Source: Apostichopus japonicus (taxonomy: Eukaryota > Echinodermata > Holothuroidea > Aspidochirotida > Stichopodidae). Taken from it: DNA of 64,000 bases. Positions within the stretch are counted from its first letter, which is position 1; each line of letters begins with the position of its first letter. This document shows positions 1 through 64,000 of this stretch, one piece after another. Both the position numbers and the translations under genes were made by a program. The stretch spans positions 18,878,054-18,942,053 of the forward strand of contig NC_092562.1 in NCBI RefSeq assembly GCF_037975245.1, given 5' to 3'. Under the pieces are notes generated by a model. It saw only the letters and a list, made by a program, of their open reading frames with translations, was not told the DNA's origin and did no database searches.

Positions 1-82
1 CAATAAAACAGATCAACATATCAACAAACCAAAAGTTTCAATCAACAAAACATATCATAGACTTGTATACGACTTGTATAGA

Positions 83-245
83 CTAGAACAAACCATTATG
101 GTACTCAGAGGCGAACACAGGCGGAGATTTAAAGTGGCCAAGGCAATTGACAGCACAGACAGTGACATAGTAGCGCATTGAAGAACTGTTCACTGTAATA
201 ACGGAATAACTACCATCATCGGGTACAATAGGATAGACTTCATTG
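83..245 (-). CDS. FN3/cytokine-receptor D2-like exon, second half
   Basis: The acceptor tcacatag sits just above 245 and the entry phase (2) fits the previous exon. The exon encodes the F and G strands of an FN3-type fold (YYVTVCAVNCLGHFKSPP). Two ends are possible. The first is a TAG stop at 83-85, giving a short secreted protein. The second is a weak phase-1 donor (AATG|gtttgt) ending the exon at 94, with the gene continuing left of the window. The second fits the family layout better, because a D3 domain and a membrane segment would follow. Confidence 0.65.
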
Positions 246-3200
246 CTATGTGATAAACAAAAAAAGAAATAGGTAACACAAGATACGTACTCATTATTAA
301 CAGGAAGCTGGACAATTTATTCGGCCCTTTAAGTTTCTGTGGAAATTAGCGGTTTTGCAACAAATAACTTCTTATAGGCCATGAAAACGTCAAACAGCAA
401 TACATGCACAATTAATAACTGAACATCAGGTCTCATTATGTGTTTGTGTCAATAGCAAAGACAATCATGAAATAGTATGTATGTGTGTACATATGGGTGT
501 ATGTATGTCTTTCCGTCCTCCAATTTAATGACTTTCAAAGATTCTACTGCTTTACACTAATTAACCAAAATGAAAACTTCAATTGACTGCAATCTCAAGT
601 ATTTAGCCAGACATTTATGCATCAAAATGTTTCCCAAACACAAAAGACTAAATTGTTTGCTGTTTTTCTTATCTCATCTATAGGTATATCTTATCTACTG
701 TGCCAGAGGCCAGCATTTTAAAGAGTTTGGAAACCAATTTCAATTCCAGTGGAATATACTTAAAAAGATGATCAGGCATTATCATGCCATGCATTTCGTC
801 TTCTAATGTTATATGTCAGATCATGTTCCCTTTTAGTTTGACCATTTAATCTTTGCGCTAAGTTTCAGATTGTGATTGATTCGGACAATTTCCTCAATAT
901 CATGATGTCAGGCAGGAGGCAGTGAACAAATTTATCAGGTATCGAATTGCAAAATGCTGGTATGCAAAATGGGTCCAGTTGCAATAGAAGTGTAAAGATG
1001 TATATCAGTTTTTGTACACAGAACAACCATAGTCTTTCATATGAGACACAAAGTCCATAGCCTTCAAAAGTGGCATGCCAAGATTTTTACACTGACAAGT
1101 AGTTCCCTGAGAGGTACTACTTACATTGTCCCGTCATTGTCTGGGGTGAAGTGCCATTGGTATCTAGTTTGGAAGGCATCGTAGGTGACTATGCCATCTT
1201 CATCATTAGTTAACTCATGCCATGTACAGTTGTAGATGCCTCTTAGCCGTGTCCAACAATCTGGGGCTGGGAATTTCCATTTAGAAGTATCTGTTAACAT
1301 TGCAAAAAGAAGGTACCAAAAAAAAAGTCCAATTTATTGTGTGGGGGGTGTCAAGCTAGTGACTGCATGGGAGGGGGTCTAAACACAGAAATTTAGCGAC
1401 ATAGATCAGTTCACTGGACTCTTTCTTTGATTGAAAGTGCTTATAAGTGCTTAAATATAAAAGCAAAACTTAGAGCAACAATGATGCTAGAATCTCAAGA
1501 CTCTGATATACATTTAAGACAACACAGCGACGCTGATATCCTTACTACACAGTGGAGTTTGGGGTCTGTAGAGTTAAACGGTGTGACAAACCTATACAAA
1601 TTAGGCCTCCTTTCAAACTTAATGTAACCTAATACTGATCACAAAAACAGCAAGCAATGCATGCCTTCTCATATCCTATGCCAAACTAATTGACAATCTA
1701 TGACACACTGCATCTATAAACCTTGTAGAAAACAATACAGAAGAAGAGCATGATTTGAATTGCCCCTCTTTTTTAAATAAAAAAAAAGGGACACACTACA
1801 CAGATGAAACCGTTCCCCCCCCCACCCCCCCTTCCCGTATCTTGTGAAGACTGCATCGACTCTTTGTCACGTCTCTCAAAAACACGTTGCCTATCTGTCG
1901 TACCTTTTGAAGAAGTCGCTTCCATCACCATATCATATGTATTGAGCCCATCCACTCATCTGTTCCTTTGAATTTATTTTCTTTCTTTCTTGTTTTCTCT
2001 TTCTTGCCCATGGTTTGACCAATTAATGGATGACTCATGCATAGGCTAAAGCCTTATATGTATCCCCAATGTTTCCCAGTTTGAGCATAGTACCAGTGTC
2101 TTTAGCTAACCGTGGGTATAGTTAGGGCGTTGACAAATGACCAAGGAGGGGAGGGGGGTGGGGGTGGAATGAACATGGTAAAAGTTATAACAAACGAGCA
2201 GGAACTGTTTCAGAGAATCCAATCCAATCCTGTTTCTGTAGGGGATTCTGCAGTGCGACAAGGGTGTACCTTAATACAGAAGGTCATTCTCATTTGCTAA
2301 TAAATTGGAGCGATGGGCACATATACATGCTATGTTTCCCCATGATTTTTTTCCTTTTCTTTGTCCAATAATTATTGCAAAAAGGAACACTTGAGTGCTA
2401 GAAATATTTAAGTACAGTAGCTTTCTTGAACTATTTCAACAAGTTGTGAAATAAATTAAGTTAATACTGTCTTTTTTGCAAGTTTATTACTTTCTTCATG
2501 TCAGTGTAAAGATTAATCACTAAGAAAAAATATGGTAAAAAAACAATTATCAAAATTTGCATAATATCACTGAGCTCACCTTTGACCTGTACTAGCTGGC
2601 TTGGTGTACTTCTGCTGTTGAGTAGGCATGAATAATCTCCGCTAGAAGCCGTGCTAACATTTTCGATTGTCAAATTCAAGCTCCCGTTGCTAAGGAGGTT
2701 GCCATCTTTGTACCATGCGACAGATGACCCTTCCGAGAGAGGAGGATCCGGTGGAAACTCTCCACAGTGTAAAGTGACAGTCTCGCCTACCTCATGAATG
2801 GACGGATCGCAATCTTCAAAGAGAAGAAATTAAAAATGTGAAGCATATGTGCAAAGAAAGCAAAAACAGTGTGAATAATACAAAAATATTATAATTTTGC
2901 TGTGGCTGCATGGAAGTTGATCGTTCAACAAAATTACTGAGAATTCTCTGAATCGGCTATCTAGGTCTAAACAACAGCTCAATGGACTGATTTGGTACTA
3001 AGGCGTGTGAAGATGCCGCAATTTTTTTGTTCAAATCTGGGCGATATGTTACAGTGGTGAAACATTGAAAAGAGTAAGATGAATGTTGGATGCCATCATG
3101 GCAATTCAACTGGAAAAAAAAAATGTGCAACTTGCTTTTCCATTATAATGTTTGAATCATTTACACCCATGTGCAGCTGCAGTAAGTTAACACACTAAAT

Positions 3201-6200
3201 ATATCACAGTTAAAGAATAAATCAACAGGAAGACTAAAAATAAGTAAAGTCAAGTTTTCATAGAAAACCGACGGTGGCGGTTGATGACACCATCCAAACT
3301 AAACACATGTGTATCTATTATATCTTGGGCTCGAAACACATGTGCATATATTATATCTTGGGCTCGAAACACAAGTGTATCTATTTTATCTTGGGCTCGA
3401 AACACAAGTGTATCTATTTTATCTTGGGCTCGAAACACAAGTGTATCTATTTTATCTTGGGCTCGAAACACAAGTGTATCTATTTTATCTTGGGCTCAAA
3501 ACACATGTTTATCTACAGTTATAGTCAGTTGGGGTAAAAAAAAACAAGGGGGTAGTTGGGGTAAAAAAAAACAACCCCTTTTTATCTAAGGGGAATATTT
3601 AGCCAAAGTTCCAATTTATTTTGGGTGATAGTCCTATATGTCTAGTTTATTATTATATAATTTCTGGAACTCTATGTCACTTCGCTGCCAATCACCGCTT
3701 CATCGAATCAAGCTAATGCTAAAATAGCGAAATTTGAAGTTTGTACCACATATCCGAAACTTTCTCCTGCATACCCAGCTTATATGATGTGGAAATTATT
3801 CCAGCAGTTACAGCATAGCAGTTAGTGATATTACACTCCCCCATGGTAGAATTACTCCAACTTCATTCACGCTTCATGGGGGGGCCTTGTTTTTTTTTAC
3901 CCCCAATAAATGATGTGAATGGGGTAAAAAATAACAAGTACTTTCCGGCTCCAATGTACTCCCTATTTTACCCGAATTGATTTTAGAGGTTAGGCAAATA
4001 GTTTTCATGTCTGTCATGTGTCAAAAATGTTAAATAATTGGGCAGAAGTAACTGAAATTGGCTCTACTCTAATGTTTCTACTATATGACACCACATTTGT
4101 GTAGCATCATATACACACTGTACAGTATGAATACGGCTGAGCATGACATATGACACGAGCCATCCATAATTACGAATTAAGACAATTTCACAATTTTTTT
4201 CCTTTTTCATGTAAAGGTAGTAGCTCATACTTAGATATAATTATATGCAAACATGATTTTAAGATACATTCATGAAGAAAATAGCTGTTTTCTAGCATTG
4301 TTTTTTTTTACCCCTGCATTGTTTTTTTTTACCCCGAATTAAGCAAATTTTGGGGGTAAAAAAAAACAACATTTTTCGCAAAAAACGACACTTTCCCTTT
4401 ACAAAAAAGTTATTTTTGTTAGATTCTCTTTAAGAGAATCCCACTCCACACACTTGGACATTGGAACCGAAACAATACCTCTTACTCATCAATTTTTAGA
4501 GCAAACTTTAGGTAAATTGTTTTTTTTCTACCCCACTTGACTATACTACCTTTGTTACTTGTATAAACCCTGATAACAGTACAGGGGCAACAGACACAGG
4601 GTGCATACATGTACCCCTTCCCCTATAGATCCCAAATTCAGTGAAATGCATTAACGGTGTCCCTTTTGATGAAGGCTATATGATGATTCCTTGCCATATA
4701 ATTTGCTCAAAATTCCACTAAACTGACTGATGTAGAAGCCAGCGAGTCAAATTTGTCCAAGAATTAAATGAGTGAGGATTACCAGAAGATGATCAGAAGT
4801 TAATCACCTCTTATTTGTAGCTCACTCACCTGTGTGCATATCGACCAATTAATTCACTGACGAGGACTTTTACAATATTGCATGTTTATTCTAAAAAATG
4901 TATTACAAACCATCATATATAGGCTATATCTAGGCCTACATGCAGCTGATTGCAAAAGGCCAGTGGGTAGACATGCATTCAATGGAATACCATTATTGAA
5001 GAGCTATATATTATATACATATTAAGCTGTATATTACAGTTTAAGAAAAACAATCCAACTAGTGACGCAGCTAAATCCGGTTGAAGAATCATTGTTATTC
5101 GATCTGCTTGACTGAAACCATTGATTCTGCAGACAGTATTCTTGTTTTCAAGGGATGCATTCAAAACTTCCCTTTACCTCAGATAATAACAATCATGGGT
5201 TGAATACTTTGATAATCAATATTTTGACAAAGGTTGCAAAATGGTAACAGGCAGTTCCTTTTTTTTAAATTTTATTATCATGCATAGATTGGCTTATAAC
5301 TTTGCCTGTACCTTTTATACAAAGCATTGCTTGTATACTGCTAACGTTATGTTGTATTGTATTGCCTATTGCACAAGAATAGTGTGTTGACGACGCACAG
5401 AAACTATATTCACAACCAATGAGTGCTTGAATCAATCGGTCACGACTCATAACTTGTGGATCGTTGGCATTTAACTTTATTGGAGACTTTCTGTAACATA
5501 TCAGGTCAAAATGTACATCCTCAAGAAAGCTTTTGATACAGCCAAGATTTTATCATTTTATGGCTTTTACAATTTAGTAACTTACATGAAACTACCACTT
5601 GTAGGAAACTTGATTCAACAGTATTAATGTTGCAACGATATTGTTACTATCGACACTGGCCAAAAAGGGGAATTTTAAAATCCCACTATCCACCCATACC
5701 AGTAACTAAAAATGAAAAATATATCTAACATTAGCCCATGCATTTGTGAAGGCACTTCCTATCATCGTTGGTCGTTCAATGTTGCGTCTTACTACTACAC
5801 TCTTAACATGACTGACTTCTAATATTAATATGAAAGATTCAATGTTTTCAAACATTTGATTCTTTCATTAATTCTTATTGAGTTCTCATTTGAAGCAAGA
5901 CTGCACCACTTTGGTGGAAGGAGCTACACAATTATAGGCTACTGCATAGCCTACAGTACATGTTGTTCATGAGATACGAACCATTGGTTTACTAGTAATA
6001 TGGACTCTGTTTAGCAGTTCCATTCAAATACCACAGCGGAATGCGGGGTTGATTTCTATCAAAATATTTCAAGCCAGCTCTGACAATAGCACGTTTGTCT
6101 CTAGGAAGCAATATCTGTTGTGAACTATCCGTAAAATGACGTAGATTTTACCCAAGTTGGAATATTCGGCAGATACCAATATAAACAATGCTAACAATCA

Positions 6201-8287
6201 GTGAGACACTCTCTTCATGAAAAGTCAAGAAATATGTCAACCCAGATTCCTTACCTTCTATTTCCTCTTCATCAGCGCCAAGAACGTAACAGGAATCCAC
6301 ACGAGCTGTGACAATGGAAACAAGATTTTTTTAAATTACAGTTCAAATGTCTGTTTTTATATTAATGTCAAGAGAATGTTTTATTCTTATATTCATGGGA
6401 CCGTACATCAAATCTTAGGTCACTTTGTACATGAAATATTTTCTTTATACAAACTTTAGTACTAAATCAGTAAAATCTTGAGTTTTGTTGCAAAATGCCA
6501 CAGGGAGGGTTACAACTGACTAGGGCTGCTTATGCTAAACAGTTTAATGTGAGGTTAATTGATGTGAAATTGTGTTTTTCCATATCAATTCCTTTCGCTC
6601 TTTCCAATGCAGCAATGAGCTGAAGCAAGAAAAACATCTTCAGCTTCCTATGGCTTCATCATAGAAACCTAACTTCAACTTGGTTTCTTAGCTTGAAACG
6701 GAAAATGATTGCTTTGTTAAAGAGTTGTCTTTCCAATGATCTAACTTTTCTCACATTCAAAGACAATCAGACTTGGGAGGGGGAATTAGAGAGAAAGACT
6801 TATCCAATCCGTTTAATTAGACTTCCCCTTTTCAATTTGCACAATAAACTATGCTCAACTGTTTTATAGTGCAGTTTCAACAGCATATCATTCCTTCCCT
6901 TTAATACAATAATAGTGACTACCGATATCCTTGAAATGAATTTGGAGAGATGGAGAAGTGTTTTCCTCAGCAATGTTACAATGATTCTAATTCATTGAGA
7001 TTTGCCACCGGGCAAGGTGTTGGCAAATCATGATTTCCTTGAAGTAAATCACTCCAAGTCACATCTGTGTAGCACTAGTATAACATTACCATGTCATGTA
7101 TGTACGTCCACTAATTGCAGGTTTTACGTTCAGCTAATTTGTGCTTAAAGAATTGATAATGATACATATTGATTCAACAGCTGTCCTCCTTGTGTAGATT
7201 TGGTACTAAATTACCTTGCAATAATTGTAGCAGGAATTCGAACAGGCAAAACAAGTTGAAGAGGCACTGGCCCTAACTTAGCGTTGTGTAGCCTGCAAAT
7301 TAGGCTAGGTCGGCTAACGTTAGTCCAGGCCTAACTTAGGCTAGGCTAACTTAGGCCCCAATGTTACGCCGGCCGCATTTAAGTAGGCCGAACAGTAGGC
7401 CTAAACCTTTATAAGTACTGATGAGTTGACATGTTCGTTCTTTGCATAATATTGACGTATATTAATATTATGTAACACACAATATATAAGTGATGAAATT
7501 TTAATTACCTGCAGGAAAATAGGCAAGGTATTGGTCCACAGCCTAATGTTACTGTGGGACTGGGAGTCTAGAATTGAAAATTAATACTACTACTACGTGG
7601 CCTAGCGGTTAACTACTCGACATGTGACACCACAGGTATTAATTTATGTGTTTGACACTGGTTCTGGTTATACGTTAGTCGATCGATAGTGTATTTGGAG
7701 CATAGAAGTTACACATATGGAGCGCCAAAATTTATCGCAGCATTAGAAACATTTGAAGAATTAAAATGGAAAGTGGTTTGCTGAAGTGACCATTGGACCA
7801 TATTGGTTTTTTGAGTAATGCACATACTAAAAAATTTGTTTATTATTTAGAATCACGGAATATGCATGAACAAGTTTCTTGTTACGGTAAGTTTTCATAA
7901 CTTCTCGCTTGACAGTCATTTGCCCTTTATAATTCGGAGGTGGGGTATATATGAGGTACTTTTCGGTAATATTCAAATGCTTTTTCCCCTTGTCAATCGG
8001 TTGATTTTATGATTTGCTGCAGTGTTTTCTATTTATTGTAGGAGCCAGGCAAAACTTCAATTTAAATGATTTCTAGGTTATTCTCACCTTAATGGAATTG
8101 AAACAGAACAGCTTTGAAATTATACAGATATCTGGGGAAAAAAACGTTCATCTTACCATCCCGGCATCGTTACATGTATACAAGTCAAAATAATATGATA
8201 CATACCAGACGCAGTCACCGAGGTAACACAGCACCAGAGCACTATAACCCGACTCCACGTGGATAGACTTTCAAAGCTGTTTGGTTT
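83..8287 (-). CDS. Ig + cytokine-receptor-like FN3 protein, N-terminal part of gene (5 exons seen)
   Basis: Joining minus-strand exons 8287-8206, 6305-6255, 2813-2580, 1290-1125 and 245-94 (or to 83) gives one open frame with matching splice phases (0-1, 1-1, 1-1, 1-2, 2-). The product starts with a hydrophobic signal segment (VIVLWCCVTSVTAS), then a short acidic linker, then an Ig domain with its two cysteines, a WYKDG tryptophan strand and an SGDYSC motif. Next comes an FN3-like domain holding C-W and C-x-W cysteines (PDCW, YNCTW) and a YYVTVCAVNCLG strand followed by a serine. This order, signal-Ig-D2 with C/C-x-W, is that of the IL-6R/gp130/CNTFR class of cytokine receptors; the family call is inference from motifs. 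The ATG exon was not found above 8287. The lower end is either a TAG at 83-85 or a donor (gtttgt) at 93, in which case the gene runs past the window edge. A generic secreted Ig/FN3 protein is the alternative. Confidence 0.7.
1125..1290 (-). CDS. FN3/cytokine-receptor D2-like exon, first half
   Basis: The exon has 166 nt, acceptor gttaacag, donor AT|gtaagt, phase 1 to 2. It encodes a proline followed by CW and, ten residues on, YNCTW. That C...C-x-W spacing is the first disulphide region of class I cytokine receptor homology domains. Confidence 0.72.
2580..2813 (-). CDS. Ig-domain exon
   Basis: The exon has 234 nt in phase 1-1, the usual phase for an Ig domain, with a pyrimidine-rich acceptor (ttcttctctttgaag) and donor G|gtgagc. 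It carries VTLHC, VAWYKDG, LNLTIENV and SGDYSC, the B, C, E and F strands of an Ig fold. Sites N-G-S and N-L-T could carry N-glycans. Confidence 0.85.
3301..3516. repeat. 33-bp minisatellite, six full copies plus a partial
   Basis: Units start at 3301, 3334, 3367, 3400, 3433 and 3466, and a partial one at 3499. Copies 3 to 6 are almost identical; the first two and the last diverge, the usual pattern of edge copies. Since 33 is divisible by 3, several frames stay open on both strands, but the peptides are only the repeat read as an 11-residue unit. It lies in an intron of the Ig/cytokine-receptor-like gene. Confidence 0.95.
3520..4545. mobile_element. MITE-like element with about 29-bp inverted ends
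   Basis: The left end (3520-3548) reads TATAGTCA, then a GGGGTAAAA... run into CAA. The right end (4517-4545) is its near-exact inverse, ending TGACTATA. The motif GGGGTA9CAA recurs inside at about 3555, 3885 (inverted), 4300 and 4320 (inverted) and 4357, so subterminal repeats are present. No coding capacity is visible. A TA target duplication, as in Tc1/mariner, is possible but not proven. It abuts the 33-bp minisatellite. Confidence 0.6.
6255..6305 (-). CDS. Ig/cytokine-receptor-like gene, linker exon
   Basis: The exon has 51 nt, with acceptor tgtcacag and donor G|gtaagg, phase 1 on both sides. It encodes a linker with one cysteine and an acidic end (DSCYVLGADEEEIE) that joins signal peptide and Ig domain in frame. 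Confidence 0.68.
8206..8287 (-). CDS. Ig/cytokine-receptor-like gene, signal-peptide exon
   Basis: The exon has 82 nt, with acceptor ttttcag just above 8287 and donor G|gtatgt below 8206. It encodes a hydrophobic run typical of a signal peptide, ending TAS. It is open from its first base but has no ATG, so an upstream exon must supply the start. It ends in phase 1. Confidence 0.7.
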
Positions 8288-11200
8288 CTGAAAATGTAGT
8301 AAAAAATATGAGATTTATTTTAACAAAGCAGCTTGTTAAAAGGCATGAACGTTTCCTTTCCTTCATAAAACTATGTCATAAGTTGCTCAATCATAGAGAA
8401 ACGAAAGTCACCCAAGAGCCCGGGGATCAAAAACCAACTGCAACTTGGCCCTTATTCAATCCCTGTCCCCTTACATCGTTACGGTTACCATGTGATCATG
8501 ACGGTGTACCGAGAAGGGGAATACAACGAATCCCTTCGAAAGGAATAGACAGTATAGGCTACAGGTTTACATAGCCTAGCTTTCAGATTTGAACAAGTAT
8601 TGTTGAATGAGATGAGGATTACGCGACGCTTTCTTGCTTCCGTGAAACCACAGACTGCGCCAGGCTCTGACCCTCTCTTTGCAAAAGAAACCCCTTACAA
8701 TATCCAACAGTGACATTATAAAAGACACTATAGAACGAAGTTTCAAATCTAAGTTTTCAAGTTGATGTATAACTACTTCAATTTGAAAGGAACACGTACA
8801 AGAGCAGTTCATAGTTAGTATATAGTCCATATATAATATCACAGGGTTTAATGAAGAGCAGTGCACTCTGTCATTCAAATGAAGTGCATAAAGGACATTT
8901 AATAAATGCTAAAAACAGAACGATCAATCTGGGGAGGTGGATCAACATACTATAGCAACGTCTATAGGCCTATATGTGTTTCACAAAAGAACTTCCCAAT
9001 TACGTCATTTGAACTGTTAAATGGATACAAAGTCTTCCTGGACCTGTTAAGAATGGGTGTCCACTGGGGCACAGCACCATTTATGTTATGGGCTGGGCCG
9101 GGGATCAGATGTTATTTCGTCTTTGGCGAGGGGTCTAAGGGGAGGTGGTTCTCTCTGAAAATATTTTGAGATAAAAAAATGGAGCCTGCTGTTTGGGTAA
9201 GGTATGTAGCATTACAAAATAGGTTTTTTTTTTTGCATTGGGGGGGGGTGGCTTATGTTTTTTTTACCAAATGTTGAAAAGGTCGAAGCTAGGCTCACGC
9301 AATTGAAAAGGAGTCACAAATTAAACAGCGTTTTTGTGACACATCAGGTCGCAAACGCTTTTGCCAAGTCAAGCCTGCCAGATATAACGAAGAATAAAAT
9401 TGCGATTGACCGAATCCCACGAGAACCAGCTTTGTCCGAAGTAATGGTAATTAATTACAACTAAGCCATTATAGTTTTGTGTAATTCATTCAAAGGATAT
9501 AAATGTATCGCCCATACCCTAACCGCACCGCAGACTTCCCGGCTGATCAGGACACTGATCAAAACGTGGCAATAGTTTTGAGTCGCGTCGGCTTCGGTAG
9601 GAACATGTAGCGTTTTTTTTTCGACAATGTGCGGTGATTCACGTCTAAACCGCGCAGTTTTAAAAATGTAACCAATCACAGGTCATAACATTTGCATGTG
9701 ACCTAAACGAACTCCGGTCGTGAACAGCAAACCAGTCATTTTTGTGCCAGGCCGGATCGGTCGATCAGTGGGGCGTGGTTCAGTTATGAGTCCATAGGTT
9801 TAGTCACGGCAGTTGAAAACTCGGGTCACGGCGGTCGAGTTGAGTCTAGTCATGCCGTGATTAGTCGAGCAGCGTCAATTAAACCACATGCATGCATAAC
9901 CGTACTTACAATAGGAACTTAAACTTTTCGACTCTTTCCTCGTTGTCGGAAATGAACGGACAAACAAATTGCTGTTGCTATGGAATCATAAAGTACTCGA
10001 GCGGACGAGAACACTTTACAACACAAAATGGCTTTATGATTAATAACTGAGAGGGGCTTACTGGGGCCTCGTATGTCTTGACAAGGATCACGTGACAGAC
10101 ATTTTCTTAGCGACTAAACATGAGATTCCCTCGAAAACATAAAGGAGTCGTAATCCTCGTGACTTACATATCGGTGAACATAACAATTATTAACTCGGCG
10201 CTGAGTATAGGCCTACTTGACACTTTACTACCACCTTCAAGCTCCTCGGTACAGTGTTATTGGTGGCTCGCGACAACCGGACTGCTGCCGTTGTCACGGT
10301 TACAACTAGTCAGTGTCCTACGGACAGGTTTTTGCTGAAGGATTCCTCGGAGTATCTATCCGTAAGGCTGTTTTTACTGGGAATACCGTCCTCGCATGTG
10401 GAATCAGTCCTATCGGGGCCAAGACTGCTCGCAACGATTTGCTATAGATCGCTCAATGCGAATTTATATAAATATTATAACCTCATATTATAACCTCTGT
10501 GAAGGGTCAGGAATAGTATACTTATTACTCTGCCATTTCAGTTGGGGAGGTGGGGAGGGGGGTGGCGGTCTCTCAAGTTTGTTTAGACGATGTTCGCAAT
10601 TTGGAGGTTTCTATGAATAAATTTGTGTAAATCAAGAATAGCTTAGGCTCGTTTTTCCCTTTTCCTTTACTCCATTAAGCAAACACGATAGGTCAGAAAA
10701 GATGCATGATATTTTTAATTATATTTTTGGTACATGCATGGCCTCATTTTGATAAAAAACAAGTTCAAAGAGTCAGTATAGTTTGAGGTCAACAGAGATC
10801 ATAATCTGAAGACCCATATAGTAAACACTATAAATTAAAAAGCATTGGCTCCATTGTGTTCATGACTAGTGCAAGGATCCACCTTGTAAACAGGGCGACA
10901 TAAATATTTATCTATCCATTCGACTTTATATATTTGGGTCTTGTTCACGTAAACTGACAAACATGTTGCGTAATCCCTAATTATGTAATCCCTATACATA
11001 TATGTATAGGTATTACAAAGTTAAAAGACGTTTCCATCTTTCGACTTTTTATTATTAGCCTGTTTTTTAGTTTAGAGCAATAAATATGCTATACGGACTT
11101 GCCATTGCGGTATCATTAAAGACAATGATTAAATAACCATGCCTTCTAAACACTCCGTGAATTTGGATTTCAAACCGATAGAAGGATTCCCGAAATTAAA

Positions 11201-12350
11201 CAAAATATAGTGAGACCTCGGAATATTGAAACATCTGTCGCAAAAATGGTAAATAAACGGTATGGATGTGTGAATGTGAGTGTGTGTACTCTGTGTGTGT
11301 GTGTTTGAGACTGTGAGGGGTGGGATTGGCACGGTAGGAGAGGGGAGGTGACAGGGTGATAAAGAAGCGGCAACTTTCCAAACTAATGCTTCGTAGGTGA
11401 TGTAAGTTTGAATGTGTTCTAAAGAAAGTTTTAGGCCTCAACGAATTTCAGTAAAGAAATATCCATAGGCCTCCCAGTAGGCCTTGCACCGTGCACGGTG
11501 GGAAGTTCCTGCTTCCATTAAACTTTCAAGAATGCCTCGAAACAGTTGTTAGAGACTCAATAATTCGCCGAGTTTGACGAAAAAGTCTTAAGATTAAGTT
11601 CGCTTTAACATTTTTTTTTAAAGGGACATGAGGCGGGGGGGGGGGGACGATCGTCCGAAGTCTTAAGTCAATCATTTGGACATTAACAATCGAAATTTCG
11701 AATTTGAATTTCAAAAATCATGACCTTTCATATCTACAGTTGAAATGTTGAGATTAGAAGTCGACATTTGGATTTAAAAGCCGAAACGTTGAGAATAATT
11801 AAAAGTGGATCATTTTAAAGGTTTTATTTTCGTTTTACCACGTCCGTTTATAATAAACCACCGTGTTTTACCCCTCAGGCTTTCATTGAGCATAATTTAT
11901 TTAAACAGATTATTGACTTATTTTGATTAAATATGTCTATTTCATGCTAATTAAATCCCTTAACAATTAATATCGGTCATAGCCAGACCTATATACATCT
12001 CCTTTCCAAATATCAGTTGACTTAAAAATGGGGTAATTTTCGAAATATAGTTTGCAATGTATGAAAAGGTATTTACAGCTAATATTAAAACTAGTCGGAC
12101 GAAAAATGCCAATGATTGAACGAGGCAAACTAATAACACTTGCTCGTAATATTGGTCATATAATTAATCTTCTCCCAATGTTACTCCATCATCTAGGATT
12201 TCATAATAAGAAACTCAGCGATCCTGTTAGAAAAACTGACTTCAGAGAGCGAATAATGATCAAAACGTTATCCTATTTCCTGCGAGGGTACGAATCTATT
12301 TCAGTCTACTTTGTTGCCAAAAATGAGTTGCATAAGGTAATATGATGTAT
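8288..12350. other. Upstream region of the Ig gene, no exon identified
   Basis: The missing ATG exon should lie in or beyond this stretch, but I cannot place it. A strong minus-strand donor (ATT|gtaagt) lies at about 9908, yet the frame that would fit the next exon contains a TAA, so it can only be a 5' UTR candidate. There is a (GT)n tract near 11280 and short T and G runs near 9220 and 11640. Open frames here look random. Confidence 0.4.
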
Positions 12351-12353
12351 TCG

Positions 12354-12563
12354 TTACAGGTGGCCAAGGCCTTCAGTGGCTTCCTTACTGGTTTCGAACC
12401 TCTGGACAGACAATCAGGCCATAGCCCATATAGTTGCTTAGGGGGTCCGCATATAAAGCGCGAGGCCCGTGTTCGAATCCAGGTGGAGGCTGGAAGTTTG
12501 TTTGCACTGTTCTGGATTTTCCCACTCATTGCAATTAATATATATATTTATATATGTATATAT

Positions 12564-12597
<34 letters not shown>

Positions 12598-12600
12598 ATC
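12354..12600 (+). mobile_element. Possible tRNA-derived SINE with TA-rich tail
   Basis: A perfect pol III B-box-like GTTCGAATCC lies near 12472, and about 50 bases upstream is a weak A-box-like TAGTTGCTTAGGGGG. A non-tRNA body follows, then a (TA)n tail at about 12536-12598. The tRNA arms do not pair convincingly, so this is not a functional tRNA gene. Confidence 0.4.
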
Positions 12601-12802
12601 ACCACCGAATATCCTGTTTTATTTTATAAGTTTAATTCTTTTACTGCCATTTCATTTACACCAGGGTCTGTTCAAAGTATATCTCTTTCAAAATCCGGCT
12701 TTAGTTTTCATAAATGATTTCGATTTCTCTTTTCCAAGTATAATATTACCATTTCGAGGGAGAGGAAGTCATTAAACAACTTTAACAGCTCAGCTCTGTA
12801 TG

Positions 12803-12847
12803 ACCATGGAGCTATAAACCTGGGACCCAGGTTTATAGCTCCATGGT
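12803..12847. repeat. Perfect 22-bp inverted repeat with one-base spacer
   Basis: The arms 12803-12824 and 12826-12847 are exact reverse complements, beginning ACCATGGAGC and ending GCTCCATGGT. An almost loopless palindrome this long would be extruded as a cruciform, or is the fold-back relic of a small transposon. No coding role is seen. Confidence 0.95.
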
Positions 12848-14302
12848 ATGACTGACTGACTGACAACAAGTGTGTGTTATAATAGTGTACCATTTGACAA
12901 GTAAAATGTTTTTTATGGTTTTTCTTTTAATAAAATGAAAGCGAGCACATGAATGAATCGAATTATTTGTCTTGAAACAAGTTTCCATGTCGGAAATTCA
13001 ATCACAAATATGATCTCAAATCTTGGACCTTGATTGTTTATCATTCGACCCCCCCCCCCACCCAAAAAAAAAAACACACTTAATGCGTTGTTAATTAAGA
13101 CTGAAGCCTATTGATCAGGCATTTTAATATCCAAACAACTGACTAAATTCGAGACAAAGAGGAGATGTTACCAATACATGTTAAAATTTCTAATTTTCAT
13201 GTTTTTTTCTACCACGTCATCTATCAAACTTGAAGGAAATTATAAACAAAATTTAAACGAAATGCTAATCATTTCATCAAGTTAAAGGTACTCTGTCGGT
13301 CCGAAAACATTTAGGCCCACTACCGAGACTTTTGACGTGAGGAGTATAAGTTCAATGTATAGCCACGACCTGCTAGACTCACCGCTGCCGATGCTCAGAA
13401 TGAAGTAAATCTATAAAGGGTTAGGCTATATAGACCTAATGCTTGAAGAAATAATCTGATCTTATTTTCGTCCCACGACCCAGCGAAATTTATTCCGCGA
13501 CCCACAGTTGGGACGGTTCCCAAGAATAGAGCGACGCTATATTGCAGAGCTATATAACCCATACCGTGCACCAATCCAAACTAAACTGTTTTTCTTACGA
13601 TCTATGGGGGAATAAACTTAATGACTCAGAAATTTGAGTCAAACAACAAATAAAACATACAGTTTATATTCTTATGTGCATATAATACATCACACTCACC
13701 ACCGAAAATGTTTTATCCATATTGACCAGTCGATTCACACAGTAAAAGGCAACTTGATCCTGTAGAGGCGCGGTGAATTCCTATAGCAGTCTATAATTCA
13801 AAGCTTAAACAATTGAGACAAGCTGCTAAATCTTTACATGCATATTTATACAAAAAGTTCACAGTCACTGTTGCATTTCAAATCAAACTTAAATGCTGCC
13901 GAAACTGGAAATCTTTCCCATAATAAAGACACAGATATTAAGCAAACATTATAGTCCAAAGTAAAAAGTTCTCCAATAATAAGATGACGACGTTATAGAG
14001 ACATCTACTTCCCAGAAGAAAAAAACACTTTGATAGCCATGTTCCATTTTGTCTTCTATATTTGGTATCATTTTTTTGGCTTTTGCTGCTGTCTCAGGTG
14101 TGCACGTTTTGTCGAGATACTGAATACATGCATGGCTGGTTTCTGCGGTTAAGTTTGCAGAGAGCGGAAGTTTGAATAGAGGGCAATGTATACTTTCATG
14201 TAAATTTTATCAATTTCAGACTCCATTTTAAACAGGGCCTTTATTGAAGAAAAAAAATTAGTGCATGGGTGGGCCATTTCCCAAAAGGGACCATCATGAC
14301 AC

Positions 14303-14392
14303 TATCTAAGCAGGAGCGCCACCATCAGTTGCCAACAGTTGCCTCCCAAATTGCCGGAAATGTCACTTCCCAGGCACTGTTAGTTGCATCTA
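14303..14392 (-). repeat. Inverted copy of a dispersed module
   Basis: In reverse complement this stretch matches the modules at 15316, 15395, 16111 and 16812: CCTGGGAAGTG..CATTTCC, then GATGGTGGCGCTCC and CTTAGATAGT. It lies outside the 2.2-kb element to its right, so the family has further copies in opposite orientation. Confidence 0.65.
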
Positions 14393-15315
14393 AACATTCT
14401 TTATTTTGAGGTCTCATTGTTTAGACATTTACACTTCCAAAAATAATAAAAAAAAGTTAATTAGAAAAATTGTATTCGGTAAAGTTACTTTTGTAGGGAA
14501 AATATGTTACTTTATAGGCTCTGGTTTATTCCTTGTTTTACACAGGTAATTGAAGCCTTATGCAAGCACGCTAGGGCATTATAATGATGAGGGGAAGCCA
14601 TATGGGGAGTTTAGGTCTAAATTAATTGTTACTAGTTTTACATGCCACCTATACTGGGGTGGGGAGGGGGGATTGAGCTGATTAGGTGGGCCGTGTAGGG
14701 GACTGGGGGACCGCCCCCTGTTATTATGTTAAAAAAGGCCCTGCAATTTGATAATGTTATACTAACAGGTGCGTATCCAGGGGGGGCGTTGGGGGCGCGC
14801 GCCCCCCGGGTAAGAAAAAGAGGAGAGAAAAAAAGAGAAGAAAAAAGGAAAAAAGAGGGGAAAAAGAGGAGGAGGAGAGGAAGGAAGGGAAAAGAAAAAG
14901 AAGAAAGAGAGAAGAAGGAGAAAAGGAGGGAGTAAAAGAAAAACGCGAAGACACCGGGAAGAGAAAGAGGAACAGTGACATCATTACAGCGCTGAAGGGT
15001 AGCCAGTGACGGATCAATAATTTCGTAAAAGTGTGCCTCACCCTACCCCTTACACCGACAACTCCATTTTTTTGACGTTTCCATTTTCCTCTCTTTCTAA
15101 TGATCTATATATATACTATATATGGTCTATCATAACGCGTGTGTAGAATTGTGCTATGAAACCAACTGTGGCTGGTCTCGAACTCGACCGTGTCGTCGGG
15201 GAACATGACGCATTTTGGAATGGGGGCGAACGCCCCCCCCCCCCATTCAGCATTTTTTTTAAATGATATCGCTAAGTAATTTCAAAATAGAAAGTGCTTA
15301 GATGCAACTTACAAG

Positions 15316-15493
15316 GCCTGGGAAGTGTCATTTCCAGCGATCTGGGAGACATTTTCGGCCAAAATTTGCTTGTACGCTTCGCGCTAACAAATGGTCCTGG
15401 GTAGTGCCATTTCCAGCGATCTGGGAGGCATTTTCGGCCAAAATCTTCTTGTACGCTTCGCGCCAACCTATGGTGGCGCTACGCTTAGATAAT
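15316..15493 (+). repeat. Two tandem copies of a 90-bp module
   Basis: The copies begin near 15316 and 15395 and share GTG(T/C)CATTTCCAGCGATCTGGGAG, then CATTTTCGGCCAAAAT and CTTGTACGCTTCGCGC. Further diverged copies lie at 16111-16207 and 16812-16912. The module is internal to the 2.2-kb element and has no coding role that I can see. Confidence 0.75.
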
Positions 15494-15889
15494 TTGCCTA
15501 CAGGCTTCGCCCCTCCCTTGGCAAATTCCTCGCTACGCGCCTGTTCGAATTAGTAACGCAAACAGCAGATATCACATCATACCAGTGAGCATGAAAAAGG
15601 CGTTCCAGGATGAAAATCCTCAAAACTGTCCGACTTGCCTGAAAAAATAACCAAAAATTTTCGCGCGCGTTCAACGTGTCAATGTCAATATCATATAAGC
15701 AAGCATCGGTTATTACATCGCATGCCATCATGTACCGTACGGTCCGTTAAAATTGCGCAGTATACCGCGGGATGCTAATGTAAACAACGACATGTCTCAT
15801 GTAGATGTATAAAAAGCATGGAGGTCCAATTATGTCAAAAGTTTCTTTTACATTAGTAATGGCGAATTAGGGGCTGCACCCCCGCCGCG

Positions 15890-16272
15890 CAGTGGCGGAG
15901 CGTCCATACGGTCAGGGGGGCGGATGCCCCCCCCCCCCTGACGGACTCAAATGGACTGCTGGCGCCTTTTTCAGCTCTTTACCACTTTTTACTTATTCTA
16001 GATTATTGACTTTTTTATTGCGCTCTCATCTACTTATTGACATTTCTCACATTTTGTTGGTGTAATTTGGCGATGACACCCTATTCTTCGTTTATCTGCA
16101 AATTAGCCAGGCCCTGAAAGGGTCATTTCCGGCGATCTAGGGAGTATCTTTACTCAAAAATTGTCTGTGCGCTACGCGCCAACCAGTGGTGGCGCTCCGC
16201 TTAGATAGTGTCGAAAGCGCCCCTACAGACCATTCTCGCCCCTCCTGACCAATACCCCTAGCTCCGCCACTG
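15890..16272. mobile_element. 383-bp hAT-type MITE nested in a larger element
   Basis: The 12-bp inverted ends are CAGTGGCGGAGC (15890-15901) and GCTCCGCCACTG (16261-16272). An exact 8-bp duplication, CCGCCGCG, flanks both sides (15882-15889 and 16273-16280). CAGTGGCGGA ends with an 8-bp duplication are characteristic of hAT elements. There is no transposase, so it was mobilised in trans. It lies within 14766-16965, so it inserted later than that element. Confidence 0.88.
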
Positions 16273-17074
16273 CCGCCGCGCCTCCTACGCCTATGTGTGT
16301 AGTGTTCGGTTTCGGAAATATCTGCTATTTTTTCATTTCCTTCAACCGAGTTTTATAATAGCCGTTATAAGAGGTTTAATATTTCTACACCAATAAATTA
16401 ACTGTGTCTGAATTTTTGAAAATTTCTGACCAACATTCTGCATCACACTTCCCTCTACTCGTGCAATTTTGACCGGTCTGTTAGGGGTTGAAGGAAGTTT
16501 TTCTATATTGGTTGTCCATAGATGAAATTTTGTACAACATTATGGGTATGTTTTCAAGTGAGTTTATTCACGAGAAATGTGAATTTTCAAATTCTGAACA
16601 AATTTGGGGCTTAAAACCTTGAAAAGTGGGGCTGACGGGTATTGTGGGCCGCGACGTAGAATCACCTACAAAAGCAAAGACCCACAGGAGATGCGATCAG
16701 GTCGAACATGACGTGTGCCGGGTTGACAATCTTCAAAAAGGTTATGGATGGAAAAAAAACTATTAGGAAATACTTGGTTCTCAGGCAAAAAGTGTACATC
16801 TGGTTGGTCATTTCAAGCCCGAGAAGTGCCGTTTCCGGTGATCTGGGGGGTATCAAAACCAGAAATTTTCTTGTACGCTGCGCGGCAACTGATGGTGGCG
16901 CTCCGCTTAGATAGTAATTCGCGCCCCCCCCCCCCCCGGGTTAGAAAATCCTGGATACGCGCCTGACTAACACCGGTAAAGAAAATAGAAATGTTTCTAG
17001 ACATGGAGAGAATATAATGCATTCCTTGTATGACCAAGGATCACACACAGCGGGAGGCGAAACAACTTGCAAAG

Positions 17075-17290
17075 ATGGCAGGATTAGAAGAATTTTTGTA
17101 TGCCACCTTGATCTATACGAGTATAGGCCTATACGCTATGGTATACGGTATATATGGCACGTTCTTCTATTCGGCTGTAGAAAAGACGGTGTATAACGCG
17201 GGTGTTGGAAACGGGAAATATCCGGGGACACTTGTACCGGCCGACGGCTCCCGGATTACCCGCGGAAAGAAAAACAGCAAACTTAAATAA
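17075..17290 (+). CDS. Small single-pass membrane ORF, unknown function
   Basis: This is a 71-codon frame from an ATG in strong context (A at -3, G at +4). An in-frame ATG at 17030 would add 15 residues but has a poor context. It has a hydrophobic stretch (about residues 7-32, rich in Y, L, I, V and G), a polar middle with NGKYPGTLVPADGS, and a basic tail (RITRGKKNSKLK). The stop TAA overlaps an AATAAA hexamer at 17286-17291. I recognise no family. It sits 110 bases right of the 2.2-kb transposon and could be a small gene, one exon of a longer gene, or chance. Confidence 0.3.
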   Translation: MAGLEEFLYATLIYTSIGLYAMVYGIYGTFFYSAVEKTVYNAGVGNGKYPGTLVPADGSRITRGKKNSKLK

Positions 17291-17299
17291 AGAAAAAGG

Positions 17300-18540
17300 A
17301 CTTAACGTTTACAAGATCTTTTTTCATGCTATTTAAAATAGGCTACATAACATATACTGTCCCGTGACCAGTCTAACTTTGGCTCAGCGCCAACCGGCCT
17401 AATTGGCGTCCGAGTGCCAATCATACATAAAATCAGCATCCTGGACGTGGCGCCGAAACGCATGCATGTCTATATAACAGTAGTACAACGCGCAGCCATT
17501 CGATATACAATAGAAGCTCAATCAAACTTTATCACCCAATCGGCATTTACGAGAGGAAAAAAGACATTCTGTAAGCGTTTAGTACAAACCAGTAAACTAA
17601 ATAGTACAAAGAGCGACCATTTAAACGACGACAATTGCTTGATTTTCACGTTACAATATTAGAGACGCCGATATCGCCATATATGAACATAATATGTTTT
17701 TTATGCGTTGTAGCATTTCTATATGGCAGCTTATCATTTTTTAATGTGTAATTACTGATTTATTTGAAACTACAAATTAATATTTCATATACAATGTTTT
17801 GTCGATATTGGAAGTTATTAAGTTTGTGATACAAATTAGTGTACGCACCTTTCATACCAATTTCATCCTACGGGTTTTCACGGTTCTATGTTCTACACAT
17901 ATACTAAAGGGAGTAATACCTAATTAAACTGGGTACAAACGCGGCGGCAGAGAGTTCAATATTGAAGGGTGGGGGTATATCAACTTCGAAGGCAGTGGGA
18001 CATGTGAATTTGAATTATAGGGCAAAACATGCACACAAAAAAAACAAACACAATAGTTTGCGAACCGTCGCTCTATAGCAGGTCAGAACGCATATACCCA
18101 TCAATCGACTAACCTAAATTAATGTTCCCTACGAAATATGAAAAAAAAATTGCAGATAAGAAAACATACAACAGAGTATATATTTTTCTCATTCGGATTT
18201 AACATAATGCATTCACCAACATAAACTTCTTACCTGTTTTTGACTTGCGCTGAATTCGTATACCGAAGTGGTAAAGGGCCAATAGCAAGCTGTGTTCACA
18301 TTCCGCGTAAGAAGCTTGGGTTGACTCCGTGGCAGTGCGGCCCAGCCAGCAGGGGGGCAGGGGCAGAGTGCCCCCCCCCCTCGGAAATTGTTGGGACGCG
18401 ATGGGCGACGGTGAAAAATCAAATGGAGCAACAACAAAAATCTAAATGTACTCGAACCTGGGGGATGGAGCCGATGATGGGGAATTACTCAAGAAACGGT
18501 CTCCTCAAAAATATGTGCGTTACGAGCGCGATTGCATTGT
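17300..18540. other. Intergenic, nothing recognised
   Basis: This is AT-rich sequence with no exon pattern. A purine/C-run stretch (18340-18380) resembles the C-run ends of degenerate hAT-like repeats, but no inverted ends were found. Confidence 0.5.
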
Positions 18541-19437
18541 ATGTATGTATGTATGTATATGTGATCTTCCCGCAAGCAGGAACTCGCGAAAGAAGCCATG
18601 AAGGCTTATAGACTCGCAAGCTGACCGAAGCCAATCTCTCGGCACACATCCATTTAACGTCCATGTCAGGAAGTTGTTATTGAACAACACCCTTGCCAGA
18701 CGACACACATTGCTGTCGGCGGGGAATCGAACCGGGGATCTCATGACTGGGAGCAAGGGCGGCGGAAGCACTTTTAATCTGGGGGGGGGGGCACCGACGT
18801 CGAAGGGCACTTTGCAGAAATTCGATTGGACTGATGCAGCCTGATATTTAGTACCCTTCATAACTCTTATTGTATTATCTTATTTGCGTATACACATCAC
18901 TCCATCAACGCCACCCCCCCCCCCCTCAAGGAAACAATGCATACTAGCACTGCAGTATCTAATGTGCAAATTGGGAAACAAGGAAAACGACAAAATAAGG
19001 TGAAATCATTATAAAGGGTTATAACACGGCAAATGATTGTATGTTATTTGCATGCGATGTAATAACCAACGCATGCCTATATGATATGCACATTAACATG
19101 TTGAAGGCGCGCGTAGCGCGCGAAAAATTTTGGTAATATTTTTCGGGCAAGTCGTTACAGCCCCCCCCCCCCAATCAAATTCGGCTCCTACGCCTGTTGT
19201 AGTAAACATTTAAAACTTCCCGAAATATTTCATTCGACGTGGGTTTCCCTTTGTAAACTCTTTTCTTATTTAGAAATTTTTATATAGAAAAAGGGCACAT
19301 TTTTAATCTGAGGAAAAGTGGGGGGCACGTGCCCCCTGTGCCCCCCCGGTTCCGCCGCCCTTGACTGGGAGACGCCGGCGTTAACCACTAGGCTAACGTC
19401 TCTCTGAGTGGCCATTGTCTCTCTGAGTGGCCATATA
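18541..19437 (-). mobile_element. tRNA-derived SINE, interrupted by a hAT insertion
   Basis: The SINE is read on the minus strand. Box A TAGCCTAGTGG (19395-19385) and box B GGTTCGATTCC (complement of 18723-18733) match pol III promoter consensus. The two boxes are separated only because an element at 18754-19363 is inserted between them. The body continues to an ATAC-type tail (complement of the ATGT run at about 18540). The body matches the SINE at 25.4 kb, including the GCGAGTTCCTGCTTGC segment, so they are one family. A 19-bp duplication (GTCTCTCTGAGTGGCCAT) lies at the head end. Confidence 0.82.
18754..19363. mobile_element. 610-bp hAT-type MITE inside a SINE
   Basis: The 14-bp inverted ends are perfect: CAAGGGCGGCGGAA (18754-18767) and TTCCGCCGCCCTTG (19350-19363). 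An exact 8-bp target duplication, ACTGGGAG, flanks it (18746-18753 and 19364-19371). Removing one duplication and the insert restores a continuous SINE tRNA head, which proves the boundaries. The segment 19045-19160 matches 15600-15733 in inverse orientation, so part of this family is also in the 2.2-kb element. Confidence 0.9.
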
Positions 19438-20225
19438 TTTATATTAACATGCATGTTTTTTCCAATATGTGATATAACCGGATGGCTTTCGACCGCGCAG
19501 GCGCGCTGGCACATTAGTTTTCCGTTCCCCCCCCCCCCAAAAAAAATGGTAAAGTTTTTGTGGTGGGAAGAGAGTGCATCTCGGAGGGCAGTGGCATGTG
19601 TTAACTTGATTTGAGGGGCCAAACCACAAAATCACCTCAAAGTGGATCTTCTATACACTCTGAAATTCCATGTTTTGAATGTTTTTGCAAAAACGTTTTA
19701 ATTAGTATTTTTTCAACTTGATCAGGCACTGTATAATTATCTTGTCTACTAACTTACATCAGGGCACTTTTTAAATGACAAAAAAGTGCACTTTTTAGTT
19801 CCTAAAATGTAATACGGGAAAAAAGGGGGCTCTTCTCATTTATTGAAAGGGACACGAACTCATAGCAGTACTTTTACCACCCAGCGCGTACCGTTCAGCT
19901 GATTTCACTTTTTTTTTTACAAGGTTACGTAAAGTAGCCAATTTCTTTTAAAATTTTCTCGCGAACTACTAGGTTTTATGAAATAAAGTTATATTTTTGG
20001 AAAACAAATCCTCCAAATTAGCTATCCAATAACCTGGAATACCTCATGGCAGGACCACTTTAAGACAATGAAAGACACTGTCAAATACAGTATGTATATA
20101 CATGTAGGAAGAACAACATTAAGTTCAGACTGCCTCCCGTGAAGTTCACGTAAACAGTACCACTAGAGCTTCTCACACAGTCACTCTCACAGCTCGCAAC
20201 AATACTAGTCACTACAACTTTCAAG

Positions 20226-20295
20226 ATGGAAACGGAAAGGCTGATAATCGTTCTGGGAATTTTCCAACACTTTCTTGTGGCTGAAACTTTTACAG
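20226..20295 (+). CDS. PGAP6: PGAP6-like exon 1 (start, signal peptide)
   Basis: The ATG at 20226 opens METERLIIVLGIFQHFLVAETFT, a charged N-end followed by a hydrophobic core. The exon ends in phase 1 at donor ACAG|gttcgt. The 5' UTR lies just upstream; no TATA box is evident. Confidence 0.85.
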
Positions 20296-23200
20296 GTTCG
20301 TTACTCGCGTAAAATGTAACAAAGGCAGCAATTTACACTGCCGTACCGGACAAACGTGAATGAACGGAGGTTTTATTAATTAACAGAGATTGAAATTATG
20401 TGTAACTTGTAACAGTGATCGGTTTTCGCGTAACTACTACCCACTACATTCTCTGTACATAGTGTTCCGTAACATTCTTGCTACGTTCATGGGTTTACGT
20501 TAACTAACTGCGCGTGTTATAATATAAGTAATATAGGCTAGGCCTAGTTGCATTGATAGGTAGGCCTCCTATAGGTGCCGTGTTTTTTAGTCAAATAGTA
20601 TTATTTACATAGTTGTAATTTGACACAATTTCAAGGATTATTCCACCCATTAGCAGAATTATACCGGAAACTTAAGGTCATGGAGTCTATCGTTAAAAGG
20701 TCTAGATGGTCTGTCACTTCAGCAGTCAGTCTTTGATCAGAGAGTCTCAACATGGCTTTTGTCAAAAAAGGTCTTGTCTCACTAATATCCTTGAGTTTAT
20801 GGAAGATGTAACAAGTTCACTTAATAGGCAGAGGTCTGTAGATGTTGTGTTCCTGGATTTCCAGAAGGCCTTTGATAAAGTTCCCCACCAGCGTCTTTTA
20901 CTTAGGCTGAAGAGCATGGGTGTCATAGGGAATTAACTGTCTTGGATCGGGAATTGGCTTGGTAATAGGGAACAGGGGGTGGTACTTAAAGGCTGTGCTT
21001 CTTCTTGGCAGAACGTTACTAGTGGGGTTCCACAAGGGTCTGTATTAGGTCCCTTGTTGTTTGTTGCCTATATAAATGACATCGACGGAGATATTTTGTG
21101 TAAAGCTAAGAAGTTTGCTGATGACACCAAATTGTATTCTGAGGTCTCTTCCAAAAGCGATTCTGAGAAATTTCAAGCGGATTTGGATAAGATTTTTTCC
21201 TGGTCTCAGGGGTGGCAAATGCTTTTTAATATTGATAAATGTAAGGTAATGCACATTGGTAGTAGTAACCAAAAGTTTACATACAATCTTAATGGTGTGG
21301 AGTTACAGGAGGTCTCTGTTGAAAGACACCTAGGTATCTACATTGACTCATCTCTGCAAACTTCTAAACATTGTCTTGAAGCTGCTAAAAGAGGTAATAG
21401 GGTTTTAGGTATGATCAAGAGGAACTTCAGATTTCTGAAAGAGGACATCGTAGTTAGGCTTTATAAGCAGTTGTTTAGGCCTCATCTGGAGTATGCTGTG
21501 CAGGCTTGGAACCCTTACTTTGCTAAGGATAAGGAAGTACTTGAAAAGGTCCAGAGGAAGGCTACTAGGATGATTAGTTCCTTAAAGGGGGTTCCTTATT
21601 GTAGGCGGTACAACTGTTGAATCTCACCACACTGGAGCTTAGGAGGTTACGTGGGGACTTGATCCAGGTTTTCAAGATTGTGTATGGTTTCGACAATTTA
21701 TCCTTTACCGACTTTTTCTTGTTTGCTAACAGTAGTTGTACTAGAGGTCATTGTCTTAAACTCCAAAAGTCACATAGTAGGATTAATATTCGGCTTAACT
21801 TTTTTTCTAATAGGGTTGTGAATGAGTGGAATGGTTTGCCTGAGAAAGTTGTACTTGCAAGTAGTGTGAATGGGTTTAAGAATGCTTTGGACAAGCACTT
21901 TAAGCATTGTAATCGGGTCTGAGTGTCTGTGTCTTCAGTTTTTTTCTCTCTCTATAGGGTCCTTGATGGGGACTTAAGTGTCCCTCCTGATCCTTTTTTC
22001 TACTAAACTAAACTAAACTAACTTATAATTAATGTATCGCGAAACTGGGGAATTTTTCCTTGCTTTGAACAGTTTGACTCCCAACTTTCACAGACACAAG
22101 CATAGGCCTAATTCTTTCTATTTCTGGAGGAATCTGGTCAACCCATGATGAAATCATATAGCTGAATTGATAGAACTAAATCATAAGCAAAAGCAGCAAG
22201 ACCGTTGTCACCATTATCTTTTAAAATAACATTAATGCCCTTACTACTGTAATACTATTAATAGTTTACTGTATACCATCATACATGTAGTTGTCCATAT
22301 TATGTGACAATCTAGCCTCCTTTTGCCCATTCACATGTTAAATAAATCTTATACTTATATGCCCAGGGCCCTAAGCCTTTATGAACAACAGGTAGGACTA
22401 GTGGCTTAACCCACATTTTGGAGGCCGAATTGCAACATAAACTGAATCCTGCTTAAGTGCCATACTCTTAAAGTTAAAGTTCAGTTTAATAGTAGAAAGA
22501 AAGAATCAAGAAGAGGGACAAATAGGCCTAGGCTTATGTTAGACCCTAAGTTCAAGGTAGTCAGTATAGGCCCCAAATTATAGCATGCTATAATTGCTAG
22601 AAGTTTTCCCAAAAAATGGTTGAGAGTGCATCAGGTTGGTCGGTTTTCATGTCCAGGCTCAATCTTGGGTGACTTTTCTTACAAAGTATCCCTTTAAGAG
22701 TGTGTCCAGACAAAAGTTCATTCTCATTTTATAGGCAGACTTTTCTGGGGGTTTTATAGCCTGATCTTAATTCTCATTATCATCATCACATAACGGTAGA
22801 CCGTCCCTCACTGTGTAAGTTGTCTCTGTCAGTACAGGTAGATACAATAGCCTTCAATGTGTCGTTTTTTTTTCATTAACCGGCTGTCAAACTTTCAGAT
22901 TGGATGACGTTAACAAATTATTAGCTGGTACACGTTTTTAACCCTATCGTGTCGAATGAACCTACGACTGAAACAAGTAAACACATGTCGTTAAAAATGA
23001 TTATGCTTCTCTTTTTTTTCTCGATATAGTCGATTTCGGAGAGCAGTACAACTCCCTCTTGTATGTTTCGGAGTATGAGAACTACGGGAGCATCAGTCTC
23101 TTCCGTTTCCATATACCGGAGGCGGTCGAGGAGGCATGCTGGAGCTTCATGATGAACAAGACTGCATCATGTCCAGACCGAGATATCTACATGTAAGAAT

Positions 23201-26200
23201 ATAATATCTCCCAAGTTCTCGGATGTTCTGGTTTCCTTTTATGTTATTAAAAGTATTTTCTTAGCCTCCTCATTGTCCTCATCCCCCTCCCTCCCTCCCC
23301 CCCCCCCCTTATGAGAAAAAAATAAGTATAATGCGTCTGGGCTGTGGAGTTTACACGGTTGTAGTTGCAAAATTATTTCTGCCAAAGTTATCATCTAATT
23401 CAACCCAAGAAGATCTGAATGCCACACCAACTTAGCTTTTCTTTTCAACTGCACAAAATACAAAGAAGTGATATATATATGTGATAAATCAATGTCACAT
23501 GTAAACCTATAGAAGAAATTCCTTAATGGCAAGATGCCAGGTCATTTGAACTTTACCATTCAGAGACTTGAGTCAATTTCCAGCAAAAAAGTCCTAAAAT
23601 CAGGACTGGAGTTAAGTCCCTAGCTCGAGTCATCGGTCATTCGTCCTAAGCTGTGTATTAAACGTTATAGATGTATTGCCATACTTCAGTGATTAGTTTA
23701 TACTTTTGAATGAAATATTCCAGAATCATCATCTTTGATTAAAATCATAAATACTGTATATCTTGGAAAACAGAACAGAAAAATATCAATTGAATTCATA
23801 AAACAGATTACTCTTTGGGATGAAATTTGTATTAAGGAGCTCAATTTCTGATATTGGTGTTCAGGGCATTGAAGTATGGTATGCCCGAATATCTTCACGA
23901 CCTTATCCAAGAGCAAACAACGGATAGACCTACTCGTTCCCAATACCTCTATCAACTTACTGTTCCTGTGACACGCACGAGAACCTTTGGTGATCGCAGT
24001 TTCTGCTATTCCGGCCCCGCACTTATGGAATTCGCTGCCAGTCCATCTGCGGGAAATTGATTCACTTGAACAATTCAAACATGCTATTTAAACTTACTTA
24101 TTTTCTAAATGCTACACACATCTGTAAAGCGCATTGAGCAACCTTTAGGTTGGATTCTGCGCTATATAAGACTGATTATTATTATTATTATTAATTGTTT
24201 CGATGCCCCCATCTTCTCTGTGACTGCTTCCAAGTATTGCATCTAGTTACATCATTGTAGTCTAGTTTTCAGTGTTCAGTGTCAGAGCAGATCAGTGATA
24301 AAACCAGAACATTATCATCCATTGGGGGGGTGGGGGTCCACTGACTTGGGATCCATGCCTTCGTCCCATGTCCATCGACAGTCAATGAAAATGTTCCGTC
24401 GGGAGATTTTTTCCAAAAGTATTTACTAACATTTTGTAAGCCTGCACTTAGACCTAATTGAAGCCCTAATTTATAGTCTAAACTACGCCCTGGAATGCAC
24501 CACTTGATTCATGCCACCCCACCCCCCCCTTCCCTCACCTATTTCAAATGTTTCAAATTTCATTTGCATTTATTAGCATAACTTTGCATTTATAAATAAC
24601 TATGTAGACCTAATTTATAGTCTGAAGATGCTTCAGAATGTGCCATTTCATGTCTAATATCTGAAACTTTCGACTGAGGGGGGGGGGGGCATTGGCAGAA
24701 AAAACCTCTAGCCCTTCTACATTGGAGTCACATTCAAGGAACCCACAGTCCCACCACACCTAATATAATTTATAAAATTTATTAGCCACTTATAGCCATG
24801 AAGGTTCATGCAATCATGCTCATAACAAACTCAGACATTGAAATTTCTAATTTGGTCCTCCTCCTCCCCCCCTCCCCCTCTTCCCTATTTGAAATCCTCT
24901 CAACTTTTTTTTCTTGTCTACTATCTTCACTCTTCAGATCGCTACATCTTGGTGGCCTGCCAATTGTCAATCCTTACAACACATCTTTTCCGGACAGTAC
25001 CGAGTTGAGGCACGCTAGCGGTTACAACGTTACATTCAATACGTCCAGCACTCAGCTACTTCCCAAGGTCTCTGTACATGGTCCTCAGCCTGGGGACTGG
25101 TTCATTATTGCATACAGGTTAAAGGAAGACATGGACAAAATTGATCAGAAGGCAAGTGACCGACCTAAACAGATTGACAATGGGAGAAAATGTGTTCTTT
25201 TCCGAATCTTTTCCCGAAGTCTAGTCATGGCTGTTTGAAGGAGAGAAGGGGTGTGGGTGTAACTTACTTTCACCAGATAAGCTCTTTTTGGAAAATCAAG
25301 TTAGTGGTCTGAGTTATAGTCATGGCTATGTTCCCCAAACTTTACATCCTAGTATAATCTCCTTAATGATTTTTCAAAGCCTAAAGCATCATGTATGTTT
25401 GTATGTATTTTAGCTCCTCCTGCAAGCAGGAACTCGCGAAGAAGCCTCATTGGCTTATCAAAGCCACAGGCTGACCGAAATCAGTCTCTTACATTCATAT
25501 TTAACGTCCATGATGATGAATTGTCCATTGTCAACAACTCTGTAACTGGACGACATACATTAATCTGCGAGTTACTCGAACCTGGGACCTTATGATTGGA
25601 AGGCACCGGCGTTAACCACTGAGCCAGCACTCCACTCATCACTCCATCATGGGTACAGTGAAAGCAGAACTTACAAACCTTGCCCTTCACTTTGTTCTGA
25701 CCCATAGACATCGTGGTCTGAAAAGAATTTTGATCAAATTTTAGTGGCCACTTTCCCATTATCCTGTCCCTTCTTCATCCCACCACCCTAATATCCCATC
25801 TCACTGAATTACTATAAAATCTTACTTTTAACTTCTTGCCTCAAGGATTTTCATAGCATAGAAGTTTTTCATAGAAGTTGTCATAGAAGTTTGCCATAGA
25901 CATTATTCATAGAAGTTTTTTACATATAAGGTTTTCATAGAAGTTTTTTACATATAAGGTTTTCATAGAAGTTTCCCATAGAAGTTTTTGGTTCCTTGCT
26001 AAAAGCAAAGGAACCTATGTATTCAGGTTGGCGTGTGTGTGTGTGTATGTGTGTGTGTGTGTGACGCTTTAGCTTGTAAGCACGATAACTCAACAAGGGA
26101 TTGACTGATTATGATCAAACTTGGTGGGTGGGTGGCCCATAGTGAGTAGATGAACCCTATTGTTTTTGGTGCCCACAAAGGTCACCAAAGGTCAGTTATG

Positions 26201-29200
26201 GTCCAAAAACCCAAAATACTAAAACTGCAATAACTCCCAGTGCCAATGTGCGACAAGGTTGATATTTTGGGACAAGTTGTGAACTGGTTAGGGGAACATT
26301 TTGAAACTTAACGGTCATGTGATCCAAGGTCACCAAAGGTCAATTAATGATAAAAAAACTAGTATTTTTGTGATAACTTGAGAAGGAACTGTCCGTTAAG
26401 GTTGGGAGTTGCTTCAATGTAATCCAGTTGTCAACCCGCATCTGGGTGACCCTGACCTCCATTTGACCTCTGGTGACCTTTTCGTGTTTTGGGGATTTTT
26501 ACAGTTTCGTTGCTATTTTCAGATATCAAAGGTACCTTCTGATCATAAATGTCAATAGGTTGACCCCAGTGTGACCTTTGTGTGCAAAGTTATACGAGGT
26601 CAAAGTTAAAAAATATTAATGAGGTCACGGGTCAAACGTGAAAAACTCCCAAGTTGCAATAACTTGGCTACTATTTATTGGAATTTTGGTATGATGATAT
26701 TGGTAGATAGTCTCCACACACTGATGTGTGTTGCAATTGATATCATGCATGTTTATAAGGGGGGGGGGGCCTAGCATTATTTCGTTATGAAAAGTTTGTA
26801 TGCACAATAACTCAACAAGGGAATGACCAATCATTACCATACTTGGTGAGTGGGTGGCCCATAGTAAGTAGATTAATCCTGTTGATTTTGGTGCTCATTT
26901 CATGAATATTAATGAGGTCATGGGGTCAAACGTGAAATACTCGAAATTGCAATTACTTGGCTACTATTACTAGTCGGAATTTCGTCAAACTTGGTACGAT
27001 GATAATGGTAGATAGTCTTCACACACTGATGTGTGTTGCAATTGATATCAGGGCTTAGCATTACTTTGGCAACAAAAGTTTGTGAGCATAAATTACTGTT
27101 GTTGTATTAGGGCTTTGTTAGAAATTTCCCTATGAATGGAACTAATGAACAGCAGCAAGGAACCATGAAATGTTTTTATTCTGGTTCATAGAAGGTTTCC
27201 ATAGCAGTTTGTCATAGAATAATCAAGTCTGATATTTACTGATCATATACTTTTTATTTGTCTCGTGTAATCTGCAGGGTCTGGGCAAAGATTGCCGATA
27301 CACTATACAACCCACTCTGGTGTACAGTCAAGTTTTGGATATCCCGTTACTGAGTGAACTCTCTCATAATGCTTACGAATTACCAGAGGGTGCAGACTAT
27401 GCACTATTCAGGTACCTTTTTTTTAAAACCCTTGGAGGATTCTTTGATATATTTTTGCTCATACCAAACATGTACAATCTTTTTCTGCCAATTTGTAGGG
27501 ACGAATTAATCTTGTAGATTCAGGTTGTATGTGGTCCATTTCCTATTCTTTTCTTGTTTTTTTCATAATTAGTTATGATAATGATTATTGTTGGGGTGGA
27601 AAAGTCTTTAAAGTGGAATATCACAGTGTTTGAAAGGAACGAAGGCTAAATAATAGATTCAATTCACTATGAACCAGTTATAAAAATTTGAAATCATGCA
27701 ATTATATCGAGAACACGGCTGCTTTGGTCTCCGGTCACTGAACCATGTGGTTGTGCTTTTCTTGACTCTTGCATTTCTGAAACCCTTTTCATTTCCAGTT
27801 GTCTTTGCTACAATAGGTTTGTCTTGTTCATTCAGTCCAAGCGCTTTGAGGTCCTTCAGTCTTTGTGGCAATCCTCTATTTTCGATGTACAGAAACATAC
27901 CTGAAATATCTACCTATGATACCTCACAATATCTCATACACTGAGCAGATTTACTGACAGTATTTATTGTTCTGCTCTGAAGATATTCAATGCGCACCAA
28001 AACCGTTAAATAAATTTTATACTAAAATATTTTAATATTTTATGTACAATTACATACTTTGTAGACTTTATATTGGATATGAGGGCATTTATATATTTTT
28101 GTACGCTTTAATATTTTGTCTGTACATTTTATATTTTTGTTCATCTCATATTGTGAGTACATTTTCATATTTTTGTTCACTTTGTTGGAACGTTTTCATA
28201 TCTATGTATATTATATTACGTCTTATACTGTATGTTGTTTACAATTTTTAATGTTTTGAGCTCTTGTTATCAACCAATTTCCATTGTATTTTTATATGAT
28301 TGGCTGCCTACCTACCTACCTACCTACCTATCTACCTACCTATCTATCTATCTACCTACCTATCTACCTACCTATCTACCTACATCAGTAGTATTGAGGT
28401 TCTGCAGCTTTGCTGCTCCAGTTATTTGTCATTCCATACACATAACAAATTACTCTGATCAGCTCTGTGTGTGCAGTTATTTGTCATACCATACACATAA
28501 CAAATTACTCTGATCAGCTCTATGTGTGGGAATGTCAGCGATGTTGATTTTACACATGGTTCAATGAATTATTGCTCTAAAGACAGAAACACTGATGGTT
28601 ATATATGCTCTTGTCATTAAACAATTGTATCTCATAATATATCTCAATATATCTCCCCCCCAAAAATAGCCTGAGTGCCTACTCAGGCCTTATTTCATTA
28701 ATATCCTTTCACAGTCATCATCCAAAACCACAGCTCCCCACGATATTGTAACAATTTATAGATAACGATCATATGTAACAAATTCATTCAGCGTTGTTCT
28801 TTCCTTTGATTTGGGAGACTGAATTGATTATTCTCGGGCAGATTTAATCTGCGACATGGAATCATTGATAATGATGGCGTATAGGCATGTTGCAGATGGA
28901 CTAGGTGAAAAGTGCCCTGGAATATTTCTCATATTACATGTTTAGTCATAAGCTTTTAAGTAAGACTCTAATTTGAATCCATGTACATTGTTGATATTGT
29001 TTTCATCCTGTTCTGTTATTTTGCACCCGGTCTTCTTAACTACGTAGATACCAGACCAAATTGACAACTTCGCTCATAGATTTCCAAGTAAGCCAGTGTT
29101 CCGGCCAACTACAGAATAAGACCCTTCATGGGCAATGTCCTCTGAACATATCGTTGGGTGCAGGGAGCATCCCCATAACTCAGCCCCCTCACAGCTGTGA

Positions 29201-32200
29201 TGAGGGAGAAAAAAGCTGTCAAATAACCGTAGACAGTGCTCTCAGGGGCACTTGGTACTATTTAAAAATCGAGAAAGCCATCTCTGAAGATATCAAAGAC
29301 TTCAAGTTTGTTATAACAGTTGAGGAAGAAGGTAAGTTTTGAAGTTTTTGAGGATATGGAAGTTCTATTAAAGGAATAACCAAGGGCAGGGATTAAAGAC
29401 AATTTTTATTATTGAAAGACAATTTATATTATTCAGTAACCTCAAACTCTCTTTTATTTAATTATTAAGTTAACCCCTTCCTGTTTGACTGACTACACTC
29501 ACTTGAAAATCTGCTCCTAAAGCCTCACCACAATACACAGCGGGCCGCCATTAATTACGTAATACGCTTGAAATTTCGTATTGAGTTACCATCTGGACAA
29601 ATATTGGTCGTGCACCTTTTAGTTTTTGTCTCAAAATATCTGTTCTTGTAGTTGTGAGGAGGAAGTTAAGCCTGTTGCTTGCATTCGTAATTTCGTATAA
29701 ACCCAGTAAGTTGAGCAATAACTGATGTTTTTATTATCCTAAGGACGTCTGTAAAACCTTGTTTGAAACAATACTTATTGTATCTTAGTACCAGCCCTTT
29801 TTTAGCACTTTCATAGCAGATGAACCACATTTTATATTGCACCTCAGAATTTGGACTACAGGTTGCTATTGTCAACGGTTGAATCGGCTAGGGTCCGACG
29901 AACATCCATAAATTTACATATTGCTGTAAATATCTTTGTAAGTGAACCGTGAGGGAAGGGAAATAATTCTTGTATGTAAATTCCATAAAACAAAGAATGG
30001 CAGGCTGCCTTGAATTGGTATTAAATTGTGAACATAAAGTTACTAAGCAACGTCCCTACCTACATCTGCCCAAGGCTTTTACCTATTTCCCCTCTATTCA
30101 CCTCCCCCATAAAGATTGCACTAACAGCCGTTCACCTGCAACTTATGCCATCGGAGACCCCGAAGAGAGGCAAGTGGATTCTAACCAGGAGGATGACACT
30201 CTCACAATTTATGAGGATCTCTCGGACACTGACTGTGCTCCACTCTACCATCTCGTCTCTGTGAAGACCGCTTCAAGCTCAGCCAAGAAATTTGTGAAGA
30301 GGACAGAAAATGAGACTGATGTGTTCCCAGTGAAATCCCAGCAACCCATAGTCATGACCTTTGACCTAGACCCCATTGAAGACGTCGGTGGACTGTTTAT
30401 AGTGGAGGTCAATGCGTCCACACTTCCGGTGAGTAAACATGTCGGCATCGTGTAACAGTTATCTGTAAGCATGCTCGCCCTTCGAGTAGATTTGTACTCG
30501 ATCGTACTCTGAAATTTTTAAGAAATTTAGAATGGATAGTATAGTGTCAGATTGGGTACCCATACTCATGCTTAGAGCCATGTATTCATCATTGTACTCA
30601 CACCCAAAGGGGAATTCTATTTGTAGTCGTACTCACGCTTAGAGACATCTACTCATTCTTGTACTCACACCCACAGGGGACTCCTATATTTACTCGTACT
30701 CATGCTATTCTGTATAATCCTACAACAAGTCTGGTATGTTGTTGTTAGCTTCATCAAAATATGAATGTTAGAAACTAACTTGATACTTAAAGTTCTGGTG
30801 AAGACTCTGCAATATTTATTTTGTGATTCAGAAATGACATCGTATACAGCTGGTTCTTATTGGTGTGGGGGGGGGGGTTGTTTGTTCAAACCGAAGAGAA
30901 AGTATTAGAAAGAATTAAGAAATGTGTACATTCTCAAATGGAAGGGACATCGGTTAATGTTTGTGAATGTTGGCAACTTAACCAGTTGCTTGTGCGCATC
31001 AGGTAAAGATCGACAACATTAATGCAATAAGCTGCGATAATAACTTGCCATTTGCTTCCGATTTTACTTTCTTTCCCAGAATCCGTTAGTCTCGTTCTGC
31101 TTGCAAAAGATGGGTCCTGCCATCAAAGATAACGTCAAGTTTCACTGCGACAAGGATCGCCTCATTCAAAGCGATCTCTCTTCCCGCAAGAGGGAGCGTT
31201 GGATCATGCCATTTCCGGTCGTCGGTACTCTGTACTTAACGCTTCAAATGGAATGCTTTAATGATTCGTGAGCCATTTTATTTTTTTTATGATCATTAAT
31301 TATCAATGCTGTAGTCTTCTCAGAATGAAACAATTCAGTAAAATCATTGTATAAAGTTGGAATTGATGCCCTCAGTGTCCCTTTGTCATGAATGTTTTTG
31401 GGCTGTATGGTGCACATGTTCTTCTGTAGATCTGCTTTGTAGCACTGTGTTTGTATATTATGTTGTTGCCAGATATATTCAGGAAATTCCACCAAAAAAA
31501 TTCAGTTCTTTGTAAATGGAACATTCTTACAAGATTGGGCGCTTGAATTAATCTCAAATTTGGTCCAAACATTTTGAAACTTGTTCATATCCTCAACTAG
31601 CATGTGTTGCTTTTCATGGCCTTGCAGGCTTTTAAACAGAACTTCCATTGTGTGAAAATACTTGTTTTCAAGTGATTTGGGATTAATGTTTGAATCTTGT
31701 AAGGTGTATAGTTTCATGGACATCTCTGCATAGTTCAGAGTTGATCACCACGGCAACCCATGCATAACTTAATCCCTAGGCCGAACCAGTTTGGATTCTA
31801 AGTTTCCTATATTATATAATACCTGTAGAAAATTTATGTACTTGTCAAAAATAAAAATGAATATTTTACTCAAGGTAAAGATTAACCTTGGCTTATGTAT
31901 ACATCCTATCCTTTATTTTGAAGTTGGTCACAAGTTGCTCTTGTAATTATAGTAGGCTACATTCTTCTAAAAAAAAATTAAAAAAATAATAAACAAGGTA
32001 AAAATAATTTGGGGCATATTGTGCCTTTAGTAAAATAAAAATACATATATGGAACACTAGTAACTTCAAAAAAGATTTGTTAGCAAGTGGAAATTTATGA
32101 TTATGGAATTGCTCCAACCATCAATCACACAATATTCCATTCATGTTTGTGGCAATTTTCTTTCTTAGAAATCCAACTGAGTGTGGTGAAGAGGCAGAGA

Positions 32201-35200
32201 TTATTGTGAATTTATCGTTGGATCAGCAGTGTATTGGAGGCTGTGGAAAGAATGGCCTGTGCTCGGTCCGGTACAGGGCAGGCATACAATTCTTCTATTG
32301 TCGTTGTTACTATGGTAAGCACCAGCCAATAAAATGTGGTTGTTTTCTTTTGCTCTTTATTTTGTTCTAATCCACCCAGCCACATATAAAGGCCAGACCA
32401 AAAAGGATATCTAACGGAATAAATGTTCTTGCCACCCACGTTCCCTTTACCCTCCAACAAATCCCTCCACTCCATCTCTTCCCCCACAGATTTGACACCA
32501 GGTAGTTCTCCTTTAACTTTGAAGTGATACATACTCCAGTGTCTCAGAATTGATTGCTTAATAAAAAATGTTGGAAATTTTCTGCTAATTTAGGTTTAAA
32601 GATCTGCAATCTACTCCCTGGCAAAAATGGAACCTCAACCGGACAAAATACATTACATTCAACCGGCCGTATCTGGACGGTGTTTTCGACTCGCAGCGTA
32701 GAATATTTCTCTTACGATTTTCTCTTTACTCAGCCCGTCACCGTAAATTATAATTAGGTCCTCGTTAGGATAATTATTTCCAGCGACCAATCCCTGTCAA
32801 GTAAAACATTTTTGATATCGTGATACTCGTTTAATGCATGCAAATTAAAGCAAATCGAGGGACCTGAGGTATGGACACATCTATTGTGTTTCTCATGTTG
32901 AACATGTACATAGCGTATAAAGGAATGAAGTTAGTTTAAGACTGCGAGTTAAACCGTTCAGTTTGTTTCTATGTCACTGCTGGTCATCATCAATATTAGT
33001 TTTACCAATCAAGAGATCATTTGTGTCTGTTGCTAGGTTATACAGGCTTTGCCTGCACCGACAGTTCGGAGGCCTGGGCGAGGAGTTATTATCTGGTACA
33101 AGTACTGTTGTTGACCCTGAGTAACGTTGTGTTCCTGGTGGCTACCATCTTTGCCATCTACAGATATCACTTTGCAGAGTCAGTGTCATATTTTGCCACC
33201 ACAGTCTTTTCAACGGTGAGTACAGATTGTTCCCGTGACAGGGATTTGAAAGACTTCTCTGGGCTTTTTTCTTCTTTTTTTGGGGTAATGTCTTTTTGTC
33301 TTATTTTGAGACGTTGTATGATAATACATGATCTCTGTCGTAAGATTATGCCCTAGACTTATGAGTAATCTTTCTGCTTTGAGGGGTTGACAGCCTGCGT
33401 GGTATGCCTTAAGGTCATCAAAGAGTTTTAGTGAAAAATCCAATCCTAGGAAAAGTTTCTATTACCATGTTTTCAACTATATGGCATTCTCCAGGGTTGT
33501 GAAATATTCCCCCCACGTCTTTGTGTTCAGGTCAATGACACCATTTGATAAAAAAAAAGCCCCATCTCCACTCAATTCAATCGCAAATGGGATGTAATCT
33601 TCACATCTACATATGGTGTATGTCCTTTTCACTTAATGTTGAGTTGTTACATCCTCCCACTCTACGAAACACCGGCAAAATTTCATTCATATCAAAAATG
33701 CAACCAGTTGAAACCATTTCCAATTTTAATAAACTTTACTTAAGTCTGCAAACCTTTAAAGGTTCTCACATGAGTAATGTCACATGTTATCATTCGCTAA
33801 AAATTGAAAACTGCATGATATGATTGTAAAAACCCAAAAAAGCCTATTGTTATCTCCACTTGCTGGATTTGGTTATATTGTCAATCTTCATGATGCAGCC
33901 CTGGGATGAGTGTGTCTGTAGCATTGTTTTGTCTTATCGAGTTCTGATTTTCACGAAAGTGGTAATTTTTTCTTCACTCCTCTCTCACCTCACTCCATTC
34001 TACATTCAGAAGAGAGAGGAAGTGGAGATTGACCCTGAATAAAGGTCAATAGGGGCACGGTGCTAACACGTTACCCACTCTTTTAGGCTACATAGATTGG
34101 AGTGCATGTGTACAATGGAGACCAAAGTTATTATCATGGTTCGTAAATACCCAAACCAGTTAGTTTTGGGGGGAACCTTTTCAGGTACTCTTGTATTAAT
34201 GACCAGTTGTTGGAGAACAGCGCGTACACGTAACATCACACGCAGTAAGACCGATCAGTGACCACCCCGCTGGCACCCAACATGTGTATTACAGAGTATT
34301 GCAGGCCTGGACCTTATATCACTGGTTGAGCAGGGGGTGAGGGGGGGGGGGAACCCGGGAAAGAATGATCATGTGACACCTGAATTTTGACCATTTGACT
34401 TGGGTCGTTTCTTAGGGACTGTTTATAGGGGCAGTATGCTAAAAATGAGTTTGCCAATTAAATTATTTTTCTGTTTTTGCTGTTATCATTTCAGCTGTAC
34501 CATGCCTGTGACTCTAGCAGGGCCTGCGTGATGGACTATAGCACACTCCAGTTCTGCGATTTCTACTCTTCCTTCATGTCCGTATTCCTCACTCTGATAG
34601 CCATGGCGAAGCTGAACCCTACTCTGAAATCTACCGTCCATATGATAGGTATTTACTATACCACAGATCATCAAATTAATTATGAAATATTCATGATGTG
34701 ATCATCATTGTTTATCAGAGTAGCAATGAACAAGTGGATGGGGGGCACTGCATGAATCAACGAATCCTAAGCGTAGATCGGTTGTGCCTCCGGGCCAATG
34801 CTCTTTCGATAAACAAAGCCATCTGGTCGGGGAAGAGAAAACCCAACTTATTCAACATCAAAAGATGATGCATCTCGAGACACATTTGACACATATTGTC
34901 CAAAAAAAAGATGATACGGAATGTGTTCCATTTAATCTTCTCTTTATGTCTGAAAGGATTTTTTTTTTATTGGTCTGTATGCTTTCAGAATAAGCTGTCT
35001 GTGTATGCAATGTGCATACTCCAGCTATCGAAATGTTAAAATTTATCAGCCTTCAGTTTGTGCCGTAACAGAGGCAAAACATCCTAAGAACTGAACCAAA
35101 ATGTTAAACATGGAAATGTATCTTTCTTTGAAGTTAACACTGGTTTTCATAAAGTATATATATCCTCGTGAAATCTCACCAGCTGCTTCATTACAACCAT

Positions 35201-37311
35201 ACTTTTCATCAGTAAATGTCTGAAAAATTAGTCATTGTGTGAGGAATTGAAAAATAAAATAAACAAAAATAAAAAGACTGCTGGTTAAGTTTCAAGTAAG
35301 TAAGTAAGCCAGTCTGAAAATCCTCTACATTCTATATCCAGATAAAGCTTGCAATTGAACAATTTGAAAGAAAATAAGTTACGTTGTCAAAAGTGGACAA
35401 TTTTCAAACATTTTCGACAGAAACCTTACATTTCCATACTAGTAATGCAAGAAAACAGCTATACTCAACAGTACCAAAGGTCAGGAATTAACTTCTCAGC
35501 ACTACGTTGATTTTTACTGGGTTTTTTTCTTCTCCCGTTTCCTTTCGCAGGTGCCTTTTTCTGTGCCTTTGCGGCTCAGTACGATCGTTTCAGCCTCTGG
35601 GCCATCCTCGTTCCTGTTTTGTCTGGTCTAGCGGTTATGTCAGTCTCGTGGGTAAGATATTATCATACTGCTGTATTGGGGAAAAAACATTTAGCTTTTG
35701 ACAATATTCCAGCCTTTCTCACTCACTCAAAATATTCATTTAATTTTTTGAATTTTTTTTCTCTGTTTCATGATTTTCTAAGGAAAACAGATGTAAACTA
35801 TGTATTTTTTTCTTCTTAATATGGTAATTTATATTTTTCAAGCTGATGGTCATTTCCAGTCAGTGGATTACAGAAGTTGATAGGCATTTAATAAGTTTGT
35901 ACCGAAGCCATTCACCAAAGCTAAGCTGTAGTTACTTTTCGTGGAATCATCGACTTTTGCGTTTTGAGAAGGCGATCATTCATCAGAGAATGAAAATGGT
36001 GTTTCTAACCTTAAAAGTGAAATGATGGGAAATTGCAAACAGATTTCTGAAGATTGTCATTACTTGGTTTTTTTTTCATCTTTATTAATTTTTGAAGTCA
36101 AACCCTTGGACAAAAAAATGTTGTTCTAAATTAACATAAGGTTGGAGTAGTAAAGGATAAAAAAGGAAAACCAAGGTTTGCCAGATGTGAAGTTACCACT
36201 CACAGTGTACCACAGCATGTGAAGGATAAAAGATTAACGAAACTATTAAGTGAAGTAGAAAGAAGCGTAGCTTTACGGTACCAAGATTCAGTGCAAATTT
36301 ACAGTTCGTGTTGTGTCACCGTGAATACATTTAACCACAAATATTATCAGAAGCTTGTGAACATCTCGAGTAGAGAAAAATGTTCGAGAGTGCTTAAATT
36401 GTTTTGTAAGTGTCTGTATTATTTGCCCCTGTAAAACATTGTAGCGGTTCTTCAGAACAAAATGATGGTTCTTTTTTTATTCCTTTTTTATACTCATGCT
36501 TTTTTCCCTCTGTTTTGTACTATGATCCCATTTATGTTGTAGATACTGCCTCAGTTGCAGTTTCATGATAGTTTGTGTAATTAAGGAGTATTTTGAAGGG
36601 AGAAAAGGAATTGGACTGGTTGTATTTCTGAGATATTAGGATGCTAGGATTGCAGCCACTTTTATCACATCTAGCAATTTTGGTGTTATAGTCCCTGTAA
36701 AACATTGTATCGGTTCTTCGGAACAAATTGGATTTTTTTTTAGTTTTTTTTAAAATACTCACGCTCTTTTCCTCTGTTTTGTACTATGATTCCATTCATT
36801 TTGTAGATACAGCCTCAGTTGCAGTTTGAGATATTTTGTGTAATTTAGGAGTATTTTGAAAGGAAAAAGGATTGGATTGATTGTGTTTCTGAGATGTTAG
36901 ACTTGTAGCTATATAAATCAAGGGATTAGAAATTCAACCATTTTTTCCTCATTTTCCAAAAAACAACAAAAAAACTGTCTATGGCATTGTCTTTCTTCGC
37001 AGGGACACAAGATGTACCAGCGTAAGCAACTTTACCCCTCCAAAAAACGTTGGATAATCTTCATAATTCCAGGGATAATTCTAGCTCTCATAGGCTTGAT
37101 ATTCACCTCAGCTCTGGAAACCGATGCCAACTATTTTATCATGCATAGCATCTGGCACATCTGCATGGGACTCAGTGCGCTGTTCCTCCTCCCGCCGAAA
37201 CCGACGCAACTGAAGAGGCAGGACTCGGAAAGGGAGCTGTTGGACGTTAATTTAATACGAGGTCCAAACTCAGAGGAACCGGAACCCTATTCTTTCATGA
37301 CTGGAGAGTGA
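20226..37311 (+). CDS. PGAP6: PGAP6/TMEM8-like GPI-processing membrane protein, complete, 12 exons
   Basis: The twelve exons join in frame to 751 codons, close to the length of vertebrate TMEM8A. Residues 1 to about 20 form a signal peptide. Residues 24-455 are an extracellular TMEM8-type region with landmarks such as LLYVSEY, PGDWFIIAY and GLGKDCRY. Residues 477-511 form an EGF-like module with six cysteines (477, 481, 487, 500, 502, 511). A multi-pass membrane domain fills about 518-715. It holds the CREST-superfamily residues: FSTLYHACD (S563, H567, D570) and HSIWH (H697, H701). Known family role: PGAP6 is a cell-surface GPI-specific phospholipase A2 that releases GPI proteins such as CRIPTO; TMEM8B is the near paralogue. 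Conservation of the S/H/D/H/H set suggests an active enzyme (inference). Whether it is TMEM8A, 8B or their common ancestor cannot be told here. Confidence 0.93.
20636..22019 (+). mobile_element. 5'-truncated CR1/L2-like LINE (reverse transcriptase), inactive
   Basis: Inserted in PGAP6 intron 1 in the gene's sense orientation. Reading across breaks shows reverse transcriptase blocks: QHGF..KRSCLTNILEF, VDVVFLDFQKAFDKVPH, SGVPQGSVLGPLLFVAYIND, KFADDTKLY, then thumb and C-terminal LRRLRGDLIQVFKI and NEWNGLP. FADD holds the catalytic aspartates. A TAA at 20934-20936 interrupts the frame, and a frameshift occurs near 21610-21620. The endonuclease domain is missing. The 3' end is a (CTAAA)n tail ending near 22019. 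The clade (CR1/L2/jockey group) is inferred from motif style. Confidence 0.88.
23030..23192 (+). CDS. PGAP6: PGAP6-like exon 2
   Basis: 163 nt, acceptor cgatatag, donor AT|gtaaga, phase 1 to 2. It encodes SLLYVSEYENYGSISLFRFH and two cysteines of the ectodomain. Confidence 0.9.
23840..24193 (+). mobile_element. 3' end of an L2/CR1-type LINE
   Basis: A fragment in PGAP6 intron 2 encodes the C-terminal reverse transcriptase signature (FRALKYGMPEYLHDLI, TRTRTFGDRSF, then LWNSLPVHLREIDSLEQFK after a frameshift near 24025). The 3' tail follows: AAGCGCATTGAGCAAC, GCGCTATATAAG and (ATT)n at 24176-24193. It is a dead 5'-truncated copy and distinct from the LINE at 20.6 kb, which has a different tail. 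Confidence 0.82.
24938..25151 (+). CDS. PGAP6: PGAP6-like exon 3 (GC donor)
   Basis: 214 nt, acceptor cactcttcag. It encodes PIVNPYNTSFPDSTELRH and PGDWFIIAYRLKEDMDKIDQ. A GT at 25118 would break the next exon's frame. The donor that keeps frame is AAG|gcaagt at 25152, a GC-AG intron with otherwise ideal consensus. The exon leaves in phase 0. Confidence 0.9.
25395..25640 (-). mobile_element. tRNA-derived SINE, same family as 18.5 kb
   Basis: Read on the minus strand from about 25640. Box A TGGCTCAGTGG is followed by a decayed box B (GGTTCGAGTAAC). The body shares the GCGAGTTCCTGCTTGCAGGA segment with the 18.5-kb copy and ends in an ATACAT-type tail. It lies antisense in PGAP6 intron 3. Confidence 0.82.
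25853..25989. repeat. Degenerate CATAGAAGTTTT tandem repeat, split by an element
   Basis: Repeats of CATAGAAGTTT with variable spacers run to 25989. The same motif resumes at 27187-27218, on the other side of the element at 25990-27164. So the element probably inserted into an older repeat array. Confidence 0.7.
26179..26194 (+). promoter_or_regulatory. Perfect DR4 nuclear-receptor-type site in a repeat
   Basis: AGGTCA-CCAA-AGGTCA is an exact direct repeat with a 4-base spacer, the form bound by TR and LXR type receptors with RXR in animals. An identical site lies at 26327-26342. Function is not shown by sequence. Confidence 0.4.
26327..26342 (+). promoter_or_regulatory. Second identical DR4 site in the same element
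   Basis: The half-sites and spacer are the same as at 26179-26194, within a longer shared AAGGTCACCAAAGGTCA string. This shows internal duplication inside the element. Confidence 0.4.
27278..27411 (+). CDS. PGAP6: PGAP6-like exon 4
   Basis: 134 nt, acceptor taatctgcag, donor AG|gtacct, phase 0 to 2. It encodes GLGKDCRYTIQPTLVYSQVL, a conserved TMEM8 stretch. Confidence 0.9.
28310..28386. repeat. (CTAC/CTAT) tetranucleotide microsatellite
   Basis: Runs of CTAC and CTAT alternate through about 77 bases in PGAP6 intron 4. Confidence 0.92.
28421..28530. repeat. 55-bp tandem duplication
   Basis: GTTATTTGTCAT..CCATACAC and the following sequence to GATCAGCTCT occur twice, starting at 28421 and 28476. 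Only a few bases differ, so the duplication is recent. Confidence 0.88.
29048..29331 (+). CDS. PGAP6: PGAP6-like exon 5
   Basis: 284 nt, acceptor ctacgtag, donor G|gtaagt, phase 2 to 1. It encodes ectodomain with paired cysteines (SQCSGQL, GQCPLNI, HSCDEG, KSCQITV) and GTWYYLKIE. Confidence 0.92.
30115..30428 (+). CDS. PGAP6: PGAP6-like exon 6
   Basis: 314 nt. The acceptor is ccataaag at 30114, not the nearer aacag, because only it keeps the frame (phase 1). The donor is CCG|gtgagt, phase 0. The exon encodes an acidic stretch (SNQEDDTLTIYEDLSDTD) and FIVEVNAST. N-glycan sites NET and NAS are present. Confidence 0.88.
31080..31267 (+). CDS. PGAP6: PGAP6-like exon 7
   Basis: 188 nt, acceptor ctttcccag, donor TC|gtgagc, phase 0 to 2. 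It encodes NPLVSFCLQKMGP and PFPVVGTLYLTLQMEC, the end of the ectodomain before the EGF module. Confidence 0.92.
32169..32314 (+). CDS. PGAP6: PGAP6-like exon 8 (EGF-like module)
   Basis: 146 nt, acceptor tttcttag, donor G|gtaagc, phase 2 to 1. It encodes CIGGCGKNGLCS and FFYCRCYY, five of the six EGF cysteines; the sixth (FACTD) is on the next exon. Confidence 0.93.
33037..33215 (+). CDS. PGAP6: PGAP6-like exon 9 (end of EGF, first membrane spans)
   Basis: 179 nt, acceptor gttgctag, donor ACG|gtgagt, phase 1 to 0. It encodes YTGFACTD, then VQVLLLTLSNVVFLVATIF as a membrane span, and ends VFST, the start of the CREST S...H motif. Confidence 0.94.
34495..34648 (+). CDS. PGAP6: PGAP6-like exon 10 (LYHACD motif)
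   Basis: 154 nt, acceptor catttcag, donor G|gtattt, phase 0 to 1. It begins LYHACD with the likely metal-binding/catalytic H and D, then LQFCDFYSSFMSVFLTLIAM. Confidence 0.94.
35551..35651 (+). CDS. PGAP6: PGAP6-like exon 11
   Basis: 101 nt, acceptor ctttcgcag, donor TGG|gtaaga, phase 1 to 0. It encodes two membrane segments around AAQYDRFSLWAI. Confidence 0.92.
36425..36910. repeat. Tandem duplication of about 265 bp in PGAP6 intron 11
   Basis: CCTGTAAAACATTGTA.CGGT, TCTGTTTTGTACTATGAT, CAGTTGCAGTTT and GGAGTATTTTGAA all occur twice in the same order, in blocks starting near 36427 and 36692. The copies differ by substitutions and small indels. Confidence 0.85.
37003..37311 (+). CDS. PGAP6: PGAP6-like exon 12 (last, HSIWH, stop)
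   Basis: Acceptor tcttcgcag; 103 codons including the TGA at 37309-37311. It encodes a membrane span (IIFIIPGIILALIGLIF), the NYFIMHSIWHICMG motif with two histidines, and a cytosolic tail rich in charged residues. Confidence 0.95.
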   Translation, partial: GHKMYQRKQLYPSKKRWIIFIIPGIILALIGLIFTSALETDANYFIMHSIWHICMGLSALFLLPPKPTQLKRQDSERELLDVNLIRGPNSEEPEPYSFMTGE

Positions 37312-40300
37312 CTGCCTCAAGTTGGAGGTCATCTCGTCAAAGAAGTTTGTCAGAGAAGTTTGAATTGAAGAGTGACGTAGCTGATCTCTGCTGCAGGTTT
37401 TTGTAATATCTTGTGATTGAAAACGTGCATCACCTGTGAGTCCGAGGCGATATCATCTGGAGCACAGCTGGAACATTCACGTCAATTCTGAAAGTCTGTC
37501 GGTCCGTAGACACGATAAACTCTTTCATGTGTTCTGTATGTTGCTCGAACTCTCCACAAACAAGACTTGCAGTGTCTGTTAGTAGGGAGCTGGACCCACA
37601 CCCAGGAATATAAACCTGTACTGGGGGATGGGGGGCAGGGTGGTCACACCCCCCTGTGCCTCAGCCTGGCTACGGGCCTGGAGTTGGGCCATTTGAAAAA
37701 ATGCCACCTTCTGTAGTTACCAGTAGGAAAATAGAAGATTTAGTCCAGTTTTCTGTGGAGCAGATGACATAAGCAAAGCGAAAACCTTCTCCCTCTTTCA
37801 AGAGTTGAAAAAAAAATGTATGATTTTCAGTGTAATATATTAATGTTTACATAAACCCAAACTACGAGCAGTACTGAATATTATGTGGAAGTATGGATAG
37901 TGTTAAGTTAATGATTAAGAATTAAAAATGGGAACTTGTGATAAATTTAGAAAAATCCAATATTTTTTGGTCTGACAATGTAATTAAAATACAAGGTTGG
38001 ATGAATAAATGTATTTTCCAATTTTTTTTTTTTTTTGTTTTTTTGTTTTTTTGTTTTTTTTTTTTGACTGACATACTGAGAGAAAAAATCTTTATCCATC
38101 TTCTTCTTCTTTTTTGTTGTTATTTTAATAACTGTGCAATAGCTTGATGAGTTGTACTATGAGAAACCTTATTTGAAGCCACAGTAGAAGTAGGAAGAGA
38201 GATCCAATGTTAACATCAATTAGCACTCTTCATTAAATACTATGATAGGATAGGAGTTACTCCCAGCAGGTGAAGGTGGGTTGTTGTTTTTGCTTTTTCT
38301 TTCATGGCGATGTTATTGCTGCCAAATATTTGAGAATTTTTCATCAAGGTCACTTTCTTTCAATCCATGCAGTAGCACTATGTGCTGAAATAAGTCATAA
38401 AATTGAGTTTATTGGAGTATCATCTAAAGTTAGGAATAGTTACAATTAAAAGACCAAATAGGGTCAAATATGAGGAATATAGTTGCACTTGTTAATGCGA
38501 TAACATAATAATGCTGTAATAAATAATAGTGAAAATGTAACGTAGGGAGCAGAAAATGTCAAAAATAAGGGAAGTCATCTTTTCACTCGTTCTCTACTGT
38601 AGAGTAAGATTTGCTTGGTGTGACTATACGATATACATATATATTTAGCTTACCCTTTTCAAGTATTTTTTCCTTGTCTTTTATCTCAGAGTTAGCTCCA
38701 AAACTGCTAGAATGTAAAGAGTATGTTTTATGATAGATTAAGCAATTGTTCTCTCAGCCTTCAAACATAATGCTACACATTGCCATGCACTAGCATTCTT
38801 AAGCTAACACTCGACAATTGCATTGTTAGGGTTTTCAGAATTTTCAGGGTCCCACCGGTTCAAAAGTGACAGCAGAGTTTCCTCTGCAATTACTGGATCC
38901 AAATTACACTCGACACTGAGCCACAAATGTTTAAAAAAAAGGCAAGGAAGTTCTGTTTGGCTATCTCACTTGACAGGCAGGTAAAATATTGCAAGCAATC
39001 TTAAAATGTTTGCATCTATTTGAGGTGCATTTGCAATGAAAATTTATCAACCTATTCCCTGACCAATCGAGATCTTTCTGACCTACTTTCCCAGCGATAA
39101 AAGAATAAGTTTCCATATCTCAAATTGTTTTGTAGCTTTTTTGTAACATCTGTTAATTCTGTCAGTTTCAAATGTGGTCAGATGGAAGACCAGAATATTT
39201 TTATGATTGAAAGTAGGACCAAATGTGTCCAGTGTCTTGTGTATATATATGGTTAGGATCTCTTGTTTAATAGAAGTTCTTGTTAAAGATGACCATTATT
39301 CTCCACGGGTATGCTGGAATAAGTGCAGGCAGTTCTTTTTTTGGTTTGTTTGTTATTGAACAATTCCTTATTGTATAGAATTAAGCATATCAGATCTTTC
39401 AGGAATGGCATTTGAAAACTTAAGGCAATGTTTGGGGCCCATGTCGATGGCCTTTCAACTGTTTGTTAATGTTTTGTAGCTTTTCTGCATGTTATTTTTG
39501 TTTTTGGAATGACTTAAAAGTAGCAACTTTTTTAATGTCGTTTCTTCAAAAAATATCGTTCAGGAATGTGAGTAGAATCATTAATTTATTACCAGTTTCA
39601 TAATAATCGAGTTTGGTCAAGTTTTGCATGGGCTTATGTTGTGTTTGTATTCACTAGTTAAATGTAATGTAGCTTTCTCAAATAGCTAACAGTTTTATAT
39701 TTAACATGCAAAGAGAATTACTTCGCAGTAGCATAAATTTAATCGAGAGATCTTGTAGTTAGTTAGATTTGTCAGTAGTAGTGGACAAGAATTATGATAT
39801 ATTTCATGTAAATAAATAATTTTTAAATGCCTTTGTGAGACAAGGTGGCCAATTTTCATCTGATACCTTGAATTCAATCGAGATTTTAAACCAAGTATTC
39901 TATATAATATGGGGATGAATATTCTCCCTGAAAGATATCAATATAATTTATAATTTTATTTTATTTTTGATACTTAATAGTATAACATGGCTCAATGATT
40001 AATGGCAATTTTCCAAGTTTCATTTTCTTATGTGGTGGGGGGTATGGGGGGAGAGATGGAAGATTGGGGGTCAAAGTAGAAAGTGAGTTATTTCAGTTTC
40101 ATTTGGCTTCAAGAATTATGCAAAGAAGCAAAAATACACTTATGTTGTTACAAACACTTACGACAATACAAATATATGTGGTATATATTCTCCACCGGCC
40201 CCAGTGCATTTTGCAACAAAAATGTAAAAAATGCAGACAAAATATTACTCCTGTTTACTCATTTCATGTTAACGTGTGTAACAGTTAGGTAGGCTCTTAA

Positions 40301-42849
40301 CTTAAACTCTATTATGGTTCCTGTGTGCAAGTTGCCCTTTGTTGCACAGCATTTAGCAATGTGATACCAGGACAAATCTAATTCCCTGTCAAATGATAAT
40401 TTATTTTGTTTGCTTATTTATTTATTTCATGGTTCAGCAAGTTAGAAGGGATATTCCAATGACGGGTAGAATTAAACTGATAAAAAAGAATCATTTTACG
40501 AAATATTCATTTTGATAGCTTGTTCTGCTTCTCAATGTATGTTTTTTGGTAAAAATTCAAACAATGTATTATCTCTAATTCTTTGATCTATGAGAGGAAG
40601 AAGCAGGAAGGGGGGTTATGTTGGTGAGTGGGGGGATGGGTAGGGGGAATGTGTGGGTGGTGTTTGCTAATTATTCATTACTTTTGTTTATTTCATCTTG
40701 GTGTGTACATTTTACCCAGTCAAAAGAAGGAAAAGTCAATCATTATAATAACAGAAATCATCGATAGTAAATATGACAACGACGGTAACAATCAATTTTA
40801 ATTCGCTCTTGTTATTTTATTGACTTGTTCTTCTGTTTATACATAACCTTGTCTTTGATTATTTTCCCTTCCATTAATCAAGGAAAAAAAACACAGAAGC
40901 AAACTAGAGAGCTTTCGACAACTTTTCAATAAATTAACCAAACTTTTCTTGTTTCTGTCGTAGGATTGATGACTGACGTCTTCATCAATGAGTGAGGTAG
41001 AACAGTTTCCTTTGCATCTAAATGGACACAATAAATAAATGTGATGAATAACAGGCCGACATTTCACACGGAATTGTTAGATTCTTAGTTGGTGCTCAAG
41101 TAGATAAAGCATGGTCCTTCAATTGGTCCACATCCCCTTCCCCCACCCCCCCCCCCACCTGACACACTCATTATTCCAATTATTTTCCAAGGTTGTATAA
41201 TCATTTCAAAACCAAAGGGGTTGTTTGGTGTAGCCCATAAGCGACATCACAGATAACTTCACTCATCCGAATAAAGTGAAATAAACTACAATATTAATAT
41301 ATCTCATCAACACAACAAGCTACGAAGTTGGATCAATGTGCTTTGTTTTTTCTCAAGTTCTCTATTTACATATTTTTGAAATCCAACACTTTGTTATTCC
41401 CCTCTTTAATAAGTCATTCACCTTTCCACATGACTTATTTGAGCAATACTTTCAGTTTCACGACACATTCTAATTTCTTCTTCTTTTTTCTTAATGCTAA
41501 AATGTCACATCATTTATATAACTTTCCTAAATATTGTTTTTATATACAAAATTCTACAAATAAGAATTATCTTGAAGTAAAATTAAAAACTGAAAACCAC
41601 ATTCACATGCTAACATCACTGTTAAAATAAATAAACCATAACATATTTATAGCCTCATCTTTTGACGATCTGATCATACATGAATGCAAACAGGCCACAC
41701 ACTATAATACTTTTTTTCTCTAGAAATGCTGCAAAGATTAATTACTAAACTAAACTTAGAAGACCAGTAGCGAAAAATTACAACATCTCAGATACAGGTG
41801 TCGATTTGTGTGGGACGCTCATGAAATTTGTATATATACTGGCCCCTTGCTATGCTAGTACAGAGGTACTGCTATATAGTGTCTGTCTGTTAGACAAGAC
41901 AGCAATTCTGTTAAAGCATTCAACTTCAGCCACTGGATCAGCCTTTAACGTTAAAGTCAAATCACATCATACCTTGTTCACGAATGCCATCGAGTCAATC
42001 TCATCCATGTTTGATGAGGAAGTTAATAATGAAACCAATCCGGTTTAAGTGATTGATGTGTGTTAATGATATTGCACATCTGTAGAGGGGTCTGGTATAA
42101 CATTATGCAATCCTCTACTTAACCCTCCCCCTCTTCTCCTCCTCCCAAAATCTAATACTCAGTTTCCTAATGTCTAACTTTAGCAGGGATGAGCCTGAGG
42201 TAAAAGATAAATCACGGATATTTGCAATAATTGCGGTATAGGCTCCAGTTTGCGTATGCTACAGTGTGTTAGGATAATAGCTTTTGTCCCCGAGGTAGAA
42301 AAGAAATCACGGATATTCCGCGAATTCGCGGAAAAAGCTCATGTCTGCTTTAGGCACCTGTGCTAGCAATTGAACCCTTTTAACTGGTCAACTGTTGTAT
42401 GATCATGGATTTTCCTTTTGCATTCACCCACTAGAAAGACTTCCAGAGTTAGTCAGACCTACCAATTTAGGGTAGGGTGGAGGAGGGGGAGGGTTAAAGG
42501 GAGGAAGATAGTAATGGTCAAAGAGAGGTCATTCTGGTTTGCCAGGTCATGGACAAGAGGTATCCCACCAAATTCACACAGTTACCTAAATATAGAAAAA
42601 TTTCAAAATTCTAAGGGTGAAAATGAAAGGAAACATCAGTTTACATAAATAATTTAATTAACTGCATACCACTGCAGGAAGATACTATGAAGACATATTA
42701 GACTTTAAATAAATTTAGATATACTATGAGGGATGTAGAATTCTAAAGTGATGAACAAACTGGTACAAATTATCATCCATCCGATGATATTAATGTATAA
42801 ATAACGACACGAGTAATAACCCCAGAGAATTTAAATACCGTGGTCGCAG
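37312..42849. other. 3' UTR of PGAP6-like gene and convergent intergenic space
   Basis: Possible poly(A) signals for the plus-strand gene are AATAAA at 38004-38009 and 39811-39816; which is used cannot be told. A T-rich run lies at about 38023-38065. No further exons were recognised. For the convergent FBXW9 gene, a minus-strand ATTAAA (complement of TTTAAT near 42652) is a candidate signal about 200 bases past its stop. Confidence 0.5.
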
Positions 42850-43002
42850 TCAAACGCTCCAATTCTTTGGCCTCCAGATTCCAATGGAGACATCTCCACC
42901 AGCGCTAGCCAGGACGTTATTCTGCATAGCTACGGCCGTCACGTCCGCCGCATGGTGGGCCAACGTCGTCAAGGTGTCTATGGGGTCTGTTGGTGCATGG
43001 AT
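42850..43002 (-). CDS. FBXW9: FBXW9 exon 9 (last)
   Basis: Acceptor ttctctag; 50 codons and TGA (42852-42850). It encodes HHAADVTAVAMQNNVLASAG and GIWRPKNWSV, a final WD blade. Confidence 0.92.
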   Translation of the reverse strand: MHAPTDPIDTLTTLAHHAADVTAVAMQNNVLASAGGDVSIGIWRPKNWSV

Positions 43003-43742
43003 CTAGAGAAGAGTAGGGAATAAAATAGGGGGTGGGTATAAAGTTCTTGATAAGAACAAAAGGCTAATATGTTGTGAAAACCCTTACTGCATTAGTGGAT
43101 GGGTGATGGCGTATGCTAGATTTGATGAAATATGATGATGACATTTCAAAACAAAAATTGACTTGAAATTCAGATTAATTTAAAAAAAAATACTTTAATG
43201 CATGAGGTCAGAGAAGAATTTATCAAATTTATTTTTTATTATCAATCTTTCCAGATGTTGTCAAGGTAGAATCTGATAGTTGTGGGATAGGGATCATGTA
43301 ACAGGTAGCTCAAGCCAGTGGTCAATGTTGTGACTGTGCTGTACTAGTGATTGCTGGCATTCTCTGGCAGGCTGGGTGGATATACACAAACCTGAGGTTA
43401 TTCTTTTTATATTTTGGTCAAGAAACTCTTTAAAGATCTCTCGGACTTAATGAATTGCATTGTTTCTTGTTTTCTTTTCCTTTGAAGTGAATTATTGTTG
43501 CCATCGTTTGTAGCTATTCATGAAATTGACAAACATTTTTCATATTTTCATCTGCTTCACACTCAAATCAGAGAAGGGGATACCAAACCATTCTTAAGAA
43601 AGGGAAAGTGTGAGGGGAGGGGGGAGGGGGAAAGGCAGCACCAACCACTCATAGGAAGGCTACACAGTTGTCTAGGAGTGCCAGTGGGAGCACTGTATAT
43701 TACCTAGGCCAATGTATCAAGTTTTTCAAAAAGTCAATTTTT

Positions 43743-43775
<33 letters not shown>

Positions 43776-46700
43776 CAGCCCAAGGAACCGCTCATGGCGA
43801 CCCTTGACGCCCTGTCTTGATTCAACCCATATATTTATACACTTGTATTGTGTGTAGGGCTGTCATCACACATTTTACTTGTTCTCAAAGAAAGACCCAT
43901 CATCTTAAATACCGGGATAGAAACTTCAGGACATTTCCACTCTAAATTCACCTCAGAAAAATTGTGTCAGAGTTACGATGCTTTGAAATCACAAGCGAGC
44001 AAAAAATATTGATGCAAATGGGAGTTGTTAAGAAATGAACCGGGTAAACTCACTTTGATTTGTTTATCCGTAGCACAGGTACAGAGCCCTCCCAGATTAT
44101 GAACCACACCGGTCAGTTTGCCACTGTGCCCCGAGTCATAAGTCTGGAGGAAGAGAAATTTCAAACATGTAATCAGCTTTTAAGGTTGTTACTACACCAC
44201 TCACAAGCCGAATGGTTTGTAACTTACACTGCACGTTGGGTAACCACCCAATTTAGTTTAAGCTCATTTAGATATTACATTTCAGATGGGAAGACAGTGA
44301 ATTTCTCCTAGTTGAAATACCCCCCTCGCCCCTTCCCCCTACCCCCTCACTTTGGCTAGCCAATGGTTCAAATGCACGACCTCCTCCCAGATGCAAGGTT
44401 CAATTGCTTCAAACTCCACCTCCTTTTATCTACTGAGTCACTAGACCCGTAGCACTGGCAGTTACAGACAGATGAGGATTCAAACTACTCACCTTCACGA
44501 CATCAAAGAGACCGTCATTTGGATACGTCACCTTCAGCTGTCCACTCTTGTGGCCGGTCCACAATTGGTTATAACCATAGGAGAGAGACATTGGAAAACT
44601 TTTGAACTGTTCAATTAAAAAGAGAGGGGGAAAAACATGACTTTAAATAAATATTTGAATTTTTGTGTGAGAAACAGTCAACGTTGGAAAAAGAAAATAA
44701 TTGAGTAACAGGCTAACAGTACAGTTTGGCTGTCACATTGGTGAGAATTTGATAAATTGCATGGTAAAGGCTCATTGGTCGACAGAAGCAACTAGTTAGC
44801 TCCTCAGAAGCAACATTTTAATCAACAAGGACACTACTTTGCTCAAGCATTATAAAGCTGAGGCAAGACAAAAAACAAACTTAAAACATTTTATATAGTT
44901 ATAACTAATGAATCTTTCTTAGATTTAAAATTAATGTGTAAAAATGTTGTATTACCATTGATTGCCCGCCCAATACTTTTTTTTAAGTTTAATACTTGTA
45001 TACTATAGTTAGCTATTGTTATATCCCAGCATGCCCTTTGCACTTTCAATCAGTGCTTACCCGATGTTCAATCAACACTTTGTCAGCTCTGCGGTCGAAT
45101 ACTTTGAGAGACTGGTCTTCACTTCCCGAGATCATGTACTTGTCGTCTGCTGCCAGGCAGAGGACAGGGCCGCGATGTAGAAACCACTTGGTGACGCTTC
45201 TACAGCTATCTGTTGGTAGCGACAAAGACAGTAATAGCATATAGTAAAACCAAAATAAAATAAAACTGTTAGCAAACTGCTTATCCACTAAAGAGCCTGC
45301 GTAGGAGATGGAGAGAAGAAAGAAAGAAACCAACAGGGGAAGAGGAGAGGTAGGAGATACTAAATTTTCTTCTGTTCCCCCTCCTTCTCCCCTTGTCACC
45401 CCCCCCCCCCCCTTTCGCTCCTCTTCTCATAGCTCTCTTCCACCCTTTTTTCTCCACACCTTTCTGTCTGTCCTTCTCCAGTTTATTCCCTACCACCTTC
45501 CCTTAATCCTCTCTTTGTCCCTCCATTGTTTATCTCCTACCTCTCCTCTTGCTCTGTTGGTTTCTTTCTTTCTTCTCTCCATCCCTTGTCTACTAATCCC
45601 CTTACATCTATCTCTTTGTGTTCACCATGCTCATTAACCTGCCTGTTTTCTGTGCATGTTTTTGTCCCTTCTGTTACTGTTACTTGTCATTTAGCCTCTG
45701 AAGAAAGATCCTGCTAGGATCGAAACGTAAGGCCAACTTACTTTTACACATATAGTAAAACAACAGAACTGCATGGCAAAAGTGAGGGAGGGAGCATGGG
45801 AGGGAGGGAGTGAGCAGGGGAGGGAGGGAGTGAGCAGGGGAGGGAGGGAGTGAGCAGGGGAGGGAGGGAGTGAGCAGGGGAGGGAGGGAGTGAGCAGGGG
45901 AGGGAGGGAGTGAGCAGGGGAGGGAGGGAGTGAGCAGGGGAGGGAGGGAGTGAGCAGGGGAGGGAGGGAGTGAGCAGGGGAGGGAGGGAGTGAGCAGGGG
46001 AGGGAGGGAGTGAGCAGGGGAGGGAGGGAGTGAGCAGGGGAGGGAGTGAGCAGGGGAGGGAGGGAGTGAGCAGGGGAGGGAGGGAGTGAGCAGGGGAGGG
46101 AGGTGCTATAGTTCAGAAGTGAAGGCTCTATACAGATATTGATAATGATTCAACAGACTGACACTGCACAAGAAAAATCAACATGAAATTTGTTAATCGT
46201 TTGCGATATTCTCTCTGCGAGCAGTCTCACCCCTTGGATCATATGCATAGATCCTTTTATCATACGAGCCGGCGATGATGAGGTCGTCAAGAAAGACAGA
46301 ACAGAGGAAAGCAGATGGCCCCCTGATGAAGACGAACGAGAGAGACAAAGATGGAGAATTAAAACTTGTCATATTTATAGACAAAACCTATTCCTCAATA
46401 ATTTACTTAATATCTCTTAAAAACACTTAAAAGAACAAATCAACAAATCTGTATCATAGCGCTATGGAATGTGGTAACCAGCTGCGAGATTATTATCGAG
46501 AGTGTAAAATATATGACTGTTCAAAGATCAACAAAAATGATTGGCTAATCAAATTTGATAAGTTATAAAAGATGTGAATACCAAAGAGTCAGTAGAGTTG
46601 AAACCATTTGGGTAACCCTTGTCCTTCTGGCCCCACCCCCGCCTCCACCCCCGACATTCCCCCCTTTCTGTTTTAGTTACAGTGAAATTGGTTCTTGCTG

Positions 46701-49627
46701 GAAAATATGATGCCGATATCGACGTTGTGACCAGAAAACTGAGCAAGAAAACAGTACCCAGAACATGTGGAGCAGTAAAACTCAGTTAGTAGAGAGGATA
46801 GAACTTGTCGACCTGAGGGCGCTGGTAACATCTACACTATTTATAGAAGTTGTCTTTATCCTTTAAAGAAAGTAAGAAAGCAAAAAACATAATCCTCACT
46901 TGAGCTTATGGAGTTCCGTTAATTCGGTATTTATGTCCCAGATCTTGAGGTAGCAATCCCAGGAGGATGAGCAGAGTTTGTTTCCATTGGATGATATGTG
47001 CCATATCCAACCCTAGAATAGAACCAGAAAGCCAACAGGTTTTAGTGAGTTCCTCGCCAGATTTTATAGGAGAACCTTCAATGGGTAGATGCACGCATGA
47101 TTTTCAACTTTCGTTGATTTGCTACGAGCAAGGATACGAGCACTGATAAAGAACCTACATGTATCAAAATACAAAGTGCATCCAGATTTTATATTTTAGT
47201 GACCATATTTAGAAGGTTTGGGCCCATTATTGACCTCATATGACCTCAGAAAGGGGGTTCTACGTACATAACAAACCTGCAGTTCTTGAAGTTTGATTTC
47301 AGAAAACTGCTGCTATGGAGCTCACTAGATGGACTGCTTGTTATTAACCTAATTAGTCCAGTAATTTAGATTAATGAGCCTCAGATGTTAAACAGGTAAA
47401 TTTGTTTCTAAAGACCTGAAAAAGGATATTACAATGCAATCTGCACTGTTGATAGTTCTTTCATGACTGTCTGCACGGCCATAAAAAAAAATATAAAAAA
47501 AAGTGCTCAAAAAAACTACACTCTAGCAAATCATGATTTGATTGTCACACCTTATGAGCTATTGCAGAAGCAACTTTAGATGCATTGATGGACTCCTCCC
47601 GGTTTTCTGCATCAAGCTTGGCCAGGTCCCACATCTGGATGGAACGGTCCCTGGAGCCGGAATAACAATACCTTCCACCCTGTAAAGAGCGATACGGAAA
47701 AGACATGGCTTCTGAAGCTGATCAAACTTTTATCAAGTACAGGTGCAAATATTACATTATCAATAATCCAATACTTAAATCAGACTTCATCACAGTTAAT
47801 AGAAAACCAGCAACTTCAAAAACATTCATGTGCATATTTTGAGCAATGTATTGGCTATTCTGAACATAAAGCAATTTTGTCGGTTGCCAAAGAAAATGAT
47901 TGCCTGCATTCCAAACCAGTAGCACAAAAAAAAAACCACAGCATGTCACATGCGCTTCATTTATTGGACTTTAAGTCAAATGTAAATTATGAGACCATCT
48001 CTTTATACAGTCCCTGTGCGACAGAACTGGGGAACCTGTCTGCATTGAAAACCAAAGCGTACACCTAGGAATATGTATCTCAGCAATGGAGGCTCTACGT
48101 TATTTATTACAAAATTGATCACCCACATATATGATAGACCCCATTTAGTCAATCAAACCCCTTCAACTGACCTAATTATAAAGGTCAATATATGCCAAAA
48201 GAAATTGATGTAATTTTTGTAAATGTTGTTATTGTGCTTCCTGGATTGCAAGTTCTGCTTTTTTCCCAATGTTGTAAATGGTTTTGCATTTTGAAATTCT
48301 ATTTACGGTCAACAGAAATTCAAAACATTAAGAACACATTCAAAGATCATACAGGCAAAGTCAAACAGGCCAACAGCAAGATATTTTCATGTCATTGTAA
48401 CTCGGGATGGCATGTATATGCAGTGATTACTGGCACAATGTTCCCTTCTTTTTGATCAGGTAACATTCGTTTTACGTGCCTACTGTATTTCTCCACAACT
48501 TTGATTACAATTAGTTCTCACCTCTGTTAAATGTACACAATCCACAGCTGCATAATGAGCTTCAGTCAAGGTGAAATGTTCTACAGTTTCTGTGTTGGTC
48601 CATAGATTGTGAAATTCTTCCCTCTGAATGCATGCTAATGGCCAGTCTAGATCTTCATCCTCTGTGAAAAGAAGGAGAAGAAAAGAATATGAAAACTTAA
48701 AGAAATTACAACATCTCTTAAAGGAAACAATAAACACTGCAGAGTTCGAGGGTTTCGGAAATTGGGGAAGTTGCAAAATATCTAATACCGACTCAGAATT
48801 AACGCACTTCATAGTCATGAATATTCACGAATTCAGTATTTATCCAAAAAGAAAGGCCAAAGCTATTGCACAGTTGTATGAGCTCTTGGGGAAGAAAGAA
48901 AAACATTAAGAGTTTTCGACAGAGCTCATTCATACAGGTTTCAATATGAATGAGCTCTGTCGAAAACTCTTAATGTTTTTTGTTAAAACATTTAGTCAAA
49001 TCTAGATACTGTATTCCCATATTGTCAGAGTGCCTGGTCGAAAATTAATTATTAAATGCCTCAGTGAGGTCGAAAAGTGATGACGGTGACATGCAAGGTG
49101 CTGTACAGTCAATATTCAACAAAGGTTTATCCAATTTTGGGGTGTGGTCGTTTAACAGTGTTTATTCTCAGTCCATACTGTCCATAATATTCACCAAAAA
49201 AATAAAACCTGCCAAGTAGTAGATGAATTTTTCCTAGTCTCTTACCAGGAAATACTGGGTAACTTTTCTCTGATAGCTTCACAACCCTTAACCTCCATGT
49301 GGTGGTATCCTTCAAAAGGTGATAGAATGTTTTACAAACCAGGCTCAAACGGGTCAATACAAATCTTGCGTCTAGATATCCCAGTATGCAATGCACTATT
49401 TCTGGTGGTAGGTTGCTGAGCTGTCCTAGGTCGTACTCAAAACTTTCATAGTCGCTATGGTCGGACGAGCTGTTCAGATCCGAACATGTGGATACATCCT
49501 TAGAATTGTTGAGATCAATTCCCGCCGTTTTAGACGTAATCGGAGATAGGGAGTCACCAACCGAGGGTTCAGGAAGTTCAGAGGATGGGGATTTGTCGGT
49601 TGTTGCCATTTTCCCAGCTTCCTCCAT
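42850..49627 (-). CDS. FBXW9: FBXW9-like F-box/WD40 protein, complete coding region, 9 exons
   Basis: Nine exons join in frame to 453 codons, very near the size of human FBXW9. An acidic/serine-rich N-terminal region (1-68) is followed by an F-box (about 70-115, LSNLPPEIVHCILGYLDARFV and LSLVCKTFYHLL). Then comes the FBXW9-type bridge DLDWPLACIQREEF (about 131-144) and WD40 blades with GSRDRSIQMWDL, SSSWDCYLKIWDI, GSYDKRIYAYDP, GSEDQSLKVFDR and SAGGDVSIGIWRP. Known family role: the F-box binds SKP1 in an SCF ubiquitin ligase and the propeller holds the substrate. Targets cannot be inferred. The gene converges with the PGAP6-like gene and diverges from the transportin gene. Confidence 0.94.
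43747..43770. repeat. Long poly-T run
   Basis: An uninterrupted T tract in intron 8 of the FBXW9 gene. It reads as poly-A on the gene's strand and could be the A-tail of an old retro-insertion. Confidence 0.8.
44054..44143 (-). CDS. FBXW9: FBXW9 exon 8
   Basis: 90 nt in phase 0-0, acceptor ttcctccag, donor AAA|gtgagt. It encodes HSGKLTGVVHNLGGLCTC and ATDKQIK. Confidence 0.9.
44493..44606 (-). CDS. FBXW9: FBXW9 exon 7
   Basis: 114 nt in phase 0-0, acceptor attgaacag, donor AAG|gtgagt. It encodes LSYGYNQLWTGHKSGQLKVT. Confidence 0.9.
45061..45209 (-). CDS. FBXW9: FBXW9 exon 6
   Basis: 149 nt, acceptor ctaccaacag, donor CGG|gtaagc, phase 1 to 0. It encodes FLHRGPVLCLAADDKYMISG and EDQSLKVFDRRADKV. 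Confidence 0.94.
45251..45748. mobile_element. Insertion with 13-bp target duplication and internal inverted repeat
   Basis: CATATAGTAAAAC is present at 45238-45250 and again at 45749-45761, exactly flanking the segment. Inside, about 54-bp arms (45306-45359 and 45531-45585) are inverse with only a few mismatches. The right end holds CTGAAGA, GATCC-loop-GGATC, GAAACGT (45700-45728). That box pair resembles the conserved segment near the ends of Penelope-like retroelements. No coding capacity is left. It lies in FBXW9 intron 5. Confidence 0.65.
45785..46103. repeat. 20-bp G-rich minisatellite, about 15 copies
   Basis: The unit is TGAGCAGGGGAGGGAGGGAG, nearly invariant from about 45801 to 46103, with one unit shortened by four bases near 46040. 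Every unit has three or four G runs separated by single A bases, so one or two units can fold as a G-quadruplex on the plus strand. On the FBXW9 transcript it is C-rich. Confidence 0.95.
46231..46322 (-). CDS. FBXW9: FBXW9 exon 5
   Basis: 92 nt, acceptor cttcatcag, donor G|gtgaga, phase 2 to 1. It encodes LCSVFLDDLIIAGSYDKRIY and AYDPR. Confidence 0.93.
46900..47012 (-). CDS. FBXW9: FBXW9 exon 4
   Basis: 113 nt, acceptor attctag, donor AA|gtgagg, phase 0 to 2. It encodes GWIWHISSNGNKLCSSSWDC and YLKIWDINTEL. Confidence 0.93.
47231..47246 (-). promoter_or_regulatory. Perfect DR4 site in FBXW9 intron 3
   Basis: TGACCT-CATA-TGACCT on the plus strand is AGGTCA-TATG-AGGTCA on the minus strand, an exact DR4. 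Its surroundings do not obviously match the 26-kb element. Function is unknown. Confidence 0.35.
47551..47679 (-). CDS. FBXW9: FBXW9 exon 3
   Basis: 129 nt in phase 0-0, acceptor tctttacag, donor AAG|gtgtga. It encodes GGRYCYSGSRDRSIQMWDLA, a WD blade end. Confidence 0.93.
48522..48661 (-). CDS. FBXW9: FBXW9 exon 2
   Basis: 140 nt, acceptor ccttcttttcacag, donor GAG|gtgaga, phase 1 to 0. It encodes EDEDLDWPLACIQREEFHNL, the bridge diagnostic of FBXW9, and HYAAVDCVHL. Confidence 0.94.
48899..48980. repeat. Perfect 36-bp hairpin in FBXW9 intron 1
   Basis: The arms 48899-48934 and 48945-48980 are exact reverse complements around a 10-nt loop (CAGGTTTCAA). Either strand would fold to an 82-nt stem. 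It could be a fold-back MITE or a small-RNA precursor; the perfect pairing favours a recent element over an animal pre-miRNA. Confidence 0.95.
49246..49627 (-). CDS. FBXW9: FBXW9 exon 1 (start, F-box)
   Basis: The ATG at 49627-49625 begins MEEAGKMATTDK. It encodes 127 codons plus one base, with the F-box at about residues 70-115, donor G|gtaaga. A second in-frame ATG six codons on is an alternative start. Confidence 0.93.
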
Positions 49628-51101
49628 GTTTTAAAAATGAAAAAGTTGTCAAGCCTTCTTAGAAGTTGGTTTTTGTTGAGTGCAGTCTGTTTTTCATAGG
49701 CACCATAAGCAATAATTTTTGTATTCCATATGCAGTGTCGCTATGTTGACCTGCTGTATCAGTGTATTGGTCAGATGTCACAGGTTGGGTAACTTTACCA
49801 TCCCTCTTCCTCTACTGAATTTCAACTCTGAAAGACAAAACAAAAATTCATAGAAGAGCTCCAATCTTTGATTTGGGTTTAAAGGGTGTGAAGACTCGCG
49901 CAAAAAGAAACGTCTAATGCCCGTAATTTGACCTAGTTTCGAATGATGTGTTACAGAAGTGTTAGACACCACCATCGATCCCAGAAAATACACACACACA
50001 GCTTGCTACCATCCGTAATTAGACACAAGTGTACAGTCAGTACATACAGCTGCGGTCAATACCCACAGCACAGTGTACAAACAATACAGCGATGGACATC
50101 TCAGGTCCAGCTAAAGATATCAAGGTACCATTTTGTAGCGACACGAACAAAACGTCACTTGCAAGAAACGGAAAGTTAACTTTTTCAGATGGCCGCACGC
50201 GGTTTTGGGCGAGTCTTCAATGCCTTTAAATTTTGTGTGATTTTCAGGCCTCCAAATTTGGGCTAAATATTTACTGGCAACAATGCCAGTGGATTTAATC
50301 ACTTGCCGGAAGAGAAACGAGGAATTGGACAATTTCTGCTAGTAGACTTGATAAGTTGGTTAACATATCGAGTCAAAGATCAAAGTCATAAATCATAATG
50401 AAATTCTAGGCCTGATATTAACCAAAAACATGTAATATTCACACATAATGGGATAACCCTCAACCCTTCAATACAACTAAGAGATTCATGTGGTAATAAT
50501 AATTCTATTTAGTATTCCAAATGACAGAATTATCTAATACTGTTAAATCCAAGAAAGATTTTTTTTTAATTTAATGCAATGTTTTTGTTTCACTTGCAAA
50601 CCATTTGAGCATATTTTATCATTGTGTAATTTTGGTGGAAGAAATTAGCCTACAGGTAGGTCTATTTTCAAATGACACTGTCAGCTGGAATTTTTATGAT
50701 ATACTTGTTACCTAGGCCTATCCTTACATCATCGTTTCCCTAGGTTACATAATTTTGCAAGATGATTTCTTTTTGACTGAATATTGTGGAAATCACACCT
50801 ACTATGCGTTACAATGGTATTCCCTGCAGTCCCTGCATACATACTGTACCTGTATACTACATACCATCCAATTGTAGTATGATAGATAATACTAGTATTA
50901 CTAGCCTAGTAATAACTAATTCTAAGAAAGGCTTGACGACTAGATATAGGATTAGGAGACGACCAGCTAAGGCTAGGGTAAGGCCTCTACAGTCTTAGTC
51001 TCTTACACTAGAGAAGCCTTACGTTAGGCAGTTTCCAAAATCAAAATATCTAGACCAAATTCGTATTCGATGATGCATATCAAATTTGCCTACCACTCAC
51101 C

Positions 51102-51300
51102 TTGAATTACGATAGCTTGCTATATCTTCACAATCACCAGCTGATGATGTCCGTGCAGCGAAAGAGTTGTTTACTTGGACAGTTTGATCAGACCGCCAAC
51201 ACAAAGCTAAAAAATAATATGTAATATTGACCAGATACCTATATATATAAACTGTTGGATTATATCGGTCAGAATTTTCAAGAAATGTCATTATGTCGTA
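51102..51300 (-). other. Possible 5' non-coding exon of the FBXW9 gene
   Basis: A strong minus-strand donor (CAAG|gtgagt) lies at 51101. A matching acceptor (tgtctttcag) on the minus strand ends at 49828, 200 bases before the FBXW9 start codon. Together they would form a 1.3-kb intron in the 5' UTR. The upper limit of the exon is a guess. Confidence 0.35.
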
Positions 51301-51562
51301 ACCAATCTGTGTGTCAATTAAACTTCTTTCATCGCTTTAGCAAACCCTCCCTTTCCTTTTCTCAAAGTTCCATCGCTTGAGATATATGGGAGATATTATT
51401 TGGACGGCCTTGCATTTGGCTAGCATTCTGCTAGTCTGGTCAGTCCATAAACCATCTAATTGCAGGGCGTCATATGCTATATTTAGTAACGAATATGATT
51501 CATAACTGACACGCTGTTTCAATTTTCGTGGAGGTTTACCAGGGTTGACTCTACTGTCATAT

Positions 51563-51590
51563 CAGGGAGTTGTTATGGAACAACTCCCTG
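51563..51590. repeat. 12-bp stem hairpin, copy 1
   Basis: CAGGGAGTTGTT, loop ATGG, AACAACTCCCTG. Nearly the same hairpin occurs at 55920-55950. The sequence after it (51600-51960) contains two loose 70-bp repeats with TCCG.TACCAAATAA, so it may belong to a larger unclassified element. Confidence 0.85.
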
Positions 51591-52323
51591 GTCATAAACT
51601 GTCAGAAGAAAAAAAACGGGGGCAGTAACTCCAGAAAGGGAATTAACTCCTCTGATCAAACATGTCATATGTCCAATACCAATGCAAGCACATATATATT
51701 ATAGGCCTACTCCGAAATTTGTATTAAATACTTTTATCTGCCACATGTCCGATACCAAATAAGAGAAAATACTATTACTACGAACTGTTATAAATAAGTT
51801 TTATTTGCCAGATATCCGGTACCAAATAAAAGAAAAGGCTATTACACCAATATTGTATAAATTACAAACAGAACAACCAACACCAAAGTTAAAAACAACT
51901 CTCTCTTAGTAGTGGAATATGCCAACCAGGTATGAGAGAGTCGTTAATTCCTGGCCCAGTTATAATGGGATATTCCGGTTGCTGAAGTTCATTGTTTGTC
52001 ACATTTTGGGGGAATTTCCTGCATCTTCAGGTCACTACAACATCCTATAATAATGACATATGTTAAATGCATCTGGCAACGGCAGATAAGTGGAGGGGCT
52101 CTGTCATGATGACATCACAGACTCGCCTATGCTAGATATAATCCACTGTCTGGGGTAAGGTATAGTTTATAAATACATTCAAACAACCAAATATTGGGAA
52201 TCGAAGCACGTTAGCTTCCAACTACTAAGATTGCAGGTAGTGTATACCTCGTCCATATACAATACAGTGTGTTATCATTCATACCGGAATGACATTGTAG
52301 GACGGATCGTTGTGTGTTCTGGA

Positions 52324-52575
52324 CAGTGGCAAACCTAGGATAGTTAGGGGCCCAAGCGGATCCTTCGTCACCCCGTGCAGGGGATGCCGTTCTGGGGTGG
52401 GGTCCATGGGAATTCGACCGGTGTCCCCCTCCTCTTTGATAAATTTTCGTTTATATGTAAAGTGGCTAAGATGCAAAGCAAAAAGCAAAGCTTTGAACTG
52501 ATTAGTTGTTTAGGAATGGTACACGAGGAGGACTGGACTCCCCCCCCCCCCCGGCCTCCCATTAGTACGCTACTG
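52324..52575. mobile_element. Probable degenerate 252-bp hAT-type MITE
   Basis: Starts CAGTGGCAAACC and ends GTACGCTACTG; the inverted ends match only partly. The flanks GTTCTGGA (52316-52323) and GTTCTGAT (52576-52583) share six bases, consistent with a decayed 8-bp target duplication. A C run near the right end is like the other hAT-type elements here. Confidence 0.45.
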
Positions 52576-54756
52576 GTTCTGATTCAAACTACTCTTTTGA
52601 TACTATACATTGGCCCAGTTGCCAACTTGGGCGAATCTAGACGTGGAAAACCGGTTACCAGCTCCTCGAAAGGTTTCGCACCAAAAATTTAGCCACAAAA
52701 TAGAATTTCTTCAACAGAAGCATCCATCACCCTGTAAATAAAGTCATTGAAGTTGCAAGAAATGATTTTATTAGAATTGCAAAGAATATATATATAATTG
52801 TAGAAAGCTCATCTCCCTTATTCTAATAAGCCAACCGCTATCAGCCTCTTTGCAAGTAACACAAAGAGCCATCTTTAAGACATCCTGCTATACAACCAGT
52901 TTCACCTGAATGCTCCTTTTGTTTTTAAATTCATTTTTATAATCGCTGCTTTTTTGTTATCAAATTCGCTGAAGAATTACAATCTTTGTTATGATATTTC
53001 TACCGTCCTTTCAATCATTCTCTAGCCGATGTTTCCTCATTTGTTTCTTCTTTTTTAACATTACTAGCAAGGACTTCCGACCTGCTCAATTTTTATATCG
53101 ATATTAATCGCTTGAATGTATACTGCAATAAACTGAGACAGATTCAAGCAACTCCCTGATAGACGGTATACAAATACATATAGTCGGAAATTTTAGCACT
53201 GACTTCTATCGAGCCGCGCGCGGACATATAAGTTCCTTACATTTTCAAAGTTGGAGTTATACGCACCGCCGCTAGAAATTTCCGAGGGCTTCTATAGTAA
53301 TGATGTCCCAGGCCGCCTTTTCTGTGAAATCCTGGATTCTTCACTGTCTGGCAAACTCGTTTACAACATTCGTAGTGGGCTTTTTTGGGGTATTACCCAT
53401 ATCTCACATCGATATTAATGATAACTCAATACTTAATCCTTACAGAATCAAATGTCAAGTAAAAGTACCTGCTCCTGAAAAAAAATCATTATCATGATGT
53501 GTGAAATTGTCACGAAACTAAAATCAATTTTCGTGACAATAATTAGTCCACAGCTATGGTTTGCACCACAGACTTAGCAAGTTTCGGAAGTATACGAGGA
53601 GTTTGCATTACCAATTCCTCGTCTCATTTCAACACTGGTGTTACTCCTGAACACCTTAGGTGATTAACTGAGTTTACAATGAACTTGGTCATCTTGAGGG
53701 TGAACCAAATTGAAAGATATTCCTGGACCGTCACGATAATCTTCATGTCGGTTTATAATATTGATACTTCTTAAGAAATTAAGTTAATTAACAGTAATCT
53801 CCGAAATTGAGCCGTTTAATTAACACGATGTTCATATTAACATGAAGGTCACGATCAGGCTATACCACGTAATACGGTGGATGAGGTTTGCACGAGCAAC
53901 GAACGTCTCCCACAGGCAGGGGCGGACTCGGTCTTAAAACCGGCTCTGGCATTTTTCATCTAGACCGGCCCATTATTCATTGATGTGTTACTTACATAGT
54001 GATCATGCACCGTCCTGTGGGAGGGGTCTAAGGGGGTGTATCCCTCCCTATTGAGATATTTGTGAAGTTGAGGAATGCCTAGATTCAAAATGGTGCTATA
54101 TTTCTCAGTTTTGTAGGTTACAATAATCCTTTAAAAAAGACCCAAAAATAATTTTCCAGAAGCAACACTTAATTGATTAAACTGAGAAAAGTTAAAAACG
54201 TTAACAAAAATAGACAAATATATATGTTTTAGACTGGATTTTATTTAGTTTTTCAAGCATTTTGTGACAACATGAAAACTATGGAAGTGTCAAGTTTGGC
54301 CAAGATCATTTTTTTTTCCACATACATCAACATGAACACCTCAAGATGTTCGTCGACGAGTAACATTCGTCTAATTTGATAACCAAACACCCTACTGTAT
54401 GTGGGTCATTTTTATTCATACATAATCTCTCAAGAATTAGCTTCTGAGTGATATCCAAATAAACTAAAAAGATTTTAATTTTTATACTTCTTTTTCTAGA
54501 GGACGAGGTGATACATAAAATCTGTATTCTCTGCCAATCCTATGTATATGTCGGAATGCATTGGTCACCAATCTTGTATACCTTGTCATTAAAATATTAG
54601 CACGGACGGGTTGCGAATAGCACGTTCTTTTGTTACGAACTAACCGACTAACTAACATGGTGATTTCATGAGCTGATTCCTACAGTTGAAAATATATTTC
54701 TACACAGCCCGTCTGTATTTTATTAACTACTGTGAAAATGGGAAAAATAGAATTTC

Positions 54757-55618
54757 AGATATCTCGAATTCAATTTCAGATATCTGCAATAGAATTTTAG
54801 ATATCTCGAATTCAATTTCGGATATCTCGAATTCAATTACAGATATCTGAAATTTACCGATTAAATGTTAAAATGGCTTTCCATACGTGCCATTTTAACA
54901 TTTAATCGGGAATTTATGCATATGCATTTCAGATATCTCGAATTCAATTTCAGATATCTCGAATTCAATTTCAGATATCTCGAATTCAATTTCAGATATC
55001 TGAAATAGAATTTCAGATATCTCGAATGCAATTTCAGATATCTGCAATAGAATTTTAGATATCTCGAATTCAATTTCGGATATCTCGAATTCAATTACAG
55101 ATATCTGAAATTTACCGATTAAATGTTAAAATGGCTTTCCATACGTGCCATTTTAACATTTAATCGGGAATTTATGCATATGCATTTCAGATATCTCGAA
55201 TTCAATTGCAGATATCTCGAATTCAATTTCAGATATCTCGAATTAGAATTGCAGATATCTTGAATTCAATTTCAGATATCTCGAATGCAATTTCAGATAT
55301 CTCGAATTAAATTTAAGATATCTGAAATAGAATTTCAGATATCTCGAATTCAATTTCGGATATCTCGAATTGAATTTCAGATATCTCGAATTGAATTTCA
55401 GATATCTGAATTAGAATTTCAGATATCTCGAAATCTATTTTAGATATCTCGAATTCAATTTCAGATATCTCGAATTCAATTTCAGATATCTGAATTAGAA
55501 TTTCAGATATCTCGAAATCTATTTTAGATATCTCGAATTCAATTTCAGATATCTGAAAAAAAGAAACAATTTCAGATATCTAAAATTCCCGATTAAATGT
55601 TAAAATGGCTTTCCATAC
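54757..55618. repeat. AGATATCT-based array with embedded large palindromes
   Basis: The palindrome AGATATCT, spaced by CGAATTCAATTTC-like strings, recurs about every 21 bases. Two perfect hairpins sit in it: arms 54857-54877/54889-54909 and 55115-55135/55147-55167, with the loop TTTCCATACGT. They are 258 bases apart, so the array has a higher-order unit. A third left arm (55589-55609) ends in the loop, where the array stops. A minus-strand open frame here (54861-55094) only reads the repeat. Confidence 0.93.
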
Positions 55619-55919
55619 GATCGTTTGTCCCACCTTGGATTAACTTCAAAATGATTGCAGGAGATTGGGTAAATGATTATAAATTACCCAAGAATCTGAA
55701 TAATGGCGTTTGGTCGCAATCTAAGTTCTTGAATCAGGCTGTCCGAGTCCTTCACTGCCAGGTCAGAATTTGGGTTGTTGCACACTCGAGTCATAGTCCT
55801 TGAAAAACGGACTCGTAAGATACATCACAAATAGAAACCAATGTCTTAACGTGAAGGAAATTTACAGCTTTTTCTAAGTTTGATGTTCAGTCGTAATTTC
55901 GTATGTTTTTTCCTGAAAC

Positions 55920-55950
55920 CAGGGAGTTGTTATGGAATAACAACTCCCTG
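55920..55950. repeat. 14-bp stem hairpin, copy 2, upstream of transportin gene
   Basis: CAGGGAGTTGTTAT, loop GGA, ATAACAACTCCCTG, ending 107 bases before the transportin start codon. It is the same family as 51563-51590. Confidence 0.85.
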
Positions 55951-56057
55951 CTGAAATACCAAACAACGTGCGTTATAACCTATCTACCCGCCATTTAGTT
56001 TGAACCATTGATGGCGCCCTTCATTTTCGAGTGAAAAATTTGTCATTACATTATAAT

Positions 56058-56162
56058 ATGGCTTTCTCGTGGCAGCCAGATCAAGCAGGGCTCCAACAAA
56101 TTCTGCAATTATTGCGAGAATCTCAAAGTCCAGACACCGAAACTCAGCGTGCAGTACAGCAG
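56058..56162 (+). CDS. TNPO1: Transportin exon 1
   Basis: 35 codons from the ATG at 56058 ([20 protein letters not shown]), ending CAG|gtatat in phase 0. Confidence 0.95.
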
Positions 56163-59100
56163 GTATATTTTTGACTTAATTTGATAAGTTTTATTGTTAT
56201 AACTCACCACAAATACGAAATAATATATGTTTCGCCACCACCCTCAATTGATTTAAGCCAACGTAGGATTGCTATCCTAACAGTATGTTCAATGGCAAAG
56301 CTTATGTCGTATATAGCGAGACGTTGTCACGCCAATTATCGTCTCGCCTAACCCATAATTACTAGTCACGAAATGTTAATGTTCGTTAACGTTAGGTTCG
56401 TTTACTCCTGTACCACTGATATTTTAGTATTACCGTTTGTTTTAAACGTACTGGGCCTAGTCTGTATGGTTTCAGACTGCGGAAAAAAAGCCTTCGGCCT
56501 GTACTAAATTTGTAACGTTAATACAGTAGGCTAGGAAAATCAACTATTTCGAACAAGACACATGTAGCCTAGGCCTAACCTAGACTTAATATGATTGAAA
56601 CCAAGCTAGTGTTAGCATAGGCTAGCTGAATGTTAAGTACGGGCCTCAGAATATATTATGCTATGTTACTAGTTTTGAGTATAGTGTCATGCCTTGGAGA
56701 GGTCTTAGGGCCTAGCTCATTTAAAATTCAACTTCTAGTAGGCAAGCTTAGCAAAGGGGGTCAAGTATGACCTTGAGTTAGTGTAACTTATAGTTATACT
56801 AGGCCTTAAGTTAGGCTAGGCTTTGGCAGCATTTCCTTGATGGCTTCTAATGTTCGGCCTATAGTTTGGCATATCAAGGTAAAGTTAGGTGCAGGCTATG
56901 CTTAACTTTTCCTGAATTTTCGATGAAAATACAAATAGCAACCTTCCTTAAAGCCTTTTTTTTATAGAAAATATTGTCAACGCTGCTGACCTCAAAGAAT
57001 TGCCTAAAACAATTTATAATCACAAGCCTAGATATTCAATGTAAACCAAGGAACTGCTTAACTAAGTTTGGAGTAATTGCAAACTACCAGGCAACCCGCA
57101 AACAACACCTTACGAAATGGTCGCTTCGCTGTCACTTTAGGCTAGGCAAACTTTTGAGCAACATCACTCATTGACAAATTGCTTTTGAGAACAACTCAAC
57201 ATACATGGTTTACAGCTTTCATTTGGCTTCATTGCCAGGGTTAATTTTCGTGTATTGGCATTTTGTACAGGATTTTTTTTAAAATGTTAGCAAGCCCTGT
57301 AGCTCTGCTGGCTACGTTATTGGATTTAGCATTTCAGCCAAATATGCTAGATACATGAATCAGAAAAATTATGCAAAGTTTGCAATTTCGTTTGCAAAAA
57401 CTTTTAGGTAAAATCGTCAGTCCTAGGAAGTTATATTTACTATTATAACTAGACAATTGAAAGCCTAAAGACAAACTATTCAAACTTGCTGTATCTCAGT
57501 AATCAGTTCTCTGCCATTAAACTGGTTACCTACCATCAAAGCACATCAATGTTGTTTCATCATGAAAGGTAAATTTCTCATTTGTTGAATGGTAGGGTAA
57601 TTAAATTAATAGTGAATGATAGATTGAAACAAGGTCTTATGTTGTTTTGGTGGTTTACACATTCATCATAGACATACAAAATACATACACTGTAAAAATT
57701 TAAATAACTTAAATACCTAGTACTTTCAGTTGATTATGATTGAAGCTAACTATTTTTTTGTTTGGACGGACATACTGCATATTCTGTAGCTAAAATGTAG
57801 GACATTTGCAAATATACCACAAATCCAAAAATAGATATATGAAGAAACATAATGAGAGATATGAACTACCAGAGGCAGTTTGTGTGACAGATACCTGAAC
57901 CCCTGAATAGGCCTGTAACAATAGGCAAAGCCTTTGGAATGAAATCAGCCGGAAAAATTACCCCAGAGTAAAAACTCTTCGAAATATTTGAATACTTCAT
58001 GATCCGAAGCAATTCATTTTGCAAATAGAAATGACAATTCATGTGAATTAACAAAATCCATGAGAGCAAACTTCTGCTAAGCATAGTTGGTTGATGGAAA
58101 TCACATTTTTGTTTTAATTATGGTATGGAAGAGCACGGCACATTTTTAAGAAAATGTTTATGATTGTCCATAGGATTTTTGGTTGTATAAACGAAAGCAA
58201 AACTGAGGTATCCCCGCTTTTTAAAGCAACAAAATCTGGGCAATTAGGTGTTTTGGTTTCAATGATGATCATAACATTTGCATTCATGATGGCTTATGTG
58301 TTAATGTATAAGTGTGTGCGTTTGTAACACCCAGCTTGTAAACAAAATATCTGAAGAAGTGAAATGTCGGCCCAATTTCATATTTGGTGTGTAGAGATTA
58401 CCACATTGAGTTAAAGAAGTTTATTGTTTTTGTGGAGGTCAAGGCCTTTGGGGTCAAAACGGGTCAAATTGTAAAAACCTTGTAATCATGATATCTCCAG
58501 AAGGTAAGCTTGGGCTGATCTCATATTTGGTGTGTAGAAGTATCACATTGAGTCCAAAGAGCTTTTGATTTTGGTGGAGGTCAAAGGTCATTTGGGGACA
58601 ACAGGTCAAATTGGTTTTTTTTATTTTTTTTAAAGAATAGATATTTTTCCAAGTTTGGTTTCAAGTGTTGAACACTTACGGCATATTTATAAGCTGTTCG
58701 TCCATCAGACAACCTAAGCAGGGTTTTAGGTTGTCCGACATGTCCGACAACTGTTAAATTTGAGCCCCGTAGAGTGAAGTGCTACGTTTATGAGGGTAAT
58801 GTCGCTTGTAAAGTTTTGTCCAATGCCCGCATTCTTTGGAATGAATTCAGTTTGAATTTATGGTCTGACAGACAAACTTTTTTATTCAGACTATGGTAAA
58901 ACCCTAAAAGACAGCAAATATGTATAAGGTTACTACACTCACTTGTGTTTGCCAGAGACAAACGCAGGATTCTGCTTCCTATACACAAGATTTTAGCCAG
59001 GGAAACAAAATCTTCAAACGACTTTTTCTTTTCGAGAAACAAACCCCTTCTTTTCTTCCAATCCTACAGATATATTGTTTGCAAAATCAAACCAACCAAT

Positions 59101-61202
59101 CGCAAGTTGTTAAGAATTGGTAACAACAGCATATTGCATCTTTTAGCCCACCCTGCCCCTCTTTCATCCGCCCTTGTAGCTCCATGCTTGACCTTACAGC
59201 AATTTCACCAATAACCAACTCTTCAAAAGTCCCTGTACCTACAGTGTGCAGATCTCACGCTAAATTCCATGCAGTTCATTACTGCATTTACATAGGCCGG
59301 TTTGAGCCACAGTTTCAACTGCACATGCACAAATCGTCAAAACCTGATCCAACATTTACCCGGGGTGTTTTGCAATGTTTTCAAACAACCAGGTCCACGA
59401 AAAATTATTGGTAGGTGCGGGGCTGGCCACCCCGCCCCTGTAAATTAGCGAAGCTAGGGCAATGGGCGATCTGCCCTATGTATTGTGTATAACATGCACA
59501 CAGTATAGGCAAAGATACGATCGCATCTTTACAACTGCACTAGTAAGAGTAGGTCATATCATAAACGCAATTGGTGTTCAATCGGGACGCAAGCTTTTTT
59601 TACAGGACGCAAACTTTTTTGGGGACTAACATCCATGGGACGCAAAGTTTTTTCTCTAGTAAAATTACTGCCATTCAGTTAGTTTATGATATAACTTAAT
59701 ATCGAAGACCTTAATCAAATCCATATGGTCTTTTCTATCAATTACATGAGTTTCATAAATTGCAGTCTGTCAGTCTTCGATAAACCTGTAGGCATTATAG
59801 AATTTACGAGATACATGAACTCAAATAACAGACATGATCTTATGACTAGTGCCAAAATATTGGGAATCCCCTTTCTAAGTTTGGATCTCATGGGCAGATA
59901 CCACCATGCATCTACTGTACTAGTGTATGTTTACGTACAGTAGCCCCATTTACATGGGTATCTAGTTTGAATGTAATAGTGTGCGCATAACTAACAGTGT
60001 TACTCAATAGAAGATGTCTGCTATGCAGTGTATGCATGCTTGTTGGTTTAGGGTTCTCTGTATATTTGCTACAGAATGTCAGCTCCAGTCAAGTAGCTCT
60101 TCTTGAATCGTCCAAGTTGACGTGGAGAATAGGTTAATGTATATATATGCATTTTATCAAATTAATAAACTGCCGAAAGAGACAAGTCATCAGGCAACAG
60201 GATTCCTTCATAACGTAATAAACTTATGTGAGAGATTTCAAGTTTAGGCCTACAGGTACATAGAATATCATCCTACTGTATTTGTACAGCACCGGTGTAA
60301 AGTCTAAAACAACATTATGTCAACATTAGCCCAGGGAAATCAGCCCTTAATGAATGTCTAGATACAGATGTCTTGTGCAAATAAATGATGTATTCTACCG
60401 CACTTACTGTGTTAACTGCTGAGAGAGGAAGTAGTCAATTCTGGCGCCTGGACTTCTCACATCGGTTTAATTTTGTGTCAACATTGGTGGGAGATTCCAA
60501 ATCAAAGTCTAGTGTTGTCCTACATGCACTTTGTTATTGTCGGTTGACAACTGCATCATCTTGACGTAAGCCCACCGAAATGGGTCTCTTTGAAATCTGG
60601 CCAGATGTATTCTATCACCAAACCCCGATGTACTGTACTCTATTACATTTGTTATTGAACGGAACATGTCGTTATGCATACATGTTTTCAATGTTACCAG
60701 CACCTACCGTACAGTACCATGTTGTTCACTGCTCTTCTGACAGCACATGAAAAGTATGTCGCAAGAAGAAGATCAAGCTGTAAGGCATTTGAATCATGTC
60801 TACTCTCAAATGAAAAATATCAGTTCAAACTCAATTTGGGTTCACTTTGCCTATTGCTTATTCCTGTAGCCTGGATGCTGGCAAGAAATATGAAAGGTAT
60901 TCCATTCTTCTTGTACATGGGTAAGTTATTATTTGGTAACCTCTGTGATGCAGTTTGGCATATTGGTTTTTAATGCCTGTCCATAAATTGTGGCCATTGT
61001 TAAAGTAAAGAACCAACAGATCCAAATCCTGATCTGCATCTATATAGTCCATTTGCATGTTTAAGTTACATGTCAGATGTCATAACATACTTTTTTTTTG
61101 TTTTTGTTTCCTGCACTCATTCACAGAAACTTGAAGATCTCAATCAGTTTCCTGACTTCAACAACTACCTTATATTTGTTTTAACAAAGTTAAAAAATGA
61201 TG
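56058..61202 (+). CDS. TNPO1: Transportin (importin-beta2), first two coding exons; gene continues past the window
   Basis: Two exons, 56058-56162 and 61127-61202, join in phase 0 to the N-terminus of transportin: [18 protein letters not shown], then [19 protein letters not shown]. This is the start of HEAT repeat 1. Known role: a RAN-dependent carrier that imports PY-NLS cargo such as hnRNP A1 through nuclear pores. The third exon (conserved LSGLILKN region) was not seen before 64000, so the gene is cut by the window. TNPO1 and TNPO2 cannot be told apart, and invertebrates usually have one gene. Confidence 0.93.
58320..58620. repeat. Diverged repeat with two internal copies and GGTCA sites
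   Basis: CATATTTGGTGTGTAGA, CACATTGAGT and GGTGGAGGTCAA or GTGGAGGTCAA occur twice (58380-58470 and 58520-58610). The style resembles the 26-kb element but the ends were not found. Confidence 0.5.
58578..58590 (+). promoter_or_regulatory. Perfect DR1 site
   Basis: AGGTCA-A-AGGTCA is the optimal RXR/HNF4/PPAR-type direct repeat. A third half-site, AGGTCA, follows at 58603. It lies in transportin intron 1 inside a repeat; function is not shown. Confidence 0.4.
61127..61202 (+). CDS. TNPO1: Transportin exon 2
   Basis: 76 nt, acceptor cattcacag, donor G|gtaagt, phase 0 to 1. It encodes [20 protein letters not shown] and KLKND. Confidence 0.95.
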
Positions 61203-61496
61203 GTAAGTGTATACTTTCTATTTTTGAGACGTGTCCTGTATGTCACATTCGGTACAGTACCTAGTAGAAATATCGAAATAGTTTTTTTTTTCTTTTGATG
61301 TCCCTTTTAGTATAATTTGACTTTGTAAATGTTATGCAACCAAGTTATCTTAGATACATCGAAGATGTTATTAAGTTGACTGTTGTTGGGAGATAGAAAG
61401 GCTTTAGAAGCCCAATGCATAGCTTGAACTTCATAATAATACAAAGAAAGTGTGTTTTGGGGGTTGGCTCATCGTCAGTACAATTTAAATACACAT

Positions 61497-61803
61497 ACCG
61501 GTTCTGTGGCCGAGTGGATAAAGGCGGTGGCATTTGAAACAATGAGGCTTAGCTATCGGGAGGTTCCCAGTTTGATACCCGGCCGGGTCGTAGTACGGTG
61601 GGTTTTTCATCCAAGAGCAATTGATCTACAGTTTTCCCATCTGAAATGGCTTTCTAAAATTGAGAAGATTCCAAATTTGAGTTAAAATGTTGAATTGGAA
61701 GCCGACAGACATGTAAGTTGTAATCCATAAGCCCTTTCGGGTTCCTCCCACATTTTAGGTCGCTTAAACGTCCTAAAAATAACTGCTGATTATTATTATT
61801 ATT
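61497..61803 (+). mobile_element. SINE derived from a leucine/serine-type tRNA
   Basis: Box A TGGCCGAGTGG (61507-61517) with the following ATAAAGGC is that of class II tRNAs. A weak box B (AGTTTGATACC, 61569-61579) follows a long variable arm. The body ends in (ATT)n at about 61785-61803. The 5' and 3' acceptor strands do not pair, so it is not a working tRNA gene. It lies in transportin intron 2 and differs from the 18.5/25.4-kb SINE family. Confidence 0.75.
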
Positions 61804-64000
61804 AATAATGTTGTTGAAATATGTATTTTTCCTCAGTCATGCCCCCCCTGTGTAGCAGAAATGTACAGTATGCCAAAAGAGGATGGCTTGGCCAGTTGAC
61901 TGTCCAGCCATAGAGTAGACTGCCAGACAATAGGCAGAATGATTATAAATAAAAAATGAAACTATTTTAGCCAGTGATGAAGTTTTTGACACTTTTTCAT
62001 GCTTGCTTCTAGGACACTCATAAGGTGCAACAGAAAGGTGATATTTGTTGAGAAAAATGGGGGGAAATCTCCATGCTGTACTGTACATACTCGTCCGCTT
62101 AAAAAAACTAACATATTGCCAGCGAATTACATACGTATTCTGTACAGTGGTCTCAGTTAAAGCAGGTTCGCCAGGAGGATGCTAGCATCAGTAACGATCT
62201 CTTGGCAAAGTACAGTATATTGTTTGTACAGTATACACTATGTACAGGCTGTACAGTATACAGTCTTAGTTTGATCATGGAGCTATTACCATGGTTTGAT
62301 TAATTGCACTCTTGTTGTACATTACTTACACTCCATAAGGTTTTTACCAAATCAGCCAGTTGGGGGGTCAGGTTTCCTACTGCTAATACCATCGTGTACT
62401 GTCCGCCCATGGCATGCTTCAAAGCACTCAAACTAACAGTATGAACAGTTCCTAACGGTTATTTGAAAGAAACTTGACAGTTATACCGTACTGATGATAG
62501 TGTCAGTGCAAGTGCGTTGAAGCAGGACATCAAAAGTGTCCCGAAAGGGTAAAACTGGTCCAGTCCAAATTCTGCTAAAACCTGCACAAAGCCTATAGAA
62601 TTGTGTGAATAATAAGCATATACACATATACACTTACCCTGTACTATACAGTCTACTGTTTACCGTACATACATGTTGGAGAAGAAATGCTTTTGTCCAA
62701 GCAGGTACACATTGTACATACAGTACTACAGTATGTAAGTGTATTTATAACTGTCAATTTACAGTCTCTATAATATACAAACATTGAATTCTAATAGTCA
62801 GGAATACCAAGTTTTCTCTTATTTTTTTAAAATTTTCAATGTTACCTCTTCTACACAAAAACATTTTGTATTTAAGTACAGAAATATTGGCTGATAAATC
62901 CTATGGTGGAGATATAAATCTGTTATTAAGATTGTACAGTAGTTGGCAGTATAAATTATGCCTGAGCAGTATCACGTCCGCACTACTGTAAAAATTACAG
63001 CATTTCCATGCATTCAAGGGAAGTCGATTGGCTGTAATGTTTTTGATATCATCCACAGTATTACAGTACACCTCTAGACATATCAGGAAATAAAAGTTCA
63101 AAGTTTGAAATCCTTTATTGATAAGACTCCATGCACAATAGTTTGAGAACATGTCTCCCTGTCTGGCAGATTACATCAAAGATTTATATCAAAAACTTGT
63201 TAGGAACGGTGAATGTCATAATCACAAAAAAATACAGATACAGTAGTTTGCATTGTCATCAGGATTGTGATTATTATCAGCTGTGTTGAACATTGCCCTT
63301 GTAGACAGTGAATTAACCTTGAAGGATGTTAAAATTCCTAGATTCTTAATGAACCGTTTGAAAAGCTTTTCTGGTCTGCTATGAATAACGTACAGTATAC
63401 TGTACATTGTGGTGCCAAGCTATTTCTTTATGTATATATTGACAATCAGGCCTTAAAGTTGCAAAAGGAGCTGGATGTGCGAGTTTGGGAAGATTTGTGG
63501 TCAAGATTTGACCAGTTGGAAAAATGATCTGTAATATTTTCACGAGCATCGTAATCATAATAAAATTACAATTTTGTAGTATCCTACGATACACCAGACA
63601 AGTAGACCGAAACAATTATTAATGAGTTAATGAGTAATTAATTTCAGCTGTGTGTACACAAATGTTTGTTTACTTCCCAAAGAAACTCAGCTGACTCATA
63701 CTTTGCAAAATGTTAACATTACCTTGGTGTACAATATATTATCTGAACACAGGAATTTAATTTACTGTTCATATCTTGGAGTAGTTTCTCATAGCTCAAG
63801 AATAATTGAACAATGTCCACATTTTGTTAGCCCTTTTGTGGTTTGTATGATTGTATCTACATCATTCCTCTTGTACCCGTCTCATATATATACTATTGTG
63901 GTCCGATCTACACTTGGTACAATTCTTGCCATACACCCCCCCCCCACACCCCCATTACCCACTTGAGGTCACTGTCCTCTTCCTTCCAAGCCTACCATTT
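61804..64000. other. Transportin intron 2, nothing recognised
   Basis: AT-rich sequence with many GTACAGTA-like strings between 62140 and 63400 (for example 62200-62270 and 63390-63410). These look like decayed low-complexity repeat. No exon was seen. Confidence 0.5.

Follow-up and report, generated by a model that had tools for sequence, protein, structure and literature searches.

Five exons of Apostichopus japonicus that probably form the 5′ half of a class I cytokine receptor gene

Class I cytokine receptors are recognised by motifs in two FN3 folds. In the accessible part of the published definition, the first fold carries the pattern C-x(9-10)-C-x-W-x(26-32)-C-x(10-15)-C and the second fold the motif WSxWS (PMC1963337). 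The same passages describe a gp130-like receptor in Ciona, with a gp130-like splice pattern (PMC1963337). For the purple sea urchin, a 2012 paper states in its available section that no cytokine receptor signalling system is apparent (PMC3296744), whereas in one tree of a 2026 survey the IL6Rs of human, mouse and fish have those of sea urchin, hemichordate and sea squirt as near neighbours. In another tree of that survey the invertebrate IL6Rs cluster apart, amphioxus excepted; within its available text, the other receptors of the group occur in vertebrates only and IL6R is traced to molluscs (PMC13203501). In addition, the accessible text of a sea star study mentions contigs annotated as interleukin-6 receptor (PMC4503460). 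Invertebrate receptors of the gp130/IL-6R type are already reported from sea squirt, sea urchin, hemichordate, molluscs and arthropods. A first-pass annotation of the DNA discussed here called such receptors poorly described outside vertebrates and insects, a statement made out of date by the excerpts on the sea squirt (PMC1963337) and on the sea urchin, hemichordate and mollusc (PMC13203501). Our literature search returned nothing relevant on the intron phases of gp130/IL-6R-type receptors.

The window analysed here is a stretch of 64,000 nucleotides. At its left end, five minus-strand exons share a single continuous frame with GT/AG borders throughout. Their joined product of 228 residues runs from a hydrophobic signal-like segment through a linker and an Ig domain (D1) to an FN3-like domain (D2). 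The exon at 8287-8206 (82 nt; phase 0 in, 1 out) lies between the acceptor TTTTCAG and the donor GTATGT. It lacks a Met and encodes the signal-peptide-like segment KPNSFESLSTWSRVIVLWCCVTSVTAS, whose hydrophobic core follows an Arg and whose hydropathy peaks at 2.52 over VIVLWCCVTSV. The linker exon ARVDSCYVLGADEEEIE (6305-6255, 51 nt, phase 1-1) is identified by its splice borders and frame, and the Ig exon (2813-2580, 234 nt, phase 1-1) by its splice borders and by the Pfam families Ig_3 and Ig_2. D2 is interrupted by an intron: its first half (1290-1125, 166 nt, phase 1-2) contains the C-x9-C-x-W motif and is assigned by a class I profile on the joined D2, while its second half (245-94, 152 nt, phase 2 in, 1 out) contains the F-strand motif YYVTVCAVNCLG. 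The cumulative phases across the five exons are 1, 1, 1, 2 and 1, and the annotated consistency of all splice phases is thereby borne out.

Scored by position weights, the four inner donors fall at percentiles 0.984-0.999 among all GT on the minus strand. For the five acceptors the range is 0.935-0.990 among all AG on that strand. The donor of the last exon, ATG/GTTTGT, is weak (percentile 0.861 of GT on the same strand). The left limit of the gene had been drawn at position 83, which is the end of an open frame and no exon border; the last exon most likely ends at 94. On the other side, the frame is closed 5′ of 8287 without a Met and the start codon must therefore lie in an earlier exon. A first-exon scan from 8.3 to 24.7 kb gave 44 donors scoring at least 5 and 15 in-phase ATG options, each below 60 residues. 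The option with the best donor was 13720-13700, and no convincing start exon was found among the 15. The annotated succession of signal peptide, Ig domain and D2 thus stands as to frame, borders and Pfam Ig match, but comes without Met or start exon and with a weak last donor. Rfam and tRNA scans gave no match.

The window holds several repeats. A 33-base tandem repeat (6.5 copies, 95% matches) lies at 3301-3515, in the intron that follows the linker exon and precedes the Ig exon. The sequence GGGGTAAAAAAAAACAA occurs seven times, once with a mismatch, in both orientations at 3531-4369, where 0.01 occurrences are expected; within the window it is confined to this intron stretch of about 840 bases and is perhaps a nested inverted-repeat element. 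Elsewhere, 21-base units are arrayed at 54751-55554, a 20-base minisatellite with 16 copies lies at 45784-46103, and the palindrome TAGGCCTA is found 12 times in the whole window against 0.71 expected. This palindrome occurs in echinoderm DNA, a weak pointer to the taxon.

Other coding features are also present. Two DUF3522 matches lie on the plus strand, at 33000-33353 (E 5e-5, short of the cut-off) and 36901-37308 (E 2.4e-8, past it), suggesting a gene at 33000-37308 which we take to be TMEM8/PGAP6-like. The ORFs 24786-25235 and 29967-30452 resemble this gene by eye and have no Pfam match. On the minus strand, an F-box match at 49130-49630 (E 1.5e-10) is accompanied by a WD40 repeat at 45049-45426 (E 1.6e-4, short of the cut-off) and, by eye, by further WD40-like ORFs; together they suggest a gene at 45049-49630 that is probably FBXW9-like. 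A reverse transcriptase fragment at 20937-21617 on the plus strand (RVT_1, E 1.1e-13) probably belongs to a non-LTR retroelement. No link to cytokine signalling was seen for the TMEM8/PGAP6-like gene, the F-box/WD40 gene or the reverse transcriptase fragment, and ten further window ORFs were without a Pfam match at E 0.01.

The Ig domain is the best defined part of the product. The segment 2829-2580, which comprises the Ig exon and the 16 intron bases before it, matches two Pfam families past their cut-offs, Ig_3 at E 4.6e-7 and Ig_2 at E 8.4e-7; in the joined protein Ig_2 remains past the cut-off (E 2.9e-6) and Ig_3 falls short of it (E 4.2e-6). Exon 2813-2580 encodes an Ig domain. It is bordered by phase 1 introns at both ends, and its join to the D2 exon is in phase 1. 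An Ig domain N-terminal to D2 is a feature of IL-6R/gp130 groups 2 and 3 and is found here. A signal peptide is another feature of these groups, for which the exons offer the hydrophobic signal-like segment and no start Met. When the whole protein was compared with the PDB, the 60 of 93 matches listed fell mostly on Ig domains of other protein families, headed by VEGFR2 and Fc receptors, and included no cytokine receptor. The Ig domain alone therefore does not name the family. Folded alone, the Ig exon reached a mean pLDDT of 56.6, which is too low for a search by fold.

D2 extends from KFPAPDCWTRLRGIYNCTWHE to YYVTVCAVNCLGHFKSPPVFASEYHN. Both motifs reported by the first-pass annotation, C-x9-C-x-W and YYVTVCAVNCLG, are present in it. 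The segment CWTRLRGIYNCTW in exon 1290-1125 matches C-x(9-10)-C-x-W exactly; this motif occurs in 4 of the 726 window ORFs of at least 40 aa against 1.4 expected after shuffling, which alone is not significant. The F-strand pattern was found in one of these 726 ORFs, a circular count since the pattern was written with the D2 sequence in view. The second cysteine pair, W-x(26-32)-C-x(10-15)-C, is absent from D2, where 61 residues separate W from the next C and 3 residues separate C from C. In the profile alignment Val and Ser occupy the two columns of this pair, and two D2 cysteines instead form C-x3-C in the F strand. Class I membership is unproven because the second cysteine pair is absent and WSxWS would lie beyond the window. 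It is a doubtful suggestion, which we put forward with reserve, that in an invertebrate gp130-like receptor the first cytokine-binding domain no longer has the second canonical disulphide as a pair and has two F-strand cysteines in its place, a rewired binding module, perhaps in a lineage to which cytokine receptor signalling was formerly denied.

Searched alone, D2 gave no Pfam match up to E 10, fn3 included, and six PDB matches, all chance-like (best E 0.31). A class I D2 profile was therefore built from the D2 domains of seven human class I receptors, with the window D2 left out; two of the seven sequences rest on PDB entries, CNTFR having been verified against PDB chains and IL-11R taken from a PDB alignment. 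The ranking set of 2728 sequences comprised 2000 D2 shuffles, 726 window ORFs and our 2 own sequences. The window D2 scored 9.9 bits and ranked second, one shuffle being higher at 10.3. Its score was reached by 5 of 20000 shuffles, and by 283 of 20000 when the C and W positions were kept. On a longer Ig+D2 profile the joined protein came first with 12.5 bits, 1.0 bit ahead of the highest decoy, a D2 shuffle (11.5 bits); the decoys were D2 shuffles and window ORFs and not shuffled versions of the joined protein. D2 alone scored 6.7 bits on this profile (rank 8 of 2728; reached by 29 of 20000 shuffles). The profile search proposed by the first-pass annotation thus yielded a Pfam Ig match and the 9.9 bits of D2, and left D2 without a Pfam match.

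Known domains give a scale for these values. In HMMER bits on the D2 profile, the held-out class I domains scored 26.1 (GHR), 19.5 (IL12B), 13.1 (EPOR), 9.8 (IL4R) and 4.1 (IL2RB); PRLR reached 74.5, gp130 D3 15.9 and CNTFR D3 2.8. Five ordinary FN3 domains, at 4.7, 4.0, 1.1, -0.3 and -1.7, all stayed below the window D2. The class II domains gave 12.5 for IFNGR1 (domain 1), above the window D2, and 4.6 for tissue factor. With hhalign, the window D2 aligned to the class I D2 profile at 47.5%, over only 18 columns (YYVTVCAVNCLGHFKSPP). The class I comparators gave 92.2% (GHR), 85.9% (IL12B), 19.8% (EPOR), 18.2% (IL4R) and 2.0% (IL2RB), and the others 1.8% (IFNGR1), 0.4% (tissue factor) and at most 4.1% (five FN3 domains). 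With moderate confidence, D2 appears to behave as a distant class I D2, with the reservation that HMMER can give a class II domain an equally high score. To judge from these comparisons, D2 is probably of receptor type.

Several other explanations have to be weighed. An ordinary Ig-FN3 cell-surface protein, such as an adhesion molecule, a receptor kinase or a phosphatase, with its extra cysteines coincidental, would agree with the top listed PDB Ig matches (VEGFR2, Fc receptors, CD276 and similar), with a D2 that matches no receptor family in Pfam or PDB, and with the presence of the C-x9/10-C-x-W motif in four ORFs. However, Pfam gives D2 no fn3 match either, the five ordinary FN3 domains score well below it on the class I profile (-1.7 to 4.7 against 9.9), and the C-x(9-10)-C-x-W pair belongs to the class I definition as excerpted (PMC1963337); we regard such a protein as unlikely. 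The high HMMER score of IFNGR1 would fit a class II (interferon-type) receptor-like domain behind the Ig domain, but the low score of tissue factor and the hhalign values (1.8% for IFNGR1, 47.5% for the window D2) point the other way. A preceding Ig domain and a C-x9-C-x-W pair are moreover class I features in the accessible part of the definition (PMC1963337), and the class II assignment is hardly credible.

The D2 segments 1290-1125 and 245-94 might also stem from another gene or be non-exonic, the Ig exon alone being real. Such open frames are common (247 of at least 60 aa in the window) and the last donor is weak; yet the phases agree at every join, the splice sites are strong at the acceptors and at the donor at 1125, and the two halves of D2, taken together, fit a single domain profile in the right order, which makes this explanation quite improbable in our judgement. 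A soluble or membrane-tethered, non-signalling co-receptor of the CNTFR, CRLF1 or IL-6R alpha type is a sub-form of the explanation that we prefer, and their probabilities overlap. The Ig-D2 layout is common to these receptors, and the Ig exon is CNTFR-like by eye (VTLxCG, NGS, SGxYxC), but nothing within the window separates the signalling from the non-signalling type; the co-receptor form is a tentative possibility.

In our view the five exons probably come from a class I cytokine receptor gene of gp130/CNTFR/IL-6R layout, the soluble or tethered co-receptor form included, and make up its 5′ half. This gp130-type reading is favoured because the phases are consistent and the splice sites at the joins mostly strong, because a Pfam Ig domain is followed by C-x9-C-x-W as the available definition asks (PMC1963337), and because D2 ranks second of 2728, above the five FN3 domains, and exceeds EPOR, IL4R and IFNGR1 with hhalign. 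Furthermore, D2 is split by an intron, which agrees with the complex gp130 splicing of vertebrates and Ciona and differs from the single-exon CHD of Domeless, as the excerpt describes them (PMC1963337). The reading is weakened because no Met is present, D2 has no Pfam match and no PDB match beyond chance, hhalign covers only 18 columns and IFNGR1 scores higher, and because the second cysteine pair is absent, 283 of 20000 shuffles with C and W kept reach the D2 score and D2 alone is eighth on the Ig+D2 profile. The annotated likeness to an IL-6R/gp130/CNTFR N-terminus is accordingly upheld in domain order, phases, first cysteine pair and profile rank, and lacks the backing of Pfam, of PDB matches beyond chance and of a second cysteine pair.

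The gene product looks like a class I receptor and probably works like one. In the layout envisaged, the signal peptide would be followed by the Ig domain as D1, and D2 would be the first FN3 domain of the cytokine-binding module. Everything from D3 onward, the ligand and the JAK-STAT pathway, we infer by analogy only. The remainder of the gene, left of the window, would encode D3 with WSxWS, possibly more FN3 domains, and a membrane segment with Box 1. A secreted helical cytokine would bind at the D2/D3 elbow, receptor chains would pair on the cell surface, and bound JAK would be activated and STAT phosphorylated. Alternatively, the product may be a soluble or tethered co-receptor resembling CNTFR or CRLF1.

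If the rest of the gene fits, the thin record would gain an Ig-plus-CHD receptor from an invertebrate, its D2 split by an intron. It would bear on the time of origin of the gp130 layout and of its splicing, a matter on which the 2012 denial in the sea urchin (PMC3296744) stands against the 2026 IL6R listing (PMC13203501), each as far as the available text goes. The finding in itself is no surprise.

The vertebrate CNTFR alpha, IL-11R alpha and IL-6R alpha resemble the window gene in having an Ig domain followed by a D2 with C-x(9-10)-C-x-W or nearly so, and in a late strand that ends N-x-L-G; the CNTFR and IL-11R letters come from the PDB, and IL-6R has the same arrangement. They differ in keeping the second D2 cysteine pair, where the window D2 has Val and Ser, with C-x3-C in the F strand. 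The gp130 of vertebrates and the gp130-like receptor of Ciona share the Ig-CHD order and, in the passages available, a complex splicing of the CHD (PMC1963337); gp130 (group 2) has an FN3 stalk, a membrane segment and Box 1, whereas the window gene is read only through D2. The sea urchin and hemichordate IL6Rs, compared by description only, are alike as reported invertebrate deuterostome receptors of the IL6R group in the accessible text of the survey (PMC13203501). Lastly, Drosophila Domeless is likewise an invertebrate gp130-like receptor, but its CHD is described in the excerpt as a single exon (PMC1963337), in contrast to the D2 spread over two exons here.
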